64,000 nt of DNA from Lunularia cruciata (lineage: Eukaryota; Streptophyta; Marchantiopsida; Lunulariales; Lunulariaceae), in contig OX419761.1 of the NCBI GenBank assembly GCA_948567375.1, positions 60,115,089 to 60,179,088 of the forward strand, in the 5' to 3' direction. Positions 1 through 64,000 of the stretch are shown in pieces (the first letter of the stretch is position 1; each line of letters starts with the position of its first letter). A program made the translations under genes and the position numbers. The notes below the pieces were generated by a model, which saw only the letters and a program-made list of their open reading frames with translations, made no database searches and was not told where the DNA came from.

Positions 1-1239
1 TCTCCCGGAATTGGGCCTCCACTATCCGTAGCAGAACTGGAAAACCTCGACCTCATCAACCGAGTCAATTGACCACCACTACCCTTGTGACAAACTTTGG
101 AAACAGGGGAACTCATCTTGTCACCGTCTCCACAATGCTTACTCTGCCGCTCCAAAAGCCCTTTGTTATTTCCCTGTGTCAAACTACAGGATCCTAAACC
201 TCCGATCCCTGTGCGCCAAACCATCAGTGGCGTTGCACCCCTTTGGTCGGCTCTTGCTGTTCCATGAACGTATGAATGTGCCAAGGATGCACAATCAAAT
301 CGATCCTGATACAATCTTCTATAGAATGTACGGACTGGCGGCGCTATCTCTTTAAATCTCATCCTGCCTCGTGCGCTCCCAAGCTCCTCTTATGCCCACA
401 TGCGTCAGCTGTGACAGGATGTGGAGTCCCCTATCGCAATCCTGCAAAATTCCCGAACATCCGGTCAGGATTGTTTTGCCAACGCGCATACTCTCACAAT
501 AATGAGCTTCGAGTGAAGGAATAGGACGTAAATGTTAGAGGATCGTACTGTTTCTCTCCTCCGCGGAAAGAAGGTAAAACCATCGCTGACTTCTGAGCCT
601 GAAACGAATTCGGATGTCAAGACTGGCTAGGGATGTGCTAGTAATTCAGGCTAGCCAGGGTGATAAATGAGCGAAAAAGAACTTCAGAGTGAGCGCAAGT
701 TTTCGACCAGTGAAGGAAATAAGAATGCGAAACCTGAATTGTTTGGCCGGATCCAGAAGTCAGCCACTGCCCGCCCAGAATTTGAGCACACTTCCCTGCG
801 TACCGGGACATTTGCTTGGCCTGCCGGGTTGCTGCTGGAAGAGAAGAAGATACATTCATAGCTCATTCATCTTCTTGCACTCGGGTTGTGTTTCTAGCAC
901 TCAAAAAGCCAAATTACCACAACTCCGTCTTCCCATCAAGGCTGAAAACACAGTCACGAGCAACTGTTGTTCCTGGAACGATGAGGCTACCACATTCGTA
1001 TTCGAGACATAGAAGTGTACACGTCATGCGAGTGTGAACGCTCCAGATTAAACAGGGGGAGCAGAGGGTCCTGAATGTATGCAATCTTACTTACCTTTAA
1101 AACACAATTGCCGTTCCTATAGCCGGTGGCTAATGACCTGAATGACCGGAAAGTACGGTAATACACCTGTTGTGAAAAGACATCAGGTACTTGTTTGCTA
1201 AATCTCAGGGCGGGGAGTGGGCGTCCTTAACCTAGGGTA
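1..1239. other. Unassigned left-edge region, moderate GC
   Basis: No gene is recognised here. The longest open frames are about 60-107 codons, overlap on both strands and show no known domain or splice pattern. Base composition is richer in G+C than the following 5 kb and resembles the host-gene stretch at 50-61 kb, so this may be the flank or an intron of a host gene outside the window. Confidence 0.4.
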
Positions 1240-1507
1240 CCCAGGTTTTCCAATTCGTATGGATGAAGAATTTAACAAATTAGAATTTTGAAATTCAAAA
1301 TATATTAACCCAGGTTTCCATTCCGTATAGATGAAGAATTTAACAAATTCAAAATCATGAATTCAAAATATATTAACACAAGTTTTCCATGCCATATGGA
1401 TGAAGAATTCAACAAATTTAACATCTGAAATTCAAAATATGTTAGCCCAGATTTTCCATAGATGAAAATTTTAACAAATTAAACATCTGGAATTCAAAAT
1501 ATATTGA
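1240..1507. repeat. Minisatellite, four units of about 68 bp
   Basis: Four direct units start near 1240, 1309, 1377 and 1445. Each begins with CCCAGGTTTTCC or a close variant, continues through GATGAAGAATTTAACAAATT, and ends with AATTCAAAATATATTAA or similar. Units differ by several substitutions and small indels, so the array is not recent. It lies at the border between the GC-richer left edge and AT-rich DNA. Confidence 0.85.
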
Positions 1508-1705
1508 TTCAGATCATCTCACAAGCATAAATTTCACCATGATCCCATAGGTTTCCAAAAATTGTAGACTGAAATTTGGATATTCTGTCATCCGGAGAGA
1601 GATCCGGAGAGGTGATGTTTCTTCGGATGCTCCAGTTGTGTGTAGACCGTACGACTTGCATAGCTCGGATATCTTAGGTGCGGTAGGGCAGATTTCTCAT
1701 ACAGA

Positions 1706-1797
1706 CTCTATTGGGGCTTAGCCCCATGTTACCTTTTTTGTCTCTCCCTTGTACGGCTTGATGGGGTCTTCCCATCCTTCATTTTTCCTACGCGGTC
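1706..1797 (+). repeat. Dispersed repeat, copy 1 (inverted copy near 61.2 kb)
   Basis: About 90 bp centred on TGATGGGGTCTTCCCATCC. Its reverse complement is found at 61155-61244 at roughly 85% identity, and a weaker same-strand copy follows at 1855-1925. The family is not recognised. A short LTR piece or a SINE body are possibilities. Confidence 0.7.
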
Positions 1798-1854
1798 GCC
1801 TTGTTCGAGAGAGAGTGTTGTGAAACCAGAACTTGCTTCAAGAGGAGCTTAGCT

Positions 1855-1925
1855 TATTGGTGCTTAGCCACATTTTATCCATTTTGTGTCATCCTTGTAT
1901 GGCTTGATGGGTTCTTCCTATCGAG
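1855..1925 (+). repeat. Dispersed repeat, diverged tandem copy
   Basis: This segment repeats the order of the 1706-1797 repeat (GCTTAGCC, then CCTTGTATGGCTTGATGGG, then TTCTTCC) with more differences. Together they look like an old tandem duplication. Confidence 0.55.
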
Positions 1926-1939
1926 AAGAAGCCAGAGGA

Positions 1940-4617
1940 GCAAGTTCTAAAAGGTGAGATTGTGAATTATCTGATGTATCATCCGTTTCCGCTCTTGCAC
2001 AATAGGAGAATCATCTTTCTATCATATATTAATCTTTTATTAAATTTCTAGTACAATCTAATTCATTTATATACAAATAAAAATAAATAAAAATTGGATA
2101 TATTCATAAATTATATCTCCTTTTAACTTAATTAAATTATTATAAACCTCTAATGCTATTTACACTTTTTTGTCAAATTTCACCATTCCTAGAAATGATC
2201 TCCATTTCAATTTCTTCTTTGCTTCAATCATCATTACTCTAGAGTAAGCTCCGTGTTAGTAGTCAAAAAATAATCTAGTGTAAGCCCAATTCATCATGAA
2301 TCTATAAGAAAACAGCGAGGACTTAAGAAACTTTCATTTACATTTCCTTCCGTCCATGTGAATATACACCTCAATATATTACTATTACAACTTTACCCTA
2401 AATTGGTGACTGCTCTTTCCTCGTTAGAGAATGAAAAGTACACTCACCTACACACGGTGAGTGTACCTGCACTATTGTAGGGCAACAATCTTGCAATAAA
2501 AGGTATTATGTAAGTATAAATTCTCCATAGATATCTTGTGTTGATAGCCACACATAATACACTCCAGTGTATTAATAAGATGAAAGTTGGTCCATCATTA
2601 ATTAAATACTTTAGATCTTTCAAACTAATGTATTGAAGCAAAGTGCAAGAAAGTGATATGGATCTATACATATGTTAATAAACATTAATATGAACATTCA
2701 CATAGTTTGAAATTCATATAAGATCAAAGAGTCATTCAAGTAAAAGAAGGAATAGGATATTGAAGGATAAATCATTTTAATATAAATTTAATGATTTTAG
2801 ATCCACTTTGGGATTTTTTGAAAGAAGAAGTAGGTTAGTTCATGGGAAGTGTATTTTCTATTCAAGTCCAAATGGTAAATCTTATCTTTGCTTGCCATAA
2901 TTAAGTATTCATATCTGCATGATAATTATGGGATACTTAGTATAAACTCTGTATGATTGGAAGCAATAGGTTTTATTAAAAGTAAGATAGTAAAATACCA
3001 TAATTATTTATTGTAATTACCATGATTTCATGTGATAATATGTATCGTAAGTGAATCTAATAACTATGGTGATTACCAGATTATTAAAATAAATAAAGTA
3101 GAAATAAAAAAATTTGTATATCACTAGAGACTTCTAAAAGATACCAAAAAAGTAACTAGAAAGATTAAAAAAAGCAGTCTAGCAATTTACACATAAACCT
3201 TCCTTTAGGCTTACAAGTTAGTGATGGAAATTCAAAAGCCACCTTTTGACTCTAATTTGACTTCAACCAATTTCTTAACATTACTTTACATTGATGGTTG
3301 ATAAGAAGTAAATTAGAAGCTCTCAAGTAGAGTTACTTCAATAATTGCCCTTGAAGTGAAATACAAAGTTACGGTAGGTATGCTTGCTAGGTATGCTTGC
3401 TTTTCTATCTTGACAAGGTGCAAGCAAAGACAAAGGAGGTGGTTATGGATCTCAAGGAGGACTTCAAATCTTGTTACATCTCTTTGTATGAGAGAATCTC
3501 AAAAGTCAAATTGAAATTTAGGATCAACTTCAACTAGAATATATGAAGATAGAGACAATTATATTATTCTTATGTCCAAAGTCTTTTTATTTATATACAC
3601 TTCATATGACTATATCTTGCATATTATAGAAAGTAATTGTTAATTTCATAACCATGTTATTTAAAATCAAAGAAGGTTTTCAAAACCTTATAGTCAAGGT
3701 TTGTAAATACTCACAATAAGGCTAGTTGTTGATTTCCTAACCATGTTATTTAATATTTAAGAAGGTTCTTCAACACCTTATAGTCATAATTTATAAATAT
3801 TCATAGGAAGGCTACTAGATCTTTAAGAAGGTTTATGTATACACTAAAAAATATTTATCTTTGGAACTTCTTGAGCATGTTTTGGAGTCTACTCTAAAAT
3901 TTTCCATTTTTTTACCTCTTTCTACTTGTACAATCCTTCAATCTTGTTCACATTGAATCATGAAGCAAGGAATGTTTATAAATAACTTTGTACATGCATG
4001 TCTTGAATATGTTATCTATTACTACAATTAATTATAAATGTTGGTCAAGTATCTATGTTTGTCAAGAATCTAGGAAACAAGATAAGCTTGAACTTGAAAT
4101 TTTTATTCTAAAAATGTGATGAAGTTAATCAAATTTATAATAACAAGTTGGAATAAGTTGAAATTTTTTTCTTATAGAAAAAATGAGGTAATTTAAATAA
4201 GAAGATGGTTTACAAACTTAAGTACAAAGGTGCAAGAGTAAAGAATATCTAGAAAGTATAAGCTTTTCATTCATCATAAAAGACATATTATGATTAAACA
4301 TATCAATGTGTTTCTTTTCCAAATCACAATTAGGTAATATTTTTCCTGCTACAAAGAAGAAGATATAGTATAGAAGAAAGTGAAAGGAGAAAACATGATA
4401 GAATATAAGTTTCTTTAAGAACTAAGAAGTCTTGATTATCACTTACAAAGAAAGGATGTAATCTAATACTTGCTTGTTTGGAGTTATTGTTTGTCAACTT
4501 TTCAACTCAACAAAGAATATCCTAATGACTTGGTGTATGTTCAACAATACACCAAGTATATATATTCTAATGTAGGTTTTGTATATTTAGTTTGACTACA
4601 TTTTAGAAGATGGGAAG

Positions 4618-4693
<76 letters not shown>

Positions 4694-5735
4694 TTGGTTT
4701 GGCTCCAAGAATCTTATAAGATTTTATAGCAAACCGTACACATCGGAGGTCAATAAAATATGTTTATCCTTTGTGGTGTATAGTAACAATATATATATGA
4801 AATTAGACCTTTGCCAATTGAGGTGTAATCACTAAGTCAATCATGGGAGCAAAGTGAATTTACTTGCTTCTTTTGTCAACAAATAGTATATTTCTAAATA
4901 ACCTTGAGAGATGATTGGAACAATGGATTGAGATCTAAGTTTATATGCTCCAACATGAGGTTTGAGAAGAAATATAAATGGTCAAACAAGGCAAGTTAGT
5001 TTGAAATTAAATCTTGTATCTTTAATAACTTCTATACAAAAAGTATAAACAATCTATATTTTGCTACAATGTTGAAGAATGTTTAAGAAGATGATTGATC
5101 TTGCCTTCTACTAAGAAGAATATGTTTCTTAAAATAGAGCCAAACAAGAATTAGGATTCTTTTAAATATGTCTCCATATAAAATTTCATTCTCAATGGAA
5201 AAATAAACCTATTTACTTCCATTGACCATATTTTGAGTCAAAAGAGTTAGAAGATGAATATCATCTTAATTTCTATTGAACTTGTGTTGATTTTGTATAC
5301 TAATCCTTATGATAAGGAATTTATAAATTATTGTGTAATATAAGAAATAAGAGAGAGAATTTAGAATATTATTATACTAATATTGGATTTTCTATGTTTT
5401 TTCTAACAGTCATAATATGAAGAGCTATTTGAAAGCATAAACTATAGATAAATTCTTTTGATTACAAATATAAAAATTTATCTCACTTGAATTTAATCTC
5501 AACAACGCAAACAAAATCAAGTGTGATACATTTCTAAGCTCTTGTTATATCAAGATTCTACTAATAAAGTTTAAAGTATCATAATTAACCACAAAAATAA
5601 TTTTGGCTTGTATGATTATTAGGAGCATGCAAGTTGATGCAAATTCCTTGAGTTTATAAAGCATAAATTCACTTTGTCACCTTACTAGGGTTTAATATCC
5701 TTACCATGAGATTGGTGAATGGTGCTAAATATGAT
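1940..5735. other. AT-rich intergenic DNA without a recognised gene
   Basis: Nearly 4 kb of AT-rich sequence with stops in every frame and no domain I can name. The only sharply defined structure is the (AT)n tract at 4620-4691. Old decayed transposon sequence is likely but not shown. Confidence 0.5.
4620..4691. repeat. (AT)36 microsatellite
   Basis: An uninterrupted AT dinucleotide run of about 72 bp. It is perfect, which suggests recent length change and probable polymorphism between individuals. Confidence 0.97.
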
Positions 5736-6324
5736 TGTGATATCCCAATATCAAGCAAATTGCGGTATAACAAGCAAGAAACATGTCAGTCCTATAGAAA
5801 CACAATTTGAAAATGGCTAGATTTGAAGAGAAGTGTCACTATTGTTACTTGTTTAACTTCTTGGGTAAGAACCTATAAAAGACCTAGAGAGAAATAGGAG
5901 AATTGAATATCAAGATGGAATCACATTGAGATACTCAAGTGAGAGAAACTCTAAATGCATAGTAGGAGCTTAGGCTTTGGCATTTATAGGTAACTAGGGT
6001 ACAAGGTTCCCTAGAAGCTTCAAAAGAATATTCCTTTTAGAAGCCATCTTACTTGGAGTTTAGCTAGCTAAGTTAAGATTCTTTATTGTTACTTACAAGC
6101 TAAGCTAGCCGCTTACTTGGCATATGAGCTAAGCTAGCCATCAATTTGGTGTACAAGTTACAAAATCCCTAGAAGGTTCCTAAAAGCTTTTCACCAAGAA
6201 GCTTCATGGATGTTTTTTAGAACATTCTGTAGATTTTACTAGATATATGATAGTTCTACCTCTTTTAGCTATATGTAGCTCCTACTAACTCCATATTAGC
6301 TTTTTCTAACTCCATATAATTCCA
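5736..6324 (-). mobile_element. Putative 3' LTR of an old chromovirus (E0)
   Basis: The segment begins TGTGATATCCC and ends AATTCCA on the plus strand, giving TG...CA termini. Immediately to its right the minus strand reads a purine-rich tract (GGTGGGGGAATA) as expected of a polypurine tract, and then a decayed integrase-chromodomain region of the same orientation. No second LTR of this element is visible in the window, so the boundaries are inferred from these signals only. Confidence 0.4.
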
Positions 6325-6344
6325 TATTCCCCCACCACTAATTG

Positions 6345-7023
6345 GTGATATCCTCCTCACCATGGAATCTTTGAACTCTTGTATAAATGCTTGTGCATTG
6401 TGAGATGAGAAAGAGACTCCCATGTGGCATCATGAAGAGGATACACTTTCCAAAGGATCTTATTTTTAGTGTGTCATTGGTGTTCAAGTTGGATGTCATG
6501 ACAAGCAAGTGTGGTCAACCTTTTTATTCTTTGTGACCATTGATAGGGACTGAAAGAAGAGGAGGTTGAGCTCAAGCAGCAAAGGAAGATGGGTTAGAAA
6601 TAAATGGTTCTTACTTTGAAACATGGGAGATGGGTCCATAAATGACTAGTAAGCAATGAAAGAGATGGTATGAATCCATCAAATGGACCAATCTAATGAG
6701 CAACAAGTTTATGAAATTGGTTGTCAAGAGGGGGATCAAGGTTACTATAAAAAAACATGAGATCAACTACTTGAAAGTGACTGAGATCATAACAATGTTG
6801 ATCAACATGTTGCTTTTGATAATTTTGAGCAATAAAAAGATGAGACTTAGCTTGGTGTAATAAAGTAGATAACATGGACAAGAAGGTGGAAGCATGAGAG
6901 ACCTAAAACAATGGCAAAGCAAAAAGAGAATCAAGATCAAGTGGATATTGGCTCTTATCAAGAAAGAAGGAAGAGAATCTAGCACTTGCTTGCTTTAAAT
7001 TATTATAGACAAACTTAGCAACC
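6345..7023 (-). pseudogene. Relic integrase C-terminus with chromodomain (old Ty3/gypsy, E0)
   Basis: Read on the minus strand, this contains chromovirus integrase C-terminal phrases such as LSTLLHQAKSHLFIAQN and FYSNLDPPLDNQFHKLVAH. Further on comes the second half of a chromodomain (WKVYPLHDATWESLSHL). Its divergence from the other chromoviruses in the window shows a separate, older lineage. The sequence is cut at 7024 by the LTR of another chromovirus. It is broken, with several interruptions. Confidence 0.7.
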
Positions 7024-7768
7024 TGCAATACTCCAAGGACAAGAGAAGAGAGAAAACACAGATTTCATACTCAATCATCCGGTGCCCCAATGGATCACCT
7101 TCTCTTTATTATTATAGACAAAGAGGGTCTCCTCCAAGGAAGCTCCACCATAGGATTAGGCACACAGATAGGTGACATGTCAGCAAGCTCCACCCTTGGA
7201 TTACTTACTTGGATGGGTGACATTTCAGTCCTGGTCCTATCTGGTTGATCCAACAAGCTTTGACCAGAGGGAATCTTTTAAGGAATCTTCTTGTAGGAAT
7301 GTCACAATCATGTGGGTGAGGTACGGTTGGAATGCTCTCGATGAGACAAAGCAGGGGGGAGAGAAGGCTAACCTTTCCTTTGTTTGGGAGGAGGGGGAGG
7401 AGTTGTATATTTTTGAGGCCTAATTCATCCGTTTAGGCCTCTCAACTTGCCTTCAGAGATTTTAGGCATATTTTGGTTCCTACTCTATTAGTACAAGTCC
7501 CCTTTTGGTGATATCTCTTTCTGATGTGTTTAGTATATCATTTATAACATCCATCCAGATATTACCAAACCAATTCTCACCTTTAAATCATATGTCTAGC
7601 TATTAGTTCTAAGGTTTTGAAATCTATTTTGGTTTTTGCCCTATTAGAAGAAGTATTCTTTTGGTGATACTTCTATCTGATCTATTTTGACCATCATGTA
7701 TAACATCATTCCAGGTGTTACCAAACCAAATTTCACATCTAGATCATATGGCTAGCTCTTGGTATTAT
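7024..7768 (-). mobile_element. 3' LTR of outer chromovirus (element 1)
   Basis: This about 745-bp LTR starts TGCAATACTCC and ends GGTATTAT on the plus strand, variants of the family termini TGTAATAC...GTATTACA. To its right the minus strand has the purine tract AAAAGGAGGGAGGT that precedes the 3' LTR throughout the family. Its closest relative in the window is the LTR at 27385-28104 (about 92% identity by eye, with shared subfamily variants). It interrupts the integrase of the older E0 element, but the flanks of the two element 1 LTRs (CAACC on the left, TAATT on the right) do not match. Confidence 0.85.
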
Positions 7769-8690
7769 AGACCTCCCTCCTTTTAACACGCAATATCTGC
7801 GTTGTGCAGTTGTTACTCAAATACTTGCACCAACACCAGTGCATGTGTCATATTGGCAGCATGCTCCCAGGTTGCTTCATAGAGGGGGTAAACTTTCCAC
7901 TATACTAGATAGTCCAACCGCGGATGGCAAGTACCACGCATGCATTTTTAGAGAATACGCTCCACTTAATATTCCTCCATGCCATCAATGAGTGTCAAAC
8001 AAGGTCAAATATTGTGTGTGGAATGGCACTAGCCTGATTGGGGAGCATGTCTACATAGTAGGGAAACATGGAACCGTGGATGGATCTTCATGTGTGGTGG
8101 TAGCTCAAGTGATAAGCCATAGTGCCGACTCGATCAAGAATAGAGAAAGACGCAATAAAACAAGGTTTGAGCTTACAAGGTCCAACTAATGTGAGGTTTG
8201 TCGTCGATAGCCACACCTGATCCCCAACATTGAACTCCATGTGCTTATGGTGTGCATCAACATACTTCTTTTGTCAATTTTGCATAATTTGTAATCTGTG
8301 CTTGGCACTCTCCACACCTTGTTGGATTCTAGAAACAAATGTGTTGATTGTGTTGACCTTGGTAGCCACCAGATGGATCTTCATAAAGCTAGAAGGTATG
8401 AAAGATGCTCACCATTCATGAGGAAGAACGAAGTGACTTGGGTGGATTCATTCACTAAATTGTTGTAAGCAAATTTCACCAACGGGAGTAGGGTGTCCCA
8501 CCTCTCTTGCTCTTCTAAGGTGAAATTGTGTAACATGTCTTCAATAGTGAGATTTGCCTGCTCTATTTGTCCATCTATTTGTGGGTGGTAAGCTGTGGAC
8601 ATGGCCAACTTGGTTTTGAAGAAACCAAAGAGTGTTTGCCAAAACAAACTAGTGAATTGAGTGCCTTTGTCGATGACAAGTACTCAAGAC
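7769..8690 (-). mobile_element. Element 1, integrase C-terminal part with chromodomain
   Basis: The minus strand encodes the C-terminal half of a Ty3/gypsy integrase, including YHPQIDGQIEQANLTIEDML (the region of the last catalytic glutamate). It is followed toward 7.87-7.99 kb by a decayed chromodomain. Similarity to the younger chromovirus at 42.0-42.98 kb is continuous until about 8690, where element X begins. The copy is broken. Its upstream pol portion resumes at about 23785. Confidence 0.85.
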
Positions 8691-9544
8691 AAGTTGTGGT
8701 ACCCACATTTTTGTTTTTTTCTCAAATTTTGAAGAAGAAGTGTACAAAGAAGTTGAATTGCGCCTATATGGCCGAAGAAGGCAAAGAAAAGTGTCCTTGG
8801 GATGAAACCCAAGGTAACATGACTTTGGATCATGAGGTGAGGTACTCGGAATGGCCTTGTCAGCATACAACCCAAAGTAAGGAGTCTTTGTCTCAAGGGT
8901 GCTCAACTCAAGGCAAGGACAATATAACAACTTTCCTTCGGGGCAAGACATTCAAGAAGGGACCATTCAAAAATGGCAGTAATACACATGAAGGACATTT
9001 GATAGTGACAGGAGCATGCAAGAGGTGTGATTTCTTGGTAGAAACTCAAATTGAAGAAAGACGGAGAAGGTGCAACTCTATAAAAATCAAGCTAAAGACA
9101 AAGTAATGACAAGCAATTTTCCATCGCCGTTAAGAAGTTGTCTTGCAGGAGATCATGGGAAGGGAAGTAGAGTCAAAGATGCACTGGTGTGTAGAGCGGA
9201 AATTGAGAAAGTTAATTCGGGAATCAGTAGGAAGAATAGTCCCCAACCCAAAGTGGAAGAGAGAAAGATAGGAGGTGGGAAGAAGAACTCCGAATTTGCA
9301 ATGAGAAATCATGCTTGAGGTTAGATGTTATCATAAGAATTGAGGTCTTGAGCAGGCTTTGGATCACATTCTTGGCATGGAACTGGAATGTTAGCTTTAC
9401 AGGGTTCATGATTGAGATCATCGAGAGTAAGTGTCTCAATGGCCTTGAGGAGGAAGGGAAGGGGGAAATCCGGCTTGATGGACAGAGTCAAATTGGAGGT
9501 TAGTACTCAAGAGAGAAGCAGACGCAGAGCATGGTGCCACATTC

Positions 9545-10000
9545 TTGGGAAAGGAGGAAGTAGCCAAAGAAACCCAAGAAGTGAGAGATGCCTTTTCTTT
9601 GAAGCGCACAAAGAATGGTTACAAAGTAGAGAGCTACAAGGATCTTGTCAAGAGAGGGTTTGTGAGTGCTCTAATGGCAATCTTGAAGCCGAAGAGAACG
9701 ACTTATGTGATGAAGCACCAAGCAATGTTCTTCCATAAGATGTTTGCAGGAGAGCCAATTTACTGGGCAAAGTGTCTTCATGGGAGGATGAGATAAATGG
9801 TGTGGAATTTGCGGGACAAGTCGCCTTCACATTACATTGTGCCGTTTTCAGCCCATTTCTATCTAGGGCTGAACTTGCTCAATGCGACGGAGCGCAATAA
9901 GATGGTGTTGCATTTCCATCCCAACTTAAGAAGAGATGTCGATGCGGAGGAGTCACAATACATTCTTCAGATCAAGAGCAATGATGAGTACTATGCATAG
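9545..10000 (+). pseudogene. Element X, gag-like globular region of unknown family
   Basis: Open reading on the plus strand gives a basic, globular-looking stretch with phrases such as GFVSALMAILKPKRTTYVMK and SAHFYLGLNLLNATERN. I do not recognise the family. It comes first in the coding order of X and precedes an acidic and then a coiled-coil region, as a gag or leader ORF of a large gypsy element might. An inverted copy lies at 22.7-23.3 kb. Element fossil. Confidence 0.4.
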
Positions 10001-10678
10001 ATGGGGCAAAGTGTGCAGTTGGAAGTAAGCACTCCAAAGTCAAAGAAGAGGAGTCTACAAGGAGAAGAAGAAGTAGAGAAAGCGAGACCATGGAAGGCTA
10101 GAAGAGTAAACCCAAGGAAAGAGTTGGTGGTAATTGCATCTTCAAAAGAAGAATCAGAAGGAGAAGCCAAGTGCAAGTCCAAAGATTCAGAGAGGGAGGA
10201 AGAACCCGAGTTCACACTGCAAAGTGGAGATACAAGTAGTGATAGTGACGATGGAGTGGAAATAAAATCAGTACCCAAAGAAGAGGAAGCCAAGATGGAG
10301 ACGGAGGAGAAAAGTAACTCGAAACTGGAAGAAGAAGTTCCAGAGCAAGAGGAGAAAAGAGTTACAATTCAAAGGGGAGTTTGTTCCAGACGAAAGGCAA
10401 AGTGTGGAGCGGGGCCAAGTAAGGTAAGAGAAGAGGAGGATGGAAGTTTAGGGAGCAAAGAATCCATACCTATAAGGCGACTGTGGCTTAGAAGGCAAGT
10501 GTCCAATGAGGAAGAGGTGAAGAAGGGGATAAGTCCGCAAGCTAAGGTAACTCTATGTGAAGGAGTAGAGTATTTGCGGGAGGTTGTATGCCCGTTGTTG
10601 GTGAAGTTAGAGCACCGGAAGAAGGAGATGCAGTCAAAGTGTGTGGAGGTGAAGACTATATTGCAGGTGTTAGCTTGA
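10001..10678 (+). pseudogene. Element X, highly charged Glu/Lys/Ser-rich ORF (225 codons)
   Basis: This is the longest single open frame of X. It is dominated by Glu, Lys, Ser and Arg, with acidic runs (SSDSDDGVEIKSVPKEEEAK) and basic clusters (KARPWKARRVNPRK) like a nuclear-localisation patch. No conserved domain is evident and the bulk is probably disordered. The C-terminal 50 residues (YLREVVCPLLVKLEHRKKEM) could form helices leading into the coiled coil downstream. The function is unknown. Confidence 0.45.
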
Positions 10679-10932
10679 TTAGAAGAAGAGAACTTGGAAT
10701 TAAAGAAGAGTATAATCCGAGGTGAGGAGGAAAGGGAAGTACATAGCTTTCTTTTAAGAGTTTTAGGTATTTCAAAGTTTGGGCATCCATTGTATCTTTG
10801 TGCTATCTTAAAGAATTAAATAGATTTCAACCTTGTTCCTGTTGCTTAAAACCCAACTCTGTTTGCTTAATACGTTTGTTTGCACGTATCCCCTCCATTG
10901 CACTATGAGTAGATGCAATAGTACAGAATCAA

Positions 10933-11799
10933 GTGATCGAGAACTTGAGGAGAGAAGCAAGGAATAGAGAGGAATTCATAGAACAGAGTGACATAGCAAG
11001 GGAAAGACAAGTAGCTGAGTATGAAATCTTGAAGCAACAGTTTGCTGATTTGAGATTAGAAATTATCCATGCTACGGCAAGAGTAGCAAAGAAAGAGCAA
11101 GAGCTCAATAGAGTGATGGAGAGTGTAGAAGAGAAGAAGCAGTTCTGGTAAAGAGAGTTGACAATGAGATATAGAGAGGAAGAAAGGTTGAGAGAGTTAC
11201 TTCGCAATCAGGAGGAGAAGATTGTGCAGAAGGAGAAGGAGAAGGAAACTGTGAAAGCCGAGTTCAAAGTGAAATTGGCAATGTACAGAGAAGATTGGCT
11301 TGCAGATCAAGAACATGAGAGAAAAATGAGATTGGAGCCATTGAAGGAGATTGTGATCAAGATGCATGTGATGCTGAGTACAGAGGCCAACATGCGCATT
11401 GAAGAAACAAGACTGTACAAGTTGAAGTTTTTGGTGCAAGAGATGAGGAGGAGAAATGCAAAGGATAAGGATTTGAATGCCTTACTCATTAGTCTCAAAA
11501 CTCGTGTAGATAGAAAGATATTGGAAGTAGAAAACAATATCACAATTAGATTAGACTTAGTGAAATTAAAGATAGATAAACTTTGGAAGGATGTAAGAGC
11601 AAAACCCAAAGTAGATAACATAGGAGTGTAGATGTCTTTAGAGTTACCATTGGAGACATTAGAGAAGAGTGGGTCGGGAGATAAGGAGTTAGATAGATTA
11701 CCCACTAGTGTAATTGTAGATCAGAGTGAAGAAGCGTTAGAATTGTTAGGGGAAGTAGTAGTTGTGAAACTTGAGGATAGAGTAGTAGTGAGTGAAGTT
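10933..11799 (+). pseudogene. Element X, coiled-coil region
   Basis: Plus-strand frames here encode long heptad-rich helices, for example MTMRYREEERLRELLRNQEE followed by EKIVQKEKEKETVKAEFKVK, covering roughly 230 residues in total. Such a long coiled coil is unusual for a Ty3/gypsy gag. The coding region is interrupted at 11800 by the methyltransferase-bearing element. The remaining flank of X resumes at 21732. Confidence 0.5.
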
Positions 11800-11905
11800 T
11801 GTCGTGCGTATATACATCGCTACACAACATACATCGCTGTCAACATCATACACTATAAAAGCACAACTCACACATAAGTCATACATAGACTCTAAAGTGC
11901 CACAA
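11800..11905 (-). repeat. 106-bp segment A' at the left edge of the methyltransferase element
   Basis: Plus strand begins TGTCGTGCGTATATAC and ends AGTGCCACAA. The same 106 bp recurs at 12359-12464 with two differences. A' abuts the AGTT flank on the left and the 451-bp segment on the right. On the minus strand A starts TGTGGCAC and follows a G-rich tract, so A is probably the first part of the true LTR. Confidence 0.85.
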
Positions 11906-12463
11906 TGTAATCAGATTGCTTAACACTTTCAACTCAACTCAACTCAGATCAGTACTTGATCTGTCACTCTATAAACTGCCAACAACTGGGCACTGATTAC
12001 AGTCAAGCCACACCCACTCAAGCATAGAGAATCCAGGTGACGCTTGCCGGCCTCTGTCCACCATAGCCAGGAACTCGAAGGCTCAACATCAGAGAAGTGA
12101 GCTCTCTGGAGCTCACTTCGAAACTATACCCCCTGGACTCGAGCTAGCCCTGAAACCCTAACGGTCTCGCTGATGGCACACTTGACAGTGCAAACGGTGC
12201 AAAGTGACGGTGGGCCCCACCGTGAAGTCAGTACCCCAAACACAAAATCTAACCATCGGAAAGTAGTCCTTGAGAAACAGCTAGAATAACTCTAACTACC
12301 ATCACTGGAACTCCAGTGTCCAAGCATCTAGATGCGGAACTACAAATGGCGTGATAGCTGTCGTGCGTATATACATCGCTACACAACATACATCGCGGTC
12401 AACATCATACACTATCAAAGCACAACTCACACATAAGTCATACATAGACTCTAAAGTGCCACA
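11906..12463 (-). mobile_element. 3' LTR (A plus B) of the methyltransferase element
   Basis: In minus orientation this 558-bp LTR would run from TGTGGCAC (segment A), through a GC dinucleotide, into the 451-bp segment B that ends in CTGATTACA. It follows the tract CTAGGGGGGCGAT, a good polypurine tract. Segment B contains an 11-bp perfect stem with a 4-nt loop (12094-12119). The sister B segment at 21281-21731 lacks A. Confidence 0.7.
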
Positions 12464-12480
12464 ATCGCCCCCCTAGTTGG
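12464..12480 (-). promoter_or_regulatory. Polypurine tract of the methyltransferase element
   Basis: Minus strand reads CTAGGGGGGCGAT directly before the TGTGGCAC start of segment A. Position and composition fit a plus-strand primer site, and this supports A rather than B as the start of the LTR. Confidence 0.6.
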
Positions 12481-12632
12481 CGGTTAGGTCCCTCTAACTC
12501 CAGATAGCCATCTACTCTAAGTATATGGTATACCCTCTAATGGGCAAAGATCAGGAGGCCGGGTGCTATGGAGCCCCATCGTTAGTCGCATGTCTGCAAT
12601 CTATACCATATAAAGAATGAACTAGCTATAGG

Positions 12633-12773
12633 TCAAGTACATCTAGGACATAACCACTGTCCCTGAGGAACCACCGTGAGGGGAGGAGTCATACATGCCA
12701 TATGCCATCCTCTCGAACAGCTATCACACACTAACATAGTAGCAGCTCCACCAGAAGAGCCACATAACATACA
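12633..12773 (-). pseudogene. PHD finger at the integrase C-terminus
   Basis: The last 45 residues of the integrase frame hold a complete C4HC3 zinc-binding pattern. It runs C-x2-C, x11, C-x2-C, x4, H-x2-C, x14, C-x2-C, with signature pieces MLVCDSCSRGWHMAC and GQWLCPRC. PHD fingers commonly read histone H3 tails, especially the lysine-4 state. Here it occupies the place where chromoviruses carry a chromodomain, so a role in choosing chromatin for integration is a reasonable inference. It is the last coding unit of the element. Confidence 0.85.
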
Positions 12774-14035
12774 CCTCAAGCCTGCACGTACAAGTGCCAA
12801 GCTTGGGTCCATAGTACCATCAATGTTTGGGAGGTGGCATGGCGCACAATTGCGCACATGATCCTTCCAAACAACACCATCACGTCCTTCTAACACAAGG
12901 ACTCCAGATGGCAAAACCTCGCGCACTCTCAAGATAGTGCGGCCTGTAGAAACATCAAGTGTCGTCGGTGCTGTCTGCTGTAGATATACATAGTCGCCTG
13001 GATGAAATCGACGGATCGAGGGTCTATAACCTCCTCCTCGAATGGTAGCATAGCGTAAAGTATCTCTATGCTGAGCAATCGCCAAGTTCTCGAAGGCCAT
13101 CGGCATCACTCTCCGAAAGATCTCTGCCTGCTGAGAACATGCGCTCATCCATACATCAGGGTCATCCAAGTCCAAAACTACAGTAGCATCTCAACAAATG
13201 GCTGCAGGTAAATCTGGATCTTGTCCATAGAGTAGAAAGTATGGAGAGAAGGATGCTAAGGAGGCTTGCCGGCTGAACCGATAGCCCATGGCCAACCAAG
13301 GTAACTGGAGATCCCAATCTCCCAAGTGGCCTCTCTGCAAACCATACTTTTGCAATCCTCTCTTCACCGTCTGAACCACTCTCTCTACTAAGCCATCTGC
13401 CTCAGGGTGATCTCGGGATGTAGTACGATGATCAATCAAAGCCTTGTCACACAAGACCTGAAACTCTCCCAAGAACTCTGTACCCTGATCAGTCAAAACC
13501 TTAGCTGGTGCACTAAAATGACTAAGAACTCAATCCAGGAACGAGTAAGTTGTCCCTTCACTAGACTTGTCAGGAAGTGCCACCAACTCAATCCACTTGG
13601 AGAAGTGCTCCACCATCACCAAAACATACCGATGATGTCTTACAGTCAGCGGTAAAGGTCCGGTGAAGTCCAAACTCCAACGGTAACCCAATCCCATGAT
13701 AGGTAATGGGTGTAACTGTGGCGTAGGAGCATTGAATGATGCTCTAACTCGGTCACAAACCACACATCTGGCAACAAACTGCTGTACCTCGGTCTGCATA
13801 CCGCGCCACCAATAATGACTCTGGAGTAAGCTATATATACGCTTTACTCCAAAATGTCCTAGCTCCTCATGAGCATGACGGACCAACTGTGGTCTCTGTG
13901 ATGGAAGTGGTACTACTCGCACTCTACCATCTTCCCATACATGCAAAAGGTGTCTACCCTCCAATCTGAACCGTTTGGCTCGCTGAAGAACACGGTCTCT
14001 CTCCTGCCCCAACTGTGCCACCCACAACACCAATG
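12774..14035 (-). pseudogene. Integrase of the methyltransferase element
   Basis: In coding direction: an HHCC zinc-binding domain (HAHEELGHFGVKRIYSLLQ, then CVVCDR), the catalytic core start RWSLDFTGPLPL, a second block TDQGTEFLGEF, and the glutamate block ADGLVERVVQTVKRGL. A C-terminal SH3-like region (FHPGDYVYLQQ) then leads into the PHD finger. The family catalyses insertion of the cDNA ends into target DNA. Element fossil, broken. Confidence 0.85.
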
Positions 14036-14264
14036 CGAAGATAGTCCATCACTAAGACATCATCATGAATGTCTCGCTGAACTGTACCAATATCTTCACT
14101 CTCTGGATCTGTGACCTCAATAACTCCTCTTGTATGCGCTGAGAGAGATACCACCAAAGTCTCTGCAAATATACACAGAAAGGCCAATGCATGCCAACCT
14201 GGCACCATCTCCTCATCTGTCTCACCATGCCAACGTGCTCCGGTCTGATCCTGCTGGCTGGGAC

Positions 14265-15470
14265 ATGGGTTTCTACTCAACCCATCTGCATCACGGTTCA
14301 CCACTCCAGGTCTGTGAACAACCATGAAATCATACTCCTGTAAAATCAAAGCCCATCGTGCAAGCTTCCCTGAAAGCTTGTCGGACTCCATCAACCACTT
14401 CAGCGGCTGATGATCAGTGATGAGAGTGAAGGGGTTACCAAATAGGTAACATCGGAAATGTGCTACTGCCCAAATTGCTGCCAAGCACTCTCCCTCATAT
14501 GAACTATACTTCGCCTCCGCTGAATTGTTGGAGCGACTAGCATAGGCCACCACAAACTCCTTCTCCTCATCATCATGTTGGGTGAGCACCGCTCCAAGCC
14601 CCAACATACTCCAATCAGTGTGAACCTGAAATGGTCGTCCTCTGATCGGTCTCCTCAAAATAGGAGCAGATGTCAACCTCTCCTTGAGCTCTACAAAAGC
14701 TCTCTCCTGCTCATCTCCCCAACACCACTCCTGTGTAAGCTTGGTCAGCTTCGTCAAGGCCTTGGCAATGGCACTAAATCCTCTAACATAGCGGCGATAG
14801 AAGTTTGCCAACCCAAGGAATGCTCGCACTCTGCTCACATCCGTAGGCCGAGGAATACGTGCAATAACCTCCACCTTGGTCTGCTGAACACCAAGTCCTC
14901 CAGGGTAGATAGTGTGACCCAAATACTCAACCTGCTCATGGAAGAACCTACACTTCCCAGGATGTAATTTGAGTCCATGAGATCTCAACCTCTCAAACAC
15001 CTCCAACAACTGTCTCTATGCTCCTCCACAGTAGTGCTATACACCAAAATGTCATCAATATAGCACCGAGCAAAATCCAGTCCAGCTAGGATCCTATCCA
15101 TGATCCTCTGGAACTCAGCAGGAGCATTCTTCAACCCAAATGGTAAGAATCTCCACTGATATAACACATCCTTGCCGTGAGGATCAATAGCCCAAAATGC
15201 TGTCTTGGACTTATCTTCCTCCCTGATCGGCAACTGATGATATCCCGCTCGAAGATCCAAAGTACTGAAGACCTTTGCATGCCCAATCGCATCAAAAATC
15301 TCCTCCAGTGTAGGCATGGCATACCAATCAGCCCTGGTCTGTCGGTTGATAGGACGGTAATCTCCACACATCCGCCTATCTGTATAGTTGCCATGCATAT
15401 CTTTCTTGGCTGGCATCACTGTCGCTGATGCATACTCTCCATGTGAAATCTCCACCAAACCAGCCTCAAA
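14265..15470 (-). pseudogene. Reverse transcriptase and RNase H of the methyltransferase element
   Basis: RT blocks include RRMCGDYRPINRQT, LDLRAGYHQLPI, FLPFGLKNAPAEFQRIMD and the catalytic RCYIDDILVYS, followed by YLGHTIYPGG and RAFLGLANFYRRYVRGFS. RNase H follows with FQVHTDWSMLGLGAVL, SSYEGECLAAIWAVAHFRCY and TDHQPLKWLM, ending at VNRDADGLSRNP. These are typical Ty3/gypsy blocks in the normal order. Element fossil, broken. Confidence 0.9.
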
Positions 15471-16059
15471 AAGGTTACTACTCTGGCTCTAAATCAATGT
15501 CCTCTCCATATCACTATATCGATAAGGACGTTGGAAAATTGGTGTGTCGCTAGTCAGCTCAATCCGTATACCAGGTCCCTTTAGAGCACCCAAATCCTTC
15601 ATACTGAAGGCAAAACAACTCGTGTGACTCCTTAAGAACCTCCAAACCCTCCGTCTTTCCTCTCCAATAAGCTTGGGTCCAAGATCTGGCTCCCAAGTAT
15701 CCTCTGTAACTGTAGTAGGAGTGGAAGACGTACTGACTGGCTGCTACACTGGGCCCTTGGGAGCAATGGTGTCATGCTCCCGACCACTAGAGGTCCCAAC
15801 CTCTGTGTGAAAAACTCCCTCCACTCTGGCTGCAAGCTCCATACGTCCTTTGGCTGCATCCCATGTGGACCAAGGGTGTAATCCAAGTAGCCCACGCTCA
15901 CCTGGATGGACTCCAAGTAGACCACTCTCCCTAGTAGCTACTGGATGTGTCCCAAGAATACCATGTCCACTCGGTCCGTCGCCCCCAGCATGTGCCTGAA
16001 TCGTCTCGATAGGCACAGGGCTCACAAGTGTCCGAGTGGTGATGCCTATCAAGCGCATC

Positions 16060-17040
16060 CTACGCTGCTCTGCCAAACCAAGGCTCACAATCCAGGTCAA
16101 ACAGTTCAGGTCCATAGCCTGACCTAACACCTGACGCCTGGATGCCTCTAACACTGCTGGAACAGCGGTAATACAGGTGCAAAAACCCATCGCCCACTCT
16201 CTCTCATCAGCATTGGGCTCCACCAATTGCTGTAACTGTGAGTCCCAAACAAGTCCAGGTCCTCCCTCTCGAAAAGCATGAGAGCCTGGGAAACTCATGA
16301 GTGTGGGAAATGCAGCTCTAGGCTGTCCAACTAGGTTCACCACTGCCATAGGTGACCTATCAGCCACTACCATTGTCTGAGACTGACGCCCAACATCCAA
16401 GATATCATCAACAAGGATGTGGTCAAGTCGTTGAATCCCATCATAACTACGCTGTAGAACCTCTCTGGGTAAAAGGTTCGTCCACCAAAGACAAAGACGA
16501 TGAGCCCGTAATCCCACTTTGGCTGCATCTAACAATACAGCAGGTCCCATCCAAGAATGGACCTAATGTGTACTCGCCACCACTCTAGTGCAAGAATCAC
16601 CCATCAATGGAACGTTCTCCAAAAGGTAAGCTGGAGAAACAGACTGATGAACCTGGAGATGTCGTAGTATCCGTAACATCTCCCAAAACACACCAGAACG
16701 AGGATCCTGAAGACCCAAACCGCGGCCCGCACGTGTATGTCCCTGACATGGCCATCCAGAAATCACCAAGTGAATAGGCCCATGTCTCTCTAGGTCATGC
16801 GCCCCCAATAAGGAAATGTCTCATGGTAAGGCCTTCTGGTAACCTCTGACTGCTGACATCGGTAATAACTCTGGATACCGATAGGCCAAGTGTGCCACAT
16901 GATGTAGAGAGACTCGCCTAGCAGTCTCATCTCTCTCTACATACAAGTACCTCTGTACTCGAATACCCGCCTGTAACACCGCAGCTAGTCCGGTGCTGAT
17001 CCCACCAAACAACTCTAATAGACATATCCCCTCTACTGGA
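16060..17040 (-). pseudogene. DNMT3-like cytosine-5 DNA methyltransferase domain inside pol
   Basis: Between protease and RT the minus strand encodes the ordered motifs of a C5 DNA methyltransferase. These are motif I LELFGGISTGLAAVLQAG, motif II-like YLYVERDETAR, motif IV VISGWPCQGHTRAG with the catalytic PCQ, motif VI YLLENVPLMG, motif VIII AHRLCLWWTNLLP, and motifs IX-X (PNADEREWAMGF, then RRQVLGQAMDLNCLTWIVS). Several blocks resemble animal DNMT3 and plant DRM-type enzymes more than DNMT1. The family moves a methyl group from S-adenosylmethionine to cytosine C5. A Gly/His-rich linker (HGILGTHP-type repeats) separates it from RT. Retroelement-borne methyltransferases are known from dinoflagellates and the alga Klebsormidium, so the theme has precedent. 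Element fossil, broken. Confidence 0.88.
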
Positions 17041-17429
17041 TACTGCCAAGCAATGAGTGTGGTATCCAGAGGTGTCAAAGCAATCGCCTCTGGAGGCTCA
17101 TCCTCACACTCATCCCCTGATGGTACGAAGGCTCCACTCCAAGCCTGCTGCACCAACTGATCTGCATGCTGCTGCAATGCCTTCTCTGAACTCCACAATG
17201 GAACATCCAAGGTGGATGGAACAATCCCACTCGTACTCCATAGCCGAGTGATCTCCTCTGGTACTGGAGTATCCTCTGCATGGGCGTTCCCCTCCAACAA
17301 GTCACCAGGCCAAGTAACTGCACCGCTGAAAGCCAAAACTGATGCTGCCATGGTCCCGGACTGTAGTGAGCCAAGACTACCACTACTAAAGCGTACTGGT
17401 AGGCGACATACCCGTCCCTCACCAGACTG

Positions 17430-17850
17430 CCAACCAGGTCTATAAGAGGCTATCTCCTCCCAATAGTCAATACTGAAACCCATAGGGTATAACACTGCTC
17501 CCCCAACTAGCACATCATATGACTCAGCTATCGTCGCAATAGCCTGAGCTCTCACCACCGAGCTATCAGTCGGATGACCAGGCTGAACCTGGACAACAAG
17601 CTCTCCACGTGTGATGTACTGTGTCGAACCACCACCAAGAGATGTCTGGATCTGAAATGGACACCTCTCCACATCGGTCTTCCGTAACTCCAGACCAACA
17701 ACTGCAGCCTTCCCCAACATAAGGGGCTGCGCACCAGAGTCTAACAAGACTCTCTGTGGTGTATAGACCTTCCCTGAAGGTCCCACCAAACGAAAGATCC
17801 CCCTCTGGTTATCCAATAGGACAACACCAGGTGTAAACCGCGCTCTCTCA
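17430..17850 (-). pseudogene. Aspartic protease of the methyltransferase element
   Basis: The minus strand contains RVLLDSGAQPLMLGKAAVVG, the active-site D-S-G-A block of retroviral-type aspartic proteases, near position 17741. Downstream come flap-like and C-terminal hydrophobic blocks (YDVLVGGAVLYPMGFSIDYW). It lies in the same open stretch as the beginning of the methyltransferase, so the two were probably released from one polyprotein. Element fossil. Confidence 0.75.
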
Positions 17851-18639
17851 AAGGCCGGTCTAGCTAGCAACTCCTCCAGTCTAGCCGCTGCTGCCTGCCA
17901 TAAACCACTGGTCGCTGAACGGATCCCATGCTCCTCAACCAAGTCAGCTCTACTACCAACCACCTCTGCTCTAGTAGTAGGAACCGCACCATCCCTACTC
18001 TCACACAACGTGGCAGCCAACCGGAACACTGGGGCTGGGTCAACTTCCAATGTAAACATGTCACTGGCTGAAAATAAAGGATGCCGCATAATCAGCTGAG
18101 CCGCCCCCAACATCATGCTAGACTCAGTCGGTGTAGCAGGTGGCTGACTAGCAGGTAGTCCATCATGTACTCCATCACCACCTACCACACCTGCACTGGG
18201 ACGTCTAGGAACCATGGATGTCGTCTGCAATGCCTCAGATAGCGTGAAAGACTGGGGAAGTCTGACCTGTCTCCCAACCTCTCCTCTCTGTGGGTCCAAC
18301 TCCACTGATGCTCCTCTAGGCTTTGGAGCACGTACTGCACTCCTAGTCACTGCTGCAGATGCATCCACCTGTGCTGCTCCGCACATGAAGTCCAAAGCAT
18401 CTCTATCACCAGCATATGAGGTGGAAGCCTCAGCACCCGAATCTGATCTCCTTTGAGCAATAGCCATACTAGCCAATCTCTGCTCCAACTGCTCAATCCG
18501 AGTAGCCATAGCTGTGTCAGAAGTAAGGGCAGGTACCGCACCCCTACTAGGTGTAGATTCTCTACCACCACCTCTACCACCTCGTCCTCCATGAACTGGA
18601 GCTCCTCTACTACCTTCCATAGCAGCCCTACCACTCCGT

Positions 18640-20030
18640 AACTCCGGGTGTAGGTCAAAACACCGGTCACTAGTATGACCAAATCTATGGCAATGCTCAC
18701 ACTGCCTCTGTGCTGGCTGTGATGCACCAGAGGTATCAGGTCCGCTGCCCTGAGTACACTCTCTCCTATGGTGAGGTCCACCACAAGTCCAACAAGCAAC
18801 ACCACCACTCAGTGGCTGCTGTTGACCCGAAAATGAGGGTAAGGGTCTAACTCCACTAGGCCCTCCACTCGCTCCATAGGATCTGGGCTATCCACCCTAT
18901 CCTCGAAAACCAACTGGGCGTGGTGCACTCTGTTGCACTCTAGAAGAAGTCACAACCGTGGATGAGGTCTCTCTACCAAATCCAGCTGTCACCACTCTCT
19001 CCTCCACCATGTTGAGCTCAATACGCTCAGCCAAACCAAAGACTACTGCCAAAGTGGGCGAAGTAGCCTGCAACAACGTAGCATCACGAACTCTACGTCG
19101 CAACTCCCTGTCCAGTATCCCATACCAAAACTGGACTGCTTGGGCCTCAGTAACTCCCTGAGTGAAACTGATCAGCCGCCTCATGCGAGTGTATGCCTCG
19201 CGTAGGCTCTCTCCAGCCTTCCGCTGGAACTCTTGCAAGCTCCTCAGCTTGTCAGTCCGCACTCCCTGGTAGTTCTGCCTCAAACATAGGAAGAACTCAA
19301 CCATAGGGTTAAACCCCGGTACCACACCACCTCCTGCAGCGGTACCTCCACTCGTAGTAGCACTATCTCCAGCTAGTGCACCTCCACTAGCTCCACCAAC
19401 ACTACTCGAGCTAGAACTCGTAGGTACAGCCGACCTACTCCTGGCCACCGAACCTGAAGTGATGGAGACATAGTGTGGAGACCAATACTGTCTCCATAAC
19501 TCAATCTCCTCCAAATGAGCTCTCCTGAACTCATGGTAGTCGTCCATTGGTGGACCCTCCAAGTGCTGAAACAACCCCTTCCATGCCATGAAGGGTGTGA
19601 ACAAAGTCGGGTTCCGCATCTGCTGCAGATCACACCAACTATCAAACTCCTGGATGAAATCATCCAACTCAATAGTACCCACTGTACCAGAGTAACGCCT
19701 AGGGCCTTTGGAGGCCCCATAAATCTCGTCCATGTCCCACAACAACGGTGCGGACACACCAAGTGCACTCTCAACTGAATCAACTCCTGTGTCGAACTCC
19801 AACTCAGAGTCAATCTCCTCCCTCACTGGGACCTGAGATACAGGCTGATACCGAGCACCACTCCGAGTAAACCCACTGCGTACTGCAGGGCTAACTCCTC
19901 TGGAATCTCCAAAGAACTCCGTCGTGACCACGTAACTGCAACAGCAAACCCGAACCACCAACTGCAACCGCAAGTCGCAACCGCAAGTATCCCACCAAGT
20001 GCCAATACCACCACGTGCCAACACCAACTA
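18640..20030 (-). pseudogene. Gag with two CCHC zinc knuckles (methyltransferase element)
   Basis: In coding direction there is a Thr/Gly/Ser-rich N-terminus and a gag capsid-like block (GTIELDDFIQEFDSWCDLQQ, LREAYTRMRRLISFTQGVTE). Two zinc knuckles, CWTCGGPHHRREC and CEHCHRFGHTSDRC, follow at about 18660-18796. Gag proteins package the element RNA, and paired knuckles are usual for nucleocapsid regions. Element fossil, broken. Confidence 0.8.
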
Positions 20031-20039
20031 AAACACCAC

Positions 20040-21280
20040 CTACTAATGTAACTCTAACCGAGATAACTACACTAGAAGAAGGGCAACCTGTAACCTGCCA
20101 TCATAACACGCACTCTCACGGTCTGCAGGTCATCACTTCCTGCCTCACCGGAGAGAAACAAAGGTAGTCTGATTGGTCATCACTCCAGCCTCACCACCGA
20201 GAGCACGCCAGAGCACCAACGCTCAAAAGTCAAGGCACCTCACACAAACATGGTGCACAAACAGGAAGCAGAGAATGGAGGGGATCCAATCACAAGAAAT
20301 CTAAACGAAAACCCTCCATCTCATAACACAACACGAGACTGACTCTGCCACCATTTGGCATTTGACATAAAAGTAGTTTGTATCTAAGTCCTAAGCTACC
20401 AGGATCACCAAGAATGGGATCAAACTGCCTCTCCTAGCCAAAGCTACATGTGTATAGATAACAGTGGCACAGTCACTATGACAACAAGTGAGGGTGGACC
20501 AGTTGGCTAGGGCACCAGTCTAGGAACAAGAGATCTAGGGGTCAAACCCTGTTGCGCACAATCTAGCAAGAAAGGCAGATTTTGCCAACCAATGACCAAG
20601 ATCTACACTAAACTAGCTAGCCTCACGCCAGCAAGCTGGCCCTTCTGGCCCTTCTAGGCCTTTGTAGCCTCTCATAGCCCACAGCCCTATGCCTCGAAGC
20701 CTCTAAACGCCAAAATTTAGCCAAATGAGGCCTTTCTTGTTGCCACTTCGAACCTCCTCCAAAATTGGCGAAACTTCTCCAAATCTGCGAAACTCCTCCA
20801 AACTAGCGAAAGTTCTCCAAATCTGGCCAAACAGCGAAACTCCTCCAATTCTGGCCCAAAATCTGATGTAAAATCTGACGTAAACCCTAAAGATGGATGT
20901 CCGCCAAATCCCCCGCTAACTTTCCACTCGAGCCAAATTGACAAAACGGGTTTTTCCAAATCACAATTTCATGAGAAGAGCTTTCCAACTCCACCTTCAA
21001 TTTCACTTTCTGAGCCCAACTCGCAGCAAATTGGTCCTGCCTTCACCTCCTGAGCTCAAAATCACAACACTACTCAAAAATTGCTCCTTCTTTGCTCAAA
21101 ATTTGGCCAGCGCTTCCGCACACCGTCCGCCTAACTGCCAAATTTGCATCAACTACACGAGCTTCTGCACACTAGGGAAACATAGAACCTGAATCAAGCT
21201 ACCATGATCCACCGAGCTTGGAGATACCACCAACACTCAACGTTCCTGCACCCGATTTCCCCCTGATTTCACTTCTCTGA
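20040..21280 (-). other. Long untranslated leader of the methyltransferase element
   Basis: About 1.2 kb between the 5' LTR segment and gag without a convincing open frame. It contains a cluster of short direct repeats (variants of CGAAACTCCTCCAAA at about 20755-20850). Next to the LTR end the minus strand reads TCAGAGAAGTGA, which shares only ATCAGAG with the usual initiator-Met primer site, so the primer-binding site is uncertain. Confidence 0.5.
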
Positions 21281-21731
21281 TGTAATCAGATTGCTTAACA
21301 CTTTCAACTCAACTCAACTCAGATCAGTACTTGATCTGTCACTCTATAAACTGCCAACAACTGGGCACTGATTACAGTCAAGCCACACCCACTCAAGCAT
21401 AGAGAATCCAGGTGACGCTCGCCGGCCTCTGTCCACCATAGCCAGGAACTCGAAGGCTCAACATCAAAGAAGTGAGCTCTCTGGAGCTCACTTTGAAACT
21501 ATACCCCCTGGACTCGAGCTAGCCCTGAAACCCTAACGGTCCCGCTGACGGCACACTCGACGGTGCAAACGGTGCAAAGTGACGGTGGGCCCCACCGTGA
21601 AGTCAGTACCCCGAACACAAAATCTAACCATCGGAAAGTAGTCCCTGAGAAACAGCTAGAATAACTCTAACTACCATCATTGGAACTCCAGTGTCCGAGC
21701 ATCTAGATGCGGAACTACAAATAGCGTGACA
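21281..21731 (-). mobile_element. 5' LTR segment B' of the methyltransferase element
   Basis: This 451-bp segment matches 11906-12356 without indels. There are 13 differences and every one is a transition. It starts TGTCACGC on the minus strand at the AGTT target flank and ends CTGATTACA next to the leader. The 106-bp segment A that precedes B in the other LTR is absent here. Confidence 0.9.
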
Positions 21732-21855
21732 AGTTACTTCAGGATTGAAAGCCGAGGAAGAAGTAGACATTGGATTGGATTAGAAATAGTTTTGAGATTT
21801 GAAGAGGTAGATATGAAGAGTTATATTGTCAGTTTGTATCTGCAGGTTAGAAGAG
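21732..21855 (+). mobile_element. Element X, resumed 3' flank with polypurine-like tract
   Basis: Sequence to the right of the inserted element continues X on the plus strand and ends in GGTTAGAAGAG, a short purine tract directly before a TGTTAGG LTR start. Confidence 0.5.
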
Positions 21856-22577
21856 TGTTAGGAAACTATATAGTAGTTAGAATTGTTGTTTGCTTCACTA
21901 TTTAAGAGTGGCATTTATAGTAAATTGTTGTTTAGTGCTCATAATTTCTGAGAATAGATAAAGCAAAGTGCTGTGAAGTAGTGCTCGTTGCTTGAGCTTG
22001 ATTCTGAGTATCAATTTTGTGATTGTATTTGTGAGTGTGTGGAGAAATTCAAAGTGCAAATCAGTGTGCTTGTTGGATGTTGGATTCTGCAGCCTTGATC
22101 TTCATTCTATGTGTTTGATCCTAAGTGAAGTGCAATTGGAGCAATGCCTTGACAAATCTGAGAGGAATTGTAGTGTTGGTAGTATTCTGCATTTGTGAGT
22201 ACAATGCAAAGTTGATGTGAAGCAATTTGATCAAGGAAGTTGTGCCTTCAGTAGAAGGGTGGAACACAATTTTGAGGCAAAGTCATTTTGCAATGAAGTG
22301 CCATTTTTGGGAGAGCCTGAATCATCATAATCAAGATTGTTTGGAAAGATTTGATGGAGTTGTGATTAAGTGTGACAAATTGTCATGACAAGACTACAAA
22401 TCAGTGCTTGTTACTCTCTTCTGGGTGTGGTTTCTACCTAAGAGATTAAAGACGCAACCAAGAAGATCTACATTGTGACATTTGACTTTGTATTTGACCA
22501 ATTCTGAATCTTATCTTTGCGGGAATGAACTTTACTTACTAGATCACCGCAAAAGTGATATTTGCCGGGTTGTCACA
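21856..22577 (+). mobile_element. Candidate LTR of element X
   Basis: A roughly 722-bp segment with termini TGTTAGG...TTGTCACA. It is preceded by a purine tract and followed after a few bases by TGGCGCCGCTGTCGGGGATC, the form of primer-binding site complementary to the 3' end of tRNA-Asp that is common in plant Ty3/gypsy elements. A TATA-like CTATTTAAG lies near 21898. A matching LTR at the left side of X is not present, so the boundaries rest on these signals only. Confidence 0.55.
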
Positions 22578-22675
22578 TGATTTTTGGCGCCGCTGTCGGG
22601 GATCAAACCAGGGTTACCCGCATGATAGGCGGGAATACTCACCACTATACTCCAAAAATCATATGACAACCCGAC
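22567..22675. repeat. Inverted copies of the X LTR end flanking a tRNA-Asp sequence
   Basis: The left arm ends in GGGTTGTCACATGATTTTTGG (22567-22587) and the right arm is its reverse complement (22652-22672) with one difference. Extending to 24 bp adds one more difference. Between the arms lies the complement of most of a tRNA-Asp. The left arm is the end of the candidate X LTR plus the first bases of its primer site, so the right arm is an inverted piece of the LTR end. Confidence 0.85.
22585..22659 (-). pseudogene. tRNA-Asp-like sequence (decayed, about full length)
   Basis: On the minus strand the block reads GAGTATAGTGGTGAGTATTC, then CCCGCCTATCATGCGGG, then TTTGATCCCC and CAGCGGCGCCA. 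It matches plant tRNA-Asp(GTC) through the D arm, anticodon arm, T arm and the 3' acceptor with CCA. The anticodon position reads ATC instead of GTC, and most differences from the standard sequence are C-to-T or G-to-A. The 5' acceptor strand (ATTTTTG) cannot pair with the 3' side, so it is not a working tRNA gene. The encoded-looking CCA end indicates an origin from mature tRNA, as expected for a reverse-transcription primer. Confidence 0.8.
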
Positions 22676-22679
22676 AACT

Positions 22680-23783
22680 TACTTCCAACTGCACATTGTG
22701 CCCCGTCTGCGCGTCATACTCATCATTGCTCCTGATCTGAAGAATGTATTGCTACTTCTCCACATCGACATCTCTTCTTAAGTTGGGATGGAAATGCAAC
22801 ACCATCTTATTATCCTCTGCCACATTGAGCAAGTTCAGCCCTAGATAGAAATGGGCTGCAAACGGCACAATGTAATGTGGAGGTGACTTGTCCCGCAAAT
22901 TCCATACCATCTATCTCATTCTCCCATGAAGACACTTTGCCCAATTAATAGGCTCTCATGCAAACATCTCATGGAAGAACACCGCTTGGTGCTTCATCAC
23001 ATAAGTTGTTCTCTCCGGCTTCAAGATTGCCATTAGAGCACTCACGATCCCTCTCTAGACAAGATCCTTGTAGCTCTCTACTCTATAACTATTCTTTGTG
23101 CACTTCAAAGAGAAGGCATTTCTCACTTCTTGGGTTTCTTCAGCTACTTCTTCCTTTCCCAAGAACATGGCACCATGCTTTGTGTCTACTTCTCTCTTGA
23201 GTACTAACCTCCAATCCAACTCTGTCCATCGAGCCGGATTTCCACTCTTTCCTTCCTCCTCAAGGCCATCAAGACACTTACTCTTGATGATCTCAATCAT
23301 GAACCCTGTAAAGCTAACATTCCAATTTCATGCCAAGAATGTGATCCAAAGCCTGTTCAAGACCTCAATTCTTGCGGTCACATCTAACCTCTAAATTGCA
23401 TGATTTCTTACTACAAATTTGGAGTTCTTCTTCCGACTTCCCATCTTTCTCTCTTCCACTTTGGGCTGGGGACTATTCTTCCTACTGATTCCCGGATTAA
23501 CTCTCTCAATTTCCTCTCTACACACCAACACATAGTGTAAAGAGGAAATCTTCTCTACGACTCTACTTCCCTTCCCACAATCTCCTGCAAGATGACTTCT
23601 TAATAGCGATGGAAAATTGCTTTTCATCGCTTTGTCTTTAGCCTGATTTTTATAAAGTCACACCTTCTCCATCTTTCTTCAATTTGAGTTTCTACCAAGA
23701 AATCACACCTCCTGCATGCTCCTATCATTGTCAAGTGTCCTTCACGCAAATGACCGTCATTTTTGAATGGTCCCTTCTTCCTT
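22680..23783 (-). mobile_element. Inverted partial copy of element X coding region
   Basis: The reverse complement of this block matches 8956-10024 at about 88-90% identity with a few small indels. It abuts the tRNA-Asp inverted repeat on its left and element 1 pol on its right, with a short filler-like join near 23780-23790. It is a broken fossil of the same region that holds the gag-like frames of X. Confidence 0.85.
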
Positions 23784-23784
23784 T

Positions 23785-26700
23785 TCCTTTGCTTCTTACC
23801 TTCCACGTAGGTGATTGTCATATTGAAGCATTGTTGCCACTTTGCCTATGAAATTTGGCAACAAGATAGATCCTTCTATGTCTCGAGGTAGACTAAAGGT
23901 TCATGGTTTGTCTCTACTACAAATGCCTTCTTGCCAAAATAGTGCTTCCAATGCTTGGTTGCAAGAACGATGGCCAACTCTTCTCATTTTGTGATGTGGT
24001 AGTTGCACTCTACCGGTAACAACTTTCAAGAGAAATATGCAATTGGATGCCATCCGTCATGCCACTCTTGTTGTAAGATTGCTCTTATTGCTACGCTTGA
24101 TGCATCTATAGCCAACTTGATTGGACATTTTGGGTCATACCACTTCAAGATTGGTGCATGTAGCAAGGTGACTTTGAATTCTTGAAAGGCCAACTCTTGT
24201 GCGGCTCCCAATGTCCACTTCTTCTCCTTGCCAAGTAGTGCCGTTAAAGGCTGTGCAACCTTGGAGAAATCCTTGACAAATCTACGATAGAATGTTGTCA
24301 ACCCCAAGAAGCTCTTGAGTTGAGTCTGATCTTCTAGGGCACTTTATTTTTTAATGACCTCAATTTCATTTGTCAATACTTGAATGCCCTCTGCACTTAC
24401 TCCATGCCCCAAGTAGTCTACTTCAAACTTGCCAAACTTGCACTTTGAGATTTTGGCATACAATCAATTCTGTCTTAGAATCTAGAGGACTTCTCATAGA
24501 TATTGTTTGTGTTCCTTCATTGTGCTACTGTATACTAAGATGTCATCCAAGAAGACAATAATAGACTTATCCAAGTATGGACAAAATATGTCATTCATTA
24601 GACTCTTGAAAGTGGCAGGTGCATTGGTGAGGCCAAAAGGCATCACAAGATACTCAAAGTGGCCAAACTTGGTTTGAAAGGCAGTTTTGTACACATCCTC
24701 CTCTGCAATTCATATTTGATGGTAACCACTCCGCAAGTCCAATTTGGTGAAGTATCTTGCTCCATGGATTTGATCAAACAAGTCATCCATGCAAGGTAAG
24801 GGGTATTTGTTCTTCACTATGTGCTGATTGAGACCCCAATAGTCAATGCACATGCGCATTGTATCATCCTTCTTCTTCACAAACAAGACAAAAGCCCCAT
24901 ATGGTGATATGCTAGGTTAGATGAACCCTTTATGCAGCATCTCCTCAATTTGAGTCTTACACTCCTCTAACTCATGGGGTGATAGGCAATATGGGACCTT
25001 ACAAGGAGGTGTCTTCACTAGGAGTGTCTTGATTTTATGATCTACTCTCCTCTTTGGTGGTAATCATGAGGGTAGATCATTGGGAAAGACATCTTGAAAC
25101 TCATCCACCACATCTTTCAATTTCTCAAGAATTTGTCCATCAAGTTGTGCACTCTAGACTTCTCTTATTAGACCCATGAAACATCTATTGGTCTTATAGA
25201 TAGATGCCGTCTCTATGATATACAAAGGCAATTCTTGCTTGTGTGATTTTTATTTAACCCCAATGATTGACCATTGGTAGGTTCTCACTACTTTCTTCCT
25301 CCAATCTACCATAGGGTTGTAATTTTCCATCCATGGCATGCCTAAGATTGCATCATAATGAGCTATTGCTCAATTCAATTGCTTCTTGATATTCTCTTAG
25401 AGAGAGTGTTACTTGTCTAGGTAATGATTCAATACTCTCTTTTTGCCCGTTAGGTAACTCTACTTCTTCACTATCATCTCTCTCTAGATCCATTCCTAAT
25501 CTTATTGCAACAAAGCGAGACAAGAATTTCTTTGTTGCTCCCAGATCTATAAATACTCTCACTTGATTGCCTTCTAGGACTCCATTTACAACAATTAATT
25601 GTGAGGTTGCCTTTTGGGACCTTTGCATGTTCATCTTCTTCCTTCTGTTGCTTCTTTGCTTCCTTATTGAGCCAATAAGGCCACAAGGTACATTTAATGG
25701 CAATCTTTGTTTTCCAAAGGGATTTCCACCTCCTCCTCTTTAGTGCGCCTCTCCATGTTGTTCAAAGATCACCTATATGAAGGCTGAGGGTCTTTAGGGA
25801 AACAAGCATGACAATTGGTAGATATATGCCCAATACGGCCACAATTGTAACAATGAAATTGTTCTCCTTGAGTTCCTTCTCCTAGTGAGACTCCATCTCT
25901 TTGATCTTCTACCCATCCATGCTCTCCTTGATGCGGTTGTGCTCCTCAATCTTGAAATCAAAGGTTTCCCAATTCCATTGGTACTGGTCCACCCATGTGT
26001 GGCAGTTTTGCCTGATAATATTGAGGTGGAGCTACTCCTCTACCTCCACCCAATGCCTCTGCTATTCTTTGTGCACAAGCAATGGCTTCAAATACCGTGT
26101 GAGGATTTTGCACCATGACTTCTTGGCAAATCCGCTCCTTCAACCCTTGTTTGAAATTGTCGAGAGCTTTGCTAGACTTATGTTGGTTATTGCGACTTGT
26201 AGATCTAGAAATGCCTCCACATACTCTTGTATGCTATTCTTCTATCTCAATCTCTATAGTTGGATTTGAGCCATCTGCATGGAATCCACCGGTTGGAAAT
26301 CCTTCAGCAATCCTTCTTGCATTGGTGTCTACGTGACCTCCCTTCTCTCTGCCAACATGGATCATTCCCAAGCATTGTACCATGTGATGGCTTTATTGAT
26401 CAAGTACCCACATGCAAACACGCCTACAGAATGCTCCATGATCTCTATTGAGAACAATCAAAAATATCGATTCATTCTCAAGATCCAATTTTCCACTACT
26501 CTCATCATATACTGCTCCTTGTAAGGCTTGATGTTGTAGGTCTTCTTCATCCGGAGTAGCAATGTGGCTTCATTATTGATAGTGTTCATAGGCACAGGTG
26601 CCTCTCCAAGTATTTTAGTCGTAGGTATTGGGTTTTGAGACGGCTCTTCTTCTTGCATTGCTTGATCATTCTTGAGGATATGCACTTGATTTTGTAATGT

Positions 26701-27384
26701 CTCCATGGTCATCTTAATCTCTTGAAATTCATTCAACATCCCTTGCATTTCTTGCACCAACTCTTGTAATTGCGGATCCATGGTTCCTACAACACTTGAT
26801 TGTTAATGTCTACTTCAATACAGAGTCAATATGATCACTCTAGAAGTCACACAAACTATTGAAACTACCATTGGGAACTTAGAAGCTATCACTTGTTGAT
26901 AATACTCCTCACCAAAATTCCTAACCACAAAATCTCTAAACACCACTTTTGGTCTCACTACATAACAAATTTCTACTTGAATGTTGAAAGGAAGAGGATT
27001 TGGGATATTCATTTCCATAACATCATAATAGAACGTAGGTTGTCAAATCCTACTCTCTCTATCATTTACCACCATAGGTAGAATCACCGAGTTTGGTGAG
27101 TTCATCACCTTGTCCATGAATTTTGCTCCAAAGTGATAAACTAGCAATACTCTAATTTGCTCACGTTGGATGTACATAACCTTGATATGGAATGGATTCA
27201 AGAATGGAAAGCTAGGTGTGGGAAATTTTCCTCCCGGTGCATCCATCCCATCTGCTCTCTAAAGTCCTTCCTAAGTCTAGCAATTACTCTGTTTTCTACC
27301 TCAAATTACTCAATTTTAGTAGTTCATGTTCTTCCAAGACGGGTGATCCACTCTCTTGGTCTAAAATAGTTGCTTTGATACCAT
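23785..27384 (-). mobile_element. Element 1, gag-protease-RT-RNase H part of the outer chromovirus
   Basis: In coding direction: gag with a coiled N-terminus (MDPQLQELVQEMQGMLNEFQ) at about 25790-26785, protease region with VFIDLGATKKFLS near 25550, RT with [20 protein letters not shown] and [12 protein letters not shown] at about 24370-25080, and RNase H (LAIDASSVAIRAILQQEW) to about 23790. The minus strand next to the LTR reads ATGGTATCAAAGCA, an initiator tRNA-Met primer site. About 600 bp of pol, present in the related copy at 42.98-43.57 kb, is absent where element X lies. Broken in many places and old. Confidence 0.88.
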
Positions 27385-28104
27385 TGTAATACTCTGAGGA
27401 CAAGAGAAGAGAGAAAACACAAATTTCACACTCAATCATCCCATGCTCCAAAGGAGCACCTTTTCTTTATTATATAGACAAAGAGGATCTCCTCCAAGGA
27501 AGCTCCACCAAAGGATTAGGCACATAGATAGGTGACATGTCAGCAAGCTCTACCCTTGGATTACTTACTTGGATGGGTGACATGTCAGTCCTGGTCCTAT
27601 TTGGTTGGTCAAACAAGCTTTGACCAGATGGAATCTTTTAAGGAATCTTCTTGTAGGAATCTCACAATCATGTGGGTGAGGTACAATTTGAAAGCTCTTG
27701 ACAAAACAAAGTAGGGGGAGGGAGGGCTAACCGTTTCATCATTAGGGAGGGAGGAATCTGCACATTTTTGAGGCCTAATTCATACATTTCGGCCTCCAAA
27801 ATTGCCTTCAAATATTTCAAGCATATTTTGGTTTTTACTCTATTAGTAGAAGTCTCCTTTTGGTGAGACCTCTTTCTGATCTGTTTAGTACATCATGTAT
27901 AACATCCATCCAGATGTTATCAAACCAATTCTCACCTTTAAATCATATGTCTAGCTATTAGCTCTAAGGTTTCAAATCTATTTTGGTTTCTACCCTATTA
28001 GTAGAAGTACTCTGATCTAATTTTACCATCATATATAACATCATTCCAGATGTTACCAAACCAAATTTCACATCTAGATCATATGGCTAGTTCTTGATAT
28101 TACA
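27385..28104 (-). mobile_element. 5' LTR of the outer chromovirus (element 1)
   Basis: 720-bp LTR with termini TGTAATAC...ATATTACA, directly preceded in plus coordinates by the complement of a tRNA-iMet primer site (TTTGATACCAT). It is nearest to the LTR at 7024-7768. Flanking base pairs of the two LTRs do not match, so either the target duplications have decayed or the locus has been rearranged. Confidence 0.88.
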
Positions 28105-28219
28105 TAATTGAGACAAGTATCTCAATTGGTGTGATTAATGTTGACAAGTGCATGTACACCAGATTTTGAAGTGTGATTGACTTGTTTGTTTTGCCTATCA
28201 AGGATGATAGGCCATAGAC

Positions 28220-28820
28220 AATGCAAACCTAGTGAGTGGTGGAAGTTTGCAGAGGAATTTCTCTTTTTGCAAGATAGAGCATTGAATTTGTTGTGAAATA
28301 TTTTAGGGAGTTGGATCACACTACTTTCAAAAGTTTAATTGCAGTGGATTTAAATTGTTTCTATACAGATGCAATCAAGGATCACTATGCATTTAAGAAA
28401 TCCCCTAAAAGAGACTAAAATCTTGTATGGATCCAAGTAGTACTTGCTCTTGCTAGGTTTGGGCATCATGGTAATGGAGTAAGCGTTACAAGAGGTTTAA
28501 ATATATGGGAGATTAGTGCAAGCTCCAAGATAAAATTTACATAGTAGTAATGATGGCAGTAACTTGTGTTTTGAGTAAGGAATTGAAATGGCTAGATAAG
28601 GAAGAGAGAGCACAAATCTCTTCATATTTTTTTCATAAAAAGGGTTCCTTGGGTGCATGGGTTTAGTTGATGGTACTTTATTTGCTTGTCTTAAAGACCC
28701 ATTATTGATGGTGAAGTTTATTTCAGTCCAAAAAAAATCATTCTATTATGATTCAACCGACGGATTTAATGATTTTGTGTAAATGTGTCTCATTCTGGTT
28801 TCAATTTTACTTAATACTAT
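28220..28820 (+). pseudogene. PIF/Harbinger-type DDE transposase relic
   Basis: The plus strand encodes pieces typical of PIF/Harbinger nucleases: DHTTFKSLIAVDLNCF, then VLALARFGHHGNGVSVTRG with WEISASSKIKF, then KWLDKEERAQISSYFFHKKG. These lead into GCMGLVDGTLFACLKDP, where the aspartate of GLVDGT is the usual first catalytic residue. A further block, KKSFYYDSTDGF, follows in a shifted frame. In-frame stops (for example after KSPKRD near 28420 and after KIKFT near 28541) and at least two frame changes show that it is dead. No terminal inverted repeats were found because the ends are replaced by LTR elements on both sides. Confidence 0.65.
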
Positions 28821-29036
28821 TTAGTTAATATTGGGTGTTGATAGAAGATAAATAAATGATTTTGTGGAGATGTGACTCATTTTTCTCCAACTTTACTTGA
28901 TGCATGTGCTGCTAAGGGACAAGTATTGACAAAAGTGACACTAAGAACAAGATATAAATATCATTTATGAAATTTTTTTTCATTTCTTGCCTACTTCTTT
29001 AAAAAAGTGAAGTGTAGTAGGATAATTGTTGCAAAG

Positions 29037-29622
29037 TGTAACACTCTAAGGATAAGAGAACTCTTCAAGAGAGAAAACCCAAATCTCACACTCAATCCTT
29101 CGATGCCCCAAAGGATCACCTTCTCTTTATTATATAGCAAAGAGGATCCTCTCAAAGGAAGCTCACCCTTGGATCATATACATTGATTGGTGAACTATCA
29201 GCAAGCTCCATCCATGGATTAGTTGTTTGGATGGGTGGCATGTCAGTCCTTGTCCTATCTAGTTGGTCAAATAGGTTTGACCAAAGGAAATCTTTAAGGA
29301 ATCTTCTTGTAGGAAGCTCAAAATTGCATGGGCAAGGTACCATTGGAAATCTCTTGATGAGATGAACCACGGGGGGAGAAGGCAAGTGTATTTCCCTTAA
29401 GGAAATGGAATCTTCCAATTTTTGAGGCCTAATTCATCCATTTAGGCCTCCAAAAATAGCTTTAAAGTTTTTAGGCTATTTTTGGCTTCTGCCCTATTAA
29501 TAGAAGTGATCTTTTGGTGATACTTCTATCTAATATAAATTCTCCATCATGTGTAACATCCCTTCAGATGTCACCAAACCAAATTTCATCTCTAGATCAT
29601 CTATCTAGCTATTGGTATTGCA
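29037..29622 (-). mobile_element. 3' LTR of element 2
   Basis: 586 bp, plus-strand termini TGTAACAC...GTATTGCA. It is shorter than the 720-745 bp LTRs of elements 1 and 3 because it ends after the first of two related blocks those LTRs carry. Confidence 0.9.
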
Positions 29623-29719
29623 AACCTCCCTCCTTTTAAGATGCAACGTCCTAGTTGCAACGTTGTTGCTCAAAAGATTTCACTAACATTGGTGCATGGG
29701 TCAAGTTGGTTGCTGGCTC

Positions 29720-29870
29720 CCATGTTGCCTCATACAAGGGTTACCCTTTCCAATGTACCAAGTATCCCACACATGGATGGCGAGTACCTCAAATGCGCTT
29801 CTTGAGAATACGTTTGACTTCATACTCCTCTGTGTCATCAACCAAGGTTGAACAAGGTTGACTTTCTTGG
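29720..29870 (-). pseudogene. Chromodomain at the integrase end of element 2
   Basis: The minus strand encodes EEYEVKRILKKRI followed by the rest of a chromodomain (related to VDYLVQWKGYP in element 3). Chromodomains at this place are thought to steer integration toward histone-marked chromatin. Element fossil. Confidence 0.7.
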
Positions 29871-30196
29871 ATGGGAGAGAAGTGGCATGACCGAGGAGCA
29901 TATCTGCATAATAAGGAAACATGAAACACTGGGTAGATCTTCATATGTGGCAGTAGCTCAAGATGATAGGCCATTGCTCTTATGCAACAAAGGATGGAGA
30001 AAGGTCCAATAAAATGAGTTTTGAGCTTATGAGGACCAACTAACTTGAGGTTGGTGGTTGATAGCCAAACTTGATCTCCCACATTGAACTCCATGTGTTG
30101 GTATTGTGCATTTGCATATTGCTTCTGTCTATTTTGGGCAATTTGTAACCTATGTTTGGCGTGCTCCACCCCTTGTTGAATTCTAGAAACAAAAGA

Positions 30197-30263
30197 CGTT
30201 TGGTGGCTACCAAGGTAGACACTATCAACAATTGATAGTGTCTACGTTGGTAGCCACCAAACG
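30197..30263. repeat. Near-perfect 67-bp hairpin inside element 2 integrase
   Basis: Two 32-bp arms separated by 3 bp, with one mismatch. The arm begins CGTTTGGTGGCTACCAA. Elements 1 and 3 do not have this palindrome at the same place, so it arose in this copy by a local inverted duplication. Confidence 0.9.
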
Positions 30264-33200
30264 GACCTTCATCAAGCTTGAAGGTGTGAAAGGATTCTTT
30301 CCATACATGAAGAAGAACAATGTGACTTGTGTGGAGACATTCACTAAATTGTTGTACGTAAATTCCACCAATGGGAGTAAGGTGTTCCAACTCTCTTGCT
30401 CATCCAAAGTAAAGCCCCAAAGCATGTCCTCAATAGTGCAATTTTTCCTCTTTGTTTGTCCATTGGTCTATAGATGGTAAGCTATGGACATAGCCAATTT
30501 GGTTTAGAAGAACCCAAAGAGTGTTCTTCAAAACAAACTAGTGAATTGAGTGCCTCTATTTGTGACAAGTACTCGAGACAAGCCATGATGGGAAAAGATT
30601 GCATCTAAGTACAATTGAGCTAGTTGTGGGGCAGCCACATCCTTGGTGGTTGGACGTACATGAATCATTTTGTTGAGTTGGTCGACAAAGCCTATAATGG
30701 AATCAAAGCCAAAGGTGGTCTTGGGCAATTCACAAACCAGATCCATGTTTACTTGTTCCCAATGTTGTGTAGGAGTGGGGAGAGGTTGGAGGAGTCCTAT
30801 GGGAGCTTGATTAAAAGCCTTATTTTGTTGACAAAGTTTGCAACTCTAAACATATTCTATCACATCGTTGCTCATCTTGGGCCAATACTAATGGCGTTTG
30901 ATTGCATCCAAGGTCTTGTCCATTCCAACATGACATGCAATGGCACAATCATGACATTTTGCTAGGATGATGGTTTTAGATCCGTATCATTAGGGATCCA
31001 CAACCTGCCATCACGAAAAGTGAGTCCTTGGGTGCTCATGATGCCTTTGGATGATTGAGCACCTATAATCTGTGGATTAGATTTTGTAGCAGCACAAATC
31101 TTGGGCCAGAATTCAAGGTTCATCTTGATTTCCACCACCAAATTGTTTGCTATTGGCATTCTGGTGAATGCATACGCAAGTTGCTTCTTGCCTTCCACGT
31201 AGGTGATTTTCATGTTGAATTTTTGTTGCCACTCTACCCACCAAATCTGGCAACAAGATAGAACTTTTTGTGTCTTGAGATAGACTAGAGGTTTATGGTT
31301 TGTCTCTATTACAAATGCCTTCTTGCCAAGATAGTGCTTCCAATGCTTGGTTGCAAGGACAATGGCCAACTCTTCTCGCTTGGTGGTGTGATAATTGCAT
31401 TCTTTTGGTAATAGCTTTCAAGAGAAGTATTCAATTGGATGTGACCCATCATGCCACTCTTGTTGTAAGACCACTCCTATTGTTATGCTTGATGCATTGG
31501 TAGCCAATTTGATTGGACATTTTGGGTCATACAATTTCAAGATTGGTGCATGTAGCAAGGCGTCTTTCAATTCTTGAAAGGCCAACTCTTGTGCAATTCC
31601 CCATATCCACTTCTTCTCCTTGCCAAGTAGTGATGTTAAAGGTTGTGCCACCTTGGAGAAGTCCTTGATAAACTGACAATAGAACCCCATCAACCACAAG
31701 AAGCTCTTTGAGTTAAGTTTCATCTTCTGGAGCACTTCATTATTGAATGCCTCTATTTTATTTGTTAATACTTGGATACCTTCTGCACTTACTCTATGCC
31801 CCAAGTAGTCTACTTCAAACTTGCCAAACTTGCACTTTGAGATTTTGGCATACAAGTGATTTTGTCTTAGAAAGTGGAGGACTTCTCGTAGATGCTATTT
31901 GTGTTCCATCATCTTCCTCCCATATACTAAGATACCATCTAGGAAAATGATAATAGACTTATCCAAATATGGCCAAAATATGTCACTTATCAGACTCATG
32001 AAAGTGGCAAGTGCATTGGTGAGGCCGAATGGCATCATAAGGTACTCAAAGTGGCCATACTTGGTTCAAAAGGCAGTTTTGTATACATCTTCCTCTGCAA
32101 TCTGGATTTGATTGTAACCGCTCCACAAGTCTAGTTTGGTGAAGTGTCTTGCTCCATTGAGTTGATCAAATAGGTCATCCATATGGAGTAAAGAATGTTC
32201 TTCATTATTTGTTGATTAAAGGCTCCAATAGTCAATGCACACGTGCATTGTACTGTCCTTCTTCTTCACAAACAAGACAAGAGGTCCGTATGGTGATACG
32301 TTGGGTTGGATAAACTCCTTTGCAGCATATCCTCAATTCAAGCCTTACACTCCTCCAACTCTTGAGGTGATAGCCAATATGGGACCTTACAAGGCGGGTC
32401 TTCCCTAAAAGTATCTCAATTTTATGATCTACTCTCCTTTTCAGTGGTAATCTTGGGGGTAGATCATCTGGGAAGACATCTTGAAACTCATTTACCACAT
32501 CTTTCACTTTCTCAAAAATTTGTCCATCAAGTTGTGCACTTTGGACTTCTCTTATTAAACCCATAAAACATCTATATATATTATAGATAGCTATTGTTCC
32601 TATGACATAGAAAGGCAATTTATACCTATGTGCTTTTTCTCTAACCCTAATGATCGTCCATTGGCGGGTGCTCACTACTTTCTTCCTCCAATCTACCCTA
32701 GGGTTGTATTGCTCCATCCAAGGTATGCCAAAGATTGCGTCATAACAAGCTAATTGTATCACCGGCCACTCAATTGCTTCTTGATATTCTCCTAAAGAGA
32801 GTATTACCCTTCTGGATAACGACTCAATCTTCTCTATTTGCCCATTAGGTAACTCTACTTCTTTGCTCTCATCTTTCTCTAGATCCATCCCTAATTTTAT
32901 TGCAACAGAGTGAGATAAGAAACTCTCTATTGCTCCAAGATTATCAATACTCTCACCTGATTGCCTTCTAGGATCCCATTCACAACAATCATTTGTGAGT
33001 TTGCCTTTTTAGATCTTTGCGCATTCATCTTCTTCCTCCACTCACTTGTTCACTTCTCTATTGAGCCAGTAAGGCCATGAGGTACCTTTATTGGCAATCT
33101 TTGTTTTCCACGGTGATTTCAACCTCCTCTTCCTCCATGCGTCACTCCATGTTATTCAAAGATTGCTTGTATGGAGGCCCAAGGCCTCTCAGGAGGTGAG

Positions 33201-34180
33201 CACAACAATTAATAGAGATGTGACCAATATGGCCACAATTGTAGCAACAATGTTGTTTTCCTCAAGTTCCTTCTCCTCGTGGGACTCCATCTCTCTGTTC
33301 TTCCACCTGTCCCTGCTCTCCTTGAAGTGATCGTGCTCCTTTATCTCAAAACCAAAGGTTACCCAATTCCATAGGTTTTGGTCCATCCATGTATGGCTTT
33401 TCTGCTCAATAATGTTGAGATGAAACTACTCCTTCACCTCCTCCAAGTGCCCATGCTATTCTATGAGCACATGCAATGGCTTCAAATATAGTGCAAGGAT
33501 TTTGTACCATGACTTCTTAGTGAATCTAGTCCTTCAACCCTCATTTGAAATTGTCTAGAGCCTCTGCTTGACTCATGTTGGTTATTGCGACTTGTAGATC
33601 TAGAAATATTTCCACATACTCTTGTACGCTATTCTTTTGTTTCAATCTCCATTGTTGGATTTGGGCCATCTGCACAAAATCCACAGATTGGAAATTCTTC
33701 AAAAGTCCTTCTTGCATTGTTGTCCACGTGACCTCCCTTCTTTCTGCCAACATTGTTCCCAAGCATTGTACCATGTGAGCGCTTTATCGGTCAAGTACCC
33801 ACATGCAAACACGCCTACGGCATGCTCAATGAACTCTGTCAAGAACAATCAAAAGTATCAATTCATTCTCAATATCCAATTCTCCACTACTCCCATAACA
33901 CGCTGCCCCTTGTAAGGCTTGATATTGCATGCCTTCTTCATCCGTTGTAACAATGTAGCTTCATCATTGGCCGGGTTCAATGTCATAGGCATGGGTGTGT
34001 CTCCAAGTACTTCAATCGTAGGTATTGGGCTTTGAGACGGTTCCTCTTCTTGCATTTTTTGATCATTCTTGAGGCTTTGTACTTGATTTTTAATGCCTCT
34101 ATAGTCATCTTGATTTCTTGAAGGTCATTCAACATCCCCTCCATTTCTTGCATCAACTCTTGTAATTGCAGATCCATGAT
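30200..34180 (-). pseudogene. Gag-pol coding region of element 2
   Basis: Approximate parts in coding direction: gag 33180-34180 (MDLQLQELMQEMEGMLNDLQ), protease 32740-33000, RT 31870-32460, RNase H 31180-31640 (KLATNASSITIGVVLQQEW), and integrase 30200-30960 (MDLVCELPKTTFGFDSIIGF for the first core block). Frequent interruptions make this an old fossil. Confidence 0.8.
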
Positions 34181-34786
34181 TCCTACACATGATCAATATT
34201 CACTTGCTACTTTCTACTTCAATTGAGAGTTAGAATGATCACTTGGGAGTGTGCACTAACTATGTGGACTACAATAAGGACCTCAAAGGCCATCACTTGT
34301 TGATAATATTCCTCACCAAAATTGCGGACTACAAAACCCCTAAACATCACTTTTGGTCTAACTATATAATGGATTTTTACTTGCATGTTGAAAGGGTGAG
34401 GATTTGGTGCATTTAGATCCATAACATTATAATAGAATGTAGATTGTCAAATCCCACTCCTTGTTGTATACTACCACAGGTAGAATCACCAGATTTGGTG
34501 AATTCATCACTTTGTCCATGAATTTTGCTCCAAAGTGATAAACTAGCAATACTCTCATTTGCTCGTGCTAGATGTACATAATCTTGATGTGGAATGGATT
34601 CAAGAATGGGAAGCTAGGTGTAGGAAATTGTCTTATGGTGCATCCATCCCATCTGCTCTCTAAAGCCCTTCCCAAGTCTAGCAATTGCAATATGTTCTCC
34701 ACCTTGAATTATTTAGTTTTAGTTGCTTGTGCTCTTCCAAGAGGGGTGATCCACTCTCTTGGATTAAAAACTCACTTTGATACCAT

Positions 34787-35375
34787 TGTAATACTCTGAG
34801 GATAAGAGAACTCTTCAAGAGAGAAAACCCTAAATCTCACACTCAATCCTTTGATGCCCCAAAGGAGCACCTTCTCTTTGTTATATAGCAAAGAAGATCT
34901 CCTCAAAAGAAGCTCCACCCTTGGATCAAATGCATGGATTGGTGACCTATTAGCAAGCTACATCCATGGATTAGTTGTTTGGATGGGTGGCATGTCAGTC
35001 CTTGTCCTATCTAGTTGGTCAAATGGGTTTAACCAAAGGGAATCTTTAGGGAATCTTCTTGTAGGAAGCTCAAAATTGCATGGGCAAGGTACCATTGGAA
35101 AGTTCTCAATGAGAAAATTCATGGGGGAGAGAATGCAATCTTGTGTCCCTCGAAGGGACACGATCTCTCCATTTTCAAGGCCTAATTCATCCATTTAGGC
35201 CTCCAAAAATGGCTTTCAAGTATTTAGGCTATTTTTGGCTTCTGCTCTCTTAGTAGAAGTGCTCTTTTGGTGATACCTCTATCTGATCTACATTCTACAT
35301 CATGTGTAACATCCCTCCTGATGTCACTAAACCAAATTTCATCCCTAGATCATCTATCTAGCTATCGGTATTACA
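34787..35375 (-). mobile_element. 5' LTR of element 2
   Basis: 589 bp with exact family termini TGTAATAC...GTATTACA, followed on the right by the CAAAG target duplication. Confidence 0.93.
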
Positions 35376-35380
35376 CAAAG

Positions 35381-37118
35381 AAAGAGCTTGTGATAGGGTT
35401 TTCAAGAGTGTTGTAGTGACTATTAGTATTCAAGGAGTATATTGTGTATTTAAGAGTGTTTTATTGGTTATTATGATGCTTTTTTCACTATATTACCATA
35501 AAATTATTATAAATTTGGAGCAAATATTCATATATCTATCTCTTCTCTTTAAATCAAGGTGACATTTTATGATAAAGACCAAAGGAGTACAATTTCAGAT
35601 GGAAGTTTGGGAAGAAAGGTTGATGAAGGCTCATTTTGGTTTTGAGAGAGTTTTTTCTAGCTAATATGTTGGGATGTTGAGGAGAAAAAGTTTCAAGTGT
35701 TTCTATGAGAAGAGTAGTTTGGGACAAAAATTGAGAAGGGAAGAATGACAATGCTTTTATGAGAAGTTTGGAACCAATAGGAATGAGTTTAGAGTTCATA
35801 GACTTATTCAATCAGGTGAGTTTATATTAGCTTTAAAGAGGATAATATTTCTAGAGGAAATCTTGGGTAATCAAGAAGTGAGAAAAGAGAAAGGAAAAAC
35901 CAAAACCCCATAATTGAGAATTGAGAAAGAGAAAGGAAAGATTGAATGCAAGAGGGTAGATTTTAAAAAAGAGAGTAAGGTCAAGAGAATCATGAGATTA
36001 GAGAATGGAGGAAGGAAGGTTAGGGATCTGGGACCAAGAGAAAGAAAAACCAAGAAATTCTACTCATTCAACATTTGACTATAGGAGAAGGAGGACTATC
36101 GGAGATGTGCACCAAAAAAGTAAGAAGGAATAGGGTTTAGAAAAGAGCATTTGAAATAGGGTTTAGAAATTCCATTCCTTTGAGTTTTAAGAATTGAGTA
36201 TTGGAGGATTAGAAAAAGGTCCAATTTTGAAGAAGGAAAAAAAGATCAGTTAGATAAACCAAACCATTGCGGTTGGAGAACTCTAAAATGTTGGAGAAGG
36301 AGTCTTAAGAAGGTTTCAGTTTGAAGGCTATGAAGTCATACATTTTGGTCAAATGGCATTGGAGATATACTAGAGAGTTTTGGAAGAAGAGAATACGGAA
36401 GAAAATTTTGAAGGAGCATGGTTAGTGAAATTTCACACTTTGATAGATTATATGTCATTCATGAAATGGTGTTAGATGGACAAAACACAAATCAAAGTTT
36501 GCTATTCAAGTGATTTGCGAAAGTAAGTTGGATGCTCTTGGATTGAAAAGTGTAGTGGGTATCAAATACCCTTGTTTGGATGTGAGTATTTGACACATGA
36601 TGAATTTCATCTTTTGAATCTCAAATTGGACTTTTTGGACTTTTGAATCAGATTGAATGTGTAGACCTAATCATGCAATCAATGTTTGTTGTGTAGACTA
36701 GCCCACATGGCATGTGTAGCATGCCATGCAAAACTTGGCCTATGCAGCTCAAGCCTACATGGTTTGTATAGTCATTTTGAGGTGGAGATTTGATTTGTTT
36801 GAGCTGGTTCTTATGGGTTTTGATGTGGTAATTTTGCTTTTATGACTAGTATTAGTTTTGTAAATTCAAGTGATTGTTTGTAATAAGTTGATATATTGTT
36901 ATTTCATGTGTATATTCTAGGTACCCATCATGTATAGAGTTCAAAAATACTTGGGATAAGGATACTTGGAGAGGAAGAGTATGAGGGAGAGAGCTAGTCT
37001 TTTTAGCCTCCATGATACATGAGACATTTTTTTGCCTAAGGGGAGCATTGGGAAGAGGAAATCAATTCCATATACTTTGGTGGAGGATTGCTTCCCCATT
37101 AGAGATAGGATAGCTAGG
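35381..37118. other. Purine-rich AT-rich stretch without a recognised gene
   Basis: The plus strand from about 35860 to 36300 is strongly purine-rich (many GAGAAAGAGAAAGG-like runs). No open frame above about 85 codons and no known domain is seen. It is probably decayed repeat DNA, as it lies between LTR elements. Confidence 0.4.
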
Positions 37119-37585
37119 TGTAATCTTCCAAGGAGAGGAGACATTAAGAGAAACATAGAAACACAAAGCTTCACACTCAATACTTCGATGCCTTAAAGGA
37201 GACATGTCAGTTTTGGTCCTATTTGGTTTGTCAAACAAGCTTTGATTGGAAGGAATCTTTAAGGAATCCTCCTATAAGAATCTCAAAATTGCATGGATGA
37301 GGTATCGTTGGAAAGCTCTTGATGAGAAAAATAAGGGGGAGGAGGGAAGGCCAACCTTCTCCCCCTCGAGAAAACTTCTGCATATTTTTGAGGCCTAATT
37401 CATCCATTTAGGCTTCCAAAATTAGCTCTAAAGTTTTTAGACTATTTTGGCTCCTACTCTATTAATAGAAGACTCTTTTGGTGACACCTTTATCTGATCT
37501 ACTTAGCCATTATACCTTACATCCTTCTAGATGTTACCAAGCTAATTTTCATGTAACAATAATATGTCTAGCTATTGGTATTACA
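37119..37585 (-). mobile_element. Solo LTR of the chromovirus family (shortened)
   Basis: Begins TGTAATCTTCC and ends GGTATTACA, with related flanks CTAGG on the left and TTAGG on the right (4 of 5 match). No internal chromovirus sequence is attached, so it is a solo LTR. It lacks an inner stretch that other family LTRs have. Confidence 0.75.
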
Positions 37586-38009
37586 TTAGGAGATATTTGG
37601 AGAAGCAATGTGCATACCTAGCAATGAGGTCATTTTTTTAGATGGTATGTTTACTTCTTGGTCCAACTACGTGTCCCAAGGTGGTACATAGGAACATCAT
37701 TCTAATAATGAAGAGTAAGATGGCTAGATCTACTATGGTGTACTATGATTGGGTTGAGCTCATGTTACTTGCTATTGAACCAAGTTGGTTGTAGTGCATG
37801 AGGAACTTCACCACCCAAATGGTATGTGCTTTTATGTGGCTCATGTAGGTCAGGTTCTCACATATTTGTTCATAAAGAGAGGTTTAGTGAGTAAGGATGA
37901 GGTTGTATATGGGCCTTGCCATGGAGAGGATGATTTGAGTGTCCACAAGGGAGAAGAGGAGGTGTATGCCACGGACAATGGAAAGGACGGAGAGTAGACA
38001 CTTGATTAC

Positions 38010-38057
38010 AATGATGATGATAATGATGATGAGTGTGAGTGTGAGTGTGAGTGAGAG
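38010..38057. repeat. ATG/GAGTGT simple repeats
   Basis: A short run of ATG trinucleotides passes into GAGTGT units. It could encode Asp- or Cys/Glu-rich low-complexity peptides but no gene is supported. Confidence 0.8.
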
Positions 38058-38121
38058 TAGACCTACATAGGCCTTTTGAGTTTGTTGTTCTCTTAGACAT
38101 GTACTTATCTACTTTGTTATG

Positions 38122-38166
38122 TATATATATATATATATATATATACATACATATATGTATATATGT
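38122..38166. repeat. (TA)n microsatellite, imperfect
   Basis: About 45 bp of TA repeats broken by CATACATATATG. It forms the left target context of the MITE-like element next to it. Confidence 0.9.
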
Positions 38167-38355
38167 AGGAAATTGTTAAATATACCATACTTTTTACTAA
38201 ATACATCACAACTAGAGTGTAATATTCTTAGAAGATACCTATGCACCACTTCAAAGACCACACGACACTTTCCAAACCCTGGCAAAATAGAGCGCATGCA
38301 ATGGTGCGTGGTGTGGTGTATTTAGTAAGACGTGTGGTGGATTTAACAATTCCTT
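38167..38355. mobile_element. MITE-like element, about 190 bp, with 45-bp terminal inverted repeats
   Basis: The left end AGGAAATTGTTAAATATACC continues to TTACTAAATACATCACA. The right end, read on the minus strand, is AAGGAATTGTTAAATCCACC followed by TTACTAAATACACCACA. The arms agree at most positions over about 45 bp. The insertion lies in a TA-rich tract (GTA on the left, TTA on the right), which would suit a TWA target duplication of the Tourist/PIF type, but this is only suggestive. No coding capacity. Confidence 0.75.
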
Positions 38356-39420
38356 ATATATATAGGAGCATTTTGTGAGAAGTGTTGCTTGGCTAAAGTT
38401 ATATAAAGGTCTATCATCATCCATAAAGATCTATCTATGAGATTAGGGTCTTAACTTATGGATATACCTTTATGGATGATGGATACCCTTGTATTTGCTG
38501 TGGATGATTCTTCTTATTGTTTAAGCTTGGTTTGTTAATTAGTTCTTTATGAAGAACTTTTGACTAATTTTGTTGATATGATTGAGTGTTTTTGTACATG
38601 TACATTTCACTATTCTCATAGTTACACTTAGCATGTAGTTGATGATATTAGAGCCCATATTCCTTATGGAGTGAAAAAGTTACATGATGATCCATTTCAT
38701 ATAAATAGACTGTCAATTTGAGTTAGAAACACTCCCTACATTGAGCTTGGTATACTTTGAGATGACCACACTTTCTTTCGAAGAGGTGGAGATGGAGTTA
38801 AGGAGAGTAGACTAGCAAAGTAGGAGTTGATAGTGAGGACTCCCAAGAGGAGATTAGTTGAGCATGAGAGTAGACTAGTTGAGAAGGAGAGACAAGCAGT
38901 TCCATCTAGAGGAATATATTTTGTTTGAGAAGGAGAGTGGACTAGAAGAGCAAGAGATGCAACATTGGGTAGAGGAGAGTAGTTAAGGTGAGTGGTTAGC
39001 AAAGTTAGTTAAGTTTATTAGGTAGAAAGAGTTAGAGGAGATAGCACAAGTTGATTGATTTTCCAAGTTGAATACCTGTATTACTATTAGGGTTGAGAGA
39101 TTGGATGATTTTGATGGACTTATTAGAGATAGAGAGTTGAGTAATATAGGATTCAAGAGATCAAGGTTGAAAGAGTTTACCTTTATGATAAAGACTTTGG
39201 AGAGGATACAAAGGGCTTTGCATGAGGTGAGGACTCAACTAGAGCATCTCAAGGATGCATATGAGGAGGCTTGTGAGGAGGCTAGAGAGTAGCTCAAGGC
39301 CAAGAAGTTATAATATCCTTTGAAGTTTCTACCTATTAAAACGGAGACAAACTGATGGGATTTGGATCTTACCCTGAATGGGTTGGATCTCACCTTTGTA
39401 AGGGCTACATAGACTTTGCC

Positions 39421-39510
39421 TAGTAGGCATCACCATATTGAGACTTAAGCTACATCATGTGAGACTAGTGGGCATCACCCTAGTGAGACTAGAGCTACAT
39501 CAAGAGGGAC
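39421..39510 (+). repeat. 45-bp direct repeat, two units
   Basis: Units 39421-39465 and 39466-39510 share TAGTxGGCATCACC and GAGCTACATCA-like blocks with several differences. The length is a multiple of three. Confidence 0.8.
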
Positions 39511-39831
39511 TTCTTTGGTTGGGTAAGCTAGTCAGACTTTGTTGACTCTCATCACTGGCCCAAGAGAGGAGCTTTATTTTTGTGTAAGGGAGGACATTGT
39601 GGCTTAGAGACCTCACTTTTTGGATAATCTTGCACCTCCACAAGGCTTCATAGGTACTACAAAGGAGATGTTGTCGCCTCAAGAGAGGAAGATATCTCTT
39701 AAGGATGAGTTTTTTAGACTCACTTGCTAAGAGAGAGGATGAGCTTATATAGAGTGTTCATAACCCACATCATTTTCTACATTGATTTGAGGAGGAGGAT
39801 TCTAGTATTGGATGTAAGTTGTTTGGCTAAC

Positions 39832-39927
39832 ATGAGAGTTACTAATAGTCTTGGGTTCTTGGATTGGTGTACAACAACCATGAGAGTTACTAGTAGTCTT
39901 GGGTTCTTGGATTGGTGTGCGGCAACC
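39832..39927 (+). repeat. 48-bp direct repeat, two units
   Basis: Units 39832-39879 and 39880-39927 begin ATGAGAGTTACTA and differ at only a few sites. They encode 16-residue repeats (MRVTNSLGFLDWCTTT and a near copy). Confidence 0.9.
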
Positions 39928-40746
39928 ATGAAGAGAGGATGGAAGTATTATAGAGCTAGTAGTACTTTGTGGTATATCTCTTAGTGTTGCATTAGTGAGT
40001 TTATGGAGTATTATGTCAAACACTTTGGGGTTATCATTTGGACTAATGGTCAAAAGAAGGAGGCAAAGGTACTATTGAGTTCTATGTGGGATCAAACTCT
40101 TCTACCAATTGGAGTAAAAACTAGATTGGGTCTCATGGCATGCTTGGCTAAGACAAATGAGTATGTTGATGAGTATAAAGGTTTCATGGTTAGACCTTAT
40201 ATTACATTTATATCATTAGGTTTATATTTTAGAGATTTTTTTGCTTGGATAGTGATGCTCTACCTTATTGTAGAAACCATCCATATGGTGCTATACATCC
40301 TCCTAGACTTCTCCTTTTGATACACTTATTACTTCATGTCCCTCACTATTAGGGCTCCTTGTAGCTCCCCTAAATAGATATAGAGCATCCACACATCTAC
40401 CTATTAGTTGAATAGATAAGGACTGGACCTCAAGTAGATTTAGGGATTATAGCTTTGGCCCTTTTGAGCTTTTAGGACAATGCTTTCATGCGGACACTAT
40501 ACATTCTCATGAGAGGAGGTAGATGTCGTGTTATAGTCCTTTCTTTACTTGCATTATCCTATTGTAATACTCCAAGGACAAGAGAAGAGAAAAAACACAA
40601 ATTGTACACTCAAACAATCGATGCCCCAAGGGAGCACCTTCTCTTTATTATATAAACAAAGAGGATCTCCTCCAAGGAAGCTCCACCATAGGATTAGGGA
40701 CACATATAGGTGACATGTCAGCAAGCTCCACCCTTGGATTACTTAC

Positions 40747-41484
40747 TGTAATACTCCGAGGACAAGAGAAGAGGGAAAACACAGATTGTAAACTCAAACA
40801 TTCGATGCCCCAAGGGAGCACCTTCTCTTTATTATATAGACAAAGAGGATCTACTCCAAGGAAGCTCCACCATAGGATTAGGGACATAGATAGGTGACAT
40901 GTCAGCAAGCTCCACCCTTGGATTACTTACTTGGATGGGTGACCTGTCTGGTCTAGGTCCTATCTGGTTGGTCAAACAAGCTTTGACCGGAGGGAATCTT
41001 TTAGGGAATCTTCCTGTAGGAATCTCAGAATCACATGAGTAAGGTACCGTTGGAAAGCTCTCGACGAGACAAACCAGGGGGGAGGAAAGGCCAGCCTTTC
41101 CTCTGTTGGGGGGAAATTTGCACATTTTCAAGGCCTAATTCATCCGTTTAGGCCTCCGAAATTGCCTTCAAAGATTTCAGGCATATTTCGGTTCCTACTC
41201 TATAAGTAGAAGTCCCCTTTTGGTGATACCTCTTTCTGATCTGTTTAGTCCATCATGTGTAACATCCTTCCAGATGTTACCAAACCAATTCTCACCTTTA
41301 AATCATATGTCTAGCTATTGGTTCTAAGGTTCTCAAGTTTATTTCGGTTTCTGCACTATTAGTAGAAGTACTCTTTTGGTGATACTTCTATCTGATCTAT
41401 TTTGACCATCATGTATAACATCATTCTAGATATTACCAAACCAAATTTCACATCTAGATCATATGGCTAACCCTTGGTATTACA
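40747..41484 (-). mobile_element. Solo LTR nested in the 3' LTR of element 3
   Basis: 738-bp LTR of the same family, termini TGTAATAC...GTATTACA, with perfect 5-bp duplications CTTAC at 40742-40746 and 41485-41489. It went into an LTR of its own family and later lost its internal part by LTR-LTR recombination. Confidence 0.95.
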
Positions 41485-42129
41485 CTTACTTGGATGGGTG
41501 ACATGTCTGGTCTAGGTCCTATCTGGTTGGTCAAACAAGCTTTGATTGAAGGGAATCTTTTAGGGATCTTCATGTAGGAATCTCAGAATCACGTGAGTAA
41601 GGTACCGTTGGAAAGCTCTCGATGAGACAAAGCAAGGGGGAGGGAAGGCCAGCTTTTCCTCAATTGAGGAGGGGGGGAATCTGCACATTTTTTAGGCCTA
41701 ATTCATCTATTTAGGCCTCCAAAATTGCCTTCAAAGATTTCAGGCATATTTTGGTTCCTACTCTATTAGTAGAAGTCCCCTTTTGGTGATACCTCTTTCT
41801 GATCTGTTTAGTCCATCATGTGTAACATCCTTCAAGATGTTACAAAACCAATTCTCACCTTTAAATCATATGTCTAGCTATTGGTTCTAAGGTTCTCAAG
41901 TCTATTTTGGTTTCTGCCCTATTAGTAGAAGTACTCTTTTGGTGATACTTCTATCTTATCTATTTTGACCATCATGTATAACATCATTCTAGATGTTACC
42001 AAACCAAATTTCACATCTAGATCATATAGCTAGCTCTTGGTATTATAGACCTCCCTCCTTTTAAGACGCAACGTCCTTGTTGTGCAATTGTTGCTCAAAT
42101 GCTTGCACCAATACCGGTGCATGTGCCAA

Positions 42130-42255
42130 ATTGGCAGCGGGCTACGAGGTTGCTTCATAGAGGGGGTAACCTTTCCATTGTACTAGATAGTCCACCCGCG
42201 GGTGGCGAGTACCACGCATGCATTTTTGGAGAATCCGCTCCACTTCATATTCCTC
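42130..42255 (-). pseudogene. Chromodomain of element 3
   Basis: The minus strand encodes EYEVERILQKCMRGTRHP followed by VDYLVQWKGYPLYEAT, a clear chromodomain with the aromatic and WKGY positions. It follows the integrase C-terminal block (MKIHPMFHVSLLRRYALR), the standard chromovirus arrangement. Element fossil. Confidence 0.9.
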
Positions 42256-42259
42256 TATG

Positions 42260-43340
42260 CCATCAATGAGTGTCGGACAAGGTTGAATGTCTGGTGTGGA
42301 ATGACCCTTGCCTGATCGGAGAGCATATCTGCGTAGTAGGGAGACATGGAACATTGGATGGATCTTCATGTGTGGTGGTAGCTCAAGGTGATAGGCCACA
42401 TCGCCGATGCGACGAAGAATCAAGAAAGGCCCAATAAAATGAGGTCTGAGCTTATGAGGTCCAACTAATGTGAGGTTGGTTGTCGATAGCCACACTTGAT
42501 CCACAACATTGAACTCCATGTGCCGACAATGTGCATCAGCATACTGCTTCTATCAATTTTATGCAATCTGTAATTTGTGCTTGGCACTCTCCACACCTTG
42601 TTGGATTCTAGAAACAAATGTGTTGACTACATCAACCTTGGTAACTATTGGATGGATCTTCATCAAGCTAGAAGGTGTGAAGGGATGCTCACCATACATG
42701 AGGAAGAATGGAGTGACCTGGGTGGATGCATTCACTGAATTGTTGTAAGCAAATTCCACCAACGGGAGTAGGGTGTCCCACCTCTCTTGCTCTTCTAAAG
42801 TGAAGCCGCGTAACATGTCTTCAATCGTGCGATTAGCCCGCTCTATTTGGCCATCTGTTTGTGGGTGGTAAGCTATGGACATGGCCAACTTGGTTTTGAA
42901 GAAACCAAAGAGTGTTTGCCAAAACAAACTGGTGAATTGGGTGCCTTTATCGGTGATGAGTACTCTAGACAAGCCATGGTGAACAAAGACTGCATCTAAG
43001 TATAATTGAGCTAGTTGTGGAGCGGTCACCTCCTTGGTAGTAGGGCGTACATGAATCATTTTGCTGAGCCGGTCCACAAAGACCACAATGGAGTCAAACC
43101 TTGAGGTGGTCTTGGGTAATTCACAGACGAGATCCATACTCACTTGTTCCCAACGTTGGGTTGGAGTGGGGAGAGGTTGAAGGAGCCATGCAGGAGCTTG
43201 ATTAGAAGCTTTGTTCTGTTGACAAAGTAGGCAGCTACGCACATAGTCCATCACGTCATTGCTCATCTTGGGCCAATAGTAATGGCACTTAACTGCATCC
43301 AAGGTCTTGTCCACTCCGACATGAGCTGCAATGGCCCCAT
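42260..43340 (-). pseudogene. Integrase of element 3
   Basis: Blocks seen on the minus strand: zinc-binding remainder (VRSCLLCQQNKASNQAP), core start QVSMDLVCELPKTTSRFDSI, TDKGTQFTSLFWQTLFGFFK, YHPQTDGQIERANRTIEDML, and the C-terminal FNVVDQVWLSTTNLTLVGPH. It is the best preserved integrase of the chromovirus family here. Element fossil. Confidence 0.9.
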
Positions 43341-43449
43341 CATGACATTCCGCTAGAATGGTGGTGCGTAATTCTAGGACATTTGGGATCCATAATCTGC
43401 CATCCCAAAAGGTGAGTCCTTGGGTGCTGGTGACACCTTTGGATGATTG

Positions 43450-44810
43450 TGCTTCTACAATCTATGGATCAGTTTTTGTAACAGCCAAAATCTCTTGCCA
43501 GAATTTAGGGTTAATCTTAACCTCTGCCACCAAGTTGCTGGCCATTGGCATGCGGGTGAATGCATTTGCAAGTTGCTTCTTACCTTCCACGTAGGTGATT
43601 GTCATGTTGAAGCGTTGTCGCCACTCTGCCCACCGAATTTGGCGACGAGATAGATCCTTCTATGTCTCGAGGTAGACTAGAGGTTTGTGGTCTGTCTCTA
43701 CTACAAATGCCTTCTCGGCCAGATAGTGCTTCCAATGCTTGGTTGCTAGAATGATGGCCAACTCTTCTCATTTTGTGGTGTGGTAGTTGCGCTCTATTGG
43801 GAATAACTTTTGAGAGAAATATGCAATTGGGTGCCATCTATCATGCCACTCTTGTTGTAGGACTGCTCCTATTGCTATGCTTGATGCATCTATAGCCAAC
43901 TTGATTGGATGTTTTGGGTCATACCACTTCAAGATTGGTGCATGTAGCAAGGCGGCCTTCAATTCTTGAAAGGCCAACTCTTATGCAGTTCCCCATGTCC
44001 ACTTCTTCCCCTTGCCAAGTAGTGCCGTTAAAGGCTATGCAACCTTGGAGAAGTCCTCGACAAATCTATGATAGAATCTCGTCAACCCCAAGAAGCTCTT
44101 AAGTTGAGTCTGATCTTCTGGGGCACTCCATTTTTGAATGACCTCTATTTTATCTATCAATACTTGAATGCCCTCTGCACTTACTCTATGCCCCAAGTAG
44201 TCTACTTTAGAGTTGCCAAACTCACACTTTGAGATTTTGGCGTACAACTGATTCTGTCTTAGAATCTGGAGGACCTTTTGTAGATGTTGTTTGTGTTCTG
44301 TCATCGTGCTACTGTATACTAAGATATCATCCAAGAAGACGATAACCGACTTATCCAAGTATGGACAAAATATGTCATTCATTAGACTCATGAAAGTGAC
44401 AGGTGGTAGGTGCATTGGTGAGGCCAAAAGGCATCACAAGATACTCAAAGTGGCCATACCTGGTTTGAAAGGCAGTTTTGTGCACATCCTCCTCTACAAT
44501 TTGGATTTGATTGTAACCGCTCCGCAAGTCTAGTTTGGTGAAGTATCTCGCTCCATGGAGTTGATGAAACAGGTCATCCATGCAAGGTAAGGGGTATTTG
44601 TTCTTCACTGTTTGCTGATTGAGACCCCGATAGTCAATGCACATGCGCATTGTACCATCCTTCTTCTTCACAAACAAGATAGGGGCCCCATATGGTGATA
44701 TGCTAGGTTGGATGAACCCTTTCTGCAACATCTCCTCAATTTGAGTCTTACACTCCTCCAACTCATGAGGTGATAGGCGATATGGGGCCTTACAAGGAGG
44801 CATCTTCCCC
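43450..44810 (-). pseudogene. Reverse transcriptase and RNase H of element 3
   Basis: RT blocks: [69 protein letters not shown] and [13 protein letters not shown] with the catalytic DD. RNase H: IKLAIDASSIAIGAVLQQEW and FPIERNYHTTK. The order and spacing are those of Ty3/gypsy pol. Element fossil, broken. Confidence 0.9.
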
Positions 44811-45154
44811 GGAAGTGTCTCAATTTTGTGATCTACTCACCTTTTTGGTGGTAATCTTGAGGGTAGATCATCGGGAAAGACATCTTGAAACTCATCCACC
44901 ACATCTTTCAATTTCTCAAGAATTTGTATATCAAGTTGTGCACTCTGGACTTCTCTTATTAGACCCATAAAACATCTATCAGTCTTATAGACAATTGCCG
45001 TCCCTACGACATATAGAGGCAATTTTTGCTTGTGTGATTTTTCTTTAACCCCAATGATTGACCATTGGTGGGTTCTCACTACTTTCTTCCTCCAATCCAC
45101 CATAGGGTTGTACTGATCCATCCATGGCATGCCTAAAATTGCATCATAACGAGC

Positions 45155-46600
45155 TAACTATATCACTCGCCACTCAATTGCTTCTTGATATTCTCCTATA
45201 GAGAGGGTTACCCGTCTAGGTAATGATTTAATCCTCTCTGTTTGCCCATTTGGTAGCTCTACTTCTTCACTTCCATCTCTCTCTAGATCCATTCCCAATC
45301 TTATTGCAACAGTGCGAGACAAGAAATTCTCTATTGCTCCCGGATCTATTAATACTCTCACTTGATTACCTTCTAGGATTCCATTCACGACAATCAATTG
45401 TGAGGTTGCCTTTTGGGATCTTTGTGCATTATTCTTCTTCCTTCCCTCGCTTCTCTACTTCCTTATTGAGCCAGTAAGGCCGCAAGGTACATTTACTGGC
45501 AATCTTTGTTTTCCAAAGTGATTTCCACCTCCTCCTCTTCAATGTGCCTCTCCATGTTGTTCAAAGATCGCCTGAATGAAGGCCGAGGGCCTCTAGGGAA
45601 ACGAGTGCAACAATTGGTAGATATGTGCCCAATACGGCTACAATTGTAACAACGGCGTTGTTCTTCTTGAGTCCCTTCTCCTTGTGGGACTCCATCTCTT
45701 CGTTCTTCTACCCGTCCCCACTCCCCTTGAAGCGGTCATGCTCCTTGATCCCAAAATCGAAGGTTGCCCAATTCCATCGGTACTAGTCCACCCATGTGTG
45801 GTATTTCTGCCCAATAATGTTGAGGTTGAGCTACTCCTTCACCTCCACCTAATGCTCTTTCTATTCTCTGCGCACAAGCAATGGCTTCAATTACCGTGTG
45901 AGGATTTTGCACCATGACTTCTTGGCAAATCCGCTCTTTCAACCCTCATTTGAAATTGTCGAGAGCCTTTGTTGAGCTCATGTTGGTAATTTTAACTTGT
46001 AGATCCAAAAATACCTCCACATACTCTTGTATGCTATTCTTCTATCCCAATCCCTATAGTCGGGTTCGAGCCATTTGCACAGAATCCACCAATTAGAAAT
46101 TCTTTAGCAGTCCTTCTTGCATTGCTGTCCATGTGACCTCCCTTCTCTTTGCAAGCATGGATTGTTCCCAAGCATCATACTATGTGAGGGCTTTATTGGT
46201 CAAGTACCCACATGCAAACATGCCTGCAGCATGCTCTGTGATATCTGTTGAGAACAATCAGAAATATTGATTCATTCTCAAGATCCAATTTTCCACTACT
46301 CCCATCAAACGTTGCCCCTTGTAAGGTTCAATGTTGCAAGTCTTCTTCATCCGGAGTAGCAATGTGGCTTCATCGTTGAAAGGGTTCGTAGGCACAGGTG
46401 CCTCTCCAAGTACTTCAGTTGCAGGTACTGGGTTTTGAGACGGCTCTTCTTCTTGCATGGCTTGATCGTTCCTGAGGATCTGAACTTGGCTTTGTAATAT
46501 CTCCATGGTCATCTTAATCTCTCGAAATTCATTCAACATCCCTTGCATTCCTTGCACCAACTCTTGCAATTGCGGATCCATAGTTCCTGCAACACTCAAT
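45155..46600 (-). pseudogene. Gag, zinc knuckle and protease of element 3
   Basis: Gag starts with MDPQLQELVQGMQGMLNEFR (coiled coil) near 46585 and includes CAQRIERALGGGEGVAQPQH. A CCHC knuckle, CYNCSRIGHISTNC, lies at about 45608-45650. Protease follows with VRVLIDPGAIENFLSRTVAI near 45360. Element fossil, broken. Confidence 0.85.
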
Positions 46601-47183
46601 TGCTAATGTCTACTTCAACACAGAGTCAATATAATCACTCTAGAAGGCGCACGAACTATCAGAATTACCATTGGGACCTTAGAAGCTATCACTTGTTGAT
46701 AATACTCTTCACCAAAATTCCTAACCACAAAATCTCTAAACATCACTTTCGGCCTCACTGCATAACGGATTTTTACTTGAGTGTTGAAAGGGAGAGGATT
46801 TGGGACATTCATATCCATATTATCATATAGAATGTAGATTGTCAAATCCCACTCTCTGTCTTATATCACCATAGGTAGAATCACCGGGTTTGGTGAGTTC
46901 ATCACTCTGTCCATGAATTCTGCACCAAAGTGATAAACTAGCGATATCCTCATCTGCTCATGCTGGATGTACATAACCTTGATGTGGAATGGGTTTGAGA
47001 ATGGAAAGCTAGGTGCGGAAAATTGGCCTCCCGGCGCATCCATCCCATCCGTTGTCTAAAGTCCTTCCTAAGTCTAGCAACTACTCTATGTTCTCCACCT
47101 CAAATTACTCAGTCTTAGTAGTTCGTGCTATTCCAAGAGGGGTGATCCACTCTCTTGGACTAAAACACTCTCTTTGATACCAT

Positions 47184-47921
47184 TGTAATACTCCAAGGAC
47201 AAGAGAAGAGAAAAAACACAAATTGCACACTCAAACAATCGATGCTCCAAGGGAGCACCTTCTCTTTATTATATAGACAAAGAGGATCTCCTCCAAGGAA
47301 GCTCCACCATGGGATTAGGGACACATATAGGTGACATGTCAGCAAGCTCCACCCTTGGATTACTTACTTGGATGGGTGACATGTCTGGTCTAGGTCCTAT
47401 CTGGTTGGTCAAACAAGCTTTGATCGAAGGGAATCTTTTAGGGATCTTCATGTAAGAATCTCAGAATCACGTGAGTAAGGTACCGTTGGAAAGCTCTCGA
47501 CGAGACAAAGCAAGGGGGAGGGAAGGCCAGCTTTTCCTCTATTGAGGGGGGGAATCTGCACATTTTTGAGGCCTAATTCATCTATTTAGGCCTCCAAAAT
47601 TGCTTTCAAAGATTCAGGCATATTTCGGTTCCTACTCTATTAGTAGAAGTCCCCTTTTGGTGATACCTCTTTCTGATCTGTTTAGTCCATCATGTGTAAC
47701 ATCCTTCAAGATGTTACAAAACCAATTCTCCCCTTTAAATCATATGTCTAGCTATTGATTCTAAGGTTCTCAAGTCTATTTTGGTTTCTGCCCTATTAGT
47801 AGAAGTACTCTTTTGGTGATACTTCTATCTTATCTATTTTGACCATCATGTATAACATCATTCTAGATGTTACCAAATTGAATTTCACATCTAGATCATA
47901 TGGCTAGCTCTTGGTATTACA
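47184..47921 (-). mobile_element. 5' LTR of element 3
   Basis: 738 bp, termini TGTAATAC...GTATTACA. It contains two related blocks, each with GAGGCCTAATTCATC-type or TATTAGTAGAAGT-type sequence, separated by about 160 bp. This internal duplication explains why it is longer than the LTRs of element 2. Confidence 0.93.
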
Positions 47922-47926
47922 CTTAT

Positions 47927-49015
47927 GTTGGTGCTTTGATGATGGACTAGAGAGACATACTATGTAGTGTATAGACATTGTAGACATGGTGTACTTTACT
48001 TGTGTATCATTCACTCACCCAAAATTGTAGGGTGTGCTCACATTGTATAATTTATTTTCATAATTGTATAGTTCATACTTCATTCATGGTGCTCATATTC
48101 ACTCATATTACTCATGGTTATATTTGGTTTGAATTATAAAATGTAAATGTTTAGAATGATAAAATCTTCATAATCCATATGAAATGTTTATGGCTAAAAT
48201 CATACATCAATATAATTAATGAATATTTATTTGACTCAAGGTTTATCACATCTATACCAATCCCAATCTCAAAAAAATCTCCAAACACATCCATCTTCTT
48301 CGTCCAATCACTTTATATTATTCTTACTTGCAATTATTTATTTACATACTTGATATTTCTTTATAAAATGATCTAGACATCTAAAATTCACCACTTCAAT
48401 AGCCATTTCCAATCTAAATGGCTAAGACTCCATTTTTTGTACTACCCTAATTGAGATGCATATTATGCAAGCTTGCCTACATAGACTGAACTTGCTAGGC
48501 ACATGGACTTTTACCTACCTCTGGAATTTTTAGAGAGTATTTCTTGTTGACTCTTATACTCTTCATGTGTTGACTCTAAGAGAATGGAAAAAAACAAGGA
48601 ATTATGTTTTCATGAAAACACATGAGACCAATTTCTCACTATTGTGCTAAGAAGAGATAAGATGGAATTCATTATAGATGTCTTGATTACACATGAAACA
48701 TATCTTGACTTAAAATGACAATAAGATTGAGCTAAGAACTAGATCTTGCCAGGAAGTGATAAGATAACATGATAAAGCTAAATCAAGCATATGGATGAAT
48801 AAATGTCATTGTAACTTTATAGATAAAATGATTTTAAGAGATGAGTAACACACATCTAAAAGTAACCCACTAGTGATTATCACTATCATTCACTTGTGCA
48901 AGAGTTGTAATTGGGCACTTGAAACTTACTGTCCATACTATACTTATTACCAAAACCAAAGTGTATACAATCTATGTTTGAAAGTGTTGTAATAATGCTA
49001 TTGGTTTCATCAGAT
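47927..49015. other. AT-rich DNA without a recognised gene
   Basis: About 1.1 kb, strongly AT-rich, with no open frame above 65 codons and no recognised repeat. Confidence 0.5.
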
Positions 49016-49019
49016 GTTT

Positions 49020-49600
49020 TTCTAGCTCTCGCTAATTGAAGTGTAACAGAATAATATCTTTTTGATTTTAAGTTTCTTTACTTTAGACCTGATTTTCTCT
49101 GTTACTAAATATATTCTTTGCCTCAAGTTCCTCATGTTCTTTTCCATCTTTGCCACCTTTGATGCTTCAAACTCTACTATTTCACACCTTTCTTTAGCTT
49201 CTAGTGGATCAATCTTCAATTTGGTATGGCTAGCCAAATCCTACAACAAAGTAGCAATGGTAGGAGTAATCTTAGAATACTTTAGAATCCTCCTCCTCTT
49301 CCAAGTTTCAATTTCCTTTGATGCTTTTCTAGTCTCCTTAGTCTCCTTGGATACTTTTCTACTCTCCTCCTTGTGCTCTTCTAAAGTGATGATACTCCTC
49401 TTCTTCCAAAGGGTACTTGTGCTCACCATGTGCTCTTGTCAAGCATGTCATTCTCATATTCCGGTCCTCTCGATTCACCATCCTCATGTTTTCGTCCCTC
49501 TAAATCAACTTTTCTACCGATTCATTGAACACATTAAAAGAAGCTTGGAACTGCACATGTGTACTGGAGATAATAAAGGAAATAGGAATTGAATTAAATG
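49020..49600 (-). pseudogene. Unrecognised coiled-coil coding relic
   Basis: The minus strand reads lysine/glutamate-rich helices (SKETKETRKASKEIETWKRR; EFEASKVAKMEKNMRNLRQR) broken by stops. The opposite strand has a 176-codon open frame that I take to be its hydrophobic shadow. The style resembles the coiled-coil of element X but no clear homology was seen. Confidence 0.35.
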
Positions 49601-49799
49601 GAGAATCTTCCCGTTCTTCCTCCTCAAGGACAAAACATGTTCCGTCCAAGATTCAAACTTCCTCTTTGGTACAACCACCAATACTCACTAGGGAGGAGGA
49701 TAAATATTTGCTCCGCTACCAAACAATGAATCCACCCTATAGAAACTACTCATTGTTTGGTCAGTCGTCCCTAATTACATGCCGGCAACCCTGGAACTG

Positions 49800-52371
49800 A
49801 AAACCTGCCACCCCTAAAGGACTTTTCAACACCCGTAAAATGATTCACTGGAGCGTTCATTTTTTGGAGATGTAATTTTAAGGGCATCCGGACCAATTTT
49901 TTTCAAATATTTACGGGTCCATATGGACTACCCGTAAATTGGTCAATTTGAAATCTGGAAGCACTTAATTAGTGGTGCACAATTAAGATTTACGGAACAC
50001 TATCAAATTAAATTCGAAAATCCCCCCTATCATTCTGTTATTGACGTCTCGCGGGTTTATTCATGAAGTGGAACGACAAACTGCTGTGTGATCCACGCCT
50101 ATTCTTATCAGGGTACTTAATATTTCTTCTTGTCCACAATCGCAAGTGCTTGTCCTTTTGGTCCGCCAAGAGTGCAGAATTGCAGAGTAAGGCACAACTG
50201 TTTAAATCAGAGAAGCTTTCTCCCCGGGCTGAAACCCAAACCAAGGAATGCCCTTATTTAGGAGAGAGCGCCTAAGTCCTGTAACAACAGCGTCTGACTC
50301 CTCGATCTTCAGCGAACAATTTGATCTTCGCTTCTTTAGGCATGTTAGATCCTCCGAACATATGCCTCCGGACTTTTGAAGGTCTGTTTCGGAGTCAAAT
50401 GTCAGACATGGATGGTGGCTGCTGAGACCTTGCACAATCATCTTTTGTAAGCGACCAAACTGCTTTTACGCTCTGGTTTCCGAAGGTACACGATTTTGAT
50501 TCATGAGTCCTTCATACTCCGTTCAATTCTCATAGTGTGCTGTCGGTTGCTCTACCACTACTGCTGAGGAAGCTCGCTGGAGATTTAGGATTTGGGTTTC
50601 CTTTTTCTTGGTTTGCCAGAGGCAGATCTGTGAGCGTACTGGTCAATCGCCATAGATTCATATTCTGTATCTACACAGGTCCCCTGCTCTTCTCTGACAC
50701 GGAGTTGCCTGGTCCCGTTTGTTGGATGGAGTGGTGTTGATGAGTACCTGCGAAATCGTCCCCTCTATGTTTGACGCGAAATTTAGCAAGATTCGAGTTA
50801 ATTTTTATCATGGATTTGGATGTTCATTCGTAGTGACTACACATATCTCGTAGATGATTCATCTGGAGGAGCAAGCTTTCTGCGAACCGGACCACAAGAA
50901 CCTCTTACCTTTAATCCTCGTAATGAGGTTTTACTGAAAATGACGTCTTTGGGTTTATTTATAAGTCATCGCGACAGGCTTGTTTATCAAAACTGTCGGG
51001 TATATCTGCATGATTTGAACTGAGGTCGTACTCCACTTGCGTTGTGGTTTAGTGAAGAAGAACTTAAATCTTTAGGCTCCCGGAAACTCTCATGAGCATT
51101 CGTCAGCTTAAAGAGAGCGAACCCGTGGTGCCTAAGTACACTAGTATGTTGTGAAATGTAATTACTGGATTGGCGTGGAGGTTTGTCTCGTCTTTGTAGG
51201 TTTTTACATGCAGTCTTAAGTTGCGCATCCACCTGGACTCCGGGTATGCAAGTCTTGGCGTGCCCCTTTTGTTGCTAGCACTATATTTTTGGAGAACTGT
51301 TACATGTGCTCGTCATTGTCAAATTGCTTGCATTCATCTGACCTTGCGTTGTATAGCATCAATACCTCGTTTGCACGTTGTAACTGTCGCTTTCTTTCCA
51401 GTTTTGGGTTCAGCTTATTGATTGGCCTTCACACATATGTCCTGAAGCTTTTGTTTCCGTCTGCTGCAGAGACGTCAGACCTGAGGCGAGTTACCGGTAA
51501 TCGGCTGATTCGTCTTATTCATGTCACAGGTATGCCATCAGGTGAACGCTCAACACTAGAATCCATCTGTGAGTTGAACTTCATGGTTCAGACGAAGTAT
51601 CTGTGTAATCTGTAACCTACATTTCTAGGATTGTCGACATTGTGCTTATCAGAGTCCTGTACTTCTAAATGTCGAGATTTATTCAACGTGGTGCTGAAAC
51701 ACAAAGTATTGAGGTTTTCTGCAATCCACCTAAACCTTTTTTTAATGTTAGAAGCCGAGTGTGATGAAAGAGTAGTCTATATTAGGTACTTACTTATGGT
51801 GTGCTTTTACCCTTTTGTTCGCCGATCCTTTGATTGTCTAGAGAAGCTTATTTTCCACTGTAGCATGTGGAAAGGTCGCGGAAGTCAGCATGTTACGGTA
51901 CACTGAGAAACGAATGATTTCAAACTTATACTGGTCAGGCGGAGGGCCTGGGGTTCCTACCTACGTCAAGTCGGTAGAAAATGTGTATACCATTTTTTCC
52001 TCGCAATCGTACATCATTGTTCTAACTAGTGCAGTTTGTAACTGAAGTTGTGTTTGGATATAGGTTGTGATTGAAGCTGTAGCTGACATTGTAAAAGTGA
52101 GACAATCTTCCTATAGAATTCTGCCATAGACTGCAAAGATCTGGAAGTTACGCCTTTCAAGTAAAAATTCTGGCGTGTTGACCTTACCATTGTTAAATAA
52201 GGAACTACTGAGTTCAAATAGCATCACGCGTGATGGAAGCCAAAATTGCCGTTCACTATCTAACCCTTGCAGATATGTAATTGACTGTGTCAGGATTGCG
52301 ATGAAGCACTGTGTTACTTCCACTAGTGAGACAACTGAGTCGTAGTAGAGCTTGGAAGCGCATGAGACAGT
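49800..52371. other. Upstream region of the frataxin gene
   Basis: GC content rises sharply at about 49.8-50 kb. No second gene could be assigned. A stretch at 51469-51530 has a good acceptor (CTGCTGCAG) and donor (CACAG|GTATGC) and could be a non-coding or foreign exon, but no protein family is recognised. Promoter and 5' UTR of frataxin presumably lie near 52 kb. No reliable TATA element was seen. Confidence 0.4.
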
Positions 52372-55300
52372 ATGGCACTCACAAAGTTAGCGCCGCCAGT
52401 TGTTGCCTTATACAGACGATTGTATCACGACCTCCTCGATTGTGCATCCTTATTTATTCGTCAAACATCAAGGGCCGAGAGGAGGGCTGTAACATCCCTC
52501 CTGGTTCCGAGCGAAAGCATGGGAGAGACATCCTGCAGTGTTGCCCTAGAAAAGGGCAAAAGCCTCGCGAACAAAATTTGTGAAGAAGGTGGGACGATAA
52601 GAACCTTTCCTCTTCAAACCTCACACGGGGGTAGTCGCGCCCATTTTACTGCGTGGATGATATCAAGGTGTTCCAGTTCTGCGACGCACAGTGGAGGACC
52701 AGTTCCGGCGGACCCGAGGTAGAATCCTGCCTATGAGTTTCTGATTTTATTAGTAGCCAACGAATAGGTTTTTGTGAGCGTTTAACAGAACAATGTGGTG
52801 TATTCATTCAACCTTCTGATTGCGAGAGATTATCATGTCTAATCTAATTTTGTCCGCAAGTTACTTGCAAGACGCTCTGTTGTAGATGACTGTTCATAGT
52901 ATTCTCAGGCAAAGTAGAGCATTCCAAGATAAAAATGTGTCATCGTGCTTGAACTTAAGCCTCGCCCATGGAAAGTACAGTTGATTCTTGGCAAAGCTTG
53001 GTAATCATATGTGTGCATCACGGTCTCGTTGTTGAAATTGGAGTCTACTCCGTCACAGAAGCATTGACATGCAACATAGGATTATCTAGTTTAGGCTGGA
53101 GTAAAATCGACAGAAATGCGGATACCCTGACTCCTTGTCTGGCGCTGATGAAATCTATTGGTACGGTGGTGCTTTAATGCTTTGGGCTTTGTTGGTGTTG
53201 CTGATTCCTGAACTGCTGATGGCAGCAACAGTTTCGTCCATTCTGCACGCATCTAATTGAAATGAACTTCGTCATGGATCTTATTGCCGGGTTTAACTCA
53301 TTTGTCCTAGACATATGGTGTCGCTGTTCTTGATTCCGCTCATATTTCTATGCGGATACATAGTTGTTGCAGTTACTAATAACGATGTTCACTTCGCTCA
53401 ATATTTTCGCTATGCACAGTGACTTGATACTGGACTTCCTTAATACTTGCTTTCTTTCGGTACTAACTATTTCGTTAGTATAGTTTGCTGCATCCTGGTA
53501 CTTTACTTCTGCATTTACCATTGTCTTGGGCCTTTCTCCTTTTACCCTCTTTACTTCTCTGCCACTAACATATTTCTCTCTCTGCATTCACTCATTTCTC
53601 CCCACTCCACAGGTATTGTATTGCATTCACGACTTCTCTTCGTCATTTCCTTTGTGTAAACTCCACCTGTGCCATCCATGCAGTTCTTTTCTGCCTTCAC
53701 ACATCCTCTAGGTTGTGGAGTGAACGTTTCATACAAACCTCTGAGATCCGTAAAGAAATTGAGAATTAGCTCGGTTAACATGTTGGCTTCACAAATCTCA
53801 GGTACGGTCATTTGTCTTGTCTGTAATCGAAATACATTTCATGAGGGAGTAGACATTCCATGAGGGAAGAGTAATGTTCTGGTAGGTGGAGGAATTGATT
53901 GTCACAGGAATCTTAAACTGGGTGACCAGTCCCTTGCACTCTGTCTACTGTCGCATGTCTAAGAGAACGTTATTTTAGTCTGTCATTAACTTAGCTTGTA
54001 ATGCTCATTCAACTTGGAGGTTTCTGCGTGTTGTCTTTCAGTTCCCTGCTGGAGGAGGAGTACTTTCATGATTTGGCAGATGATGTTCTCCATCTATTGC
54101 AGGATAAAATTGAGGTAACATTAACCTATCTCTTGATACCTTCACACGACTAGCCCTGATTTGAGTATCTATATAGAAAACGGAAAGTAAACGAGTGGCA
54201 GGGTTTAGACTATGATAAAACTGTGTTCTGTGAGAGCGTTGTAGGCTATATTTCGTCTTCAATTTTGCATCTTCCAAGCTGTAGGTTATGATAACCATAT
54301 ATACAACTTTACCTTGGCCTTGGCACTCATGAGTTTTCAAACAGAAACTCAGTACCATGGGTACTGACACTTGCTCAGTTACTTCGGCACTGTGTTCGGC
54401 ACTGTGTTCGGCACTGTGTACGGCACTGTGTTCGGCACTGATGAAGTCGCATGTGTTTTAGTGGAGGTTTACTATGGCCGCCTTCTGCTTCCCTCAGTTT
54501 GTTTAGTGTCTCAGGACTCGAGCATCCATAGCGCTTGTTGTGATATACTCTATCGAGTCCATAGCAACTTTTTTTATAGTGCTCCTTCTCAGCCTAAAGA
54601 CCATCCACTCTCTTCCCCTTCGCTCCAACTCACATTTCTTGTTTTGCTTCATGGTTCCTATACATGTGTTCTGTACAGTCTGCCAATTTCAGTTCTCTTG
54701 ATTGGTTTAGTTTTGACTCGTGGGTCTTCAATCACAGCTTGTCTATTTCACTACATACTTTACTTAGCGCTGATGTATATCTGTTCTCTACTGTTGATCA
54801 GTGGCGCTGATTGTATTAATCGAATAATAGAACTAGATAGCAACTTTTTTTATTATCTAATGGACACTTGTAAAGAGGAAAAGATATAGCGATATTTCGT
54901 TTGTGCTTAACTTCGCGTTTAATCTGTTAGATTCTTTACCTAATTTAGGGTTTCATTGCTCATCTCGATTTTTACATATCATGTTACATGTTTGCCTTGG
55001 CAAACATGTAACTCATGAGCTTTCAAACAGAACTGGGCTCGAGGAATTCTGACATTCGCTCAGCTATTTCGGCACTACGTTTGGCACTGATGAAGTCGGG
55101 CATGCTTTCGGGGAGGCTTTCTATGGCAGCCGCCTTCTTCCTCTGGCGGTTTTGGCATTATAGGAGTCATGCGTCCATAGTGCATGCAGTGATATGCTCT
55201 ATCCAGTCTCCTAACGCCATACTCTAATTTACTTTCGCAAACAGGGGAAGCAAAGCAGAGTGGAAATCCTTCTAAGAAGGATATTCACTTTACTTTTTCA

Positions 55301-58300
55301 TACCCGAAATCCCGGGTTTGGTTTCAATGAATTTAGTTGTCCATTCATTCTGTTTGGTTTTCAATTGTTTAACATTCGCTTATTTTGAGATTTCTTGATA
55401 TAAGATGATTCTTCGTTTCCTCAGTACACATTGGTGCACGGTTTCTCTACATGTAGTTAGTTATATATGAGCGCTACTTGACAATACATGCTTTTTATGA
55501 TCTAATTTCATTTTCTTATCGCAGGTTTCTCAGTCAGTTCTGCTTTCGTTTTATTGCCATTTCATCTACATTTCATTTGCATGGTGGATCCCCTGTTCTT
55601 CGAGCGGCTTCTGTCCTCATAACTCCAATATCATGTTTACATTTCATATGCACACCATTTGCACGTAATGAGTTCTGGATCCCGGCTTCGGCTCTCATGT
55701 CTGAATAGATATAACTTTACCTACCCTCTTCTTGCAAGATGAGTTTTAGAACTCTCCCACTGAGCTAGCTTTGCAGAAGTAACCGAGTTGGCCATGGCAC
55801 TCAGGAGCTTACAGAAATTCGGTCCCGGGAGGTCTGGTACTTCAAGCCAGAAACTTCGACATTATGAGGGCACTAAGAAGTCATAGTGTTTGCGTGTGAA
55901 CTCCTTATGAAGGTCTGACGACCTCTGCTGAGTGATTGCTTAACGCACGTATGCTTACGTAGGGCATGCAGAGTTATACAATATCCTATCTGCATTTCCT
56001 CTTCTTCTGCTCACTGCTTTACTTTCTTTATTTGTCATGCTCCCTGCTTTTCTTCTTATTCTACTCAGATGCTTTACATTCTTCAATGGCTTGTCATGAT
56101 TTTTCCAGTCCTGGTCTTTCAATTCACCACGATTCCTATAATGGTTTCTTACTCTTCCCGTCTAGTTGATTCACATTCGAGTTCTACCTTACCTGACTTT
56201 GAGCACCTTTATATCTCTTTCAGTCGCCTTCATTTCTCTGCGCTTCTCTCAACACTGTCCCTGTTTTTGAGCAACACCTTTGGGAGCAACCGAGTTTGCC
56301 TTGGCACTCATGAGCCTTCGAACAGAAACTTGGTACGAGGGGTACTGACATTTGCTCAGTTACTTCGGCATTGCGTTTGGCACTGATGAAGTCAGATTTG
56401 TTTCCATGGAGGCTTGCAATGGCCGCCTTCTGCTTTCTCTGGCTGTTTCAGCATTTCAGGACTCATGCGTCCATAGCAGATGTAGTGATAAACTCTATCC
56501 AGTCCCTTAACGCCTCACTCGACTTCCCCCGTTTTCTCGGAACGGCTCCTTCGGCTACTCTTAGAGTCTTCATTTAAAATTCGTTCGTGATATCTCTACA
56601 AGTCCTTTACTGTTTGCTTTCATGTGGATTAAAGGTTTCGTTGCAGGTTTTAATATTCTGTTCATCTCTCACGTCGGTGCTTGCCGTTCTTTCGATCTAT
56701 GATCTATCGGGTTGCCTGGCATTTCCATTCCTCTCCATACATTGATTAGCCCTTTTTGTTTACACACATTGATTAACAAGTTTCTCTGCAGGTTTTCTAG
56801 CTTCGGATCAATTTTTGATATCGTTGCTTTGTTTTGATTCCATTCTGCACGTAACATTTCATCTACTTTCCGCATGTTCCTTTCAGTTATATTCTGTCAA
56901 TTCGATCACTTAATTGCAATTATACATACACTTCATATGAAGTTGGTGAGTCCCAAATCTCCCGTTCATCAAACGGCCTCTGTTCTCATCTCTAATATCC
57001 TATCCGCATGTGCATTGCTTAACGCTTTACACGTCGGTTAACAGTTTCTCTGCATGTCGTTATCTTCTGATAATTTTATGATGTCGGTGCTTGGCCTTAC
57101 TTTCGATTTGCGAGTTGCATTTCATCTCCTTTCAGCACGTCCTTTTCATTTAGTTTTGCTTTCATTTTATTGCCATTCCATCTGCACTTCATATGCACTT
57201 AATGAGTTCGGGAATCCAGAACCTGTTCGAGGAATGGCTTCTGCTCTCATCTCTCATATCCTATCCGGATAACCTATCCGACCAGCGAAGACAACATTCA
57301 CTCCTCTCCCACTTCGCTCCACTCCACCCATCCTCAACTAATGCTCTTTCTATTACTACTAGCTCTATGTTTCATGGTTCTGACACAGCTTCCGATTTCA
57401 AGCTTCCTGACCGGCTCCCGATTTCAGATTACTTCAACTTTTTGCTTGCAGGTGGTCGATTATCCGATGTATAATATTTCTCGACATGCGTTCCTTAGCT
57501 GTTACCGACTACACGATGCTTACTAGTTCTATACATGTGTTACTCGCGATATGTTGCTATTATGCTTTTACTTCAGTTTACATTCACTTAATCTCATTTA
57601 CGAATTTAATACTCATCTCGATTTGCATTCATTCTTACATGCATAGATAAAAACCTTTCGAACAGGAAATCTATGATTATCATCATACTGAGATCTGAGT
57701 AATTCAGTCATTCAGTTCTCTCATCCAGGCGGGGAGCTCCTGTCTGAGCCCAACAGATAGTTAATCTCATGTCTCTTTAAATAGCATGGGATTTTATCTG
57801 TTTATATGACAATCATTTTTACCCTAATCCATTCGGCTGATCACATAATCACAAAGAGAATCCAAGGCTCTCCTCCTTTTTGAACCTCCACTTTCCACCC
57901 CCCCCTCATCTTTCGTTTTTCATTGCGTTTCTGTCTCATTTTCCTCTCTTAGCTTCCAATGTGTATTTTCTACTGCCTGTATCGATTTCTTCTAATTTCT
58001 TTGCTTTTGCTTTACTAATCTTGGTTGGTTTTCAGGTTTTCACCATGTATGTCTCGTTCTCTTTCAGATTGCTTCTTCTGCTCATCTGACATCGTAGACC
58101 TAATTTCATTTTCAGCAGTCTTTTCTCCATTCTTCTCTCAATATGATTACTGACTTTTGAGCTTTGAGCGACACCTTACGAAGCAACCGAGTTTGCCTTG
58201 GCACTCATGAGCTTTTGGACAGAAACTAGGATCGAGGGATACTGACATTCGCTCAGCTACTTCGGCACTACGTTTGGCACTGATGAAGTCGTACGTGCAT

Positions 58301-59951
58301 TTGGGGAGGCTTCCTATGGCTGCCTTCTGCTTCGTCTGGCTATTTCAGCGTTTTAGGACCCATGCATCCATAGTGCACGCAGTGATATACTCTATCCAGT
58401 CCCCTAATGCCATGTTGTATACTTCCCCCAAGGGGGGAAGTTAAGCAGAGTGAAAATCATTCAAAGAAGGATTTCCACTCTACTTTTTAACACCCAGAAT
58501 CCCGTTTGTTCAATCAATTTGTTCTGAATTCATTCAGTTTGTATTCAGTTGTTTCACATACGCTTATTTCGAGATTTCTTGAAATGAGTTGACTCTTCGC
58601 TTCAGTACACATTGGTTCACAGATTCTCTACATGTAGTTATATATGTTCGTTGCTGGACAATACATACTTTTATGAATTAGATTTCATCTCCTATTCGCA
58701 TATTTGTTGGTCAGTTCTGCTTTCATTTTATTGCCATTTCATCTACATTTCATTTGCATTTAATGAGTTCTGGATCCCCGATCCTCGAACGGCTTCTGTC
58801 CTCATAATTCCGCTATCATGTTTACATTCCATCTGCACTTCATATGCATTTTCATGAGTTCTGGATCTCCCGTTCTTCGAAGGGCTTCTGCTCTCATCTC
58901 CTATATCCTTTCCGCATACTTTGCTCTATTTCTCCTACTGTAACGGATGTTGGCTTTGATTTTCCTGGATGAATGCACCGTTGACCACTAGGTGGAAGTG
59001 ACGGCTATATAAAAATATCTTATATTCCTCTTGTTTTAATCACTTGGGAGTAAAACTGGTTGAACATTTCATTCTAGAATATAGATGTAGCCATTTCTTA
59101 TCTCTGCCACTTAAGTTGCCCTCAGGCCTCCAGGTGTTCCACCAGCATTTTCTGTTATCATATCTGTTTTATGTGTTTAGTTGTAGCTTTAAGCAAGTTT
59201 ACATCTGGCTCGTTAACAAAAAATAGATATTTCCTCGAAACTGTAGATCGTATGGGGGGAGTACACTGCCTATGAATATTTGAGGAGCCATCATGGGCAG
59301 CAGGAACGGATGTGATATATTTGAAACTTTTGCAGATGCTTGGAGAGGATTTAAATGTTGATGGATTCGACTCAGATTACGCTGTAAGTCATCACTGTAA
59401 CCTTCACCAAAATTATTGGTGGTGTTTCTTTTTCCTCGGGATAGTTCATGATTGCACGCAATTCCGTCCACGCGTGCAGCTTCGGAGCTCGAGTTAAGAT
59501 GACTGCTTGTACTTATGTCTAGATCTCACATCGTGCACAATATCGTTGCAGGATGGAGTGCTGACTGTTCGCCTGGGGAGCTTAGGAACTTACGTCATCA
59601 ATAAACAAACGCCGAATCGGCAGATATGGTTGTCCTCACCTATAAGGTAATTATGACTACTTTCTAGGATCATGGTCTAGATCTTGATTTCTTCACTGGT
59701 TCAAAACCCTTGAATTGTGTTTCTTAATGAGCAAATTCGAGGAGTTCAAATGTCAAGGTCGATGCTTCAAGAACGAATGTTTGATTTGCCGTGCCAATTG
59801 CCACTGTTTGTATATTTACAGTGGACCAGGCAGATTTGACTGGATAGCAGCAAAGAAAGTGTGGCTCTACCGACGCACAAATGACGAGTTAGTGAGTCTG
59901 CTGGAGAAAGAATTTAGTCAGCTATTTTGTGCTAACATCAGTCTTAGTTGA
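52372..59951 (+). CDS. FH: Frataxin, mitochondrial (five exons)
   Basis: Exons 52372-52718, 54042-54114, 59336-59383, 59552-59646 and 59822-59951 give 693 nt, or 230 residues plus stop. All introns are GT-AG, and split codons at exons 1/2 and 4/5 both form AG|T serine. Frataxin works in the mitochondrial matrix with the cysteine desulfurase and scaffold of the Fe-S cluster machinery. Family marks: acidic first helix [20 protein letters not shown], then [38 protein letters not shown] and GPGRFDW, ending [20 protein letters not shown]. The Arg-rich N-terminus ([20 protein letters not shown]) suits a mitochondrial presequence; its length is greater than in Arabidopsis. The start is the first ATG of the open exon 1 frame. 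Intron 2 is 5.2 kb and full of repeats. The core is certain; exon 1 rests on phase, donor and presequence character. Confidence 0.92.
54305..54590 (+). repeat. Intron module copy 1, with 12-bp expansion
   Basis: First of several copies of a module that starts near GCCTTGGCACTCATGAG and includes GGCACTGATGAAGTCG and TGATATACTCTATC. This copy has a local array of TTCGGCACTGTG units (about four, 54386-54435). Confidence 0.85.
54993..55700 (+). repeat. Intron module copy 2 (long)
   Basis: A module copy plus about 450 bp of following sequence. The whole block matches 58170-58860 (CATTCGCTCAGCTA, TTTGGCACTGATGAAGTCG, AGTACACATTGGTxCAC, TTTTATTGCCATTTCATCTA) at roughly 80-85%. Confidence 0.85.
55775..55925 (+). 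repeat. Intron module copy 3 (diverged, partial)
   Basis: AACCGAGTTGGCCATGGCAC and later GGGCACTAAGAAGTCATAG mark a worn partial copy of the module. Confidence 0.6.
56285..56530 (+). repeat. Intron module copy 4
   Basis: Contains AACCGAGTTTGCCTTGGCAC, TTACTTCGGCATTGCG, GGCACTGATGAAGTC and CTATCCAGTCCCTTAACGCC in the same order as the other copies. Confidence 0.85.
57100..57290 (+). repeat. Intron module, downstream half only
   Basis: TTTTATTGCCATTCCATCTG and CACTTAATGAGTTCGGGAAT match the later parts of the long copies at 55.5 and 58.7 kb. Confidence 0.65.
58170..58920 (+). repeat. Intron module copy 5 (long)
   Basis: The best match to copy 2 over about 700 bp. It starts AACCGAGTTTGCCTTGGCAC and runs through TTTATTGCCATTTCATCTAC to TTTTCATGAGTTCTGGATC. 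Confidence 0.85.
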
Positions 59952-61150
59952 TATCGTTGCCTCGTATCTTTCTAAGGGTACAAGGCAAGCAGGTACTAGA
60001 GGTTGCATCTGCTTCAATCGATATTATATTGGAATATTCGCATTGCGCTTTCCGTCAGTGGAGAAAGGTGTAACGCAGATTGATTAGAATCAAAAGTAAA
60101 ACCTACTCTCCACGGTCCTACCCTAGAAACAGGTGTGAAAAGAAATAGAACATTTAAAGGTAAGTACCTTTTTCTCATCAGTTCCCTTGAGTCCGGAGCA
60201 GAGAAGCTCCCGTAGAGATTCTGATGTTTCTAACTTTCAAAGTTGATTGGAAGGTTACTTGGGGTTATCTCCTTTCGGGAACCCACAATTGTTTATTGGA
60301 TATCACCAAACGAATAAGATGGGAAAGCCTACTGAGAATTGCCAGAAAACTCTATCTGGTGTCAATGGATAGACGATCTTTCCATAGAGAGGAAATGCAC
60401 ACATCAATGTGGCTTTCCAGGTTATTAAAGAGATACATTTTTTAGTACTTATATAGAGGGATTGGAAGTCGAAACCGACACCTCGGCACAAATGAAGGCA
60501 TTTAATGTGTTTCAGTGCATACATTTTATGCAAGTCTTTGCGACTTACTTTTGCTGTTCTGTGTCGATGGTTCATGCTGACGTAGAGCATTTAGGGGTGA
60601 ATCCCTGTCCTCGTACACCAAGCTCATGGGGTATAGGACATTGTGTTTAGTTTGTATTCAGAGCGTTGGAGTTCTGCTGATACTACTAACAAATTGACTC
60701 GGATCGCTCGAGGTAATACTTATTATGACTTAAAATTATTTGCAGGTATAAATCGTTTATGTTACACACTCTACACTAGGTTTCGTTTCGAGGTTACTCG
60801 TAGTAGCACTAATCCTCCTTCACTATATAGAACTATAGAATGATATCTTTGGGGGAATTACCTTTTGTACCCTGATTATGTTATGCCTTGTCGAGTCCAA
60901 GGTGGCATGGAATCATGTTGTGGATACGCATTGTAAACAAGAGGTTTTTATTCATTACTCAATTTTACATCTTACATACTCTAGTGTTGTTGAGATCTTC
61001 TTTTAGGTTGACAAAGACTAGAGAATGTAATGTAGTATGAAAAATAGTGGACCACTGTGCTATCTATATCTAAACAGAATAACTAAACGAGGGAACCACC
61101 GTGCTCTTGATTCTCGTCAGTGTGGAAAGATAAGGATATTCTAAAAAGAA
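59952..61150. other. Downstream flank of frataxin, no gene recognised
   Basis: Moderate GC with small open frames of 60-95 codons and no known domains. It probably holds the frataxin 3' UTR and intergenic sequence. A canonical AATAAA signal close to the stop was not found. Confidence 0.4.
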
Positions 61151-61154
61151 GGAT

Positions 61155-61244
61155 GACCGCGTAGAAAAGATGAAGGATGGGAAGACCCCATCAAGGCGCA
61201 CAAGGGAGAGATGAAAAGGGAAAATGGAGCTAAGCCCAATAGAG
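61155..61244 (-). repeat. Dispersed repeat, inverted copy of 1706-1797
   Basis: The minus strand reads CTCTATTGGGCTTAGC, then CTCTCCCTTGTGCGCCTTGA, then TGGGGTCTTCCCATCCTTC and CTACGCGGTC, matching 1706-1797 at about 85%. Confidence 0.75.
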
Positions 61245-61249
61245 GATAT

Positions 61250-62880
61250 TCTAGAAATAAAGTTCTCTTCAAGTTACACAGCCGATTACCAAGTTGATTT
61301 CAGTACCAATCAGTATTTTCCTGATTACTATTCTTCTACAATTCGCAATAATTTTCGTTCCTTAATTCCATTTGGTATCTTGCGGCCTAATGCTTTGATG
61401 GGGTCTTCCTCAGCTTGGTATCCTTTAAAGCGTCTTTTCTCCACTACCACTGTCCCCGTACCATTGTTTCCTGACAACCGTTTCTTGGAATTCTACATTA
61501 GTAAAGTAAACTCTTAACTCATTAACGTTCACAACGCAAAAATATCTGTCCTGTCGCTTTTGTGTAACTATGAGGATTGCCAGGCGTATATTCATTGTTC
61601 TGTACAATGGATGACATCAACTTGTATACGAGGCGGTGGTACCTCAAATCAGACCAAAGAAGTATATGCATAAATGAAGCGACTAATAGAGAGATGAAAA
61701 ACAATATTTTAAAACTATTCATCATAAATATTCACTAGTCCAAACTTTATTTAATCGGTTTCGTACAAATTTTTTTTTATTTGATACTAAAATTAGTATT
61801 TACTATAAGGTGAGATTTCAATTTAATTTTATGTTGATGTCATAGAAACTATAAACTGAGAAAACAAAGGGGATAAGAAGTAAAATTGCATTGGACTATA
61901 TTATTTGTATATTTTCAGACTTATTCAGAAATCTCAATAAAACTTTCCCAAACATCTTATACTCCTCATCAATAGAGTTAATCTCAAAATTACTACACCA
62001 GATTACTCGATGCTTTTAGAATATTCAGTAGCGCCTTTTATGAATTTCTCTAATTTCAATCTTAGGAAAATCCCCAATATTTTCATTGACTTGTAGATTA
62101 CATAAAGGGAAATAAAATTTCTTAATTCAGAAGTTAAAATTTATTATAATATGAACCTCAACGTGAAATAAATCCCTATTATGTTAAGCCATTCAATTTC
62201 TATTTGTAAAAGGCCAAGTTATCACTTTTTATATATGAGTAAAAATTACAACTGCAAACTACCGGCTTCATGGTGTGACTTTTTTTCTGGATTATATTAA
62301 TATTATTAATTTCAGAATCCACCTACAGATCTTGCAAGAGCATAATTAGCCGTGTCATACAAAACTTCTGCATATTTATAAAATTATTCTGGGCATGAGA
62401 TTAGTAACTATTCTGTTCCAATTTTTACAAATTATGTAAAATATGGAATAAGTGTAATTTCTTTCAGCTCATCTGTTTTGCCAATGAATGAAAAATATTC
62501 CAATTCTCGTTCAAATGGATATCTTTACTTACAATGTTGAAAATAGGCTAGAGACTTTTTCCTTTCCTCTTCTAAAAACTGCAAGAACCAAAGCAATTAT
62601 CGTACAAATGAATATCTTTACCTACAATGTTGAAAATTAGGCTATAGAGTTCAAGCACGTTTTCCTTTCCTCTTCTAAAAACTTGCATGGACCAAAAATG
62701 GTTCCAAGGTGGTGATTTAGTGTTGTTGTGAGTGCTAATTCAAAGAACGATCTTGTAGTATTCTGCAGTAGCATTTGATATTCCACATTTAAGAGTAAAC
62801 TGTTACAAACTATAGCTGAGCAAGATCGATGCATTCACTAAACCATTGGTTAAGCTCCCTAGAATGCCATAGTGGGTTGA
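61250..62880. other. AT-rich DNA without a recognised gene
   Basis: AT-rich, no open frame above 97 codons, no known domains. It contains the 93-bp-period direct repeat at 62512-62696. Confidence 0.45.
62512..62696. repeat. Direct repeat, two units of about 92 bp
   Basis: Units at 62512-62592 and 62605-62696 share CAAATGxATATCTTTAC, ACAATGTTGAAAAT and TTTTCCTTTCCTCTTCTAAA. The second has a 10-bp longer middle. Confidence 0.85.
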
Positions 62881-63218
62881 TGCTCAAAATCTCTTGATTG
62901 GAAATACGACCTGCCTCATTTGGAGTGCAATGTATTTTAGCACAGTTTCACACTTGTACCTTGAGTTTGCTAGTCTGCCTCTTTGCTCTTTTTCCCTTCA
63001 CTTGTCCAGCCAAGCTGAAGTTTGAGAGCAACCTTTCTGTTGGGTTATGGGCCCATGCACTTCCTCCTAATTGTCACTATTCAATATATTCTTCATTCTT
63101 CCCGCACCTTACTGTACACTCTTGATCACTCTCACGTCTTCTCATGCACTGACCTGCATTATGGACCTGCACTATTCAATGTATTCCTATAGACTTGTGC
63201 ACAGACCCATCGTGAATC

Positions 63219-64000
63219 ATGTCAACTATACTATCCATATCAAAAGTCTTCCTTCCCAAGGAGCACCGCTTTGATAACAAGAACCTCAATGCATTCAAGC
63301 ATAACTTCACACTCTTGTTGTGTCTCGTTGACCTTGACTACCTCTTCGACCCAATCAACATCAATGTTGTTGCTGCTACCACCAATCAAGATAAGATCAA
63401 GGACTACAAGATCCTCTATAACATCCTCTATGCCAACCTCAATGCAGATGCTCACTCTATATCATTGACAAGAATTTGATACAGGCTAAGCTACTTGGCA
63501 ACTCTTCATCTCCTTCAAACAAGTAGTATGATGTTTGCACTACTGTTGTTCCATTTGTTCCAAGCGTTCATTACTCAAAAAGTTGCTCTATGATTGGACC
63601 TAAACAACCACAAGCTGCACTAGTATGGTAGGTCTATGCTCTACACATCATTGGATCAGTCCTTATTCATACATTCTTATGAATGGATCCATGGACCTAT
63701 TTGATCTTACCAAGCTTAAGTCAGATTACCTCATCTTAGGCATCAACTCCAATATTTCCATCCTCTCACTTCAACCATCATATGCTACTCTTACTGCTAG
63801 TCAATCACCTCCAAAACTACAAAAACTCCATGCAAGCCATACTTGGGCTTGTAGTTACTACAAGAGAAAAGGCTTTAAAGGCTCATCCATCAACCACAAG
63901 GAATGTGATTTGTGCATAAACTTCTTTAACTAGTAGAGAGAAAGTAGTACTACCATGCAAATGCTATCTAGTATGGACATTGTGGCAACCACTATGGACA
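63219..64000 (+). pseudogene. Possible copia-type gag relic
   Basis: Plus-strand frames give LNAFKHNFTLLLCLVDLDYL and KDYKILYNILYANLNADAHS, reminiscent of the helical gag of Ty1/copia elements (about 63219-63480). Further on, HTWACSYYKRKGFKG and INHKECDLC resemble a worn CCHC knuckle. No RT is in the window because it ends here. The assignment rests on pattern only. Broken fossil. Confidence 0.35.

Follow-up and report, generated by a model that had tools for sequence, protein, structure and literature searches.

Retroelements carrying a cytosine-5 DNA methyltransferase (MTase) have been reported from dinoflagellates (SymbioDIRS-Dnmt3 and SymbioLINE-Dnmt) and from the alga Klebsormidium nitens (KnitGypsy-Dnmt3) (PMC5890265), as the initial annotation of the present locus had noted. 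KnitGypsy-Dnmt3, described in 2018 (de Mendoza et al., PMC5890265), is a gypsy LTR element with an unrearranged DNMT3-related MTase whose key residues are conserved and which is under purifying selection; the legend of Fig. 4 of that paper gives its repeats a DIRS-like order, for which the part of the paper available to us offers no mechanism. The dinoflagellate elements are likewise retroelements with cytosine MTases, SymbioDIRS having an enzyme of DNMT3 class and the repeat order A-coding-B-A-B (PMC5890265); however, they are DIRS (tyrosine recombinase) and LINE elements rather than gypsy elements, and lie outside the trees presented here. A 2019 paper, in its available text, described methylase-encoding transposons as absent from land plants, 'such as tracheophytes', and built its argument on loss (PMC6338049). 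Among the open-access matches listed, judged by title and the start of the abstract, no paper on DNMT-bearing gypsy elements of bryophytes was found.

Here, we have analyzed a stretch of 64,000 nucleotides from the liverwort Lunularia cruciata (the window), which contains a Ty3/gypsy-type element with an MTase between protease and reverse transcriptase (RT). Compared to KnitGypsy-Dnmt3, this element has a land-plant host and at least 100 copies, belongs to one older clade, and has its integration ends and 4-bp target-site duplications resolved. What is new is its reach into land plants, an apparently single old origin of the MTase with one relocation, a conserved stop that leaves the MTase with Gag, and integration ends that are permuted. 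The combination of an MTase with apparent insertion from DNA circles cut at a built-in site had been hinted at earlier in one alga only. The presence of methylase-bearing transposons in bryophytes, with at least 100 copies in one genome and a constrained domain, runs counter to the 2019 statement (PMC6338049).

The element and its methyltransferase

The features of the window copy, with coordinates of the window, are as follows (the element lies on the minus strand):

11800..21731, minus: whole retroelement copy, 5'-TGTCACG...ACGACA-3' in its own sense, ends set by the 4-bp duplication and by identical termini elsewhere in the family
11796..11799: target-site duplication AGTT (plus strand; AACT in element sense)
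21732..21735: target-site duplication AGTT (plus strand; AACT in element sense)
21283..21731, minus: repeat A1, forming the 5' terminus after integration, not preceded by B, 97.3% identical to A2
18897..20027, minus: gag open piece (Retrotrans_gag 0.0085, below cut-off)
16821..18887, minus: open piece with CCHC knuckles, protease (DSGA near 17740) and MTase motif I (stop 16821-16823 included)
16068..17030, minus: DNMT3-class cytosine-5 MTase domain, in-frame stops at 16821-16823 and 16563-16565
15738..15746, minus: conserved stop UAG (15744-15746) followed by CAGCCA, between MTase and RT
14908..15701, minus: reverse transcriptase (PF00078 7.5e-21 and 6.6e-5 on two pieces; also aligned to L071, a relative described below)
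14332..14637, minus: RNase H (PF17917 8.5e-37)
13404..13904, minus: integrase, H2C2 zinc domain and DDE core (PF17921 3.3e-18), in-frame stop at 13530-13532
12639..12773, minus: PHD finger closing the RT-integrase frame (PF00628 9.6e-12; nearest solved structure CHD4, 2e-17)
12465..12476, minus: polypurine tract CTAGGGGGGCGA immediately ahead of B1, with a similar sequence at the same position in L071
12359..12464, minus: repeat B1
12350..12363, minus: B/A junction, CGACAGCTATCACG in this copy, the full palindrome GACAGCTGTC in 12 of 19 copies and in L071
11908..12356, minus: repeat A2
11800..11905, minus: repeat B2, 3' end of the integrated copy

The window copy is dead and damaged; it belongs to a large family of Ty3/gypsy type that also has young members. 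Its frame is unchanged between gag and the beginning of RT, with gag separated from the next piece by stops at 18897-18899 and 18888-18890; the RT region has an in-frame stop at 15489-15491, and the frame shifts near 15000 and returns near 14000, the integrase part being further cut by stops at 13530-13532 and 13191-13193. On these broken pieces the integrase core scores rve 8.1e-5 and 0.016, each below cut-off. The protease piece alone has no Pfam hit and was assigned by its DSGA motif and by PF13650 in the relatives P0028 and P0037. RT stands ahead of integrase with RNase H in between, and the DDE integrase has an H2C2 domain and a short target-site duplication, relatives carrying PF00665; full LTRs are not found at both ends of integrated copies. 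The name Ty3/gypsy is retained on the RT/integrase lineage despite these permuted LTRs.

The initial annotation had placed the motifs of a cytosine-5 MTase in the right order on the strand of the gypsy element, and the motifs are indeed present in this order from about 17030 to 16068: I (LFGGISTG), IV (PCQG), VI (ENV), VIII (AHR..WWTN) and X (LGQAMDLN). They are spread over three open pieces, with motif I in 18887-16821, motifs IV-VI in 16820-16563 and motifs VIII-X from 16562 on, and Pfam DNA_methylase matches the middle piece alone at 3.8e-8. DSGA and motif I share 16821-18887, which agrees with the earlier view that protease and MTase start in one open stretch. The breaks inside the domain are two in-frame stops rather than frameshifts.

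With X at the two stops, the full domain matches 187 proteins at E<=1e-3 (best 2.9e-174); sources among the 120 matches listed include Calypogeia fissa, Sphagnum, Marchantia polymorpha and Riccia sorocarpa. The closest solved structures to the window domain are DNMT3A/B (human DNMT3A 5.5e-8), and a profile of the family against the PDB gives DNMT3A 3.1e-26, 4onj 8.5e-13, DRM2 9.9e-10, M.HaeIII 4e-8 and M.HhaI 8.5e-8, where the 4onj chain carries only the name 'DNA methyltransferase' and is presumably a plant DRM. The alignment of the window domain to DNMT3A covers motifs I, IV, VI, VIII and X in the standard order, unlike the rearranged DRM. In an alignment of 26 MTases (window numbering), G151 W152 P153, E197, H236 and W242 T243 N244 are invariant and C154 Q155 nearly so. 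Among 40 relatives, PCQ is kept in 37, ENV/EHV in 36, the HR..WTN block in 37, the motif X block in 34 and motif I, by a strict pattern, in 26. By sequence comparison, the domain is a DNMT3-class cytosine MTase, nearer DNMT3 than other C5-MTases.

Constraint on the domain was measured as pooled pN/pS over 24 of 28 copies (L115, L160, L164 and L168 were left out, their RT being out of register), which is 0.29 for the MTase and 0.245 for RT. In the 13 copies without an MTase stop, the values are 0.43 and 0.285, which may mean that the MTase is less constrained than RT. The source genome also has a host DNMT3 gene at C7:31989816-31990166 (L196), found by a genome search with a human fragment at 41% identity; it has at least two exons, and its motif IV is PCQ, versus PCN in human DNMT3A. 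Separately, residues 634-807 of P0225 (Tetrabaena socialis) form an MTase segment without PCQ within an RT-RNaseH-MTase-integrase-PHD polyprotein, where the domain seems to be kept without its catalytic cysteine.

The MTase is the last domain of a Gag-protease-MTase frame, which is followed by a UAG and then by RT-RNase H-integrase-PHD in the same frame. The initial annotation had put the MTase inside the pol region: its place between protease and RT stands, but a conserved stop separates it from RT and leaves it with Gag and protease, so that it is not simply part of Pol. The stop between MTase and RT is TAG in all 24 copies in register, and TAG followed by CAGCCA occurs in 25 of 28 copies (one has CAGCCT and two read out of register); only 8 of the 28 are open for 429 codons when read past the UAG. 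Damage as an explanation of the stop at 15744-15746 was therefore rejected, since it is the family's usual end of the Gag-protease-MTase frame. L071 has TAG CAATCA at the matching site, and both its stop and that of the family fit UAG-CAR-YYA, which we take to be the read-through context of the tobacco-mosaic-virus type. Fourteen of the relatives, taken from 38 found (P0243-P0256, 1252-1451 aa), all end 86-146 aa past the MTase. The MTase is continuous with RT, with no stop, in 16 proteins (P0133, P0148, P0160, P0166 and P0176 among these), and P0261, P0265 and P0266, two of which are Marchantia gene models, likewise run from MTase to RT stop-free.

L071 (CADCWO010000201.1), a contig of 9285 bases, was assigned to a cyanobacterial bin; its first and last 127 bases are identical, indicating an assembly circle of 9158 bases. 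It has a Gag-knuckles-protease-MTase frame of 1355 codons from stop to stop, a single TAG, and then RT-RNase H-integrase-PHD for 1047 codons in the same frame. L071 is a complete relative, a eukaryotic element misplaced in a cyanobacterial bin. With P0036 coming from an Obscuribacterales bin, bins of this kind apparently include contaminating sequence from plants or algae. The other 36 of 37 bacterial and archaeal loci gave weak or short matches and are probably ordinary MTases; 70 viral-contig loci, also with weak MTase matches (the best-scoring at 37% over about 140 residues), are probably ordinary MTases of phage type.

Relatives and the origin of the methyltransferase

Relatives of the element were found in Calypogeia, Marchantia, Riccia, Sphagnum, Closterium and Klebsormidium. 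The protease-MTase-RT order of the window thus recurs in other plants, and land plants (liverworts and Sphagnum) do carry an MTase element. The initial annotation had suggested that this might be an undescribed land-plant lineage; no paper on such members was found among the open-access matches listed, but the kind of element was already known from K. nitens (PMC5890265), and the enzyme does not look like a new capture. A K. nitens protein, P0176, which may be the published KnitGypsy-Dnmt3, has the order protease-MTase-RT-RNaseH-integrase and falls with the present family in one MTase clade (98/96). It differs in having MTase and RT in one frame, where a UAG lies between them here, and the PHD finger found here has no counterpart in P0176, which is a partial record.

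Among 241 proteins with any of six domains, 30 have the order RT-RNaseH-MTase-integrase-PHD and 16 have the MTase ahead of RT. The former group, which includes P0225, shares the RT family and the PHD finger with the present element, and nine of its MTases fall inside the element clade, but its MTase sits between RNase H and integrase. In a quick LG+G4 tree of RT, the 24 RT-RNaseH-MTase-integrase proteins that were kept fall into a single group of 28 rows (SH-aLRT 99) whose remaining four members have no MTase hit, and the position of the MTase changes once on this tree. Those four (P0171, P0179, P0185 and P0204, from Haematococcus) are possible losses of the MTase.

Two trees were built for the MTase. 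The first used hits of at least 255 aa without P0001, P0002 and P0225 (91 rows), thinned to 68, to which seven rows were added (the window, L071, human DNMT3A and four bacterial MTases). In this tree, which has no host DNMT3, human DNMT3A lies at the unresolved base of the element enzymes, and the RT-RNaseH-MTase-integrase enzymes split at the base into groups of 24 and 6 rows, with P0206 apart. For a more careful tree, 38 long-branch, degenerate or near-duplicate rows and two bacterial ones were removed and the host DNMT3 was added, giving 36 rows without Closterium (both rows removed) and without Tetrabaena. Here, 32 element enzymes of both orders, P0176 included, form one clade (98/96), whereas the host DNMT3 and human DNMT3A group together (98/95) apart from it, with two bacterial rows as outgroup; the host and human sequences are the only non-element DNMT3s compared, the other comparison rows being bacterial MTases. 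The nine RT-RNaseH-MTase-integrase rows form a group only if P0115, which is an MTase-only fragment, is included (98/98), and holding the nine alone is not rejected (p-AU 0.128). In the first MTase tree and in the RT tree, the window sequence lies near Calypogeia. The tree placement called for in the initial annotation accordingly yields a DNMT3-class enzyme and a single clade of element MTases that includes P0176 in the careful tree, the base of the first tree being unresolved.

On these trees, it looks like one old acquisition of the MTase was later followed by a single relocation to between RNase H and integrase. The membership of P0176 in the same MTase clade likewise makes a shared, older lineage look more likely than a new capture. 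The picture of 2018, an acquisition in Klebsormidium, thereby shifts to what looks like a single old shared one. The published view, in the part of the paper available, was that the K. nitens lineage had acquired its enzyme independently (PMC5890265), from which it would follow that the bryophyte elements captured DNMT3 separately and came to share its position by convergence. This would fit the differing placements of P0176, which is sister to the RT-RNaseH-MTase-integrase elements in the RT tree (84) and lies with P0133 in the MTase tree (89/84), as well as the location of human DNMT3A at the base of the first tree; however, with all 32 element MTases in one clade and a single change of position on the RT tree, independent capture is improbable.

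A search of the source genome (565.8 Mb, 74 contigs) gave 100 scored places, the window included, that match the full-length MTase at >=95%, and 43 of them have no stop within the MTase; the 100 are the best of 14,890 first-look candidates and represent neither a copy number nor an intact fraction. Copies with the same domain order, for which the initial annotation had proposed to search, are therefore present in the same genome, and a chance insertion at one locus is ruled out. That the MTase is a stray piece of the host DNMT3 confined to this locus might be suggested by the broken state of the window copy and by the host owning a DNMT3, but this reading is virtually impossible and was already refuted by the existence of these copies: the 100 scored places and several genera have the MTase at the same position, and the element MTase lies in one frame, whereas the host DNMT3 has at least two exons and falls outside the element clade.

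Permuted repeats and integration ends

Read in the sense of the element, the window copy has the order A1-internal-B1-A2-B2, with A of 449-450 bp and B of 106-107 bp, which is the DIRS-like A-coding-B-A-B arrangement of the KnitGypsy-Dnmt3 kind. Both expected ends were read in 20 more copies, chosen in list order; another 20 were read at the 3' end, and nine of these at the 5' end as well. Of the 25 copies that start with A and have a terminal B, 23 carry exact 4-bp duplications at the same termini (16 of 17 and 7 of 8). This count omits C10:48731458, whose 3' end has no terminal B and at which no duplication was found when measured at B1, as well as C8:23958081, C2:50867802 and C1:27926477 (5' end not found) and C11:901502 (A1 shortened). 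No B was present directly ahead of A1 at any of the 26 resolved 5' ends. Among 38 3' ends, 31 are B-A-B, three are B alone, and B-A-B-A-B, B-A-B-A-B-A-B, B-A-[88 nt]-B and B-A only occur once each; three of the 41 copies examined have none of these ends. The 4-bp duplication is also found in two of the three B-alone copies, in both multimers and in the copy with the aberrant 88-nt join. In this last copy (L194, C2:30628208), an 88-nt 5' internal piece lies between A2 and B2 with the duplication intact, and the insert would be a fossil of a faulty end joint.

Twelve of 19 copies have the palindrome GACAGCTGTC at the boundary between B and A; it is altered in the other seven, the window copy included, and complete in L071. 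The joint between A and B reads CTGATTA followed directly by TTGTGG in 17 of 19 copies (one or two with a base change), with two extra bases in the window and one in one copy. A pattern scan for A/B joints gave 27 within two mismatches of the window form, three of them exact, which suggests further forms. Outside the coding regions, the window element and L071 have three short blocks in common in the same order: after the PHD finger, at the start of B and at the B/A boundary.

Within 16 copies, A1 and A2 differ by 0.7-3.6% (median 1.5%). The differences affect 47 of 608 CG sites, 40 of 821 CHG sites and 10 of 2145 CHH sites, with 16 transversions. An excess of differences in CG and CHG is the expected outcome of decay under host CG and CHG methylation; the strong decay of these copies therefore indicates that the MTase does not prevent host silencing.

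Proposed life cycle and possible role of the methyltransferase

Drawing on these sequence features, we consider it probable that the element makes its MTase at the Gag level, reads through a UAG, passes through circular or concatenated cDNA that is cut at an internal palindrome, and likely methylates that cDNA. RT-integrase would be made through stop-codon read-through at the UAG, and the MTase, lying ahead of the stop, should be made with Gag rather than at the Pol level and be taken into the particle. Reverse transcription would proceed as in ordinary LTR elements, from a putative primer site after A and a polypurine tract before B, with a linear B-A-internal-B-A as product. The ends of this cDNA would then be joined into circles or concatemers, creating the A/B joint, and integrase would cut the palindromic B/A junction inside the LTR, inserting the DNA with a 4-bp duplication as A-internal-(B-A)n-B. 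A one-LTR circle would give A-internal-B, larger circles or concatemers would give the multimers, and a faulty joint the 88-nt variant; an end-joined circle cut at one B/A palindrome would give exactly A-internal-B-A-B. If both strands were cut between CA and GCTG, the result would be processed CA ends with overhangs of two bases, such as retroviral integrases produce. Tandem cDNA instead of circles could yield the same ends.

The integrases of foamy virus and HIV-1 cleave a palindromic LTR-LTR junction in 2-LTR circles, a DDE integrase thus giving processed ends there as well (PMC1180852, PMC1905944, in the parts available). Their palindrome, however, is the joint between two LTRs, whereas the one described here is internal to the LTR, at a distance from the ends of the cDNA, and the permuted order is kept. 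Counting against the circle model are the two of 25 copies without a duplication and the one more copy without a terminal B; counting against the palindrome is its being complete in 12 of 19 copies only, and one conserved 15-mer alone is weak, as 14 of 15 positions were reached in two of 60 shuffles. A cycle of DIRS type with a tyrosine recombinase, or recombination after integration, might instead have produced the permuted repeats, the A-coding-B-A-B order having been reported for DIRS-type elements and for K. nitens (PMC5890265, available part). Against this, the ten pieces scanned with Pfam have rve/H2C2 and no tyrosine recombinase among their hits, and later recombination would not give exact 4-bp duplications at 23 of 25 permuted ends, which makes such an origin highly improbable. 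With integrase acting on circles as the preferred reading, the permuted copies suggest that an LTR element can use circles, which are usually regarded as dead ends, as its normal integration substrate.

As for the MTase, methylation of the element's own cDNA or circles, before or at integration, is the likeliest role and the simplest use, although it is the weakest step of the explanation; the new DNA would then resemble host DNA or start out silenced. The authors of the 2018 paper proposed cDNA methylation, and CG methylation by SymbioDIRS enzymes was shown in yeast (PMC5890265, available part). The initial annotation had likewise inferred self-methylation that would evade or tune silencing. 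It is somewhat unlikely that the enzyme instead serves the host or self-restraint by silencing new copies and so making many of them tolerable to the host: the CG and CHG bias between A1 and A2 looks as if copies were heavily methylated after insertion, but host enzymes account for it without an element MTase, and the constraint on the domain argues for a benefit during retrotransposition. That the MTase methylates the RNA of the element, or has lost catalysis and is now a structural or nucleic-acid-binding domain of Gag, is unlikely. Its location on the Gag side of the stop would suit such a role, as would the absence of PCQ from three of 40 relatives and from P0225 and the K. nitens enzyme having given no DNA methylation in yeast, a result its authors call inconclusive (PMC5890265, available part); yet most of the 40 relatives keep the catalytic motifs, and the nearest enzyme, DNMT3, acts on DNA.

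A more tentative reading, which we would not favor over a narrower one, is that a lineage of green-plant LTR elements moved its integrase site into the LTR, that only circular or concatenated cDNA integrates, and that a Gag-level DNMT3-class enzyme methylates this free DNA before it encounters the host. If that is true, such a lineage would parallel the DIRS cycle but with a DDE integrase, and would have epigenetic marking built in. With many young copies at hand, the question of why a silencing enzyme is retained by a transposon becomes directly testable.

The PHD finger is similar in sequence to the PHD fingers of CHD4 and of KMT2-type proteins. A measure of CpG depletion (0.48 in the element, 0.42 and 0.66 in the flanks and 0.82 in L071) is not discriminating. 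No tRNA or Rfam family reaching its gathering score was found within the 64-kb window. At the empty site of the window element, an open acidic frame continues across to a stop (11560-11799 and 21732-21855), and the segments 8954-10029 and 22678-23779, which flank the element, are inverted copies of one another (88%). The window holds other, distinct RT-coding retroelements at 23789-28104, 29480-35365 and 40547-47925, as well as many related repeats of 0.4-0.75 kb that are apparently nested in one another.
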